From positions 30,697,732 to 30,761,731 of the forward strand of contig NC_088304.1 of assembly GCF_032854445.1 (NCBI RefSeq): a stretch of DNA of 64,000 bases, given 5' to 3'. Under the pieces are notes generated by a model, which did no database searches, was not told the DNA's origin, and worked only from the letters and a program-made list of their open reading frames with translations. This DNA comes from Liolophura sinensis (Eukaryota; Mollusca; Polyplacophora; Chitonida; Chitonidae). Shown here piece after piece: positions 1 through 64,000 of the stretch; the stretch's first letter is position 1, and each line of letters begins with the position of its first letter. The position numbers were made by a program, and so were the translations under genes.

Positions 1-1610
1 TGTGCTATGACTGGGTGACTGTCATGTCTGGTTGCAGTGTATTATGACTGGGTGGCTGTCATGTCTGGTATTCGTGTACTATGACTGGGTGGCTGTCATG
101 TCTGGTATTAGTGTACTATGACTGGGTGGCTGTCATGTCTGGTATCAGTGTACTATGACTTGGTGGCTGTCATGTCTGGTATTATTATACTATGACTGGG
201 TGGCTGTCATGTCTGGTATCAGTATACTATGACTGGGTGGCTGTCATGTCTGATATCAGTGTACTATGACTGGGTGGCTGGCATGTCTGGTATCAATATA
301 CTATGACTGGGTGGCTGTCATGTCCGATATCAGTGTAATATGACTGGGTGGCTGTCATGTCTGAGATCAGTGTATTATGACTGGGTGGCTGTCATGTCTG
401 ATATCAGTATACTATGACTAGGTGGCTGTCATGTCCGATATCAGTGTACTATGACTGGGTGGCTGTCTTGTTCGATATCAGTGTACTATGACTGGGTGAC
501 TGGCATGTCTGGTATCAGTATACTATGACTGGGTGGCTGGTATGTCTGGTTTCAGTGTATTATGACTGGGTGGCTGTCATGTCCGATATCTGTGTACTAT
601 GACTGGGTGGCTGTCATGTCTGGTATTAGTGTACAATGACTCAGTGGCTAACATGTCTGGTATTAGTGTGCTATGATTGGGTGACTGTCATGTCTGGTAT
701 CAGTGTACTATGACTGGGTGGCTGTTATGTCTGGTATTAGTATACTATGACTGGGTGGCTGTCATGTCTGGTATCAGTATACTATGAGTGGGTGGCTGTC
801 TTGTCCGATATCAGTGTACTATGACTGGGTGGCTGGCATGTCTGGTATCAATATACTATGACTGGGTGGCTGTCTTGTCCGATATCAGTGTAATATGACT
901 GGGTGGCTGTCATGTCTGAGATCAGTGTACCATGACTGGGTGGCTGTCATGTCTGATATCAGTATACTATGACTAGGTGGCTTTCATGTCCGATATCAGT
1001 ATACTATGACTGGGTGGCTGTCTTGTCCAATATCAGTGTATTATGACTGGGTGGCTGGCATGTCTGGTATCAATATACTATGACTGGGTGGCTGTCTTGT
1101 CCGATATCAGTGTAGTATGACTGGGTGGCTGTCATGTCTGAGATCAGTGTACTATGACTGGGTGGCTGTCATGTCTGATATCAGTATACTATGACTAGGT
1201 GGCTGTCATGTCCGATATCAGTGTACTATGACTGGGTGGCTGTCTAGTTCGATATCAGTGTACTATGACTGGGTGACTGGCATGTCTGGTATCAGTATAC
1301 TATGACTGGGTGGCTGGTATGTCTGGTTTCAGTGTATTATGACTGGGTGACTGTCATGTCCGATATCAGTGTACTATGACTGGGTGGCTGTCATATCTAA
1401 GATCAGTGTACTATGACTGGGTGGCTGTCATGTCTGAGATCAGTGTACTATGACTGGGTGGCTGTCATGTCTGAGATCAGCGTACTATGACTGGGTGGCT
1501 GGCATGTCTGGTATTAGTGTACTATGACTGGGTGGCTGTCATGTCTCGTTTCAGTGTATTATGACTGGGTGGCTGTTCTGTCTGGTGTCAGTATATTGTG
1601 AAGGCGTAGA
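1..1610. repeat. 37-bp minisatellite, left end cut by the window
   Basis: About 43 head-to-tail copies of a 37-bp unit built round TATGACTGGGTGGCTGTCAT. Units differ at a few positions (GTATC, GATATC, GAGATC; GTGTAC or ATATAC), and blocks of variants recur: the block starting with TATCAATATA at 291 starts again at 846 and at 1068, offsets of exactly 15, 21 and 6 units. The array therefore grew in part by multi-unit duplications. No coding sense is seen. It lies about 1.2 kb beyond the EMG1 stop codon. Confidence 0.95.
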
Positions 1611-1778
1611 GTGTCATATCTGGTGTCTGTAGCATGATGTTTCAGTTACTCTGCATTATGGGACATAACATGACTAATATCACGTTGAAAGCCACACTAA
1701 ACCACAAGTACTCCACCGGTGGTTGTGATACGATAATATTGAATTCAATTTCCAAAACAATTCTTATTTTATTTATGA

Positions 1779-2036
1779 ATTTATTTGATTGGTGTTTTAC
1801 GCCGTACTCAAGAATATTTCACTTATACGACGGCGGCCAGTATTATGGTGGGAGGAAACAGAGCAGAGCCCAGGGGAAACCCACGACCATCCGCAGGTTG
1901 CTGGCAGGCCTTCCCACAAACGGCCGGAGAGGAAGCCAGCATGAGCTGGACTTGAACTCACAGCGACTGCATTGGTGAGAGGATCATGGGTCATTACGCT
2001 GCACTAGCGCGCTAACCAAGTGAGCCACGGAGGCCC
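1779..2036 (-). mobile_element. tRNA-derived SINE, family A (near full length)
   Basis: Read on the minus strand, the element starts with a tRNA-like head: an A box like TGGCTCACTTGGTTAGCGCG and a B box GAGTTCAAGTCCAGC. A body follows that ends in a region reading GTGAAATATTCTTGAGTACG and a TAAAACACCAATCAAATAAA-type tail. At least eight more copies or fragments lie elsewhere in the window in both orientations. No protein is encoded. I associate this family with molluscs; the name would need a repeat library. Confidence 0.8.
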
Positions 2037-2039
2037 CCT

Positions 2040-2798
2040 CCTAAACAATTCATCCTGTAAGACCTTAGAATTGGCAATGTTAGCATTATACCTCCTTGCC
2101 TGTCAAATAGCAAACCTGACTTAAGCCATACCAATGGGCCCACTTTCACTTTTCTACTGACTGCTTAGACGGGGCAGTAAGTGTGGTGTCTTTAACATGA
2201 CACTTAAATGAGGCAGCAGAACCACGGTGGACACAATGGTATACTAGGGGTTATGCTAAATTTGACAACAAAAAACACCTAATAGACAATGTAGTCGCTT
2301 CTCTCTATATATATTTATAATATCTATCCATTTAGCAGCTGATGGGGCCACAGGTTCGAATCCAGGTTACGCTCCTTCCACCAAGGTAACTAATCGGTTC
2401 TCTGACCCTTTAACAGGTACCCATCAAACAGACCTCCTTACTTCAAGGGATAGCCAGATTGTTTGGATTGTATTTGTTCAATGTTTAACTAGTCTCTTAT
2501 TTCCTAACACACAGTGAAATCACATTACAAAGGTATATAATACCAAAAAAGTTCTGCCCTGAAACATACCGGGAATACCATTTTCCACTACAATCGAAGT
2601 CAAAGATGTCCTGCATCTTTCAATGGGTGGGCGTAATGGTGACACATACAGCAAACTCCTCAGTAAATTGCTTGAAGGAACACAACAGCCGCAGTTGTCC
2701 GTGTGTCGATCTGATCTTATTGCTGAAGTGTGATATTGGAATTTTTACATCACATTTAATGATTATTGTTCTCTGAAACACGACTGAATTGCCATACG
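2040..2798. other. 3' flank of EMG1
   Basis: No exon recognised. On the minus strand ATTAAA (2760-2755) lies 39-44 nt past the EMG1 stop and is a possible, close polyadenylation signal. A GGTTCGAATCC box at 2353-2363 looks like an isolated tRNA B box, but I could not fold a tRNA round it; it is probably a SINE relic. Confidence 0.4.
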
Positions 2799-5700
2799 CT
2801 ATACAATTCCCCACACTTCCTCAAATGCCCCGCAGAGTTTGGTGCAGGTCAGGGCTGCTGACAAGGGGTAGTTGCTGATGGAAACCGTCTTCTCTGTGTA
2901 ATCAACTTTCACCTGTGAGCAAAACAAAATGAGAGTAAATAACTCATTAAATAAACAATATCAACTCAGTTTCATTAAAAGGCAAAGATCAGTCTAAAAG
3001 GAAGCATATATCAGATGAAAGACCATTAAAAAACTGTCTGGAAATTAGTTGATTTATTTGGCTTACAATTTGTTTAACTAAGTAAAATGCAATTGAAATG
3101 TGCTTTCTCTGATGTCCAGGATAACTAGGTCAGTACTGCTCTCATCTTTGAAGCCACCACTACAAAATTAAAGCATGAAATCCAGCTACAGTTGAATGCC
3201 TAGATCAGCCTCAGAGGTGCTTAGATTTATTTTCGTTTGTGTCAGATAATGAGCATGAATTCAATTATACAACATGCAATCCTATTGTATTTATTTATTT
3301 GATTGTTTTACGCCTTACTCAAGAATATTTCATGTATGCGATGGGAGGAAACCGGGCAGAGCTCGATGAAACTTTTACTGGACTTTTACTGGGTTGAAAA
3401 AAATCTAAACAAATATGTAATACCGGTTTAAGATACTTTGAATGGTAATCTTTCAGTGGGCATAAACACTAGTCAGGTGCTGTCTTTCGATTTACCACAC
3501 ATTAGACTGCTACATTTCGGCATTCAAAATGCATGTACATAGAAATCTATGAATGCATTCGCTGATTTGACCTTGAAACAAATCCTTTCAGACAAAAAGT
3601 CTGGATGTGATGTAACTGATACCTTCTGGGCCACAACAGACTACCGTAGATCTTTAATACAATTCTACTTGTTTAGAAAATTTCTAAAACAATAAATCCA
3701 ACTATTTTCCTTTACAGATTTTACTTGTTTTTCACCTCATATATACTTCATTTTAGAGTGGTCTTTGTCCTTAACACAAAAGTTATGGACTTCGGTTTTG
3801 TACATGGTTTATTTTCTTGGGTTGCTGATACTTGATATGACACCATACACTGGTACTAGACATGGCACCGCACCCACTCACAATGTACTGACACCAGACA
3901 TGACATCACACCCACTCACAATATACTGACACTAGATATGACACCACACCCACTCACAATGTACTGACACTAGATATGACACAACACCCACTCACAGCAT
4001 ACTGACACCAGGCATGACACCACACCCACTCACAATGTACTGACACCAGACATGACATCCCACCCACACACAATGTACTGACATCAGACAGGACACCACA
4101 CCCACCCACAATGTACTGACAATAGACATGACACCTAACCAGCTCACAAAATACTGACACCAGACATGACACCACACACACTCACAATGTTCTGACATCA
4201 GACATGACACAATGTTCTGAAGCTGAGTAAACCTATAACACTATGGGTCTGACATCAGACATGACACCACACCCACTCACAATGTTCTGACATCAGACAT
4301 CACACAATGTTCTGAAGCTGAGTAAACCTATAACACTATGGTACTGACACCAGACATGACACCACACCCATTCACAATGTTCTGAAGCTGAGTAAACCTA
4401 TAACACTATGGTATTTTGAAGCAGTGAAAATACTACATATAACCCACCCCAGCAGGCAAAGGTCCAGTGGCTAGTTAGTCCCAAGAATCCATGGTATTTC
4501 AGACAGCCTGAGAAATATTTTAAGCAATTTCTAGTGACTAAAGTTATAATAGGAAAGACTGGATACATTAAACTGCTAATGATTTTAATGACGTACTTCA
4601 TCAATCAAACCGCTTCAAGTTATTCTTGAGAAACATGCTTCATACTTACACTGCCATGAGCCATACCACCAACAACAAATACGATTGGTTCGTCAGATGG
4701 GACTAATTCACGTGGATTGACAATACTGTCGGCACTGAAGGAGGTGCAGATTTTAGTACAACCCACTGGTAAGTGATCTGTGATTGGGTTTTTGATCACC
4801 TGTACAAGATAATTGATGTTTGACTTGAAATACTTTAATACCAGGTATGATATCAACACAGATGCATGTATATGTCTAGAAATAAGTATGAAGAAAGGTT
4901 TTCTTAACATCTTAAATGACTCATTCATATACAATTACATGTACCTTTTACATTTAAAAGAATAAGCTAATTCACTGAATAGGCTGTAAATTAAGGCAAA
5001 ACCTTCACAGAATGTTTTACAGTAGCAGAGATCAAATAATTAGCAAAAGTCCCAACCTTTAAAAGCTTTTGAGGGCCATCAGATGCGTGCACACTGAGTT
5101 TGTGCAATAACTGCACTGAAAGAATAAAAAGAGGAGAGCAGGAGAAATTATTAAAACCAAAGCAGTCCTCTGTCCAAAATCAAAGATTTGATCAGTAGTG
5201 TTTCAACATCACATAATACAGCTAAATCACCCCAAAAATCTTATTTCACAAATTTTAACACTTCTTGTACCCAGTTAAAAGATTCTTCAACAAGTGTATT
5301 GCAATTTTTGTATTTTTTGTTTCATACATTTTGGATCAGAGAAAGTATCTTACCCATTAAGCCACAAAATCTGTCAAACGTTCTTGGAATTCTTGTTTGA
5401 GGGTTGATTTCAATAAGAACATTTTTTTCAGTGTGAATATAAACCTGTAGAAGGCCTGCTCTATTCAAGGGGCTGTCCATCAACATCAGCAAACACTACA
5501 AAAATAAGAGGTGTGATCAGATGCTGACTTATAAATACAGCGAGTTGAAAACTATAATTTCAAGGTAGTAAATATTTACTACAGCAGACGGAGGTAAATT
5601 TCTTTGAATTAGATCTCACCCATAAAGAATGGTTCATCTGTACCTTCTTCGATAATTAAACCATATGCTGATAGCCACGTTTGTCTTCAATAGTTAAACA

Positions 5701-6407
5701 CTAGAGACAAGCACACTGACAGGAAAGTTAAATGCACAAGTGGTAGTCAAAGGGAAGTCACTTCACCTGGTGTGTGATGTCTGGACGGCACTGAGTTATG
5801 TCCCTTTTGAATTTCTTGGCAATATTTCTGTGTTTATCACAGTTGAGGAGCTCATACTGTTTTCCAACCTGAAACAGAAAAAAAATGATCAGTCCATTTA
5901 TCACCATCGTTTCCATGACGTAGATCAGTCCATTTATAACCATCGGACACATGGCGTAGCATGTACATGTCTGCAGCCTGAACGCCAGCTGATACTGAAC
6001 AATGATTTAAAAGAAAAAAACACAAGAAAGGAAAGCTGCAAGTGCAAAGTTTGTGTTGATGTTTTTGTCACATGGCAGAGGATAGGACGTCAGTTCACTG
6101 AAGATTCTACTTTTCACAATGAACATGTGGAGAGGGGGTCAACGACAAACAATAGTCATCAGTCTAAACTTCACGATTTCCTCAAGAAAGACCTCACGGG
6201 AAAAAAGCATTAGGCCATACCAAACAGTTCCCACATTCAGAACGAAACACTACTTACTTTTACCGTTTCCAGAGACGCATGTTCCAACACGACTATGAGG
6301 CGTTTTGTATCTTTAAGTGAAGCCACTGATTTTATCACCTTCTGTTTTTTCTGAATCACCTGACCTTCAGAACCAACTTGCGATTCATTTTTCCTCTTGG
6401 GTGCCAT
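2799..6407 (-). CDS. EMG1: EMG1/NEP1, 18S rRNA pseudouridine N1-methyltransferase
   Basis: Six coding exons on the minus strand: 6258-6407, 5767-5868, 5354-5495, 5057-5115, 4650-4799, 2799-2912. They total 717 nt, all phases close, and the product is 238 aa (human protein about 244). EMG1/NEP1 proteins are SPOUT-fold dimers in the small-subunit processome that N1-methylate a hypermodified pseudouridine of 18S rRNA and are also needed for 40S assembly in the nucleolus. Family blocks visible: [14 protein letters not shown] (37-50), ELLNCDKH (56-63), RPDITHQ (78-84), [13 protein letters not shown] (115-127), DHLPVGC (159-165), [11 protein letters not shown] (190-200) and [13 protein letters not shown] (212-224). 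The start MAPKRK was chosen from family length; the frame stays open 41 codons upstream with an ATG at 6530, so a longer N-terminus cannot be excluded. All introns are GT-AG. Intron 5 carries a 38-bp minisatellite. Confidence 0.96.
3291..3365 (-). mobile_element. SINE family A fragment
   Basis: A tail fragment with TTTACGCCTTACTCAAGAAT followed by a shortened match to the element at 1779. It lies in the last intron of EMG1. Confidence 0.6.
3845..4400. repeat. 38-bp minisatellite in EMG1 intron 5
   Basis: Roughly 13 copies of a unit containing TACTGACACCAGACATGACA and CCACACCCACTCACAATG. The right part also has larger repeats joined by GTTCTGAAGCTGAGTAAACC, which recurs three times. The open minus-strand frames here are repeat artefacts. 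Confidence 0.9.
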
Positions 6408-6879
6408 GCTTAAATCGTTGTTGTTGAAATCCACGTGTAGCGCTGCTTCCTGTTGTGGCGCAATTATTGTTGTGTCTTCATTATTTAAATACGGCAGCGG
6501 ATCATGTTTATCATGTGAGTAAAAATGCAAGGGGTTACGAACGTTTGTATGAAATCATTTTAAACATTTTAATAACATTTATGACAAAAGGGCCTGAATC
6601 CACTAAGCATAAATATAACGCTTAAATGTTCTTTTCAGATAGCACAGAGGGCGCTGCTGAATTGACTTCCGTTGTCAGCGACGCCAAAATGGCGGGAAAT
6701 GGGACGAACATGATAGGACTTCGAATTGAGGACCGTTTGTGTAATGACAGTCATTGTAGTTGTCTCACAGTTTAATGTTTCATTTCAGTTTTTGTGAACT
6801 ATTTTTTTTTTCGTTTTACTGCACTTGTTGAATGTTTTTTTCGGGTGAGAATAACAGATCGCGCGAGTCAGTTGAGCCT

Positions 6880-7015
6880 ACATTCCTCCACCTTTTCACG
6901 CATGAAAGAGCAACTTTCAGTGCAATTTATGCTCATTTTCAGTTTGATTTTAGAGACAGAACTACATTGGTTGGATTGGCGACATTCAGGGCTTCACAAA
7001 AAGTATATTTTGTAC
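6880..7015 (+). repeat. Dispersed repeat family E, copy 1
   Basis: A segment running from CCTTTTCACGCATGAAAGAG to GGGCTTCACAAAAAGTATAT is also found, diverged, at 13688-13815 on the same strand and inverted at 36430-36550. It begins near a CCTCAACC(T) box in the other copies. It is probably part of an old mobile element; no coding capacity is seen. Confidence 0.65.
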
Positions 7016-7077
7016 CAATCTGCACGGAATAATGAAGACAGACTTGGCTGTATGGGTTAGTTACTGAATGTATATCT

Positions 7078-7800
7078 GAAATTGATCGACACGAAGTGTT
7101 GGGAGAGTTACGTGGAATAACTGCTTCTAATATGTGGGATCTACAGTAAGCTACATTTACCACATCTTCACACGCGCATTACGTCTTCCCTATTCTAAAT
7201 CGATGTCAACTGAGTGGTCCCCATAATCAGCTAACCTGTTCTGGGTCTCGCCGAACCCAAAATGATCCATGACAACGGCACGAATTCACAAGATAAATCA
7301 TTTTCAGACACAACACATACTGTGGCTGAAAGCCATCTGTCTCCATTTTGATCACTAGTGAGAATGAACGAGACTGAAACAGCATCTGACTAGAAGGGGA
7401 GCGAACCAGCCAAATCGACAACTAGACTTGCCTATAGTGTTACAATGTTATTGTCATATGTATTATTTCCCTTGAGCGATCTTTTTTATTTTCTGAGCTC
7501 ACATTGATCACGTAACTTGTATGTACAACTATCCGAACGAGATGGAGGCCACAGTGGGAGTAGTGTCTGAAAATGTATTTATTTTGTGAATTTGTGTGGT
7601 TGTCATGCATCGTTTGTGGTTCGGCGAGACTCAATACTGGTTAGTTGATTATGGGAACCACTCGGTTGACATCGATTTACGTTAGGGAAGACAGAATGCG
7701 TGTGTGAAGATGCAGTAAATGTGGCTTACCGTCTATTTGTCACATTAGAAGCAGTTATGCTTTGTAACTCTCTCAACATTTCGTGTTGATCGATGTCAAA
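7078..7800. mobile_element. Foldback (long inverted-repeat) element
   Basis: The left arm, from about 7078 to 7330, and the right arm, from about 7530 to 7800, are reverse complements over some 250 bp with scattered mismatches. Shared landmarks include TAACTGCTTCTAAT, CTTCACAC.CGCATT, AAATCGATGTCAAC, GTCTCGCCGAACC and TTTTCAGACAC. The spacer is about 200 bp. No transposase is seen, so it is a non-autonomous foldback or large MITE. It sits between EMG1 and the first exons of the large gene. Confidence 0.8.
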
Positions 7801-8749
7801 GTGATGTTCCACAGCTACTCTATGGGACTAAGTTAATATACATAAACATAGCCCCATATAGCTGTTGGGCGGTGATTACGTATACTGTCACAGCCCTGTC
7901 TTGTGTCATAAGCTTACCTTGAACACCTCTGTACCTCCCTTGCTGGCTTAAGTATACTACTGCAGGACACAAATACTTTGTCTGTCGATAGCCACAGTCG
8001 TCTCAGCTGTCAATTCCAGGAGGTATTCGCATGGACCATCATTAGTGAAACCACACAAGCATGAAACTGTAGTGGAAATTAGTTAAATTTCAACTCCAAC
8101 TACCATGTTGTTGCTTGTGTGGATTTATTGGTGATGACACATGGGAACACCTACCTGCACTTGCATAGTTATGGTTGGGTTCTATTCACCCTTGTATGGT
8201 CCTTGGTAAAGTTTCGGAAGGCAGTCATTTACTTACCTCCCCGGCCTGTCCAATCAGTTAATCCTTAACAATGCTTGTGGGGTCCTAGCTAGAGCATCAG
8301 ACGAATAAAATCGTGATTTATCGATTATCTAGAAGGTAAATATCCATCCATATTACCTAGACCAGCTGTGTACTTGCACTAAGAACTGCCTGACATCTAC
8401 ATTGTGCATGCCTACAGGTAATGTCTAAGGCTGTTGTAGGGTGAACTGGGAAATCAGGCTATTACCTTCACTGACAATAAGCTCATTCCATGGGCTATTT
8501 CGTGTAAAGAAAGAATTTTCTCTTGATCAGGTATAAAAAGAGTGTTGAGCATCTTAGACAAATATGGCAATTCTTTATATACACTGTATGGATTTATTTT
8601 TCTGAGATTTGAAAAAAAATGTTTATGTTCTGTCTTTCAGATCAATCATTTGACAGCATGTCAGATGCATGTATAGAGTGTGGACTGCTTGATGTACAAA
8701 TGATTTTGATGTAATCAGTCAATGTTCTCTCATTATCGGATCATCCATA

Positions 8750-11700
8750 ATGGCATCAAAATCTCAGGTAATTACCTTTGCTAGTGAGAATATGATTTTG
8801 CTGACATTCATTTGTCTGTCTCAATCTCTACACATAAATAGAGTCCACCAGCCCTGTACAAAGGGAAGCAGATCTTGTAACTGATAAAACGGCAGTGCAC
8901 TCTACCTACTTAAATAACAATACCACTGATTTCAATACCAAGACCAGTAATCATGAATAATAAAAGCTGACATTGTTATTCAAATAGATAGAGGGCACTG
9001 CTGTTTTATCAGTTACAATATTTGCTTCCCTTTGTAGAAGGCTGGCGAACCCCATTCGTCACCAACTTTATAGTGTATAAAGTTTAGGTTGCCATATATA
9101 TCCAGATCCTGGAATTTTTTGGGAATTTCCTAAATAATTTAAAATTTCGAACACAAAAGTGCATTTTTAGAGGCAAATATGTGTCATGAAATAACATTTT
9201 TGTGGCTGAAACTGAAAAGATTTTCCAGTAGAATATTATCCAATGTTCCAAGCAAACCTCAAGATACCTTTCTAAAATCAATAGAACTGTCAGAATCAAG
9301 AAAAATGGGCAAGTTAGTCATGCACAAATTTGATGGTGATGTAAGGTAGGTTGTAGTTTTCAAATAAAGCGTAAATTGCAAAATTTGTCAGCTGAAATTA
9401 GCTCTGGATTCACATGCAGACAATCTGAGAGTGAGACTTTCGGCATAATACAGTAGTTGATACTTCTATCAGTATGGAGAGCATGTTTTTGCTACGATGT
9501 GGATGAAAAATTGCGCCTGTGGCGTTAAGCCATAGTCATTCATTCATTCATAGTATTTTCAAAATGTATGATATGTTTAATTTTCTATTTGATTACAGAG
9601 AGCCCGTTATGCATCTCCTGGCAATCCAACAGGTGAAAAACACCGCCAGAGGAGGCAGTTAGATGTACCTCTGAGACAGGATGGTGGCAAAAGTGAAAAG
9701 GTAAAGTGGCGGTAAATTTGTAAAACAAAAAAAAAAAAAAACTGCCATTCTGCTGCTACTTGACAGAATGCAAGCGTCAGCCAGATTATAGTACTGGTAA
9801 CCTATTTCAGTGTAAAATGTTCACTAATGGTAACCTATTTCAGTGTAAAATGTTCACTAATGGTAACCTATTTCAGTGTAAAATGTTCTCTAATCATAAC
9901 CTATTTCAGTGTAAAATGTTCTCTAATCATAACCTATTTCAGTGTAAAATGTTCGTTAATGGTAACCTATTTCAGTGTAAAATGTTCGCTAATGGTAACC
10001 TATGTCAGTGTAAAATGTTCGCTAATGGTAACCTATGTCAGTGTAAAATGTTCACTAACATAACTGAGGAATATCATAAATATAATGTGGATGTAAACAT
10101 AAGATTTGCAATGATCAGATCAAATGCAAATATTCTTTAAACATTGTTTGACGTGGAAACTGTACTCTGTTTTAATATTTTGTTTTACTGGCTATGTCTA
10201 CAGGAGGAGCCCATTTCTCGACAGTCTTACCAGCCTCCCCCAGGTCTTCACCGCATTAACCCTCTTAGGGGTCACAAACGATACTTCACTGACCTCAAAA
10301 CGACCTTCAGCAGCTTGTGTCATGACCTTTTGAGCCAGGAAACCTTGCCGTACAACCCTTACCCCAAGCTGATTACAGCACTCAGGAAATCTTCAGAGAA
10401 GTAAGGGTTGGGGTATTTACGGGCGGTAGCTAATTAGCTGCATTCAGCTCCATGGATGTAATGAGGATGCAGCATATGTCAGTGGGGTGGCGCTTGTGTG
10501 AAACAGAACCTTGATCCATTCGTACATCAAAAGTTGTATTGTAGCACTTAACGTTTACCAGTGTATCATTTTCTACTGCGATGTCGTTCCGTCTAGGTGA
10601 CATCATAATGGTGAACTTGGAAAGGAACATTTGACGTCAGTAAAATGGCATTAGCGTCCTACTTCTTGGCATTTGACTAGTTCCCATTGTTACAAATTTG
10701 CTACAGATTTTCTGCTTTATCCGACCTACTCATGGAAAGAAGATGTGTGTTATGTTAATTATTTTGTGGATTGGGACATCATTGGCAACTGCTTAACACT
10801 GTCAGTAAGCCTGAGGCTTGAGGTCTAGTCCGTCGGGTCCAAGTCCAAATCAGGATTAGCACATAGGTGTCCTAAGCAGGAAACTTTCATGAGTTTTATA
10901 TATTTGTTTATAAAATGAAAGAAAGTGAAGTGTGGGTTGATAAATTTGGACATAGTACATACATTTATCTATACGACTTTTCATGTATTTAGGAAATATT
11001 GGAATTCTGACAATAGCTGACTGCTTAAATGCCATTATAAAACTTCAGTTTCATTTTTCTACGCTCCTGCAACTTGCTGCACTATGAACTCTTTCACCAA
11101 AGTATACTTGTTAATATATAGTGCATGTCTTTGACATTAGTCTGATTTTGTAATGACTGTTTCCTAAATTGGACACAGTCAATAAAGCACAGACAAACCT
11201 TTCCTCAACAGGAAACATATCGCATGTTGCCTGAATAGGAAACACACCGTAACGTTTCCAATACAGGAAATGTTTCCCAGGCCATCTGGCTGGTATTGCT
11301 TTGTACATGTAATATCCTCCACTAGAAACATGTACATGTTATATCCTCCACTAGAAACATATACAACTACACATACATGTTTCCTGAATGGGAAATATGT
11401 AGCACATGTCTTAATGAAATGATAACATTCATAGCTGATATTATGTTACATCTGTGAATTATATGAAAATATTTATTTTTTCCTGTGATACAAGTATTTA
11501 ATTATGTAGTTCAGTGTATGAGATCTGCAAATTGTTTTATTTGGTCACAAAAACATTGACCCAGTTTTTCTCTCTTATTAATACACACACACATACATGT
11601 ATACATGTGTATGTAAAAGTGACCCACTGAAATTAATATGCTGATGTGTTCTAGTTTGAACATTATCGTTGATGCTGATATCAAGCACTTGTGATAACCA

Positions 11701-14700
11701 GTTTCTATATCTATTCCTGCGTCTAATTAGCTATAATTTGCAGAATATATCTCTGCTTACACAGGCTTTGCGAGCTATCTGTATCAGACATTCAACATCT
11801 AAAACACTTTAATCCCTAGACCAATTCCCAAAACGACGTTTAACACCAAAGAACAAAGAAATATATAAGGGTATACTAAATACAAAATTAGGACGGAATC
11901 ATGCAAAGAGAAGCACTCAACAGTTTTCAGTGATGAATAATGATGAAGAAACATGGTATGTTGTAGCCAAATGAGTAAAATCAGTACTCAAATCTTGTAC
12001 CAAATATTGTCAGTATATAAGCTGTTGATATTCTCAGTTTGGGGGTTTTTCCAACATCATTGAAAACTGCTGACTTCTTCTCTTTGCATGAATCTGTCAT
12101 TTCGTACTTTAAGAACTTTCTTGGTTCTTTTGGTGGTTTGAGTGAAACATCGTGTTTTGAATGGGCCTTGGGATTGTTGATCAGGGTGTGTGGCAGTGAT
12201 AGTAAATTACAAAATTAATGACCTTCATATAGAGTACACTTAAAATACATGTGCATTTGATACAACCTTCATTCACATGTACCAGCAGCATGCAATGGAG
12301 TCATTCCACAATATTCAATCCTTTGAAGATCAATTCCCAAATATTTATAAAAATCTATTCACTGAGGTTATTTATTTATTTTTTATCAGTGTGTAAATAA
12401 CTCAGCTTGCGTGGTAAGGTCATACAGCGATGTGCGGATGGTCATGGGTTTCCCACAGGCTATGCCCGGTTTCCTCCCACCATAATTCTGGTTGCCGTCG
12501 GAAAAGTGAAATATTCTTGAGTACGGTATAAAACATCAATCAAATAAATCAATAAATTATACAACTAATTCAGTTTTTATTTTTTTCTCTTCTTGAAGGG
12601 TTAACTTTAGTAATAAATTTTCTCTCCACAGGTTTCACTTCTATCAGCAGTCAGATGCAGACATTCTCCGTTTGTTTAGTAAGTCTATCCTAGATTGAAA
12701 CATCCAGTTTTACAGTTAAGTTTTCCAGATAATAGCTATTGAGAATTTTTAGAGAATGTAACTATCATGCGGGAAGATTTTCCAGTGGATTACCGACACT
12801 GGTTTTGAATATGATAGCAATTGCCAGAAATACATTTTACATGTGCAAACTGCACAATGAATCAGTTGATAAACTGATCAATTCGTCTTTGCATGGTAAT
12901 AATTGTTCATTGAGACTGTAATGTCATACCTGCATAGATCAACATCCTTAATACCTGTTAATCAATCTGGGCTAATATCGGTATACTAATGAATACAATA
13001 TTTTGGACTGCTTCAGTGGCCAGATGGATAGCGTGTCCTACTTGAAGGCAGGAGACCCAGGGTCAAACCTGGGTCGGGTCATGCCAAAGTCTTTAAAAAT
13101 GGTACATGCACTATTTGCTGCCTCGATTTGCGCTCAGCACTGAGAGGCTGGAGAAACAGGACTGGTTGGCTCGGTATAAGTATAATCTGACTGGATGGGG
13201 TGTCTTGGGCATGATACTTCAGCAATGGCAGCACTTTGGCAACATGCTCGCCCTGTCACAAGAAGACACAGTATATGTGCACACAGTGAAAAATTGTTAC
13301 GACATTAAACCCCAAGCATACATACATACATACAATATTTTTTTTAGACTTATATCTTTCCTGTCAGTCAGTCCATCACTGAGTATCTTGTGTTCCAGAC
13401 AAGCCAGTAGAGAAGACAGCTGTCCCTCACCTGTACCACACCCCTACTGACCCACCTGTCTATGGCCTGAGCAGCTTGTTACAGCTGGTAGACCCCCGGG
13501 GTGTGGATCAGTACCGCTGGCTGATGGAGAATGTCACCCCTCCTCTGGCAGACCTACCCAGTTTACCTGGACATTCAGTAATACACGGTTTAAATATGTT
13601 TGAGAATTTTTTTTATAGTCTTTTGAATTGTGTGTTTGTTACAGAAGTCTTTTTCATATTATGGCAATTGTTATTACCTTAATTCCTCAACCCTTTCACA
13701 TATGAAAGAGAAACTTTCAATGAAATTTATGCACACTTTTAATTTGATTTTGGAAACAACACTATGTTGGTAGGATTGGCCAGTTTCAAGGCTTCATAAA
13801 AAGTACAATTTTATCACTTAACACAGAATAGTATCTTCAGATTGTGCTTGAATAAAGGTTGACAGTTTTAAAAAATTCCAGTAGCATGCAATATTTGACA
13901 AAATTGTTCGGTCTATTTCAGTTTTGCGAGAAAAGTAGGATTTTGGTGCTGTGCTTTTAGTTTACACTGGGTCATGATTTTCAAAGAAGTACAAATTTTC
14001 AACAACTGTAATACCCCAATGTCTTGCCCTCAGGCCCCTCATTAGGTAAATGGCCCATTTTCAAAGATAGGCTTTCAAAACTGTATCCGACCGACCAGTC
14101 AACCAATAGAAAGAAAATGTATCCGCCCGACCGATCAACCAACAGTGCAAAAATGTATCCAACCGACCAATCAACTAACAGAGCAAAAATGTATCCGACC
14201 GACCAATCAGCCAACAGAGCAAAAATGTATCCGACCAACCAATCAACCAACAGAGCAAAAATGTATCCGACTGATCAATTAACCAACAGAGCAAAAATAT
14301 ATCTGCCCAACCAATCAACCAACAGAGCAAAAATATATCCTCCCAACCAATCAACCAACAGAGCAAAAATGTATCTGACCGACCAATAAACCAACAGAGC
14401 AAAAATGTATCCGACCGACCAGTCAACCATCAGAGCAAAAATGTATCCGACCAACCAATCAACCAACAGAGCAAAAATGTATCTGACCGACCAATCAGTC
14501 AACAGAGCAAAAATCAACAGAGCAAAAATGTATCCGACCGGCCAATCAACCAATAGTGCAAAAATGTATCTGACCGACCAATCAACCAACAGAGCAAAAA
14601 TGTATCCGACCAACCAATCAACCAACCAACAGAGTAAAAATGTATCTGATCGACCAATCAACCAACAGAGCAAAAATATATCCGCCCAACCAATCAGCCA

Positions 14701-17700
14701 ACAGAGCAAAAATGTATCCGACCAACCAATCATCCAACAGAGCAAAAATGTAGCCCACCGACCAATCAACCAACAGAGTAAAAATGTATCCGACCGACCA
14801 ATCAGCCAACAGAGCAAAAATGTATCCGACCGTCCAATCAACCAACAGAGCAAAAATATATCTGCCCAACCAATCAACCAACAGAGCAAAAATATATCTG
14901 CACAACCTATCAGCCAACAGAGCAAAAATGTATCCGACCAACCAATCAGCCAACAGAGCAAAAATGTATCCGACCGTCCAATCAACCAACAGAGCAAAAA
15001 TATATCTGCCCAACCAATCAACCAACAGAGCAAAAATATATCTGCACAACCTATCAGCCAAAAGAGCAAAAATGTATCCGAACAACCAATCAACCAACAG
15101 AGTAAAAATGTATCCGACCAACCAATCAGCCAACAGAGCAAAAATGTATCCGACCGACCAATCAACCAACAGAGTAAAAATATATCTGCACAACCTATCA
15201 GCCAACAGAGCAAAAATGTATCCGACCAACCAATCAGCCAACAGAGCAAAAATGTAGCCCACCGACCAATCAACCAACAGAGCGAAAATATATCTGCACA
15301 ACCTATCAGCCAACAGAGCAAAAATGTATCCAACCAACCAATCAACCATCAGAGCAAAAATTTATCTGACTGACCATTTAACCAACAGAGCCAAAGTATA
15401 TCTGCCCAACCAATCAACCAACAGAGCGAAAATGTATCTGACCAACCACTCAGCCAACAGAGCAAATATGTATCCAACCGACCAATCGGCCAGCAGAGCA
15501 AAAATGTATCTGATCGACCTATCAGCCAAGAGAGCAAAAATCAGCAGAGCAACCAACAGAACAAACATGTATCTGATCGGCCAACAGAGCAAAAATGTAT
15601 CCGACCCACCAATCAACCAACAGGGCAAAAATGTATCCGACTGACCAATCATACCAACAGAGAAATAATGTATCCGACCCACCAATCAACTAACAGAGTA
15701 AAAATTTATCCAACTGACCAATCAACCAACAGAGCAAAATACAGAACTGCGTGTCAGAGCTAAAAATGTTTACCTTTTTGTAATTCCTTTCTTGGTCACC
15801 CTATTGTCAGCAAACGACTACAACAGTTTTATATTTTTATTTTTACATTTAAAAACTTTGTTTCAGATTCAGGTGTTGATGGCCCTAACAGGTCCCGCTG
15901 TGTTTACTGGAACATTCTACAGACATCCTCAGAGAGTTCATCTCAGACAGGAGTACCTTGTCACTGGCTCTGATCTTACTAAGGTAAGATAATATATACT
16001 TGCGCCTATTTCAATGTCTCTGTGTTCCCTACAATATCCACATGATTGTTAAGTCTTCTGTATATATATCTGCTGCAACAACTACAGATAGTCACCTTTA
16101 GCTTTCCATGAAAATACATTTACTCTTAAACAATGCTACTTTTGAAGTGTCTTCAGCATTTAAGATGACTTGAAGTAAATTTATATGGTGAAGGGCGATG
16201 TTGTTTTCCTATAGGTAATGGCACTGAAACAAGAATTACTGTTAATGCATGTTGATGATATTTATTCTGGTCAAATATGCATATAAATTTTGTGTTCATA
16301 TTTTGCTAAATAGGTTACAGACTTATTTGTGAGCAGTGTTATTCAAGACCTCAACAGAATGGAAAAGAAGCAAAACCATAAAGTTATAGGTATGTTACCA
16401 GGATTGCTACAATGTGTCAAGTGGCTTGTTGTTGGGCTGCTAGTGGCTTGCTACTGGGATGCCAGTGGCATGCTATTGGGTGGCCAGTGTCTTGCTGCAG
16501 GGTGGCCAGTGGCTTGCTGCAGGGTGGCCAGTGGCTTGCTACTGGCTTTCTATGGGGTGGGACTGGCCCTCGATCAATCCTGGGTCAAGTCACGCCTAAG
16601 ACCTTCAGTATGAAGGGGATAGTGCAACGACTGGTTGACCCTATCAGTATAATGGCTCCGGAGGGGTGACTTGCCTTCAGGAAGGCGTCTTAGTGAAGCA
16701 GCACTAGATAAAAGAGCGTTGGAAATCCGTCCTGCAACAAGGAGGCACATTACATACACTGTAAGAATTCCTTTGTCGTCATATGACTGAAGAATTGTTA
16801 AATACAACGTTAAACCCCAAGTACTCACTCACTTTATGGGTTAGGTTGGGTCTTGCTACTGGGTGGCAAGTCGCTTGCTACTAGACAGCTAGTGGTTTGC
16901 CACTGGATGTCTGGATTCTGGGTGGCCTGTGGTTTGCTACTGGAATGCTCCTGGCTTCCTACTGGGTGGCGAGTCACTTGATATTAGACAGCTAGTGGTT
17001 TGCCACTGGTTGGCCAGTGGTTAACTATTGGCTTGCTATTGGGTGTCTGGATTCTAGGTGGCCAGTGGGTTGCTACTGGAATGCTCATGGCTTCCTACTG
17101 TGGGGCAAGTGGCTTGGGGGTAGTGATTTGCTATTGGGCAACTAGTGGTTTGCTGCTGTGAAATGTAACATGGCTTGTACCTTTATACTGCTTATTGGAA
17201 ACAATAATATAGGTATAAGTCATAATAGGAAAAGGTGCAGAACGCGTCCTTGCTTGCATCATTTTATCATGGTGATATACATAGAAATTGGTGATGAAAT
17301 GTCATCTGTATAATCAGTGTGCTGTTTTCTGTCTAGGAATTCATGTACCCTCCCAGGATGCAACACCGCAAGAGACATTGAGTACAAATGAAACTGTGGA
17401 AGAAGTTGCGTTGGGTACGCCCTGGACTGATGTATTATGGGAAGTGGACAGAGTTCACTTGGAAAAGGTATGAGTCCTGCAGTGATTTGTATGGTAGGGA
17501 ATACAAAGTACTAGACACATGTGTTGTCAGCTTGTGGTTGAATGATTCAGAGGTGGCAGATATTCACACAAACTCACAACAACTCACAACTGTGGCAGAC
17601 GCAGCAGGATAAGGGTTTGTTCCCAGTTTCTCTGTGATTTGAAGCAGTATGGTGAATAAACCCCAAATATAAGTCATAAATTTTGCAGCAACCATCTTCA

Positions 17701-20700
17701 CTTCATCACATCAATCCATCATGAACCCAAAATGCAGTATCCCTTCATTAAATTCACGTTTTCATAATAACTTCATCAATAACGTTTTTTCTGGAGATCA
17801 CATTTCATTTGCAGGATAACTTTGTGAAAGCTGTCACGAATGCAGTCCTTGGTAACCAGATGGTTACTATGGAGGTAAGAGATAGATATGCACTGATTGC
17901 ACACTTTTTAATATTTTTCTGTTTTACTGAGTTAAACAATGTAAGCTTTTTTTTGCTTGTTTTATGCTTCTGTGAAGATGAAAATGACATAGAGTTCAGC
18001 ATGAGTAGTAATTAATTAAACTTGTCAACCTACTCCATGAAATACACGTGAAATGTTCAGGTATGTTGAAGTACTGCCTTTTGTTTTTTCTAGTGTGTGT
18101 TTTGTTTGGATCCAGATGCTCTAGTCTTTGTCTTTGGTGAAAAGCAGTCAACTTTGAACTTTGTGGAAATTAGTGAAAAAGACACCGATGAAGGGTAAGT
18201 GCAGATGTTTTTTATGTGTGTGTGCGGTGTGCGTGTGTGTGTTTTGTACTGTTTTTTTTGGGTTTTTTCGTGCCATTTTTTTTAACCTGTTCATTAATTT
18301 ATGTAATAAATCACCTAAAATGTCATCCAAGTAGGTACATTTGTGGAAGCAAATAAATGTCATTTGATGTCTGCTGAAAAAGTTAATTTATTTCAGTAAG
18401 GTGTCAGCCTACCTGGCAAACAAACCCCCAAGCACCTTGTAGATCAGCAGAACTCTTACAATCAGGCAAGATGAGTTACCTGGCAAACAAACCCCCAAGC
18501 ACCTTCTAAAATCATCAGAACTCCTACAATCAGCCAAAATGAGTTACCTGGCAAACAAACCCCCAAGCACCTTCTAAAATCATCAGAACTCCTACAATCA
18601 GCCAAAATGAGTTACCTGGCAAACAAACCCCCAAGCACCTTCTAAAATCATCAGAACTCCTACAATCAGCCAAAATGAGTTACCTGGCAAACAAACCCCC
18701 AAGCACCTTCTAAAATCATCAGAACTCCTACAATCAGCCAAAATGAGTTACCTGGCAAACAAACCCCCAAGCACCTTCTAAAATCATCAGAACTCCTACA
18801 ATCAGCCAAAATGAGTTACCTGGCAAACAAACCCCCAAGCACCTTCTAAAATCATCAGAACTCCTACAATCAGCCAAAATAAGTTACCTGGCAAACAAAC
18901 CCCCGAACACCTTCTAAGATCAACAGAACTCCTGCAATCAGCCAAAATGAGTTACCTGGCAAACAAACCCCCAAGCACCTTCTAAAATCATCAGAACTCC
19001 TACAATCAGCCAAAATGAGTTACCTGGCAAACAAACCCCCAAGCACCTTCTAAAATCATCAGAACTCCTACAATCAGCCAAAATGAGTTACCTGGCAAAC
19101 AAACCCCCAAGCACCTTCTAAAATCATCAGAACTCCTACAATCAGCCAAAATAAGTTACCTGGCAAACAAACCCCCGAACACCTTCTAAGATCAACAGAA
19201 CTCCTGCAATCAGCCAAAATAAGTTACCTGGCAAACAAACCACCAAGCACCTTCTAAGATCAACAGAGCTTCTACAATGAGCCAAAATAAGCTACCTGGC
19301 AAACAAACCCCCGAACACCTTCTAAGATCAACAGAACTCCTGCAATCAGCCAAAATGAGCAGATTAGTCGTGAGGAACTTTAGGTCAGATATGAGCATGT
19401 TGCTCCTTAGATGGACTAACCATGTGAGAAAAAAGAAGCTAAATATTTGTGTTAAAGTTACATGCATATGGGCTAAAAGGAGCAGAGACAAATTAATCAA
19501 GAAGCCTTTGTCATGTCTTTTGTATATTGAGAGAGAAAAAATCAGAATTTCTTAGTTAATTTGTTTCAGTTGATTGGTCGACTTCATAACTTATTTATCT
19601 GTCCAGTTTCCTCCCACTGATGTGGGGGTGTAAAACTCCTAATCAAAACAAAGTCAATAAATAAATCAAAACTTTTTTAAATGATTTTAAAAAAGTAATG
19701 TAAACATACTATTAATTGAAAAGAAATGAAAACTTTGACATGTTGTGATGCCAGGTTATCGACATTCACTCAGTTCCCACTGGCGACCCTTCACGAGGGC
19801 GTCTTCCTGAAGAAGTCGCATGCCGAGGCATACATGGGGATGTTCTTACCCCAGCTGCTAGGACAGAAACCCCACAGACTGGTCGTCCACGATAAAGCCA
19901 GCTCAGTTACCATGACAACCAAGAGGGGGGACAAGAACAGCACAGCAGCTACCAAAGGTACTTCAGTATGCAAATATAGTACTGGCTATTTGTACATGTA
20001 GTTTAATACCGTACCTGGGAAGGTCTGCCAGAAACCTGCGGATTTGTGGGTTCTCACCTGAGCTTTGCCCGGCTTCCTCCCACCCTAATGCTGGGCGCCG
20101 TCATACAAGTGGTATATTCTTGAGTACGGCATAAAACACCAATCAAAAAACATAAAAATGTAGATTAATGTTTAGTTATTTTGGGAGTTGAAGAAGCCCG
20201 GCATAAATCATTAACGTCCAAATATGCGTACCTTATTGTTGGATGACCATTTGGCTTATTGTCACCATGGGCCCATGGTCAGTGAGAGCGGGGGTGGGGG
20301 AAATGTACAAGTTCCCTGTCTAAGACCCAGTTTAGACTCGCACCTTGTGTGCCCAAGCAGTTGAAAGGCAGGCACCGCTAACAACTCTCTCAGTTAGGCA
20401 TTCAGGTCATGAAGTATCTGTTTTAGGCAGCAAACTTCAGCCAGGACCAAAGGGAGGTATGCCGAAACTGTCAACTTTGGTCTCAGTCAAAAAGCTCTTC
20501 AAAGACAAAGCAGCCAAGTCGAAAACCGTTCAGCTGGATGGGTTTAGGTTTGAGGGGATGGGTGCTGAAGGACCTTACGCTTCTCAAATCACCGGGCCTA
20601 TAAGGTGGGTAGATAAGTATTGGCCGGGTAGTTGTTCACAGAGACATGCCACCAGCTCACCACCAGCTCACCACCAGCAAAATTTGTATCTGGCTTCTTA

Positions 20701-23700
20701 CTCCACAAACTCTTACCTATATTTCCCAGACACCTGTTTTTCAAAAGCCAGTAATTTTTCTGAAGCATTCTTAATACCAAGTATTGTTTGAAGTCAGAAA
20801 GTTCATCATCATTACCAAAAAGGAATTTTATTAGGATGCAATGTTTGAGGATGTGAATTGCCACCACACCAACCCACTTATATAAGACTGTACCATTTCT
20901 AACAAACACAAACCAGTCAAAGATGTGTTACAGTCTTGGAACATTACCTTACTGATGTGCTGATCCCTTTGGCCAGAGAAGATTCATTCATGGTACAGTC
21001 ATGTGACAATCATGACACAATCACATTGCAATCATGGCACAATCATGTTGCAAATTTTGTACAATCTTGGAAAGTGTATCTTATTTCTTTTATTAGCAGA
21101 ACTCTATGGTAGAAGATGTCTCAGTTCATCCCAGAGATAGAGCTTCTTTATAATGGTATAATCATGGTACAGTCATGGTACAATCTTGGAACATAGATGT
21201 AATTTCTCTGGTACATCATGGTACAGTCATGTTACATGACGGTATGATCATGTTACAATGATAGTACAATCATGTACAACCATGACCATACACTCATGTT
21301 GGAGTACCTTGGTCTTGTTTAATACAATCAGGAGACAATCTTTTTCTTATTTGCAGATCTCTGTGGCAAGAGAAGATGTCTCGGCTAATCCCGGAGTTAG
21401 ACCTGTTTGAATGTCTCCACCTCATTATATTGCAGGCTGTAATGGATGGGTAAGACTTCTGTATATCAATCCTATCATCCTGTAGATTTTATCACTTGCA
21501 ATCTTAATACTGTTTGGTATTTATTTATTTGGTGGGAGAGTCCGGGGGAAAAACGCGCACAACCATCCACAGGTTGCTGAGAAAGCTTCCCAAGAACAAA
21601 TGGAGAGGAAGGCAGAATGATGATACTTTAAATCCCAATCTGAGTTATTCTGACTGTGGACTGAGGAAGTATGTGTGTACTGCTGAGCGAGTGTGTAGTT
21701 GCCATGACATTCTCATATGTCTCTATTGCAAATATGATGACCCGAATGATGAAAAAGTGCCATTAAACCTAACAAACAATGATTTGTAAAAATCATACTA
21801 AACTAATGAAGAGCTAACTCAAACCTCACAGCATCTCTGGTATTTTTTCCCCTTGTCTTTTGAACAAATTATGCTCTGAGGATCCATTCTACAGCTCACA
21901 GAAGGACACTGAGTACATAAATATTTAAAGCTAGCTTGTTAAACATCATTTTCAGCATGTTTCATGTCATACCAAAACCATTATCAGGAGAGTGTTCAAA
22001 ATGTAGCGGGCAATGACATATATGCATTGTGCAGTATATATGTCATTGCCTGTTCCATTTTGAACAATCTCCTGATGATGGCTAAATAAAAAGCCGAAAT
22101 ATTGAGTCACAATGAAATCTTTTTTTCGGAGTTACACTACTCGTGTATTACGCTAAACTCATCAGTGGAACTACAGGACTACCAAAACAATGTAACATCA
22201 TCTGCTATAGGATAATACACTATAATCTTTCCGTCAATACTCTACAACCGTTTCAACAGTACACTAAAACTGTCCCAACAATACACTACAACCATTTCAG
22301 CAATACACTACAACCATTTTAACAATACACTACAACTGTCCCAACAATACACTACAACCGTCCCAACAATACACTACAACTGTCCCAACAATACACTACA
22401 ACCATTCCAACAATACACTACAACCATTCCAACAATACACTACAATCATTCCAACAATACACTACAACTGTCCCAACAATACACTACAACTGTCCCAACA
22501 ATACACTACAACTGTCCCAACAATACACTACAACTAGTCCAACAATACACTACAACCATTTCAGCAATACACTACAACTGTCCCAACAATACACTACAAC
22601 CATTCCAACAATACACTACAACCATTCCAACAATACACTACAATCATTCCAACAATACACTACAACCATTCCAGCAATACACTACAACCATTCCAACAAT
22701 ACACTACAACTGTCCCAACAATACATTACAACTGTCCCAACAATACACTACAACCATTCCAACAATATACAACTGTCCCAACAATACACTACAACCATTT
22801 CAGCAATACACTACAACCATTCCAACAATACTCTACAACTGTCCCAACAATACACTACAACTGTCCCAACAATACACTACAACCATTTCAACAATAAACT
22901 ACAACCATTCCAACAATACACTACAATCATTCCAACAATACACTACAATCATTCCAACAATACACTACAACTAGTCCAACAATACACTACAACCATTTCA
23001 ACAATACACTACAACCATTCCAACAATACACTGCAACCGTTCCAACAATACACTACAACTGTCCCAACAATAAACTACAACTGTCCCAACAATACACTAC
23101 AACCATTCCAACAATACACTGCAATCATTCCAACAATACACTACAACTGTCCCAACAATACACTACAACTGTCCCAACAATACACTACAACTGTCCCAAC
23201 AATACACTACAACCATTTCAACAATACACTACAACCATTCCAACAATACACTACAACCGTTCCAACAATATACTACAACTGTTCCAACAATACACTACAA
23301 CCATTTCAACAATACACTACAACTGTCCCAACAATACACTACAACCGTTCCAACAATACACTACAACTGTCCCAACAATACACTACAACCATTTCAGCAA
23401 TACACTACAGCCATTCCAACAATACTCTACATCTGTCCCAACAATACACTACAACTGTCCCAACAGTACACTACAACTGTGCCAACAATACACTACAACC
23501 ATTCCAACAATACACTACAATCATTCCAACAATACACTAGAATCATTCCAACAATCCAACAATACACTACAACTGTCCCAACAATACACTACAACCGTCC
23601 CAACAATACACTACAACCATTCCAACAAAACACTACAACCATTCCAACAATACACTACAATCATTCCAACAATACACTACAACCGTTCCAGTCAGGATGT

Positions 23701-26700
23701 ACATGAAGTCAACATTTGCCAAGCTTCTTGTGGTGCTGTATATATCACACCTTAAAGAATGCAGCATGACATGGACTGACATGCAACAGGCAGAGTAACC
23801 ACTGCAGAATATAAGGGGCCTCAACTTGTTTGTGTATATTCATGGTATATAAAATAGGCAGCTGACTGTATCACCTGGAATTGTGCAAATTATCGGTGTT
23901 GAGGTGAGACCTTGGCAGAGATGTAACCGTTGAACCAGTATACCAAGAAGAATCTGGAGGAGTAGATTGATTGAACATGTATTACTCACTAACACACTCA
24001 ATGATTTCTGTGCTTGCTTTCATTAACAGGTCATCCCCTGAGGCCCCACTTTTTTCTGAGTTATCCCGAGCCTGTGTCAGTACTGCCGCTCGCTTCCATG
24101 CTCTAATAGAGGAGCTGAGGGTGATGTCTGCAACCATGGGGAGTCTGTACAGGGTGAGGACAATGTCATAGATGGTGCAAGAGACTCATTTAGGTTGCTT
24201 CATCTGCATGTGTATACAACCAAGTTATGGCCAGTATTGTCCAGTTTTCTGGACTTTCTTATAGAACGGTTCATCAGGCATTCAACATATTGCATGGTTT
24301 CATCGGGACAAGTTTTAGGCTGGTTCATCCAATTTCAATAAAATTATTATTCTGGTGTGTGACATACATATAGCTGTCATATTTCTCATATTTCAGGTAC
24401 ACTTAACTCTAGTAGTAATGGCTTCACAGAGGCTTTTTGAGATACCTGGCAAAAAGCCTTTGTGAAGCCATTACTAGTAGAGTTAAGTGCACCCGAAGTG
24501 TTGGCAGAGTTAAGTGTGCATTAAGTGTTGGCAGAGTTAAGTGTACCTCAAGGGTTGGCGGAGTTAAGTGTACCGCAGATGTTGACAGAGTTAAGTGTAC
24601 CTCAAGGGTTGGCAGAGTTAAGTGTACCTCAAGTGTTGGTAGAGTTAAGTGTACCTCAAGGGTTGGCAGAGTTAAGTGTACCTCAAGGGTTGGCAGAGTT
24701 AAGTGTACCTCAAGGGTTGGCAGAGCTAAGTGTACCTCAAGTGTTGGCAGAGTTAAGTGTACCTCAAAGGTTGGCAGAGTTAAGTGTACCTAAAGGGTTG
24801 GCAGAGCTAAGTGTACCTCAAATGTTGGCAGACTTAAGTGTACCTCAAATGTTGGCATACTTGCACCCAATTAGTCTCTGAGCACTGAGGTCTGCAGAGT
24901 TCAAAATCAGAATTATCCTGGCTCCCACTTGTTCCAGTCAGGACGCTTGTCAAATATCTGTCGACCTTCATAGGGTGTAGGGTGTTATTATGATGGATCA
25001 ACCCTTTTTTTTTCTGAAAGCCTCTTGAAAGCATATTTTTAGCGACCTATCAGTAACACTGTTGTGGGAAAGTAATGAAGCACCTCAGTGCCTCTTATAA
25101 TTTAATCTTATAATGTTATTGGCTATTACTGTAAATTTTCAACCTTTTCAACCACCAAAGTACTTTTTTCATTGGAATTTAAGAATGCAATTATTATCAA
25201 AATGATGCTAAAATGATTCATTTATGTCACTATAGATGCCAGCTTCATAAGACTGTGTAAATTACACATGTAATTCTCTACACCCCATAGCTCAGAATGT
25301 GGCAAATTATTGGTTGCAGAGGCGGGTGAAAAGGTTGAAGAATTACATTTTGTGTGTTCATCATTGAATAGTCCTAATTCTGTCCAAAACTACATGTTTA
25401 TTGATAGGCTGTGTGACATTCACAGGCTGTGTGACATTCACAGGCTGTGTGACATTCACAGGCTGTGTGACATTCACAGGCTGTGTGACATTCACAGTCA
25501 GTTACCAACATTTTGTTTCCCAGACCAACTTCATTTGTATCTTGCTCTTACAGGAAGGTGAGGGGAAATCATTCAGACATTCACTGGCTGTGTTCAAACA
25601 GAAATTGGACGACTTATTTGGCAATAAATTGTAAGAGCATCTTGTTATTTAAGTTTTAAGATCCAGGTACTATTCACTGAAGCATATTTCATCTGAGACA
25701 TTGCCCAAGACTGCGTCCAAAAATCAGAATATTTGCTAAGCCTTAGTACCAGTAAACACTAAGCGTAAGGGTGGTCTGTGCTGCTAGAAAACCAGGCAGT
25801 GTTACTCAGTAAATGGGCATTGACTCAGTAAATGGCCAGTGTGAGTCATAGTAAATGGGCAGTGTGATACACTAAATGGGTAATGTACATGACTCACTCA
25901 GTGGACGGTGACTCAGTAAATGGCCAAGGTGATGGGTAATATACATGACTCACTCAGTGGACAGTGACTCAGTAAATGGCCAAGGTGACAGTCTCATCTG
26001 CAAAATGGCCAAGGTGACAGTCTCGTTGTCCACAAAATGGCCAAGGTGACAGTCTTGTTGTCCGCAAAATGGCCAAGGTGCCAGTCCCATTGTCCCCCAA
26101 ATGGCTAAGGTGACAGTCCCATTGTTCCCAAAACATGAAAAATGGACAATATGGCTCAAAAAACAATCAACAACAACAACAACAAATGGACAACATCGAC
26201 CCCAAAAATGAGCCTCATTGTCCCAAAATTTGTCCACGTTTTAAAAAAATGGACTACACGACTCAAAAAATTGGCAACATGATGGCTCAAACAAACATGA
26301 CTGATCATGGGTGATCATTGCAAGTCTGGGTGTTCCCTCGTGTACATCCAATTGTTAAATAAATTTGAACATTGTTAACATGTGCCTTTAGTTTATTGTG
26401 ACTTTTGCGTATTCATTGCATAAACTTTTTACTTCCCACCTGTGGAACAGTTGCATCATTTTCCTTGCAGGCGAGAATGCAGCAGTGATGAAGTTTCTCT
26501 CTCCCGTGTGATTGGGTCACGTATTACTACACTGATGAAACCAGAGAAGCTGATTAGTCCTGACACTCATATCCGAGAGGTATATAAACCACATACATTT
26601 GCACAGTTTGTCTTTGTATCAATTTATTGGTTAATTCGTCAGGATCTGAAAGGAATTTTATGATTCTCTGAGCATGGGCTAAGTTTAAAAATTGGTTTCA

Positions 26701-29700
26701 TGGTACTCGGTCTAGCTATTAGAGTTTGACTGTTCTGTGTTTTATTTTGATTTATTTATTTATTTGACTGGTGCTTTATGCTGTAATCAAGAATATTTCA
26801 CTTATACAACGGTGGCGTGCATTATGGTGGGAGGAAATTGGGCAGAGTCCCATGGAAAAGTTACGATCATCTGCTGGCAGACTTTCCCACGTACGGTCTA
26901 TTTTTTACGACATCGCTTGATCAGATCCAGCTCATACTGCTTCAGCTATAGACAATTAAATCAGAACAGTTAGCTGTCGGGTATCTAGGAAAGTTTGATA
27001 ATTTAATTAATATGATCACTCTGTGTTTCCGCAACACATCAAGGACCCGCCATCATATAAGTGAAACTTCTGGAGTGCAGTGTGAAGAGCACCAATCAAA
27101 GAAATAAATGGAAGCAGTAAAAAATATGTAAAGTTTCAAAGATCTTCCTACAAAAAGCCACTGTTGCTTTTTGACTGGAACACTGGAAAGCAATTCAGAG
27201 GTCATATTTTATATTTCCGATTCATACAATGAAAACTTGGTGTATCCATGTCGAAATCTGAATGAAATATTGATGGGTAAGGTTTTGTCTTTGTCTCTTC
27301 ATCCTCAGCTGACATCCACCTTACAGCAGCTGAGTCATCTCTGTCAGACATTGTTCATCTCATCAACAGAAGCTGTGATTCATCTGTGTCCACATGTACA
27401 GGTCAGAAATACACTTGTCCCATCTCTTTATCTGGTCTAGCTCCTGGTTACCTGGGCCTAGCTTCTGGCTCCTGGCTGTCTGGCCTAGCTCCTGGCTGCC
27501 TGGGCCCAGCTTCTGGCTGCCTGGGTCTAGTTCCTGGCTGCCTGGGTCTAGTTCCTGGCTGCCTGGGTCTAGCTCCTGGCTGCCTGGCCTAGTTCCGGGC
27601 TGCCTGGCCTAGCTCCTGGCTGTCTGCGCCTAGCTCCTGGCTGTCTGGGCCTAGCTCCTAGCTGTCTGGGCCTAGCTCCTGGCTGTCTGGGCCTAGCTCT
27701 TGGCTGTCTGGGTCTAGCTCCTGGCTGCCTGGGACTAGCTCCTGGCTGTCTGGGCCTAGCTCCTGGCTGCCTGGGCCTAGTTCCTGGCTGCTTGGCCTAG
27801 CTCCTGGCTGTCTGAGCCTAGCTCCTGGCTGTCTGGGTCTGGCTCCTGGCTGCTTGGCCTAGCTCCTGGCTGTCTGAGCCTAGCTCCTGGCTGTCTGGGC
27901 CTAGCTCCTGGCTGTCTGAGCCTAGCCCCTGGCTGTCTGCCCTAGCTCCTGGCTGCTTGGCCTAGCTCCTGGCTGTCTGAGCCTAGCTCCTGGCTGTCTG
28001 GGCCTAGCTCCTGGCTGCCTGGGTCCAGCTCCTGGCTGCTTGGCCTAGCTCCTGGCTGTCTGAGCCTAGCTCCTGGCTGTCTGGGTCTGGCTCCTGGCTG
28101 TCTGGGCCTAGCTCCTGGCTGTATGGGCCCAGCTCCTGGTTGTCTGGGCCCAGTTCCTGGCTGTCTGGGCCTAGCTTCTGGCTGCCTGGGTCTAGCTTCT
28201 GGCTGTCTGGGCCTAGCTCCTGGCTGTCTGGGACTAGCTCCTGGCTGCCTGGGCCTAGCTCCTGGCTGCCTGGGCCTAGCTCCTGGCTGCCTGGGTCCAG
28301 CTCCTGGCTGTCTGCCCTGGCTCCTGGCTGTCTGCCCTGGCTCCTGGCTGTCTGGGTCCAGCTCCTGGCTGCCTGGCCTAGCTCCTGGTTGTCTGGGCCC
28401 AGCTCCTGGCTGTCTGGTCTAGCTCCTGGCTGTCTGGGTCTAGCTCCTGGCTGTCTGGGCCCAGCTCCTGGTTGTCTGGGCCTAGCTCCTGGCTGCCTGG
28501 GCCTAGCTCCTGGCTGCCTGGGCCTAGCTCCTGGCTGCCTGGGCCTAGCTTCTGGCTGCCTGGGCCCAGCTCCTGGCTGCCTGGCTGTCTGGCCTAGCTC
28601 CTGGCTGTCTGGGCCCAGCTGTGAATAAAGTCCATTAGCAGTAAAACCAGGTATTAATTTTAGTCTGGTGGCTCATCTTGTTTTTGAACACCTGGTCTGC
28701 TCTATTTACCCAGTATGTATACAAGCAGGAATGTATAGTTTCTTCTTTCTCACATGGTTAGACCATCTAATGAACAACATACTCGCATAGTGACTTTTCC
28801 ATAAAGCTGGGAAAGAAATGTTATATTCTGTTTTCAGCACAACTGATATCTGTTCCAAAAAGTAAAAGAATTAGGGTAAAGTGCTATTAGTTTTATATTA
28901 GGCCAAGATTTGTATTAAGATTTAAGCCCGGCTTAACTTTTAATACACTTTTAATCAGTCGGCCCATGTTCTTTAAGAGGTGATCGAAGTTGTAATGAGT
29001 GTCAAGATGTAAAAAAGAAAAAAAAAGCCCAAGTCCATGTAGATGTAATATTTGTACTTATCGGTACTGTCCCAGCAAACATCTGGAATGATTACCAGTA
29101 CTTTGAAAGATGAAGGCCTGCCTCTGCCTGTATTTCAGGTCACATTGTTGTAGGCTTATATGTCCTGCATTTGACACAATCAACATTCGGACTCTTCAAT
29201 GAGAAATGGCTAGCGAATAACCACCTTTTAAGTCTTCCGTTACCCTTCTTTCACGTTTGAGGCCCCTGACTACCCTCATTATGTCATTACATCTCACTAA
29301 ATCAATTAAAACAATGTTATTGCTCACTTTTTTTTGTAGAAATGCCTAAAAAATGCACAAAAAGCACATGCACAAAAGATCCTCCTGGAAGCAAAGGAGA
29401 AACCCCGGACTAAAACAAAGCAGGTACTTTTGTGCTTTTTTTTTTTTTCGTTTTTGTTTTTATCCCATTGCATGTTATTCATCATATGAATAACATAGTG
29501 GTAGACAATCTAAATGACGGAAGTGCTAACTTTCAAATTCCCCTGTCAAATCTGAACCTGAAAGAAGTATAGGGGAATACCCAGAAAGCAATCAGGGAGT
29601 TTGTCTGTCACCTACATGGAGCGTACAGCTTTGGTTCATTTTGTCTTGGTCTGCTTTGTTGTTTTGTTTTCTTGATTGCACGTTTATGTATGTACTGTGA

Positions 29701-32700
29701 ATATATGTATGATATAGCTTTATTTTAGATGCTCAGCTCCTATTGTAAGGATCTCATACATAATAAAAGGCTTTAATTGTTAAATATATTGTGGCTTTCT
29801 TGATTGAATTCGTTGTGGTCGCAGTTAAATTCGCGTCTAAAATCTGATACATCTGCATTCAGTTCAGCTAGTGAGTTTGACATTTTGCATACACTTCAAA
29901 GTCTCCATAGCTTGAAATTTCCTTTTTTTTTGCACTTGTAGATCAAAGGATCGAAAGGTCAAAATCCAAACCCTGCATCAGCCCTGTCAGAGTATGGTGT
30001 GGTTGTTCATGGGATGGAAGAGCTGAATCTCAGGAAGCATGATCTGTGGGGTATTTGATAATGGAAAATATGAACTCTGGGATATTTGATAATGGAAAAT
30101 ATGGTCTGTGGGGTATTTGATAATGGAAAATATTATCTCTGGGATATTTGATAATGAAAAATATGATCTGTGGGGTATTTGATAATGGAAAATATGATCT
30201 CTGGGATATTTGATAATGGAAAATATGATCTGTGGGGTATTTGATAATGGAAAATATTATCTCTGGGGTATTTGATAATGGAAAATATTATCTCTGGGGT
30301 ATTTGACAATGGAAACGGAAGATCTCTGAGGGTATTTGATAATGGAAAAGGAAGATGGCAGGGGTATTTGATAATGGAAAATATGATCTCTGGGGTATTT
30401 GATAATGGAAAATATGATATCTGGGGTATTTGACAATGGAAAAGGAAGATCTCAGGTATTTGACAATGAAAAAGGAAGATCTCTGAGGGTATTTGATAAT
30501 GGAAAAGGAAGATGGCTGAGGTATTGGATAATGGAAAATATGTTCTCTGGGGTATTTGATAATGGAAAATATGATGTCTGGGGTATTTGACAATGGAAAA
30601 GGAAGATCTCGGGGTATTTGACAATCAAAAAGGAAGCTCTCTGAGGGTATTTGGTAATGGAAAATGAAGATGGCCAGGGTATTTGATAATGGAAAAGGAA
30701 GATGGCTAGGGTATTTGGTAATGGAAAAGAAAGAAGGTTGGGGTATTTAATAATGGAAAGGAAGATGGCTGGGGTATTTGATAATGGAAAATATGATCTA
30801 TGAGGTATTTGACAATGGAAAAGGGAGATCTCTGAGGGTATTTGGTAATGGAAAAGGAAGAAGGCTGGTTTATTTGATAATGGAAAAGGAAGATGGCTGG
30901 GGTATTTGATAATGGAAAAAATGATATCTGTATTATGTAATAATGGGAAAGGAGGATAGCTGGGGTATTGGATAAAGGAAGATGGCTGGGGTATTTGGTA
31001 ATGGAAAAGAAAGAAGGTTGGGGTATTTGATAATGGAAAAGGAAGATGGCTGGGGTATTTGGTAATGGAAAAGAAAGAAGGTTGGGGTATTTGATAATGG
31101 AAAAGGAAGATGGCTGGGGTATTTGATAATGGAAAAAATGATATCTGGGGTGTTTGATAATGGAAAAAGTGAAATCTGGGGTATTTGATAATGAAAAACA
31201 TGATATTTGGGGCATTTGATAATGGAAAACATTATGTCTACGGTATGTGATAATGAAAAAAAGATGTCTGGGATATTTAAAATACAGAAAACAATGTCTG
31301 GGGCATTTGATAATGGAAAACCTTATTTCTAAGGTATATGATAATGAAAAAAAGATCTCTAGGGTGTTTGATAATGGAAAATATGATATCTGGGGTATGC
31401 AGTAACGGAAAATATGATATCTGGAGTATTTGATAATGGAAAACACTGGAGTATCTGATAATGAAAAAACAAAAAATGCCTGGGTATTTGACAACAGAAA
31501 ACTGTGTGTCTGGGGCATGAAAAAAAAACGTAGTTGGGTTATTGGAAAACATGATATCTGGTATTGATAATGGAAAACATGTCCAAGGTAATTTGATACT
31601 AAAAAAGGAAGATGTTTGGTAATTGAAAACATGATATATGGGACATTTGATAATGGAAAACATTACTTCTGGGGGCATGGGAAGGTCTGCCAGAAACCTG
31701 AGGATGGTCGTTGTATAAGTGAAATATTCTTAAGTACAGCGTAAGACCCCAGTAAATATATCTAGGGGTATGTGATAATGAAACAAAGAATGTCTGGGGT
31801 ATTTGATAATGGAAAACATGATGTCTGAGGTATGTGACATAAATGGAAAAAAAAGATACGTGGGGTATGTAATGATTGAAGACGTGATATCTGAGGTATT
31901 TAATTATCGAAAACAGATCGTCAGGTATCAGATGGAGGTATTTAAGAAATGAAAATATCTGGGATATTTGAAAGATTAATGTCAAGATTTATTATTTATT
32001 CATAATAGCCTCCCTGTATATATTGCTCAGTTAAGTTTTAAAAAATATTTAAAAAAGGATAAATTAATCTGAGTAACAAGGTACCTAAAATAACTAGATA
32101 TCAAGGTTGGTTCTATGCACTTTTTCTGATTGTCGTCGCTGAATTACGTCACACAGATGTAACCTTACGATGTTTGCTGTTCTGGTATACGGTTATGAAA
32201 ACAGGTCGTAGAAGAACAGGTTGTAATCTTGATAATTAGAACCAGTAGCAAAATCTCAACGCAAATCCTTTTATAATGAATTTAGACAGAATGTCTTGAG
32301 TGCATGTACAGTGTGTGTGGTGATGGGAAACATGACTGACAAGTTCCATGTAGATCAGTTCAGGGTATCTGGAAGCTGATGCTCACCCAAACTGCTTGAA
32401 GTGATACAAGTCACAAAAATCAAATAATTCACATTGGATTTTTGTTATGTGAATGTAGCCAGCATGAGAACCGGATGAGAAAAATTTGTGACTGTTTAAG
32501 AGTTGATGGTTGATGGATTCCAAGCTGAATGGCACAATTTGTGACTGTTTAAGAGTTGATGGTTGATGGATTCCAAGCTGAATGGCACAATTTGTGACTG
32601 TTTAAGAGTTGATGGTTGACGGATTCCAAGCTGAATGGCACAATTTGTGACTGTTTAAGAGTTGATGGTTGACGGATTCCAAGCTGAATGGCACAATTTG

Positions 32701-35700
32701 TGACTGTTTAAGAGTTGATGGTGGATGGATTCCAAGCTGAATGACACAATTGTTATTATTTATTATTTTATCAGTTTTCTTGTATGCATTTCTGTTTTCA
32801 GTGATTCGTGTGGCGGAGTGTGCGAAGACGGATCCATCTCCAAAAGCCATCAATTCAGAGGCTGTTCTTATGAAGGTCTGTCACACTAAAGGTTCATTCA
32901 GTATACATGGGTCCTAGAGGGACTTTACTATAGTGCCAGAAGGCTTCATTCTAGTGCCTGATGTGGTACATGTACTACAGAACCAGTAGACCTTCATGGT
33001 AGTGCCCAATGGGCTTTACTGTAGCCCAGAGGACTTCATAACAGCACCTTATGGGCTTTACTGGTGGCTTTACTGTATTACCAGCAAGGCTTCATATTAG
33101 TGCCTGATGGCTTAACGTGAACTATAGTGCCAACAAGGCGTCATATTAGTGCCTGATGGCTTTACTTGAAGTACAGTTCCAGGAAGGCTTCATAACAGTG
33201 TTTGGTGGCTTCAGTAAAGTGCCAGAAGGTTCATAATAGTGAATTTGGCTTTAGTACAACGATAGAGGGTTTCATGGTTGTGTTATCCTGTCTGGTATGT
33301 CTTCTTCGGCATGGTGCTTTTATTGAGGCAGCACTAGAAATAGGTCATTTAAGACTTTTGTAAAATATAAAAACATTGCTTTAATATATCGGAAACAATA
33401 CAGGCTGAAAACCATGGCTGCTCCATACCAGCGCTGCTCCATGCCAGAGCTGCTCCATGCCAGAGCTGCTCCATGCTACAGCTGCCCAGTGTCTGTAGCT
33501 TTCTCATCGTAGCTCTCTATCTATCAGCATATTCATGGTTTGAAGCACCCGGGTTCCTCGCAAGGGTCAGGAGGTGATAAATAACATGGAGGTAAATGGG
33601 TAAAATGCTAATTTTTGCCGATTCCTAAAGTGTAAAGTACTGCAGCACATTGGATGTATCATACTTGCAGAATTTGATACATTCTGGTTATTTTCCCAGA
33701 AAGAATTTCTGACCTAAAAGTTACATTTTCCATCTTTTATGCTAAAGTCTCCTACAAAGCCTATCTCATCTGGGTTAAACTCGTTTCACCTCCAGTGCTC
33801 TAGTCATGTGACGATGAAGTGTTCAGGTGATTGTCTCAGAGCAGGTATAATATCACTGCAAAATCATGAATAAAAACAAGGAGAGCTGCAGTTGCGTGAT
33901 GGTTTGTGATACTGGGTAGCCTTCTTTCTGGTGATGGACACATTGGCCATGTTGGTATGTGAATGTAGTTCTGGTGTTCATGTGGAAACGTAGACCAGTA
34001 GCTAGAAGTTGTCATTGTGTTGTTGTTGTAGTATCTGTTAGACATTCACCTGGATGACGTGTGGTGGAATTACCTGGTGGAACTCTTCAGTAGTGACGTT
34101 ACACCTCCTAATCCCTACCCTCGTCTTATCAACAGCCTGCGGCGGGCAGCCCTGAAGTACGTCATCCTCACAAGTAACATAGTCCTAATATTAAAATACG
34201 TAGTATCCATGCATTCGTTCAGTGCTCATATTTAGGAATCGTTTGTGCTGTAAATCTTCAACTTTTTTGACATCTGAAGCACTGTTTTCAGTGGAATGTA
34301 TGCATACAGTCACTATGAAAATGACACCAAAAATGGTTGGTTTGTGTCACGTAAAGATGTAAGCTTTACAAAATTGTGCAGATGATTTCTCTAAATTCTT
34401 TTATGTTTATATATTTCTGAGCTCGCAGTGGTGGTTGAAAAGGTTGGAGAAGGCGGGTAATGCTTGTACATTGAAAGCTCATAATCCTCATGATGTAGTG
34501 TTTTCATGACTGGGTCATCCTCATGATGTAGTGTTTTCATGAGTGGGTAATCCTCATGGTGTAGTCTGCATGAGTGGGTAATCCTCATGGTGTAGTCTGC
34601 ATGAGTGGGTAATCCTCATGGTGTAGTCTGCATGAGTGGGTAATCCTCATGGTGTAGTCTGCATGAGTGGGTAATCCTCATGGTGTAGTCTACATGAGTG
34701 GGTAATCCTCATGGTGTAGTCAGCATGAGTGGATAATCCTCATGATGTAGTCTGCATGAGTGGGTAATTCTCATGTTGTAGTCTGCATGAATGGGTAATC
34801 CTCATGGTGTAGTCTGCACGAGTGGGTAATCCTCACGATGTAGTCTGCACAAGTGGGTAATCCTCACGATGTAGTCTGCACGAGTGGGTAATCCTCACGA
34901 TGTAGTCTGCACGAGTGGGTAATCCTCATGATGTAGTCTACAAGAGTGGGTAATCCTCATGATGTAGTCTGCAAGAGTGGGTAATCCTCATGATGTAGTC
35001 TGCATGAGTGGGTAATCTTCATGATGTAGTCTGCATGAGTGGGTAATAATTTGTCGTATATTAATACCACAAAAATGTATACTAGAATAGATTTTACATG
35101 TTTCGTAAACATTTCACTTGCATGCCACAGTCCGATCTCCTGGCTTATAACTGATTGGGGCCTGCAGCAACCTGCAAATGGCCGTGGGTTTCTGGAACCC
35201 GGTTTCCTCCCACCATAATGCTGGTTGCCACCATATAAGTGAAATATTCTTGAGTATGGCATAAACACCAGTCAAATAAATAAATATACCTGATTGGCCT
35301 GTTGAGAATTTGTAGTCTGGCTTACAGTGGAAGTTAACATGCAGTTTTAGATTATACATAACTGTGTTTGTCATAACATACACTAATGACAGAAAATTTT
35401 CCCACCCAAAAATGCTTTTTAGAGTCAAGTAAAGGTGCTGAGGGTTACATTTGTCCAGTAAGATATGATCCTACATGTACCTACCTGAGAAACCTCAAAA
35501 CACCTGTGTAAGTTCAATAGCACTCTCAAAATGCGGCAGAATGTGCAGCGCGTGTGCAGAATGTGCAGTGTGTGTGCAGAATGTGCAGCACGTGTGCAGA
35601 ATGTGCAGCACATGTGCAGAATGTGCAGCACGTGTGCAGAATGTGCAGTGTGTGTGCAGAATGTGCAGCACGTGTGGAGAATGTGCAGCACGTGTGCAGA

Positions 35701-38700
35701 ATGTGCACCGCGTGTGCAGAATGTGCAGTGTGTGTGCAGAATGTGCAGCACGTGGTGGAGAATGTGCAGCACGTGTGCAGAATGTGCAGTGTGTGTGCAG
35801 AATGTGCAGCACGTGTGCAGAATGTGCAGTGTGTGTGCAGAATGTGCACCGCGTGTGCAGAATGTGCACCGCGTGTGCAGAATGTGCACCGCGTGTGCAG
35901 AATGTGCACCGCGTGTGCAGAATGTGCAGTGTGTGTGCAGAATGTGCAGTGTTTGTGCAGAATGTGCACCGCGTGTGCAGAATGTGCACCGCGTGTGCAG
36001 TGTGTGTGCAGAATGTGCACCGCGTGTGCAGAATGTGCACCGCGTGTGCAGAATGTGCACCGCGTGTGCAGAACGTGCAGTGTGTGTGCAGAATGTGCAC
36101 CGCGTGTGCAGAATGTGCACCGCGTGTGCAGAATGTGCAGTGTGTGTGCAGAATGTGCACCGCATGTGCAGAATGTGCAGTGTGTGTGCAGAATGTGCAG
36201 CACGTGTGCAGAATGTGCAGCACGTGTGCAGAATGTGCAGCACGTGTGCAGAATGTGCAGTGTGATCAATGACCACACCGTGTATTTGTGTCAAAACATA
36301 AAAGTCTGATGCCAGAGCAAGAAAATGTTTGATGTGCTATATATACTGTAATTCCTCAACCTTTTCACATGATTGCAAGGTGATGATTCAAGCATATTCT
36401 GAGGACCTTTCTCTGTGTGAGCTGATAAAATTATACTTTTAATGAAGCCCTGAAATTGGTTAACCCAACCAATGTTTTTTCGTGTCCAAAATGAAATTTA
36501 AAATGTGCGCTGAAAATTGCACTGAAATTTGCTTTTTCATATGGAGAAAGGTTGATGCAATATGTAATGTGGTGAGAACAAGTGATGTATGAAACTTGTT
36601 GTAGATTAGAATAAGTTGTAGCTGCAAGAAGTCTGGCATAATATGACTGAATAATGATGAAGGCAATGTCAAACCCCAACATGTCTGGTTTTAATAGTTC
36701 CCTGTTTTTGGAAAGGTGACATTTTGTTTCATACCAAATCAACCATATTTAAGATCGCTGCTTAACATTTATTTTTTGCATGCAATCTTGAATAGTATTG
36801 GTAGATATAAAATCTTGAATTTTCTCTTTCAGAATGGATCTGTGGTTTGAGGAGGAAGAAATGTTAAGCCAGAAGATTTTCAGTGGTGTCTCTAAACCCA
36901 CCCATGATTTCCCTTTTGTACATGTCATACCAGGATGTGGAGCACATGGTAAACTTGACGAAATGTTACCCATTTTAATATTTATAGGTTTATCCTTTCT
37001 CAGTAACTATGAGCACAGTTTGTACCTGGATGCCCTTTTATTTGAAAAAAAGAAGAATATGTTTATGAAGATCAGGCATTCTAGTGAGGGCTGACAGTAT
37101 TGTAATAAACATAAATAGGGGAGCTTTGAGTTCAAACTCTTTTGTCGATGAAGGTAGAAAAAGTCCAACTGCATCATGTGACTTGTCAGAAATGTTAGGC
37201 AACTATTTTTGATCGCTTTCACTATAACACAGGAGTCTGAAAAAAAGTTTCATAAAAAGTCATTTAGATTAGACGAATGTTGGAAAGAATTGAGAATATG
37301 AACATATGTGAACTTAAGTTCCTAAGGAAAGAGGTGTCGTTTGTGCCTCTGAAAAAGGGTTAGACAGGTGATTACTAAATTTATGTCAACAGACGTTGCC
37401 TAACATTTTTGACAAGTTACATGACACTTTAGGATTTTTTACCTTTGACAACAGAAGACTTTCAACTGGGAACTCCCCTGTTGTATTTAGTAGTAGATCC
37501 CATCTGACTCTAAACATTCCTTCCCTGTAATGAACGCATGTTGACATAATAAACTTTTAACCTGTCTTGATGGGAGTCGGGTAGTCCCTGTGCTGATTTA
37601 GCCCTCATGTATGAACAACATCATGTTTCAGGGCCTCTATCTAGAGTTATGTCCCTTGATGTAAAATGTGCCTCAAATAGACAAGCTATCTCCCCTTAGT
37701 GTTCTTAGGATTGTGACTGAATTTATCTATCTGCTCCAGATCCAGGATGAGCTTAAGTAGTACAGTGTTTTCTTCTAAAAAACATTTTCGAGGAATCAAC
37801 ATTGTTAGATTGAAATAACATTTCTTTCTTGTTCATATTAGCAGATATTATATCAGTCTTCTTTACTGGAGGCTATTGCTTTGTTTAACGATAAGTAGGC
37901 CTTAGTTGTATCATTTCTCAGTGATGTTGTGTTCTTGCCATCAGTATATATTGTATCTTTTCATGATTACATGATCTGCAGGCATTATGTCAGTTCTCAG
38001 TGATGTTATGTTACAGGATCTGCTGGAATTTTGTCAGTTCTAAGTGATATTATGTTACAGGATCTGCTGGCATTATGTCAGGTCTCAGTGATGTTATGTT
38101 ACAGGATCTGCCGGCATTGTCAGTTTTCAGTGATGTTATGTTACAGGATCTGCAGGCATTATGTCAGCTCTCAGTGATGTTATGTTACAGAATCTGCCGG
38201 TATTGTCAGTTCTCAGTGATGTTATGTTACAGGATCTGCAGGCATTATGTCAGTTCTCAGTGATGTTTATGTTACAGGATCTGCAGGCATTTTGTCAGTT
38301 CTCAGTGATGTTATGTTACAGGATCTGTGGGCATTATGTCAGTTCTCAGTGATGTTATGTTACAGGATCTGCCGGCATTGTGTCGGTTCTCAGTGATGTT
38401 ATGTTACAGGACCTGCCGGTATTGTCAGTTCTCAGTGATGTTATGTTACAGATCTGCCGGTATTGTCAGTTCTCAGTGATGTTATGTTACAGGATCTGCC
38501 GGCATTGTGTCGGTTCTCAGTGATGTTATGTTACAGGACCCTGCCGGCATTGTCAGTTCTCAGTGATGTTATGTTACAGGATCTGCAGGCATTATGTCAG
38601 TTCTCAGTGATGTTATGTTACAGAATCTGCCGGTATTGTCAGTTCTCAGTGATGTTATGTTACAGGATCTGCAGGCATTGTGTCAGTTCTCAGTGATGTT

Positions 38701-41700
38701 ATGTTACAGGATCTGCTGACATTGTGTCGGTTCTCAGTGATGTTATGTTACAGGATCTGCTGACATTGTGTCGGTTCTCAGTGATGTTATGTTACAGGAT
38801 CTGCAGGCATTAATGTCAGTTCTCAGTGATGTTATGTTACAGAATCTGCCGGCATTGTCAGTTCTCAGTGATTGTTATGTTACAGGATCTGCAGGCATTA
38901 TGTCAGTTCTCAGTGATGTTATGTTACAGGATCTGCAGGCATTATGTCAGTTCTCCAGTGATGTTATGTTACAGGATCTGCTGGAATTTTGTCAGTTCTC
39001 AGTGATGTTATGTTACAGGATCTGCTGCATTGTGTCGGTTCTCAGTGATGTTATGTTACAGGATCTGCCGGCATTGTCAGTTTCTCAGTGATGTTATATT
39101 TACAGGATCTGCCGGCATTGTCAGTTCTCAGTGATGTTATGTTACAGGATCTGCAGGCATTATGTCAGTTCTCAGTGATGTTATGTTACAGGATCTGCTG
39201 GCATTATGTCAGTTCTTAACGCTGAAGGTTACTTCACCCTATCAAGCCTGGCTCAAGACTTCATACCAAAGTTTTACATCCAGATGAAGGGACTGTTTCG
39301 GGTATGTCAGTGCACGGTTAATATGCTCATGTAAACTTTTATGTACAAAGTGGAGCTCACCCAGAGTCGGGTCGGTCTGAGAAGTTTAGGCACATCATAT
39401 ATTGTTTTGCTAGTGCCCTTACATCACTTGTATTTAAGCTGTTGTAAACAATGTGATCTAGATTGTATTAAACTCCAATTTTTTCCTATACATACAACTT
39501 GAGAGGCATCAGACCAGTCTCACTTAATGACATGTTGTCTCAGCACTAGACTTTGGTTGTCACCATAGGGCGGATATCACAGGTGTTCATACCAGGGCGG
39601 ATATCACAGGTGTTCATACCAAGGCGGTTATCACAGGTGTTCATACCACATGTTTAATAGTCAATTCCTTAACGGAAACGACGGTTAGGTCATGCGAAAG
39701 TATTATACAGGACACCATGGATCATACATAGAAATTAATACAGAAGTTATTTGGGAAGCAAGGAAACAGAAATGGACATTCTCCAAACATGTTTCACCTC
39801 TCCACTTTGAGCGGAAGTTTAGTTGTCTTTCCAGAGGATTGCGCGAAGCTTAGTTGTCTTTCCAGAGGATTGCGCGAAGCTTAGTTGTCTTTCCAGAGAT
39901 TGCGCGATTGTTGATAGCTGACAAGTCAATGTACCAGTATAGAGAAAGATTTTTTTTGTTTGCTGCTTTAAATTTTGTCACCTTTGTTGTCTAATATCTT
40001 GTCATTAAAGCAGGTATAATAGAACAGAAATAAAGATACTTTACCTAGTCTAATGTTGTTCTTTTAGTACAGTGAATGTCGAAGGCTTGAAAATTTAGAG
40101 ATTTGACGTCTGTGGTGCCTTGTTTCAAACAGTCACCTCTAGAACATTTAATGTTATAAAACGAACCAAAAAGCCTAGGAAAAATATAATTATTTTTTAA
40201 TTAAACTGCACACATCATAGCTTTTGTATGTAATAAAAGTTTACTTACCTGTTTATATGTCCACTCACCAGGTGGCGCGTGTGACAGCAGTGACCGGCCA
40301 ATCAGCTCTGTATGGCGTTCTGGTCCCCCATTTGTCCACACTAGAACTGGATGAGCACATCTACATCAAGGGACCAGAGGGGTGTTCTACAGAGGCCATC
40401 CAGCTTTGTGCTAACATTGGTATACATAAAGTCTATTTTAATATTACCTGTATGATTACATCTGCCAAATAGCTCACACATTAGAAAATGTTTTCTTGGT
40501 CAGTTTCTTGCATTTTCTTAAAATTTCTTACTTGAGAAAACAGAAAGATGTATTCCCTTCTGCAGATCAGGAAGGGTTTAAGTAGTATAACATTGTTGAA
40601 TTTGTAAGATTTTGTTTATCACAAGATGAGTTTGTTGTTGTAGTACATAAGGAAATCTTGGATCTGATCAACAAGGGAGATCACCCAGTCACAGGCGTGT
40701 ACTTCGGAGCTCACCAGAATAGGCTCACCATGCGCGATGTCAAAAAGCGCCCACAGGCCTTTCTGTCTGAGTTTGAGGCCACCTGTCACAAGAAACAACA
40801 GATTTTCCTCAAGGTGAGTATATTATTTACCTTTTCTGACTGGTCATTTTAATTTATTCACAAGCTGTCAATTTTGTGAGAATTGGTAGGCCGTTTGCGA
40901 AATCTTACGTTCATTGAATACATATGGTGTGCCTATCTGTATGTCACCTGTAAAAGTGTTTGCCAGTAATTTGTCCAAGGTCGGTGGTTTATGCGATGAC
41001 ATACGAGTTTTCTTCACTCATAAAAGTAACTACCGTTGTATTGTATATTAGCAAAAATTGTTGTTCGTAGTGTGAAACAAATATCAAATAAGTCGATAAA
41101 TGTCTTTTTTTAGTACGAGTAGCATGATATAAAGTAAAGGTTTCGTGATAAATAAGCAAAACTATGTCGAAAATAAATGTACATTTATTGTCACTATAAA
41201 TGTTTCCTAAACAGGCATACATTGCTGAAGGTTGGAGGTATTATCCTGTGATCAAACACTACAGATTTCACTGGTTGACTGAGAAGAGGTAAGGTTGTAA
41301 AATTTCCTTTTGGGTTAGTTGTCCGAATCTTTACTTACTTATGTTTCTTCTTTTATTTTGTAATCAAAATTGAGGAAGTTCTAAAAACAAACTCCAGCTA
41401 AGTGGCCATCGTACATACATGTGCAAACCACAGTTAACTCGACATCTTGTTGTCAGCAGGTGACTGCTAGTGGAATGTTAATAGCCTGCTATGAGTATGC
41501 TAGTGGCTTGTTTTATACTTAGAATCTCGAGTTAATATAATACTATATAATATATATATATGCTATATTAATGCAGTACATGTATGTTTTTTTTGTTTAA
41601 TTATTTTATTTTTTTTGTCTTTCCACAGTTCTGAACCATTTTACCCAACTGATCCATCAGAGTTTTATAAGAGCATCTTCTTTGAGAAAGAAAGAGTAAG

Positions 41701-44700
41701 TCATGACATCTTGTCACAGTCACCACAGGAGTGAGTGAGTGAGTGAGCGCTTGGGGTTTAACATCGTACTTAACAGCTTTTCAGTCATATGACAATGAAA
41801 GAATCTTGAGAGTGTATGTAATGTGCCTCCTTGTTGCAGGACGGATTTCCATCGCTCTTTTATCTAGTGCTGCTTCACCGAGACAACTTACCGAAGGCAA
41901 GTAAGCCTCCCGGCCCGAGCTATTATACTGATACGGATCAACCAGTTGTTGCACTATCCCCTCCATGCTGAATGCCAAGCGAGGAAGTTACAACTTCCTC
42001 TTTTAAGGTCTTAGGTGTGACTCGACCTAGGATTAATCTTGGATCTAACGCTTCCAAAGCAGACACTCTACCAACTGTGCTATCGGGGCCGGTTGTCACC
42101 ACAGGAGACACACATTTTGATACTATGGTTGTGTATGGGTAAGATTGTTTGTTTGTCATTCACTTGGACAGACAAGCATTTGGTTCAACCCCACCCTTGT
42201 GCAGAGAACCCTACCATTGCCCACAGGCACATGTTTGCACAAAAGCAATCAACACCTCTCATATAACAGGTGGTATGATGTTCTGTGAAGTTGGTTGAGA
42301 TCACTTGCTGTCCGTCAGTATAACTTACATGTGTGTCAAGTGTGGGAATGTTTGTCATTTGCTTGCCAGTGGCTGGTGGTTTAATTGTCTGTGGAAAATC
42401 CTTGAGTATCATGAATCCCATAAATGTCTGTAAGCAAATAATTTTGATAATCTTGTTTTGATGATATCTCAGTGTCGGCGGTTTGTTGGAACATTGTGAG
42501 ACTTGTATGATAGCTGTTGATATTTTGGTTTGTACACTATGAGATTAGAGTGATACAAGAGTCGTGTTCATACTGATTAGTAAACTGGAGACTACATTGT
42601 AGAATGACAGTTTTGCACAGTCAGAGAAATTTGTCTGTCTGTCTCTCAGCGTACTTTTCAGTACTGGGCAAAGATGTCGTGAGTTTGCATGAGTAATGCC
42701 TTTCATTTATTTGTTACTAAGATTTGTATAGTCTTGTAATTCCTAGCTTGTGACTGGCAACATAATTCCTGCAATGGGACATACCTGTATCTATAAAAGG
42801 TGTTATAATACAGTGTGACACATATTGTACATGTACAGGCCCATCATCATTTGACAGTGGGTAATCAGTAGTTATTTCCCTTTGTAGGCAGTGTTTTACC
42901 ACCAAACCAGCAAATTTGACTTGGATGACCCTCAGAGTTATCCGGCAGTGCGGAGTGTCTGCGCTTATCTGGATCAAATGATTGCACAAGTGATAAGAGA
43001 TAAGCACGAGTACTTTCACGTCCACAAATTATTGTGCACCCAGGCTCTGGTGAAACAGGTAAGAATACGGACTGCTCAAAAATCAAAAATTAGAGCTGTA
43101 GAAAATGATTGAAAAAATGTGAAGGACAATAAAATTCATCTTTTTTAAATTGTTGTTGTTTTATTTATTTCTTTAAAAAAAAAAACACTATTCTTTATAT
43201 GTGTATTTATCTCAGGTTAAAATTCCCAGGATAAACCTGAGGTTGGATTAAAATATTTTTGATGTTGGCTATTTTGTGGGTGAGGGAGGAGGGGGCGTAA
43301 TTTATGTAAGCTTTTTCACGTTGACCTAGAAAATGTAAAGATGTTAAATGTCCTCCAATCATGTCATAAGGTTACCTACCATAGTAAGGTAACAATAACC
43401 TGTGTCATGTGATTCCGTAACTCCACCTGAGATCTTATTATCTGAAATATGTTTAAAACATGTTAATCCAGGGATATCAAATAAACGCTAGTGAGATAAT
43501 TTATAATACACTCCATGTATGTGGAGGATGTTTTTTTTGTGGATACATATATATGTATGATGTACCCTACGTGACCTAAAATTTCACTCACAAAAATGTC
43601 ACAAAATATTATTTTTAATGCTGAAACTTGCAATGTTGTAGTAGAGTATCATCTCATGTTCCAAGCAAACTTCAAAACTTCTTTCTAATATCAATAGAAC
43701 TCTCAGAATGGGGAAAAGAGGGCAAGTTAGTTATTGACGAATTTTATGGTCATTAAGGGAAGTTGCAATGAAAATGTGGTGAGGCTTTATAAAGGGGCAT
43801 AACTCTGATATGGTGATATTGGACTTTCAAAACCAGGAATTGGGTTTATTTTATCACCAGGACAAGTCACTGCTGATGGAATCCTGGCGAATGTTTCACA
43901 GCCTAGCGGGACAGGTGGAGTATGTCAACACCCTGAACTCAACTCTCCAAGACTTGGTTGGCTTCGCTTTGGAGAGGAAAATTGAGAGTAAAAGCACGAG
44001 AAAGCAGAACATAGATGAAAATGACACTGCTGTGAAAAGCGGCCAATCCAGTGATACTGACAACACAGACTCTGTTTTGGTAATTGAATTCCATATTTCT
44101 CGAGTTTTATTTTCTTTCCTTTTTCAATCTGATAGTAATGTTTAAAGGCAAAGTAATCTCAGCATTAAAGAACAAGTTATCATCATCCGATAGAGCATTA
44201 AAAACTGTATGTTTATCAGAAAACTCTTCCAAATAATGTTATTTTAAAATTTTCTTCCCAAAATTATACGTGGTCAAGTATGTAAATTGTAAAGCCCCCA
44301 CCAATACGTTGATCCTTATATTCCCCATGTCATATTATAACGGACTCATCAACTATATGTGTTCATGTATATATCGTATTTTGTTCATGGCTAGGTCTGT
44401 TTGTCTTGTATTATTACAATCAGTTATTAATATACCCAGACAATTTAGTGGGTACTATGTGCAGGTTTGGCACTCGAAATAGATAAATAGTCCTTAGCAT
44501 GCAGTATATACAAACATAATTATTTGAGAGCTTTCTCTTCTTGATCCAACCCGATCAGAGCCCCCTAAATCTGGACATCTTGAACCAAACGGCTGTGGCA
44601 TTCAGACAGAAGATCATTGATGTGACACAGTCAGGCATGACACTGTCATCTCCCAGAATTCCCACTGTTCTACACAGGAAGTTGGAGTCTGTGTTTCTCA

Positions 44701-45451
44701 ATTCTAAACTCCTAGTTCAGGAACAAGTAAGTGGTTATGGCAACAAAGGAATTCAAAAGTAAAACAAAACAATTATTTGTATATTTTTGCAAGTACACGG
44801 TAAATTAGTTTATCATGTGGTTATGTTAAACAAGATATTAATATAGATACAATGTATGACATTATCGGAGGTAGCTAAGCACTGCTCATGTAGTCGGGCC
44901 CAGTGTCAGCACACTGTGACTGGATGAGGTGTCATGTCAGCCTGGTGACCTCAGCAGAGCATTCCTTTGAGACAGCAATATAAGACAGTGTAAGTCAGCA
45001 TTGAAATTCACCTGCTGCAAGAAACATGTGATATAACAGAAACAATGTTAAAAAAGACAAGCCAAGTGAACATTTATTTACATACACTATTTACTTGTAT
45101 TTACAAAGAAACATCCCAGATGTAATACATATGGATCCATTTGGTATGTTGTAATGAAATTGTGACGCCCTTGTATTTTCTCTGTCAGAAGAAATAATGT
45201 TTTACATATCTCCTTTCATTTTGTAGACTATTGCACACCTTGAGGAAATCAAAAACATGATGGCAGCTATTAGCAACATGGTGTCATGTGACCTCCATGA
45301 GACACTCCCATTGGCTTCATATTCTGTAGACAGGATTTTGGCCGGTCCAGATGCTAGAAGCAGAAGAGTTCTGTCAGCTAAACTAGACAGACCAGAGACA
45401 ATTTTAAAGCGACCTAGAGCTAGAAAAACAATGGGGTATGATTTTGACTAG
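8750..45451 (+). CDS. Uncharacterised 1254-aa protein, 31 coding exons
   Basis: Coding exons: 8750-8767, 9599-9700, 10204-10400, 12632-12678, 13399-13577, 15867-15983, 16314-16389, 17337-17467, 17815-17874, 18094-18194, 19755-19957, 20427-20604, 21357-21449, 24030-24153, 25554-25630, 26471-26579, 27309-27401, 29340-29423, 29942-30050, 32802-32875, 34032-34156, 36833-36948, 39192-39301, 40272-40419, 40644-40813, 41215-41288, 41629-41695, 42888-43058, 43861-44079, 44559-44726, 45227-45451. All introns are GT-AG, every junction phase agrees, and the sum (3765 nt) is a multiple of three ending in TAG. The start MASKSQ follows an in-frame TGA at 8690. I do not recognise the family. No signal peptide, membrane helix or catalytic motif is evident; it looks soluble. 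Lysine-rich stretches lie near residues 420-445 and 636-665, an acidic FEEEEM at 771-776, and a Ser/Asp/Asn-rich segment near 1095-1124. The motif NPYP[KR]LI..LR occurs at 91 and 751, each followed by an intron in phase 2 inside a Lys codon, indicating an internal duplication. Confidence 0.85.
8848..9052. mobile_element. MITE with ~70-bp inverted arms
   Basis: The left arm (8848 onward, with ACAAAGGGAAGCAGAT and TGTAACTGATAAAACGGCAG) is matched in reverse by the right arm ending near 9052 (TGTTTTATCAGTTACAATAT, TTGCTTCCCTTTGTAGAAGG). Arms are about 70 bp with a short AT-rich centre. It lies in intron 1 of the large gene and codes for nothing. Confidence 0.8.
9060..9375 (+). repeat. Dispersed repeat family D, copy 1
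   Basis: This shares an ordered set of blocks with 43560-43775: ATGTTCCAAGCAAAC, TCAATAGAACT.TCAGAAT and GGGCAAGTTAGT. Identity is moderate. Both copies are intronic. It is an old mobile-element relic of unknown type. Confidence 0.6.
9790..10058. repeat. 33-bp minisatellite in intron 2
   Basis: Eight copies of a 33-bp unit with GGTAACCTATTTCAGTGTAA. The unit is a multiple of three, so one frame stays open as a repeated 11-residue peptide, but it lies between exons 2 and 3 with no supporting splice phase. Each copy carries CCTATTTCAG, which resembles a 3' splice site. The true acceptor is at 10202-10203. Confidence 0.9.
10401..12631. other. Intron 3 of the large gene
   Basis: AT-rich intronic sequence. 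Several short direct repeats of the type AGGAAACATAT / CCTGAATAGGAAACA occur at 11160-11400, and two near-identical TATATCCTCCACTAGAAACA segments lie near 11310 and 11340. A SINE family A fragment is at 12413-12556. No further exon was seen. Confidence 0.5.
12413..12556 (+). mobile_element. SINE family A fragment
   Basis: The 3' half of the element in plus orientation: CGGTTTCCTCCCACCATAAT, AAGTGAAATATTCTTGAGTA, then a CAATCAAATAAATCAATAAA tail. The head is degraded. Confidence 0.75.
13009..13333 (+). mobile_element. tRNA-derived SINE, family C
   Basis: A tRNA-like head (AGTGGCCAGATGGATAGCG as A box, GGGTCAAACCTGGG as B box) is followed by a body and an ending GACATTAAACCCCAAG plus a CATA simple repeat. 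The ending resembles that of family B, so the two may share a 3' module. It lies in intron 4. Confidence 0.8.
13688..13815 (+). repeat. Dispersed repeat family E, copy 2
   Basis: Matches 6880-7015 in order: CCTTTCACATATGAAAGAG, AACTTTCAATGAAATTTATG, GGCTTCATAAAAAGTA. Preceded by TAATTCCTCAACC, also found before the inverted copy region at 36350. Confidence 0.65.
14060..15745. repeat. 36-bp minisatellite in intron 5
   Basis: About 46 copies of a unit with CCAACAGAGCAAAAATGTAT and CCGACCGACCAATCAA. The unit is 12 codons long, so several frames stay open for hundreds of codons on both strands. These are array artefacts: exon 5 (ending 13577) and exon 6 (starting 15867) join in phase without it. 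Variants (ATGTATCCGACC, ATATATCTGCCC, ATATATCTGCACAACC) occur in repeated blocks, showing multi-unit duplication. Confidence 0.95.
16405..17160. repeat. Degenerate GGCTTGCTACTGGG array in intron 7, split by a SINE
   Basis: Imperfect repeats of GTGGCTTGCTACTGGGTGGC-like units on both sides of the SINE at 16560-16835. The array existed before the SINE inserted, or resumed growth after. Short open frames here are not coding. Confidence 0.8.
16560..16835 (+). mobile_element. SINE family B, 5'-truncated, nested in a tandem array
   Basis: Matches the complete copy at 59679-60035 from the CTCGATCAATCCTGGGTCAA region onward: GATAGTGCAACGACTGGTTG, AGTGAAGCAGCACTAGATAA, and the end GTTAAACCCCAAGTACTCAC. 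The tRNA head is missing or lost. Confidence 0.8.
18385..19355. repeat. 68-bp minisatellite in intron 10
   Basis: About 14 copies of a unit with GAGTTACCTGGCAAACAAAC and ATCAGAACTCCTACAATCAG. The middle copies are almost identical, pointing to recent homogenisation; the last ones carry shared variants (CCGAACACC, AAGATCAACAG) that recur as a block. Non-coding. Confidence 0.95.
20020..20150 (+). mobile_element. SINE family A, 3' part
   Basis: Plus orientation: GGGAAGGTCTGCCAGAAACC, CCCGGCTTCCTCCCACC, TATTCTTGAGTACGGCATAA, CACCAATCAAAAA tail. It lies in intron 11. Confidence 0.75.
20933..21356 (+). repeat. Degenerate ~130-bp tandem copies containing broken exon 13
   Basis: Blocks beginning CAATCTTGGAA (about 20933, 21062, 21181) and ending at the real exon 13 share CATGGTACAGTCATG-type filler. 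The first holds GATCCCTTTGGCCAGAGAAG at about 20963. The second holds a 3' splice-like TTATTAGCAG at 21090-21099 followed by AGAAGATGTCTC and ATCCCAGAG, close to exon 13 (21357-21449: AGAGAAGATGTCTC, AATCCCGGAG). In the frame set by exon 12 the second copy would hit TAG within five codons. These look like relics of a local duplication that included the exon. Confidence 0.65.
21517..21625 (-). mobile_element. SINE family A internal fragment
   Basis: GGTGGGAGAGTCCGGGGGAA, ACAACCATCCACAGGTTGCT and GGAGAGGAAGGCAG match the central part of the copy at 1779-2036. Both ends are lost. Confidence 0.65.
21978..22110. mobile_element. Short inverted-repeat element (hairpin)
   Basis: Left arm from CCATTATCAGGAGAGTGTTC to AATGACATATATGC, right arm from GTATATATGTCATTGCC to AACAATCTCCTGATGATGG: about 48 bp each, roughly 90% complementary, with a loop of a few bases. 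GGCTAAATAAAAAGCCGAAA follows. Probably a MITE relic in intron 13, next to the 22-bp array. Confidence 0.65.
22240..23693. repeat. 22-bp minisatellite in intron 13
   Basis: About 65 copies of CCAACAATACACTACAAC plus a variable tetramer. The tetramer takes few values (CATT, TGTC, CGTT/CGTC, TAGT), and the order of variants is itself locally repeated. There are a few indels near 22765 and 23550. Open frames are artefacts. Confidence 0.95.
24396..24496. repeat. Inverted repeat at the head of the 27-bp array
   Basis: GTACACTTAACTCTAGTAGT, AATGGCTTCACAGAGGCTTT on the left is the reverse complement of AAAGCCTTTGTGAAGCCATT, ACTAGTAGAGTTAAGTGCAC on the right, with a loop of about 12 bases (GAGATACCTGGC). 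Arms are a little over 40 bp with very few mismatches. The right arm runs directly into the tandem array. Confidence 0.8.
24482..24850. repeat. 27-bp minisatellite in intron 14
   Basis: About 14 copies of a unit containing GAGTTAAGTGTACCTCAAG and GGTTGGCA. The first units overlap the right arm of the hairpin just upstream (AGAGTTAAGTGCACC), from which the array seems to have grown. The unit is nine codons long, so frames stay open; not coding. Confidence 0.9.
25406..25497. repeat. 18-bp array just upstream of exon 15
   Basis: Five copies of AGGCTGTGTGACATTCAC end 56 bp before exon 15. Inside exon 15 at 25576-25594 the sequence GACATTCACTGGCTGTGTT matches the array read as GACATTCACAGGCTGTGTG at 17 of 19 bases. 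The array therefore looks copied from the exon. Confidence 0.85.
25795..26275. repeat. Degenerate CAGTAAATGG and ~32-bp CCAAGGTGACAGTC arrays in intron 15
   Basis: The left part repeats GACTCAGTAAATGGCC-like words; the right part has about five ~32-bp units with AAATGGCCAAGGTGACAGTC, then decays into CAACAACAACAA. Non-coding. Confidence 0.8.
26746..26905 (-). mobile_element. SINE family A, 5'-truncated
   Basis: The left end TTTATTTGACTGGTGCTTTA, then CAAGAATATTTCACTTATAC, TATGGTGGGAGGAAAT and TTTCCCACGTACGGTC matches the copy at 1779; the tRNA head side is missing. Intron 16. Confidence 0.75.
27441..28620. repeat. 21-bp minisatellite starting 40 bp after the exon 17 donor
   Basis: About 55 copies of CCTAGCTCCTGGCTGTCTGG+G with GTC/GCC and CTG/TTG variants. 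Seven codons per unit keep long frames open; these are not coding because exon 17 (ending 27401) joins exon 18 in phase. The array is strongly pyrimidine-biased on the plus strand, so the pre-mRNA of intron 17 has more than 1 kb of CU-rich repeat. Confidence 0.95.
28621..29339. other. Remainder of intron 17
   Basis: No repeat or exon recognised; ordinary AT-rich intronic sequence ending in a long T tract before the exon 18 acceptor. Confidence 0.5.
30033..31985. repeat. 31-bp minisatellite carrying copies of the exon 19 donor
   Basis: About 60 copies of a unit with GGTATTTGATAATGGAAAAT and ATGATCTCTGG. The first unit overlaps the end of exon 19: the exon ends GCATGATCTGTGGG at 30050 and the intron starts GTATTTGATAATGG, so unit zero is the splice junction itself. 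Later variants replace the middle with AGGAAGATGGCTGG or GAAAGAAGGTTGG. A SINE fragment interrupts it at 31673. Long minus-strand frames (NTP.I..FHYQIP type) are artefacts. Confidence 0.95.
31673..31758 (+). mobile_element. SINE family A fragment inside the 31-bp array
   Basis: GGGAAGGTCTGCCAGAAACC, then GTATAAGTGAAATATTCTTA and a CCCCAGTAAATA end. Array units continue on both sides, so the insertion is nested. Confidence 0.7.
32482..32752. repeat. 53-bp tandem repeat at the end of intron 19
   Basis: Five nearly identical copies of a unit with CACAATTTGTGACTGTTTAA and GATTCCAAGCTGAATGG. It ends about 50 bp before exon 20. No similarity to that exon. Confidence 0.9.
32905..33285. repeat. Degenerate ~30-bp array in intron 20
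   Basis: Loose repeats of AGGCTTCATATTAGTGCCTG and ATGGCTTTACTGTAG. Old and diverged. Confidence 0.65.
33416..33483. repeat. 17-bp tandem repeat in intron 20
   Basis: About four copies of GAGCTGCTCCATGCCA. Confidence 0.8.
34490..35050. repeat. 31-bp minisatellite in intron 21
   Basis: About 18 copies of a unit with GAGTGGGTAATCCTCATGGT and GTAGTCTGCAT. A block of CACGATG variants at 34820-34920 shows local duplication. A minus-strand extension reaches into the next SINE; not coding. Confidence 0.9.
35125..35287 (+). mobile_element. SINE family A, 3' part
   Basis: GGTTTCCTCCCACCATAATG, CACCATATAAGTGAAATATT, CTTGAGTATGGCATAAACAC, then a CAAATAAATAAATA tail, plus orientation, in intron 21. 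Confidence 0.8.
35531..36262. repeat. 20-bp minisatellite open in nearly every frame
   Basis: About 37 copies of ATGTGCAGCACGTGTGCAGA with three main variants of the middle (GCAGCACG, GCAGTGTG, GCACCGCG). The unit is not a multiple of three, yet no frame of the repeated 60-mer contains a stop on either strand except at variant units, so 240-290 codon frames appear on both strands. Codon content is a pure cyclic repeat (Cys/Ala/Val/Gln/Met/Arg) and there is no start context or splice support, so I treat it as non-coding. Intron 21. Confidence 0.95.
36430..36550 (-). repeat. Dispersed repeat family E, inverted copy
   Basis: The reverse complement of this stretch follows the order of 6880-7015 and 13688-13815 (GCAATTTTCAGCGCACATTT, TTCAGGGCTTCATTAAAAGT). 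A plus-orientation CCTCAACCTTTTCACATG at 36355 suggests a composite or foldback arrangement. Confidence 0.6.
36949..37915. other. Left part of intron 22
   Basis: No repeat or exon recognised; AT-rich. The 44-bp array follows. Confidence 0.5.
37916..39216. repeat. 44-bp minisatellite copying the exon 23 acceptor
   Basis: About 27 copies of a unit with TCAGTGATGTTATGTTACAG, GATCTGCAGGCATTATGTCA and GTTC. The last unit is the real 3' splice site: TTATGTTACAG ends at 39191 and exon 23 begins GATCTGCTGGCATTATGTCA, GTTCT. The 20 bases before the acceptor are identical to the array consensus, and the first 25 exon bases differ from it at one position. The 44-bp length shifts frame each unit, and one of the three frames hits TGA in each unit, so using an upstream copy truncates the protein. 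Confidence 0.95.
39567..39648. repeat. 27-bp tandem repeat in intron 23
   Basis: Three copies of AGGGCGGATATCACAGGTGT+TCATACC. Confidence 0.85.
39817..39908. repeat. 31-bp tandem repeat in intron 23
   Basis: Three copies of a unit with AGTTGTCTTTCCAGAGGATT and GCGCGAAGCT. Confidence 0.85.
41732..42094 (-). mobile_element. Complete SINE family B with 13-bp target duplication
   Basis: On the minus strand the order is tRNA-like head (GATAGCACAGTTGGTAGAGT), body (GGAAGTTGTAACTTCCTC, GATAGTGCAACAACTGGTTG) and tail (GTTAAACCCCAAGCGCTCAC, then CTCA repeats). The flanks are GTCACCACAGGAG at 41719-41731 and the identical 13 bases at 42095-42107, a perfect target-site duplication. It is in intron 27, between GT-AG sites that still splice in phase. 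Confidence 0.92.
43560..43775 (+). repeat. Dispersed repeat family D, copy 2
   Basis: Same block order as 9060-9375 (ATGTTCCAAGCAAAC, ATCAATAGAACTCTCAGAAT, GGCAAGTTAGTTATT). It lies in intron 28, shortly before exon 29. Confidence 0.6.
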
Positions 45452-45494
45452 TTATTTAATCTTTGTGTCACTGGTATGACACAAGTGATTGGGA

Positions 45495-46849
45495 ATTAAA
45501 ATGTAGAAAGTGACCAAAGAACTAGGTGTATTTTACCTATATGCTTCACTCTGATTGGCTCATCCACCTTTAATATAGGGCACTGAATTTTCTTCTTTTT
45601 TTTGTGAAGTTTAATTGATTTCTAATCAGAAAAATTGTTAGTTTTAGTACAAAAGTATCATGTAAAGGACTTTATATTCTTCTGAAAGTGCATTTCCACA
45701 GACCAAATTTTATGTAAGATACAGTATTCATGAATTTAGTCTTAAGTAAGAGGTATTTAATTCTTGCTGTGGTTTGTGATTTAATCATATCATATAATGT
45801 CACATGACACCACTGTATGTATGTGCCTGAGGAACACGATACTGTGTGTGACATAATGTTTCACAAGACCGCTATATGTATGTGCCCGAGGAACACGATA
45901 CTGTGTGTGACATAATGTTTCACGAGACCACTATATGTATGTGCCCGAGAAACACGATACTGTGTGTGAAATAATGTCTCACGAGACCACTATATGTATG
46001 TGCCCGAGGAACATGATATTGTGTGTGACATAATGTCTCATGAGACCACTATATGTATGTGCCTGAGGAACACGATACTGTGTGTGACATAATGTCTCAC
46101 GAGACCACTATATGTTTGTGCCCGCGGAACACGATACTGCGTGTGACATAATGTCTCACGAGACCACTATATGTATGTGCCCGTGGAACATGATATTGTG
46201 CGTGACATAATGTCTCACGAGACCACTATATGTATGTGCCTGAGGAACATGATACTGTGTGTGACATAATGTCTCACGGGACCACTATATGTATGTGCCC
46301 AAGGAACACGATACTGTGTGTGACTTAAAATTTCATTCATGACAAGGTGACTCATTTTGCCTGATCCCAAGAGTTCTGTTGACCTTTGAAAGGTGTTTTG
46401 AAGGGTTTTTTGTTTAAGATAAACTGAAAAATGGAAGTGTCAGCACCAATATAGTGTGATATTTTGTGACCATTATTTGCCTCGAAAAAATGTGCTTTTT
46501 GGGCAAAGGTTTAGGGCAAATAGAGTTAACTAGTTTTTCCGAAAAACTATTTCGGTGTCATTCATTTATAGCTATATAACTGTTAATGGTTCTGTGGCTA
46601 TGAATAATTCATATGAAGTTAAGGATTTTTAATTCTTAAAGTCTGCTGCTACATGTACGTTTATCATGTTCATGCAGTCAAAAAGATAACTACAAACAAA
46701 TTTCCCAGTCAGAGTGTCTTATCTGATAATCGTTGCACAATGAGATAAATGAACAGACCAGGTACAGCTTAGCTATAATTACTTATCAGTGAAAAGAATT
46801 TGGTAGAAAGATAAAAATATTTTTACAAGTCTTCTTGGCACAGAATAAA
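45495..46849 (+). terminator. Candidate poly(A) signals of the large gene
   Basis: ATTAAA at 45495-45500 is 44 nt after the stop codon; AATAAA at 46844-46849 lies past the 59-bp array. If the second is used, the 3' UTR is about 1.4 kb and includes the array. I cannot tell which is used. Confidence 0.3.
45795..46330. repeat. 59-bp tandem repeat in the 3' flank/UTR of the large gene
   Basis: About nine copies of a unit with GTGTGTGACATAATGTCTCA, CGAGACCACTATATGTATGT and GCCCGAGGAACACGATACT. The first unit still reads TCACATGACACCACTGTATG, a diverged edge copy. Confidence 0.9.
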
Positions 46850-48790
46850 ATTGTTAAAACTTGACTTTTTGGATTATGATGGCTAGTGAACAATGTACCA
46901 AACTGTGTTGTCTGCGAAATGTATATTTAAATGAACATATATTTGGTAAATACTTGCTTTTGGATTTACATGTGTTATTATGTACTTGCTAAATGTTGTT
47001 ACCGTTATTTATGTTGGTAACCTTTCTCTCATTCTTTAAACAATGTAGTAGAGTTATCAAGTTGTAATATTTGACGTTTGTAAAACATTATTTATACATA
47101 GTGTAACTCTTTTCACTATAAAAACGTCAAACGGTAATAGGTGAATGCACTTCAACGTTGCCAAATTTATTTTTCTAAAGTTATAACATATAGAAGTAAT
47201 ATATTAAGATTGCTATGTCAGGTATAAATATTACCACAGGTTTATGTTTACTGTAATGGATTATTTCAAAAAAAATCTTTCTAAACCCAGACAAGTGTCT
47301 GTACCCACCTATGGTGTGAATTCCTTCACTCTGCATGTATGAAATCAACTTCCGTTGGCTGATAAGAGACTTTTTGTTTGGGAGGGTACTGGACCATTGG
47401 CCTATTCAACTACAGCCTCACTCACGATCAGCCAGTCAGCCTTTGACCAGTGAGGGCACATTTCTGAATCGAGCTTTTTCAGCTGCCGTCTAAAGTCAGG
47501 AGGTATTTAATGTACCTGGTGAGGGCCGAATGGTTTAAGGCCTCAACCCATAAACCTGATCACCTTCATGAACTCAAATATTGTTGAGCACAATTTTACA
47601 TCTAGTGGAAGAAAAACCTGTTGGGAGTTTGGTGAATAATCACCGTTCATTTGGACCATGGTTTTCCGCTAAGCACAAACATTCAGCCGCAGGGCGACGT
47701 AAACGAATGTTACATGTTCAAGAGAAGACGTTTGAAATAAACTTCATATACGACCACGTCATCGTGTTGACCTCCTTTTGTCGCCAAGGTCCCGAGAAAA
47801 GTGAGGCAAGTCGAAGATTCCTTTCCCGCTACTCTTAACATTGAATAAACACACCTGTCCAGGTCAGAACGATTAGAAGACGAGCATATTAATAGTCCAC
47901 TTTTCATTTAATCACGGCAGGTTAGCATTTTCCGTTTTACTCGAGCAGACACTGAGTGGAAAATATTGTCAAAATAGCATGGAAGTTCATGCAAAATTCT
48001 GCTTCTCGGTGACATACATGTAAGTCTAAATTTTCGCTTTGTTGACGTTCACAATGTATCTATGTTTTGGAGGTTGTACTGTTTTAACTTGACAAATTCG
48101 GGCTATCTTCCACTGTTCGTTGTTCATTTTCCAATGCTTACCCTGCTGTCTTTGGCTATCTTTTTCCGAACAGAAGAGAAATTCTGTCCATTCCCAAAAC
48201 TCGCATATCATTTTTAATATTACTGTATAGCGAAAAAATATCGTGTAATGCGCTCCAAAACCTTTGACCTGAAGTCAAATGTTCACAGGGAAATCGACGG
48301 TCGGGCGGACGGATGAACATTAAGACAGGGTCGCTGAAAATCATTAGGGTTCGTCATGATAAAGTGGAAGTGTGGTGAACTTGGGGTAAACTGTTGAAGA
48401 GACAGTGTGTGAACAAACCTGTCGTAAAATTCACTTTAATGACCCCCAATGACCTTGAAAAAAATGCCAGGGTCGCTGAAACCAGTTGGTTTCTTTTTCA
48501 TGAAAAAGTGTAGTTAGGCTTATGGCGTAGGTTTGGTGAACTTGAAGTAACCGGGCGCTGCGACAAGTATAGCCTAACGCTTGGCCAATATTGGGCGAGG
48601 GATAAGGGTCTCGCGTAGAGTGCTGTACCCTGTTTTTTGGCGTCATGTATTCTTACGTATTGTATTTTGTTTAGGAAATTGTTGGGAGAGCACGTGACAA
48701 AGCAACGCCCAATAGTATTTTTTGAGGAGATAGAAGACTTTAATACCATTACATGCTGCCATGCAGACTACACGTCAACCGCAGTGCGGA
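46331..48790. other. Intergenic stretch
   Basis: No exon recognised. 46.4-47.3 kb is AT-rich. Around 48316-48550 two degenerate copies of a ~150-bp segment share AGGGTCGCTGAAA and TTTGGTGAACTTG. The open frame at 47581-47838 has no recognisable motif. Confidence 0.4.
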
Positions 48791-48795
48791 AACCT

Positions 48796-49050
48796 CAGTG
48801 CCCAAGTGCTTAGCGCGCTATAGCGCAGCACAAGAACTCAGGAGCTTCTCACTAATGGGGTCGCTCCGGTGGTGTACGAACGTGGAAATGTGGATAGTCG
48901 TGGGTTTCCTCCGGGGCCAGCCCTGCCCCCCCCCCCCCACCCACTCCACACACACACACACTCACACACACACACACACCACCGTATTGCTGGCTTCCGT
49001 CGTGTAAGTGGAATATTCTTGAGTACGGCGTAAAACACCAATCGTCTAAA
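48796..49050 (+). mobile_element. SINE family A with an internal CA microsatellite
   Basis: Head region with AGTGCTTAGCGCGCTA and AAGAACTCAGGAGCTTCTCA, then CGTGGGTTTCCTCCGGGGCC, a C tract, a CACACA tract (about 48948-48980), and the family ending GGAATATTCTTGAGTACGGC, AAAACACCAATCGTCTAAAT. The microsatellite replaces the usual CCCACCATAATGC segment. Confidence 0.8.
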
Positions 49051-49610
49051 TAAATCAAACATGTTGGGTGTTGTTGCTTAGGCACATGTAAATGTATATG
49101 CCCGGCATTGTCACCGTGCTCATGCGCTGTTGAAATTAACGTCACTACAATGACTTCACACGTCCCGCATCGGACTTTTGCCTGTATCCCATTATCTAGT
49201 CTTATAATTGTGTCGGTATTTAATGGGCCAATGCGATTTTTACCTCACCTAGTTTTGGGCACGATATTGGAGCAATGTTGCTATATCAGCCCATGTTAAT
49301 ATCGCTCCAATACGTCCGACATGGCTTTCTTCTCCTGCTGTATGGTGATGACGTCTCGTGGTAACACCGTATACAGGCCATAGTCGACACTGTTTTATCA
49401 GGATGTAAATGAAAACAAATAACACCGGCTTTCACGAAACTGTCATTGTTTTAATGATGAAAATGCTTGTTACAATGCCAACGTTACGTGTGCAGTTACC
49501 ACATCAAACAGTACCCAAACTTAACACGATTTCTCGCCTGTTATTAGTTCAAAAGGCAGCATCGATCGTGTGTTGTTTTGCTGTTGTAAGTGACCTTTGT
49601 CAACTGAATA

Positions 49611-49648
49611 CACACATACACACTCACACACATATATATATATATATC
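49611..49648. repeat. CA/TA microsatellite
   Basis: Short run of ACACATACACACTCACACAC followed by ATATATATAT. Confidence 0.85.
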
Positions 49649-49951
49649 GTGAACAGAAAAAAGCTACATGAAAACATGATCTGTGACCAGGAAATGCGAC
49701 GAAAACCCCTAGCAGTAACATATCACGGGAGGATGGCGAGAGAAAATGACAAGCAGCAAACGAAATGACAGCGATGTTCAAAAAGCCGCAGACATTCCCC
49801 GCAACGCCACGCGCGGAATGGCGCGTACTGTGTACAAGCTAGGAGACGTGCGCAAGTGTTCTGACATGCGCATAATACGGCTTATGGTTTGGGATATTCG
49901 CCCCACTGAATGTTTGATTATTTGTCAGATAGCCTCAAACTATATTACCTG

Positions 49952-50172
49952 GCCCAGGATCACGAAGCGATCTTAGATCTAAGTCAAAATTTGAATCATT
50001 AAATTTGGTATGTTCCTTCCCGTTTTTTGAGCTGAAATTTGTTGTACACTAACTTACCCAGAGTTTGTGTTGTCAAGCAGTATTTTGACGTGGTTCCATC
50101 AGAAATAACAATTTTAAAGTGATTTTAAATTTTGACTTAAGTCGAAGATCGCTTCGTGATCGCGGGGCCTGA
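49952..50172. mobile_element. MITE with ~38-bp terminal inverted repeats
   Basis: The left end CCAGGATCACGAAGCGATCT, TAGATCTAAGTCAAAATTT is mirrored by the right end AAATTTTGACTTAAGTCGAA, GATCGCTTCGTGATCGCGGG. The centre is about 140 bp with no coding content. CCTGG/CCTGA-like flanks are present, but no clear target duplication could be read. Confidence 0.85.
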
Positions 50173-50980
50173 TTTCTGAGCTGAATTTTCTAGGTTAAAA
50201 CTTCTAAAGCGTTTGCCACTCTTGGGTAAATGTAGAATACCTAAAGTTCAGCTGTGGCTAGACTGTCTCACACGATCAGGGACGATTCTGTATCCCTTGA
50301 ACGTTATAATAACATACTTTTCGGAATTTAAATGGTACCCACAAAGGCTAATTTACTCGTTCTATCGAATTTCCTATTGTCATGACAACCATTTAATTTT
50401 TCGTTTACATTTGCAGCGCTATGCTATTTTTTTTTAACAAAGAGAATGAAAAGGATGTGTCATTGGAAAGATCACTATAACATATATATTTATATAAGTA
50501 CATGAACTTTTTTGTTCTGCTGGATAAAGTGCTGTAAAGTGTTCAAATCCTGAAGTGTTTTGTTTTGGACAACTGGTGTCAAATAACAATCACGTTAGTT
50601 TTTTGCTTAACCGCAAGCAACGTACCGCTGGAGCAGTTCCTATATATACATGGGAAAACATTGCATTTTTAAACTTTCTTTTTAAAGGCTAACATGAAAG
50701 AAGAAAAACTAGGTTCCACGATGCATGTTAGCATCCCAGCGTAACAACGCTGTCCATAAATCGAACATTATGCTGCATATAATTCAGTACAAAAACGGAA
50801 CGCCTCAACCACTATCCATTCCGCCTATTGTCATTGACTTACCGTTATACAATTCATCCGTATCAAGCCAAGTACAGCGTAGGATGAACTTGGATTTTAA
50901 ATCCAGTCAAGCAAATGTCAACGGTTACATGAATTATGTGTAAAATGATAAAAATGTTCTTCGTGCTGACCTTTTTGACA

Positions 50981-50986
50981 TTTATT
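50981..50986 (-). terminator. Candidate poly(A) signal of the Ig-domain gene
   Basis: AATAAA on the minus strand, about 180 nt past the stop codon at 51167-51169. Spacing fits a short 3' UTR. Confidence 0.5.
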
Positions 50987-51166
50987 CTAACAATATAATC
51001 TCGTTGCCATGGAAACCTTCGCATCAAAATGCACTTTGTCATCCTAAGCGACAATTGTCCCGAGAACACAGTGAAAAATATTTTAGCACATCAAAATACA
51101 TAATATATATATATAAAAAAAACAGAATTCCAAAAGCACCGTCTTTTTTAGCCATATCACAAATTC

Positions 51167-54100
51167 TCATAAGGACAGTTTTAAATATGGCGGGGAAGGT
51201 CGGTCATAACTCTCTTCGCTTGCGCTTGTGCCGGTTGACGTCGTGACCGGAACTTCGTACTCCGACGATGAAATGGAGGCGACCGTCTGCTCAGTGGAGT
51301 TGCTCTTGTTCAGTGAGGAACGATAACCTGAGCTGCGGACTGAGGAGTAAATGTGTGTAATGTTGTAGTCCGGGTCAACTTCCGTTTCCTGGCTGTTACT
51401 CCGAGGCTTCATGAATTTCATTGGCCAATCACCACGTCTTTTTCTTGAAACAAAAGAAGAAAAAAAACAGAATTAGTCCCTACAACCTGACAAACTTTTC
51501 CCGCGCAATGGCCAGCATTTTTTTCACATATTGTCATCGTAAAAGCATGATTACGTTGTTAACAGCTTTGGCCGACATCGGTTTGGGAGGGGGGGTAGTT
51601 CTTCAAATGAACTCCACCATGTTTTGTATTTTTGAATAAAAAAAAACACAGATATTGATATAAACACAGATAGAAATAAAACACTCCATAAGGCAGATAT
51701 TTTGGGGGGGACACAAACGACACATTTAGGGGTAGACCTGCCTTTTCCCGCGTACTGGCGATTCGGGTCCAAGCTGGACTAACCGTTGTGCATTGTCTTA
51801 CAATGTGTGATTATGCTATCATATGTTCAGTTTGTGGTAAAACGTCATTGCAAAGGCACATATTAACAACAGGCTACACAACTTAAGAATGAGTTACGGG
51901 TATTATAGGTGGGAAAGGTACCTCACTGTGGGCTCTCACTGCTATATTTTGTGTGTTTTTTCTTCGTATAATTAACCTTCCCAACATTCATGCGGCTTTC
52001 TATGTACAAAAAGGTCACCTCGGCTGAATTGTGACAGCCAAAACAAGGCAAGATCAAAGAATAAATTTTTGTCAATGATGTTCAGCAACAGTCAACTGAA
52101 TTCATCCTGGTTTGTACAAAACTGGCACCAAAGGGTCTTTAGCTCAGCAAAAGGGGCTGTTTTCCACACTGACATAGGCCTAATGTGTGTGTATGAACCT
52201 GTTGTTTTACGAGAAGAAAGCCCTTTGGGGTTTCCATTCCCGCCGGCGAGCGGCACAGAACTAACTCCTACTGTCTATAGTAGTCTTTATTGTTGTTGTT
52301 GTTTATGTATATATCTGTATTAACATATATGTATTAACCTTTGTACACTAATTCTTCACTTTAGAACAATGTACCAACCTCAAACATTTCAAACACAGTA
52401 ACAATTAAAATGTTTATTTCGAGGAAGTTTAAAATCCGCACTCTGATTCTTTTCCCCGAGCAATATACCCAACCATAATTTAAGCTTTTTCTGTTGTTAG
52501 TTTGTCTTTTCTAACCCTTGAAATAAATCACTTAAATTTTAAGTTGCTTGATAAATGCCAGCCTCTGGGTTTTCATGGAACATTCTACTGTTAAATAGCG
52601 AGATGTTGGATCTTTTTTTTAATCTTAGTCGAAGTTGGTTGAATATTTGAGTTCTGTCGCCATCTCAACCCTACGTTTGTTTCGTTTTTCTTCTTGAGAA
52701 ATTTGTTTTAGTGATTGTTAGAAATGAATTCTGTACGCTGTTATCGTCTGGGGTCTTCGTTTTTAACATTTGATAGGTGTGTGCAGTTTTAGTGGAACCG
52801 AAACTTATGGACCTACTAAAAAAAACCCACAGCATATATATCTGAGTCCAGAGCAAAACAGTTAGGTCAGGTGAACTAACTTGATTGAAGCTGATACAAA
52901 AACTCTTAAGAATGCCCTCAGCTAGCGCTTTAATCAAACGTCACGCATTTGTACACCTTCCGATTTTTCGAGATTTCATTGAAAATTGGTAATGATTCTC
53001 ACCCCAAGTGAACCTCTCTCTAAAGCCTTACCTGAACAGATAACACAACACGATGATTAGGATGAGGATTAAGACGAGGAGTCCAAGGGGGAGACCCACG
53101 TACAGAGCCAGATCGCCATCGCTCACTTTATCCTTGGAGGGTAGATCACCTTCTTCGTGCGCGTCTGAATCTATGGACATCGTAGAAGGTATTCCTCGGG
53201 TAAACTTATAAAACAATTCCTCCACGAGAAAAGTTAAATGAGTAGGCTTACTCCCCGATGTCAGCGTAGCGTGATGAATTAGGCTTACTGTATGGTCTGT
53301 TTAAAACAATGTTTCAAAGGATGTTTGTTCTGTATATTTGATATATTCTTTGCCCTCCGATGAATTTCGTCACCTACTTACACTAAAGCGTATGTTTTTC
53401 TCCTGTGGACGTCAACGGGTAAATGTCATCTCGCCACAAATCACGCATTCACGCGTGATTTAAAACTGCTGACGTCAGGGGTTCAAGATGGAGAATCAAC
53501 AGATTGAAACATTTTCCAGTACAACTCTACTTGTAGCTTACACAGTTTTCGTCATACACTTCTCTCTCTCTCTATATATATATATATATGATCAAATGCT
53601 TTTGAGCTGAATATAAAATAACCCTTAATCCTATCTGCTTGATTATTTAGGGTCTATACACACCGCCCCCCCCCCCGTGGCGAAGCGTGTCGCGAAAATG
53701 TATCCGAATTACGAAAATAGATGTATTAGATTACAGATAAACATGTTTTGTTGTTTATCCCAGCAGTGGAAAACAAACCAAGCAACAAGGTGAAATCCGT
53801 CTAGATGCGGTGTGCATTGTATAGGGTGTGGATCGAGGCTTAACGCAGTTACAGGATTTGAGATTTCCTGCTCAGAAAAAGATGAGAAACGTTATAAAAT
53901 ATACAAAGTGCCACGAAACAATTGCATCATTTAATACAATGTATTTTTCAACCAAACAACAGACAGAAGCTTATTCAACGAAGGCAAGAGGACGTTCATG
54001 TCCGCATCTAGCATGACGTGTCCCCTCTACGTGAACGTTTCTTTTTTTTTTTTTTTGAAGAGATTTTTTATATGAGACAAACATTTGCAAAAGGTACTTT

Positions 54101-57100
54101 ATAGATGTGTCTATAACTGTAATGTTATCGTCATAAAGACTAAATAATATTCTGCTTGTTAGCTTCACTTATGTGCATTTTTTTAATAATTGATTTAATA
54201 ATGATCCCCCCCCCCTTCCAAATTTACTGGGATTGGTTTACAAGAGATACATACATACACATGTACATTCTAGCCGCTTATATGACTATAAGGTTGTGAC
54301 CATTACTTCGAATTTGAATTTTACGCAACAAAAGTAACCGGAATTTTTTGTACTTGCTCAGTCAGTTAGTTAACTGTCAGAACAGGAAAAGGTATAAAAA
54401 TTTTAAAAAGTTATCGAAAAACAAAAACATGAAAAAGAAACAGTACCTTGCCTATTCCAAAAATAGAAACGTGATGTTTATTCGATGTTTGCATTTAAAC
54501 TAACAATTAATTAAACAAAAAAGTAGACAAATATACCCCCCTACCGCATAATTAAAACAGAATCCCAAAGCATATATAAGTTGACACTAAGCATATGTAA
54601 GTGTAATAGAGCTCAAATCTTGGTGCGTGCGTTAACGCCTCGGATGGAGATCAAATTAGTTCCCTGCAGAGATTTAAAATGTGAGTAAAAATGTGAATGT
54701 GAGCGTCTTCCTAAAAGGAAATAACACCTTGTCATTAAAAGAGAAATATTTTCGCACTTTTTAAAACCACAGTATTAAACTTAAGGAAAGAGCGAAAACT
54801 ACAATACATGTACTATTATTCAGTAATTTGCATGTTAATTCTTTCATTAAGTTAGATAAAACTTGAATAGGACGCTGCTAATTATTGACTGCTGTTATCA
54901 TGAGCCGTTTTAGCGTATTCTTACCTGACACTTGTAAATTTGTAATTCCCATCTTTTCTCCGCTACTGGTAAAGACCCTACACCTGTAAGTGGCGGCATC
55001 ATCATCTTTCACCTTTGTTATCACGAGATCAAAGTTAATTTTCTCCCTTCCTTCAGATATGTATGACGTCACTTTCTTTGAGGGCTCAAAACGAGGCTGT
55101 GATTCGCCCCTCGTATACTCCGCCACTGTTTCGAATCCTTCCCCTCTGTCTTTCTCCCACGAAATCGTGTACCATATTATGCCTTCCGTGCGAAATTCAC
55201 ACGGCAAAATCACACGGGATTTTTTCAAAACGCTGATAAATGTTGAGGTTTTTACATTACCTTAAAACAAAAAGAGACACTGCACTGAAAAAAATGTTCG
55301 TTTTTAGGTTTGTCAATATAGTTTAAAGGCTTGTCACATGACCAAATCTCGGCACACTTTCACTGAATACACATGTAGCAGGTATTAATTAAAGGATTGG
55401 TAGGATTATGTGACTTTTTGTGCAATGTCCGCATTAATAAAGCGGACAGCCGGCCATTGGCGGAAGGCGTCTGCCGCTGAATAGAGTCACAAGAGTTAAT
55501 CTGTATTTCATTATCTCGGTGGTATGAGACAAGGCCTCATTATGTGCCCACTACGATTTGTTTGGTTTTGTGGGATAAGCAGGCCCATTGTATCCGCCTT
55601 ACCGGAACTATCTTGCCTTAGTTTAAACCAAATATAATCTAAGTTAATTAACAGTCAGGGAACGAGTGAAACCATTACCTTTACACAATAGAGCAGAAGT
55701 CCAGGCACTCTCAAGGCCAGTCTTTATTGCGCATTAACTTTTTTCGAAGAAACCTTTTGTGACAATATTGTAGTTTCCTTCCGTGTGTTTTTTTTCTATG
55801 ACCGAATGACACATGTTTTTTAGAAGATTGAATTGCTTTCGACAGTTAAATAAATATAAACGTACGTGTGCGCTTTTGTAGGAACTATAATTGTTGAAGT
55901 TTAAATAAGTTGTAACTGATACCGACGGCCATGCAGTGTCAGACAAGAAGTTTGTTTTCGACTGTGACATTTGTCATCTAAGTATAAATATATATACAAA
56001 ATTGTGTTTTGCATGTCGTTCCGTGGAGACATTGCAAGAAATATGTCGACATTGAGAGCGACGTGAAAGTGAAGGAACGTAGAAAAACAACTCCACCTTG
56101 GCATGTGCTTTGAAAGCTTTCTATGCAGCTTATCTATAGCGAGAATTGGTTTCGAACTCATGGCTTCTTTAACCCCACGTCGGTGGGTTAAACAGATCGA
56201 CCATGCAGTGATGGCATAACTTATACTATTAAAACTGTTCTTAACGGTGCTTAAATTAAAACAGTTAGCATTGTAACACTGACAAGCACAAATACCGTGA
56301 GCATCTACTAAGTTCGGGTAAAGTATGTCTGGGACTAATATTCATGTGGAGACAAAAGTTTATACGGATGAACAATACATACAAATAAAACACCAGGTAA
56401 AAAGACAGTTACAATATGCACATAGTTGTACCTATGTACCACACACGCCTGAAGCAAATTCCTAAAAACATACATTTTATGCACAACAGAACACGCAAAC
56501 AATACATACAGTACACAGTAATGAATATAATCTTTTTCCAATACACAAGCTCTCACGAACATTCCTCACGTGGTGATTTGAATTAAAACACTCTGGCCCA
56601 GATTTAGTTTTCTCCAGTTTATTTTTAGAGAAAACCAAAACAAGATATATTAAGCTATGAAGAGGCCTGAAGAGAACAGGGCCGAAAAGTTCTCCCTGTC
56701 GTACAGCACTCCAAGCGTTGATCTGACGTATCACGAAAAGATGCGATGACCTGGCGAAGAATTTTAAGGTACGCCTATCACGAGTTGTGTCTACGGTCTC
56801 AACTGTGTGAACTTTATATAAATTGTAACTGAGGTAACGGGATAATCACCCAGTAGTGAAGAACATCGTGAACGAAAGACCGTAGCATCACACTGGGTTC
56901 ATGTGTACTTTTCAATAATCATCCAATGGTAATTTGAATCATTATTGCACGACAAAATTATATCATGTTTTCCATGGTGGAATTCTTGGATAATATTTAT
57001 GTTCATGTAAAACTTTAACTGAACCAAAAAAAAAATCCATTTGAGGGAAAACAGTATAATTCACTATACTGCAAGTTTTGTTTAATGAAATACTATAGCA

Positions 57101-58022
57101 TATTCCGCTAGTTCGACAGATGTGTTACGCATGGAAAACATATCACAACCCTGACTACACAAAGCCAGTTTTGTCGTAAGTCAAAAATGAGTCCGATTTA
57201 AAACTTTAAAACTCGACTGTTTGACTTTAAATGCGAACACATAACACATCTTGTGTTAAGACAGATGAATGAAAATTTGAACCCATTTACCCATACACTC
57301 TGCATTACATCAAGGTTTTAAATTGAATTTGTGTACTTATACACCCTGCAGTGTGTTCGAACTCACAATATGCTTGTTGACAGCTAAATTACGCGGATGC
57401 CGCCATCTTTTCCACACGAGCCACGAAGGCCTAAATTAAGTCGTTGAAACAAAGAGCTATTGTGTTAATACCTGTTAAAAACATAAAACACAATATTTTT
57501 GCACAAAAAAGGCTTTTGAGTCATATCAGCATAGATTTGATGCACAAATCTATATATGTTTTTTAATGTTTTCGTAAATTTTTAAAACATTTTTCTTTTC
57601 AGTGAGCTCGTCCAGTTAGGTACACGCACCGATATGACAAACGAGGAAGATGTTGAAACGCTAATGGACGTTGTCCATACGTATACACAAGAGAACTTCT
57701 GTCATATATCTCATAAAAGTTGCACTCCACGTTGCTATTACTTCACATATATGCATTAGGTAGAGAGCTTCGTACTGCGCCCTTTGGACTGACATTTCAT
57801 ACATCCTTCAGCGTATATTGAGTGCAGAATGCCTTGTTGTACAATGCATGAAAGTTACATCTTGTAATTTTATCTTACATTATAACAGTTTAAAATAATG
57901 GTGATTTACCTGAAAACTAGCTTACCTTCGGTACTTGCGCTTTCCTCAGAGCCTTGACAAAGCGACCAAATGAGAAACACTTGGCAGAGCAGAGAAAAAT
58001 TCCGGTGATGTTGAAGCGCCAT
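51167..58022 (-). CDS. Single V-type Ig domain membrane receptor, tyrosine-rich tail
   Basis: Four coding exons on the minus strand: 57926-58022, 54925-55260, 53032-53170, 51167-51443, totalling 849 nt in phase, 282 aa, ending TGA. Residues 1-24 form a signal peptide with a hydrophobic LLCQVFLIWSLC core. Residues 34-144 are one V-type Ig domain: Cys53, Trp67 and the DDDAATYRC block with Cys126. It is carried by one exon with phase 1 introns on both sides, the usual arrangement for Ig domains. A short linker (145-166) leads to one transmembrane helix at about 167-189 and a basic stop-transfer RKRR (191-194). The 90-residue tail has Tyr217, 223, 231, 253, 270 and 277: YSSV and YLKL fit Yxx-hydrophobic, YEVP and YDRP fit YxxP (SH2-ligand types). 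The architecture suggests cell adhesion or an immune-type receptor; the ligand is unknown and I assign no name. None of the tyrosines fits a strict ITIM or ITSM. Confidence 0.85.
51444..53031. other. Intron 3 of the Ig-domain gene
   Basis: No exon recognised on either strand. Short homopolymer tracts only. Confidence 0.5.
53562..53590. repeat. CT/TA microsatellite
   Basis: TCTCTCTCTCTATATATATA in intron 2 of the Ig gene. Confidence 0.85.
55261..57925. other. Intron 1 of the Ig-domain gene
   Basis: I looked for a second Ig exon and found none. A minus-strand tRNA-like patch at 56130-56210 (TGGTCGATCTGTTTAACCCA as A box, GAGTTCGAAACC as B box) may be a SINE head. The rest is AT-rich without features. 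Confidence 0.45.
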
Positions 58023-59200
58023 CAAGATGTACCATGAAGGGAGCTGGAAGAAGTTATGCTCTACTTGGCCGCTAGGTGGCTGGATGTATTCTCTTGATCA
58101 AAAGCTCAGATCACGTTTGTACATTTCACTGCACCGAAGCCAGATCCGAAAAAAATACATGGATCATCCTCCGCATTCTGTATATGAACAGTCCCCTCAT
58201 TTATTTCTACGCTAGGCGAGGAAGTATTTCAACTCAGTGCTAAATAGACTGTTTTACATTTCCACTTAAGACTAATTAAAACTCTAAATGATTTTTCACA
58301 GAAATAAGCGAAGTATAATATCTCGCCTGCGTAAAATTAGAAGCAAGCCCATGCAAAAATGACGTCCTGAAAAGCATTTGACCAGCGGGGGAGATAGCTA
58401 TGTCTCATCCCTCAATCGACGTCCCGGAGAGTAGAATATATCCTTATGTGACTAAACGTGACGAACTGTACGTCTAATCCTTCCCAGGTGTAGGTCTAAA
58501 CTTATCTTCGGCTTGAACTAAATGCGCTGAGGTGAAAACAATGATGCCTGTGAAGACATGAATTGCTTTTTTTCTCTTCTTACCCCGTATTACAAGCTCG
58601 CAACACACACTGCCATTGCAAGTCCATGACGAGTTAAAATGTGTACACAGGAAAACTACAGCCAACATCACACACATATGTTTTCCCCGCCGGCTATTCG
58701 AATTCTGTGCCGCATAATGCGTCTGTCTTTCATCATGTCTATAAGAATTGGATATTTAAAGAATATAAAATCACATCTGCTGTTTTTATTTTAATTTTAT
58801 CGTGTCTACATGTAGATAGTTTTACATTTTGTTGCTCGCAGGATACCTGGATTGGTCAGTATTCTTTTTGTGAATGATTTAATGTTAAAGCCGAAACTTT
58901 GCTGAGGCAAGGTAGATTGGGTCAGACGCTATTACCATGGTGACGCACTGTATAGTTGCTAGACGTTACGCTAGGCGGCAGTTACGACTGTATTGCAAGA
59001 CTTTTTGACGGGACTGAGATTGACCAGTAATCCGAGATTTTGAGGTCTTATGCACGACAAACAATGTCACTCCACACATGGTGAGACACAGAGGGCGCGG
59101 GTTCAAACCCGGGCTTCGACAGGGTAATTGTGCCCCCCTCCCCCCTCCCCCCTCTAGGACACGTCGAAGAACGTGGACAAACATAGATTAGTTCATAATT
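58023..59200. promoter_or_regulatory. Upstream region of the Ig-domain gene and intergenic sequence
   Basis: The 5' UTR and promoter of the minus-strand Ig gene must lie here, but I see no decisive TATA or initiator. At 59090-59125 GGGCGCGGGTTCAAACCCGG is a palindromic tRNA B-box-like relic, followed by a C-rich tract (CCCCCCTCCCCCCTCCCCCC). Confidence 0.35.
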
Positions 59201-59219
59201 AACATGTCACAGCTCGGTA

Positions 59220-59292
59220 GTTTCTGCCATCCATGAAAGTGGCGACCATCGCATAAAATTTCTTAAGTATGGTGTTCAACAAAATCAAATGA
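59220..59292 (+). mobile_element. SINE family A 3' fragment
   Basis: GCCATCCATGAAAGTGGCGA, AATTTCTTAAGTATGGTGTT and a CAACAAAATCAAATG end resemble the family A ending, diverged. Confidence 0.55.
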
Positions 59293-59383
59293 AAGAAAAC
59301 AAATGGAAGGTGATGCCTCAAAAAAGTGTCATGCCAACGTCATCAGACAGGACACCTCGTCTAGCCTTAGTATACACTGACAC

Positions 59384-59520
59384 CCGAACTATTTCACAAA
59401 GCGGCGATACATTTTTATATCGAGCATTTGTCGTACGATATTTTGTTCGTAAGTATTAGCGTACCATTGTGTATATGTGTGATTATCGTACATGTACGAT
59501 ATCTTTGTGAAACTGGGCCC
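59384..59520. mobile_element. Short MITE
   Basis: Left end CCGAACTATTTCACAAAGCG, GCGATAC mirrors right end ACGATATCTTTGTGAAACTG, GGCCC. About 135 bp overall, with further internal palindromes (GTACATGTAC). No coding content. Confidence 0.75.
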
Positions 59521-59678
59521 AATGTCGAGTGCTCTTTGTACGTATTTAATTGTTTGTTTAATTGTAATTTAACACCAGACTACGGCGGTCATTGCAGTTT
59601 TATGGGTGGCGGAAACCCAATGTCCCCCGGTATTAACCTCAGACCTTGGGCAAGTTAATGGGGAACTTTCAATCGGGT

Positions 59679-60035
59679 ACCGGCCCGGATAGCACAGTTG
59701 GTAGAGCGTCCGCTTCGGGACCGGTAGATCCAGGATCAGTCCTTGATCGAGTCACACCTAAGACTTTAAAAGAGGAAGTTGTAACCTCCTCGCTTGGCGT
59801 TCAGCATGAAGGGGATAGTGCAACGACTGGTTGACCCGTATCAGTATAATGGCTCGGGCGGGGCCGCTTACTTGCCTTCGGTAAGTCGTCTCAGTGAAGC
59901 AGCACTAAATAAAAGAGCGGTGGTCCGCTACAAGGAGGCACATTACACGTACATGCACCCTAAGGATTCCTTCGTCGTCATATGACTGAAAAATTGTTAA
60001 GTACGACGTTAAACCCCAAGCACTCACTCACTCAC
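59679..60035 (+). mobile_element. Complete SINE family B with 10-bp target duplication
   Basis: Reference copy for the family in this window: tRNA-like head GATAGCACAGTTGGTAGAGC, body with GAGGAAGTTGTAACCTCCTC, GATAGTGCAACGACTGGTTG and AAGCAGCACTAAATAAAAGA, ending GTTAAACCCCAAGCACTCAC plus CTCA repeats. TCAATCGGGT stands at 59669-59678 and again at 60036-60045, a perfect duplication, so the insertion is fairly young. No protein is encoded. Confidence 0.93.
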
Positions 60036-60148
60036 TCAATCGGGTTATGTTTGGGCCAATCAGGCGCGAGTTATTTCTATAACTGGAGAACGCGTCTCTT
60101 TCCGCTTACGTCACTCGAACTCTGCTTTGCATTTCACCCTATGTGCGT

Positions 60149-61345
60149 GAGGTAAGAGTGACAGTGGGGTAAAAGTGACGGTGGGGTAAGAGTGACGGTG
60201 GGGTAAGAGAGTTACAGGTTTGTAAGAGTGACGGTGGGGTAAGAGTGACGGTAGGGTAAAAGTGAACTTAGGGTAAGAGTTACGGGTTTGGTAAGAGTGA
60301 CGGTTTGGTAAGAGTGACAGTGAGGTATGAGTGACGGTGGGGTAAGAGTCACGATGGAGTAATAGTGACCTTGGGGTAAGAGTGACGGTGGGGTAATAGT
60401 GACCTTGGGGTAAGAGTGACGGTGGGGTAAGAGTGACAGTGGGGTAAGAGTGACGATAGGGTAAGAGTGACAGTGGGGTAGAAGTGACGGTGGAGTAAAA
60501 GTGACGGTGGAGTAAGAGTGACGGTGGGGTAAGAGTGACGGTGGGGTAGGAGTGACGGTGGGGTAGGAGTGACGGTAGGGTAAGAGTGACCGTGGGGTAA
60601 AAGTGACGGTGAGGTAAAAGTTACGGGTTTGTAAGAGTGACGGTGGGATAAGAGTGACAGTGGGGTAAGAGTGACGGTAGGGTAAGAGTGACCATGGGGT
60701 AAAAGTGACTGTGAGGTAAGAGTTACGGGTTTGTAAGAGTGACGGTGGGATAAGAGTGACGGTGGGGTAGGAGTGACGGTAGGGTAAGAGTGACGATAGG
60801 GTAAGAGTGACGGTGGGGTAAGAGTGACGGTGGGGTAAGAGTTACGGGTTTGGTAAGAGTGACGGTTTGGGAAGAGTGACGGTGGGGTAAGAGTGACGGT
60901 GAGGTCAGAGTGACGCTGGAGTAAAAGTGACAGTGGAGTAAGAGTTACGGGTTTGGTAAGAGTGACGGTTTGGTAAGAGTGACGGTGGGGTAAGAGTGAC
61001 GATGAGGTAAGAGTGACGGTGGGGTAAGACTGACGGTGAGGTAAGACTGACGGTGGGGTAAGAGTGACAGTGAGGTAAGAGTGACGGTGGGGTAAGAATG
61101 ACAGTGGGGTAAGAGTGACCTTGGGGAAGGGTGACAGTGGGTTAAGAGTGACCTTGGGGTAAGAGTGACGGTGGGATAAGGGTGACAGTGGGGTAAAAGT
61201 GACGGTGGGGTAAGAGTAACGGTACGGTAAGAGTGATGGTGGGATAAGAGTGACGGTGAGATAAGAGTAACGGTAGAGTAAGAGTGACGGTGGGGTAAGA
61301 GTGACCGTGGGGTAAGAGTGACAGTGGGGTAAGAGTGACGGCTTC
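60149..61345. repeat. 17-bp G-rich minisatellite
   Basis: About 70 copies of GACGGTGGGGTAAGAGT with variants (GGTTTG, CCTTGGGG, ATAGGG). The plus strand is almost free of C apart from the GAC. Blocks such as GAGTTACGGGTTTGGTAAGA recur at least four times as a higher-order mark. The short open minus frame ([11 protein letters not shown] type) is an artefact. Confidence 0.95.
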
Positions 61346-62545
61346 GTAAAAAGTTCTTGTCAGAAGTTGATTTATAGAGCTAGAAAGCACTGGTTTAGGT
61401 CTGTTTTCACCCCTCTTCCTAGCTCAGGTTATATTATTTATGGTCTTTTCCAGTGCAGCTTTTGAACCTAAGACCAGTGCCGCAGGTTGAGACTCACCGC
61501 TCATTTTACCACTGAGCATTGTTCCAGTCTTCCTTTTCCTAACACATCCTTAAACGTCAATCAAGAAATCTGTTAATCCCTGGTAGATCAAGGGCAAGAA
61601 AGAGGCGAACACAAATATACAGTAGTCAGAATTTCTATGGGCACAAAAAGAATCAACAACGTACATGTACATTGTCGCTGATATTATATACGTTATAAGG
61701 GCATGCGAAAACAGGATGTAGTCAACTTCACTTGTACCGATTTAAGCGAACGAAACGGCCCAAAATTCGAATTGGTTTTGTAACTTAAAAACTGATTCGT
61801 GACTGACTAACGGACAAGGTGTAGACCCAGGCTACACTCTCCTTCGGTTCTGGGTGGGAATTACAATATACAGTGTTAAGAACTACAACGTGCAAGCGTA
61901 TGTTCATCACATCATTTGACTACGCTGATTATTTGATAATTTAAGGGTAATGAGGGTACAAGGTTATAAAACGTAGTAAACGTGTTAACGAGGGATACAC
62001 AAGGTTTTAGCACCGTTCAATACATATATAAAAAAATAATGGGGGTTGCAAAACCTCGTCTTTAGTTATAGAGAATTACTGGACTTGTAAACATCATTGG
62101 AAGAGAACAAAAACCAAATCGCAATGGAAAATCTTCTGCATGGTAATGCTGACCAAAATTATAGCGCGCTGATCGTTATCCTCAAATGAAATCTTTTTTA
62201 CCAGCGCTAGGATTCACGGTGTAGTTTTTCTCCTGTTCATTTGCTATCTGTTGTCATTAACTCACTAATCGTCAAATTGCGGTATCAATGTGTATTTATC
62301 TATTATTTGTTATCATCTGTCATTTACCTATTTTTGTTGTCGTACGTTTCAAGGTGTACTTTTTTACGTTTTGTTGTCAGCTGTCATGAACCTAAATTTT
62401 GTATTTTTGTCTGTCAAGGAATACTTTTCCACTGTTTGCTAGCTGGTCTTTGTTGTATTAAAAAGGTACCAACGTGTTTTGTTCAGACACTCGTTCAGAC
62501 ATTTAGGACATGAGAATGATTTTTGATCATTTGAAACCAATGATA
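61346..62545. other. Intergenic stretch
   Basis: No repeat, RNA gene or exon recognised. Confidence 0.4.
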
Positions 62546-62735
62546 AGTCTACATGCATTCCGTATCTTACTCTTGTAAGTCTGCACGCATTCCGTATCTT
62601 ACTCTTGTAAGTCTGCATGCATTTCTTATCCTACTCTTACAATGTGTATAAGTCTGCATGCATTCCTTATCTTGCTCTTGTAAGTCTGCATGCATTCCGT
62701 ATCTTACTCTTGTAAGTCTGCATGCAATCCTTAAT
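62546..62735. repeat. 32-bp tandem repeat
   Basis: About five copies of a unit with AAGTCTGCATGCATTCCGTA and TCTTACTCTTGT, one shortened by a deletion and one carrying a short insert (CTTACAATGTGTATAAG). Confidence 0.9.
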
Positions 62736-62744
62736 ATACTTAAG

Positions 62745-62905
62745 TGATAACCGGACCAACACTCTAAGCACACGTCTTCGATAAATCCATCGACAAGTTT
62801 GCATTTTGGTCTGTTGTTCTTTGCAGCCAAATCCGGATTTATCACCTCAAATGTGATATGAAATCTTTCATTTCCAAAGGCAACGGACCCATGCACTATT
62901 TCCAA
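62745..62905 (-). other. Possible exon, low confidence
   Basis: The minus-strand frame reads HGSVAFGNERFHITFEV, then INPDLAAKNNRPKCKLVDGF and IEDVCLECW. It is not low-complexity and has three closely spaced cysteines. A T-rich tract lies upstream and a weak GT at the end, but neither splice site is convincing. If real, it belongs to a minus-strand gene. No family recognised. Confidence 0.2.
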
Positions 62906-63119
62906 TTTTCATTCCTTTAAAATGTAAATAAAACACAATCTTCCTTAATCCGTAGATTAAAAACGCAGAATAATACATGTAGCCTAATAAGGGGACAGAT
63001 CAGCAGAATCAGCAATAATGGTGCAAAATCAGGCAGGAAAACGATTTCCAGTTCTGTAATGACATGTTGCCCTACAAACACTTTCCTTCTCTTGGAATAT
63101 TATTTCACAACTGGAGTAA

Positions 63120-63330
63120 AAATCTATTTCCCAGCTCGTTGAGCATATCCCACAGATCACAGTTCTTGGTTAAATAATTTAAATTTCTAACTTTTCTTTG
63201 TGTTGGAATTTCTCGTGCTATCTTGGAACGCACTGAGCAATCATTGGATAAGAGTTGGACGGGACAGGAACTGCTGATTGGCGAGTGACGTTTGCAGGGG
63301 TGGTAACCCCTGCATGACCAACTTTGGATC
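63120..63330 (-). other. Possible terminal exon, low confidence
   Basis: A good 3' splice site (TTTTTTATTTCCAG) on the minus strand ends near 63331. All three frames that follow stay open for 29 to 75 codons; one reads SKVGHAGVTTPANVTRQSAV and PVPSNSYPMIAQCVPR then stop, another ends WDMLNELGNRFLLQL then stop. Which is used, if any, cannot be told without the upstream exon, which would lie beyond the window. Confidence 0.2.
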
Positions 63331-63519
63331 TGGAAATAAAAAAAGTAAAGCATAAAAACTTCACCACATACACTACCTATAAAATGAAATGAACGATGAC
63401 CAGGTGATATTTATTTATATATTTATCTGAATAGTATTTTTTTTCCTTTGGATGTCGCACTAAAGAATAATCTACTCATACGGTGTGAAGCCGGTGGAAA
63501 TACCCGACTGTCTACTGCA

Positions 63520-63632
63520 GGTCGTTGATAGACCTTCTCACGCACGACCAGTGAGGATTTTAGCAAGAGCTTGAACTCACAGCGTCCGCATTGATGAGAG
63601 ACTCTTGATTCGTTGTGCTTCTCTAGCAAGCT
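63520..63632 (-). mobile_element. Diverged SINE family A head
   Basis: GCTTGAACTCACAGCGTCCG, CATTGATGAGAGACTCTTGA and GTTGTGCTTCTCTAGCAAGC match the head side of the copy at 1779-2036 with several changes. Confidence 0.6.
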
Positions 63633-64000
63633 TGAGGAAGTAGGCTGACAATGAGACAATTACAGCTTTGCTCTTCATCGTTTATATTTATATAAATAAA
63701 CAAGTTTTGAAAGCTCACAGACAGTACACAGGCCTAGTGAACCTATAATGGACCATTTTCCTTCGATCTTCTGCCTGTTTCATTGCTCTTAGAACATGGA
63801 TACAGTGAATCAGAACAGAACGGCATAAATAACAAAAACAGTACTACATGCTGGATCTGCCATATAAACTTCATAATCCGGAAGTTTGTTCACGTTTCAC
63901 GACGAAACATAAATTCGACTGGTAGAGTTATGTCCCTTGCAATAGGGCCGTATGTTGGCCATAACAATGTGTTGTGTACTTGTGTGGGGTTCTAAAGAAA

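What the first reader, a model, noticed from the sequence alone, without database searches (positions are those of the whole stretch)
37916..39216. A minisatellite made of ~27 copies of a real splice acceptor plus the start of its exon
The 44-bp unit equals the last 20 bases of intron 22 (including TTATGTTACAG) plus the first ~25 bases of exon 23. Only the last copy continues into the exon with the right phase (G|GA TCT GCT GGC ATT). Because 44 is not a multiple of three and one frame ends in TGA in each unit, choosing almost any upstream copy yields a premature stop. The gene must therefore pick one of about 27 near-identical acceptors. That could be a tolerated burden, or a tunable switch that lowers productive mRNA as the array expands.
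Basis: partly seen in the sequence, partly recalled or inferred. Interest (0 to 1): 0.82.

Follow-up and report, generated by a model that had tools for sequence, protein, structure and literature searches.

The report
One splice site repeated 28 times
In a mollusc gene the signal that marks the start of an exon, together with the first bases of that exon, has been copied about 28 times in a row; similar repeats are known from lancelet genes and some human genes, and they recur in this genome, giving a natural test of how cells choose between near-identical splice sites.

Summary
The array (37967-39216, about 29 units of 44 bp) holds 28 copies of one splice acceptor; the last is the predicted in-frame acceptor of exon 39192-39301. 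All 27 upstream copies would give a premature stop. By a matrix made from this gene's other sites, the true site is no better than its copies. The genome is most likely a mollusc's. Among 156 exon matches in myosin, kinesin and dynein genes I judged 7 junctions to lie inside such arrays. This is the kind of repeat called a "mirage" in lancelet genes, where RT-PCR is reported to suggest normal splicing; minisatellites at exon boundaries are also reported in human paralogs. Best reading: intronic minisatellites that grew across a junction and are tolerated because splicing mostly uses the copy next to the exon body. That step is inferred, and published human data back it better for donors than for acceptors. 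No RNA was available. Over 9 arrays the splice cores are neither clearly kept nor decayed, so a selected switch has no support.

The parts
36833..36948 (+). exon before the acceptor array, ends in phase 1 with donor gtaaac
   Evidence: open frame, acceptor tttctctttcag, phase chain
37967..39216 (+). 44-bp minisatellite, 28.7 copies, whose units hold the acceptor TTATGTTACAG and the start of the next exon
   Evidence: TRF; 28 acceptor copies listed
39192..39301 (+). exon that follows; its first 25 nt belong to the last array copy (predicted boundary)
   Evidence: phase chain; exonic part 25 nt; in-phase rival acceptors score lower
29942..30050 (+). exon whose donor (GGG|GTATTT) is the first copy of a donor-bearing array
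   Evidence: phase chain; 12 exonic nt in the array
30039..31443 (+). 31-bp minisatellite, 45 copies, most with a GGGGTATTT-like donor; reading past the true donor meets TGA at once
   Evidence: TRF; 22 further places match the 40-nt junction at 75% or more; GT kept in 37 of 45 aligned units; 37 decoy donors, 37 premature stops
32802..32875 (+). exon joined to the donor at 30050 in phase 1
   Evidence: phase chain

Best explanation
This is a 'mirage' minisatellite: a tandem repeat whose unit straddles an intron-exon junction, so that the copies carry copies of the splice acceptor. Shown from sequence, given the predicted boundary: a 44-bp stretch made of about 19 nt of intron end and 25 nt of exon start was multiplied towards the intron, and the units kept the AG. 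Inferred: the spliceosome mostly uses the last copy, the one next to the body of the exon, because the 110-nt exon is defined across itself by its own downstream donor and the nearest acceptor, while the flanking introns are long; the other 27 acceptors are then skipped as intron. Use of an upstream copy would give a premature stop and, by inference, a transcript removed by nonsense-mediated decay. The array is thus a mostly neutral passenger, one of many minisatellites in this genome's introns that happen to cross a junction.
For: 28 acceptors, 27 of 27 upstream ones non-productive. The true acceptor scores 5.4 bits, the same as most copies; 20 of the 158 AGs in the intron score higher, among them copies at 38277 and 39105 with 11.1 and 11.7, so its own sequence does not mark it out; the last copy leaves the repeat for good only at 39217. 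A second case in the same gene: donor at 30050, rank 18 of 159 GTs. 7 more spanning arrays, by my judgement, among 156 exon matches of motor-protein genes. Over 9 arrays, 150 decoy sites: 148 premature stops, 2 frameshifts, 0 in-frame insertions (with L015 rechecked). Splice cores lie at mean percentile 0.41 of variability within their units, combined p 0.17 for conservation and 0.71 for decay. Array density falls towards exons: 25 of 170 points at 700 nt, 14 of 170 at 100 nt, 4 of 170 at the match edge, 0 of 85 at the centres. Lancelet mirages are reported not to disturb splicing (PMC3087553 passages; PMC3902484 passage). In human minigenes with two identical donors and exon definition, the donor nearer across the exon was used exclusively in all five constructs (PMC9225289, section 8). 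The introns here are 2243 and 2751 nt (coordinates).
Against: No RNA evidence: which copies are used is not known. For acceptors the published support is weaker: human data prefer the upstream of two acceptors overall, and with long introns and near-equal strength this preference is reduced, by the text not clearly reversed (PMC9225289, section 9); the older intron-centric rule cited there would even favour the wrong copies. The exon has no homologue in the libraries I searched (Pfam, PDB), so its start rests on phase and site score; an in-phase acceptor at 39228 (1.7 bits) would put the whole array inside the intron, and 3 of 27 other acceptors of the gene score lower than that. The phase chain is not fully independent: I shifted four exon ends by one base between and chose the donor at 34156 with phase in mind; the exons on either side of both arrays were not shifted. 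In this array the intronic half of the unit, ending exactly at the AG, varies much less than the most variable half (0.008 against 0.120), which could hint at selection on the copies; but half ratios of 12 other arrays of the window run from 0.00 to 0.62 and the pattern does not repeat over the 9 arrays.
Confidence: 0.66

Rival explanations
1. A tunable switch: some upstream acceptors are used, their products are destroyed, and the array length sets how much productive mRNA the gene makes.
For: Upstream copies are mostly of equal, some of better predicted strength and all 27 give premature stops; in this array the acceptor half is the least variable half; human data prefer upstream acceptors overall (PMC9225289, section 9); minisatellites at exon-intron boundaries of human paralogs are reported to give alternative splicing (PMC2812944, passages).
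Against: Splice cores are not clearly conserved over 9 such arrays; arrays of this kind occur in several unrelated genes and at donors as well as acceptors, as expected of a general mutational process; lancelet cases are reported to splice normally.
Confidence: 0.1
2. The true exon starts at 39228 (or another AG after the array), the array is wholly intronic, and its resemblance to an acceptor plus exon start is accidental.
For: 39228 is in phase and open; several of the gene's acceptors are weak.
Against: 39192 scores 5.4 against 1.7 bits, and the frame stays open from 39192; 7 motor-gene arrays and the donor array of the same gene were also judged to span junctions.
Confidence: 0.12
3. Extra acceptors help: repeated weak sites recruit splicing factors and raise recognition of an exon whose own acceptor has a poor pyrimidine tract.
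For: The true acceptor has 7 pyrimidines in 13 positions; of the gene's 27 other acceptors one has 7 and the rest 8 to 12.
Against: No clear conservation of cores over 9 arrays; the acceptor of L021 lies in a T-rich context, so a weak site is not a condition (sequence).
Confidence: 0.06

Closest known systems
'Mirage' minisatellites of lancelet genes (Adh3, globins BflGb6 and BflGb9; troponin C and PGBD5 as reported)
   Same: Tandem repeat that spans an intron-exon boundary, at acceptors or donors; many but not all units carry AG or GT (PMC3087553 passages; PMC3902484 passage). Unit lengths of 31 and 44 bp lie in the 10-72 bp given there for Adh3.
   Different: Host most likely a mollusc, not a lancelet; 28 acceptors and about 45 donor units here against 6 and 3 units in the two BflGb6 haplotypes; seen at 2 of 56 boundaries of one gene and, by my judgement, at 7 of 156 sampled exon matches.
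Internal tandem repeats at exon-intron boundaries of human paralogs in segmental duplications (PMC2812944, abstract and passages)
   Same: Minisatellites (about 30-bp units) at exon-intron boundaries.
   Different: About 4 copies on average there; reported to create novel introns and alternative splicing; recent primate paralogs. I did not check whether their units repeat a splice site.
Competing identical splice sites and the exon-centric proximity rule (PMC9225289)
   Same: Equal sites compete; with exon definition the donor nearest across the exon is used (section 8).
   Different: Two competing sites there, about 5 to 45 here, and natural; for acceptors the human data show only a reduced upstream preference (section 9); usage not measured here.
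NAGNAG and other tandem acceptors (recalled)
   Same: More than one acceptor for one exon.
   Different: Copies lie 41-45 nt apart and extend over 1.2 kb; sites 20 nt or more apart are classed as first-step choices (PMC9225289).

Membership tests
mirage minisatellite | tandem array of minisatellite-size units | tested here: met
   TRF 44 bp x 28.7 and 31 bp x 45.0
mirage minisatellite | unit spans an intron-exon boundary, exon part included | tested here: met
   25 exonic nt at 39192-39216 and 12 at 30039-30050, given the predicted boundaries
mirage minisatellite | many copies carry the AG or GT signal | tested here: met
   28 copies with TTACAG listed; by alignment of units AG in 27 of 29 and GT in 37 of 45
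mirage minisatellite | regular splicing undisturbed (suggested by RT-PCR in lancelets) | not testable with these tools
   no RNA data
mirage minisatellite | length instability between alleles or somatic cells | not testable with these tools
   one assembly only
NAGNAG tandem acceptor | acceptors 3 nt apart | tested here: not met
   spacing 41-45 nt
recursive splice site | acceptor AG followed at once by donor GT | tested here: not met
   the 28 listed copies continue with GATC, AATC, ATCT or GACC

The most novel reading that the evidence does not exclude
In this mollusc a few per cent of splice junctions sit in arrays of near-identical competitors, and array length acts as a fast-evolving dial on the share of productive mRNA, different between individuals and perhaps between somatic cells.
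Probability: 0.08. Interest if true: 0.85.

Novelty: new member of a known kind. Interest (0 to 1): 0.5.

Why it matters
If splicing is accurate at these junctions, the cell chooses one of up to 28 acceptors or about 45 donors that hardly differ in their own sequence, so the choice must come from position relative to the exon body. Acceptor arrays are the sharper test: there the right copy is the last one transcribed, against any first-come rule and against the upstream-acceptor preference seen in human data. A genome with several such junctions in a small sample is a ready-made set of competition experiments that RNA-seq alone could read out. It also extends mirages beyond the lancelets they were named in, which bears on models of intron gain and of exon-boundary drift.

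Tried and rejected
The second DNA match in the genome (C10:29635647-29636383) looked like a relative array but is an unrelated 15-bp repeat. A protein search with exons around the array found 7 matches, all of them this gene's own exons. Gene identity: no Pfam match worth the name (best E 0.29) and no PDB relative (best E 0.54); the gene stays unidentified. The idea that the acceptor half is conserved by selection was dropped when it did not hold over 9 arrays; per array the core percentiles run from 0.05 to 0.96. A donor-over-acceptor bias (6 donors to 3 acceptors in the 9 arrays) is too small a sample to use. Lancelet origin of the genome was considered and rejected: 8 matches to the haemocyanin beta-sandwich family in a row on C8. 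That such rows are molluscan is recalled; the 14 control genomes, 0 of which match, name only prokaryotes where names are shown, so they do not separate animals. In one search, 17 rows were flagged; I judged by eye 7 as spanning (L012, L015, L019, L021, L037, L050, L073, the last less certain); L084 (4-6 exonic nt) and L027 (array starts 59 nt beyond the donor) were left out of the 7, and L011, L018, L025, both L033 rows, L035, L061 and L076 were taken as abutting, unclear or unrelated. The survey is of the best-scoring exon matches, not a random draw; some matches run over an intron or may share an exon. In one search L019 shows 14 decoys although its array has about 8 units: looser look-alikes were counted. 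A Daphnia tandem-repeat paper (PMC3152781) holds no mention of splice sites or exon-intron boundaries under the four terms searched.
Full report
What was checked. The window is C10:30697732-30761731 of a 609-Mb genome in 632 contigs. Eight matches to the haemocyanin beta-sandwich family lie in a row on C8; such rows are molluscan (recalled), so the organism is most likely a mollusc. Tandem repeats cover 23% of the window and 31% of the gene region; the array of the finding is one of many.

The array. TRF reports 37967-39216, period 44, 28.7 copies, 89% matches, and a dimer period of 86. A listing by the acceptor motif gives 28 copies from 38016 to 39191, spaced 41-45 nt, each with TTACAG; an alignment of all units finds the AG in 27 of 29. 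The last copy is followed by 25 nt of array sequence that are coding and then by unique exon. A DNA search of the genome finds the array only here; three further weak matches belong to an unrelated 15-bp array.

The gene. From open frames and splice signals I built 28 exons on the + strand, 10204-45435. Exons 2 to 28 join in phase at 26 of 26 junctions; the first exon does not join in phase, and an exon may be missing there. I chose the boundaries by eye; four ends were shifted by one base, none of them beside the two arrays. The joined protein is 1133 residues without a stop. Pfam and PDB searches gave no relative and a genome search no paralogue. The exon before the array, 36833-36948, ends in phase 1, and the exon after it, 39192-39301, is open only in that phase. 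Other in-phase open acceptors are 39213, 39228 and 39258, scoring -3.8, 1.7 and -0.7 bits against 5.4 for 39192. This is good but not final evidence for the boundary.

Consequences of the copies. Splicing to any of the 27 upstream acceptors gives a premature stop: 25 inside the array, 2 just beyond it. A matrix made from the gene's other 27 acceptors gives the true site 5.4 bits, the same as most copies (range 3.5 to 11.7); 20 of 158 AGs in its intron score higher. The site is thus not marked by its own sequence.

A second case in the same gene. A test of all 56 exon boundaries for copies of the 40 nt around them flags two: the acceptor at 39192 (23 further copies) and the donor at 30050 (22); the other 54 have none. 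The donor GGG|GTATTT of exon 29942-30050 is the first unit of the 31-bp array 30039-31443 (45 copies). It ranks 18th of 159 GTs. All 37 decoy donors counted give a premature stop.

Survey of the genome. I fetched 85 loci around exon matches to myosin head (30), kinesin (30) and the dynein AAA_6 domain (25) and examined 156 matches in them (44, 50 and 62). The scan flagged 17 rows. By eye, with TRF, seven arrays span the junction: L019 donor (66 bp x 8.1, 16 exonic nt), L021 acceptor (32 x 21.9, 9 nt), L015 donor (140 x 4.9, 113 nt), L012 donor (31 x 18.0, 16 nt), L037 acceptor (64 x 11.8, 23 nt), L050 donor (73 x 21.6, 54 nt) and, less surely, L073 donor (31 x 20.1, 29 nt). In L019, L037 and L050 the protein motifs at the junction are familiar ones of these motor domains (recalled), which points to the copy next to the exon body as the one used. 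A point test that needs no judgement gives the share of positions lying in repeats: 0 of 85 at match centres, 1 of 170 at 40 nt inside, 4 of 170 at the match edge, 6 of 170 at 20 nt outside, 14 of 170 at 100 nt, 15 of 170 at 400 nt, 25 of 170 at 700 nt. Some loci overlap, so the points are not all independent. Arrays thin out towards exons and sometimes cross the edge by a short way.

Is there selection on the copies? In the index acceptor array the least variable half-unit ends exactly at the splice AG (0.008 against 0.120 for the most variable half). Some other arrays of the window are as uneven. Over the nine spanning arrays the splice core lies at a mean percentile of 0.41 of its unit's variability (range 0.05 to 0.96), combined p 0.17 for unusual conservation and 0.71 for unusual decay. 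Of 150 decoy sites counted in the nine arrays 148 give a stop, 2 a frameshift and none an in-frame insertion; long out-of-frame extensions make this unsurprising.

Mechanism. The copies must be passed over, at least mostly, if the genes are to work. The local sequence cannot decide. The two exons are 109 and 110 nt long, the introns with the arrays 2751 and 2243 nt. For donors, human minigenes with two identical sites and exon definition used the one nearer across the exon exclusively (PMC9225289, section 8 read). For acceptors the same paper finds an overall preference for the upstream site, significantly reduced when introns are long (section 9 read); its abstract states the rule for both. 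The frames here require the first donor and the last acceptor. So the donor array is in line with the published rule, while the acceptor array needs a stronger effect than the human data show, or losses by decay. No RNA was available. Removal of mis-spliced products by nonsense-mediated decay is also inferred.

What is known. Tandem repeats across intron-exon boundaries were named mirages in lancelet Adh and described in lancelet globins, with RT-PCR suggesting normal splicing (PMC3087553, passages read); PMC3902484 (one passage read) adds troponin C and PGBD5 in lancelets. In human, minisatellites at exon-intron boundaries of paralogs in segmental duplications are reported to create novel introns and alternative splicing (PMC2812944, abstract and passages read). 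The Adh paper itself was not held. Searches showed me no report of such arrays in a mollusc; several of these lists were cut (15 of 35, 12 of 18, 12 of 105), I judged most papers by title and start of abstract, and most subscription journals are not held.

Verdict. The finding is real and its anatomy was read correctly. It is a mirage minisatellite, in what these searches suggest is a new host phylum, one of nine seen here in a small sample, and most likely a tolerated by-product of a minisatellite-rich genome. Its value is as a natural experiment in splice-site choice, above all at acceptors.

Noticed in passing
window 30039-31443: A 31-bp array whose first unit holds the donor of exon 29942-30050; a second junction-spanning array in the same gene.
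   Followed up: yes
L050, L037, L019, L012, L015, L021: Junction-spanning arrays in kinesin and myosin genes of the same genome, up to about 22 copies.
   Followed up: yes
L073 2481-3105: Dynein exon whose last residues (SAKDSSS) may be array-derived: the array may have replaced coding sequence at the exon end.
   Followed up: no
window 1-1592, 14076-15739, 22214-23690, 27437-28620, 34482-35047, 35536-36260, 60147-61341: Many further minisatellites with about 18 to 70 units; together repeats cover 23% of the window.
   Followed up: partly
window 20020-20150, 35180-35290: A recurring dispersed, SINE-like element (shared stretch around 'ATATTCTTGAGTA' followed by an A-rich tail); I recall similar ones in molluscs, not tested.
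   Followed up: no
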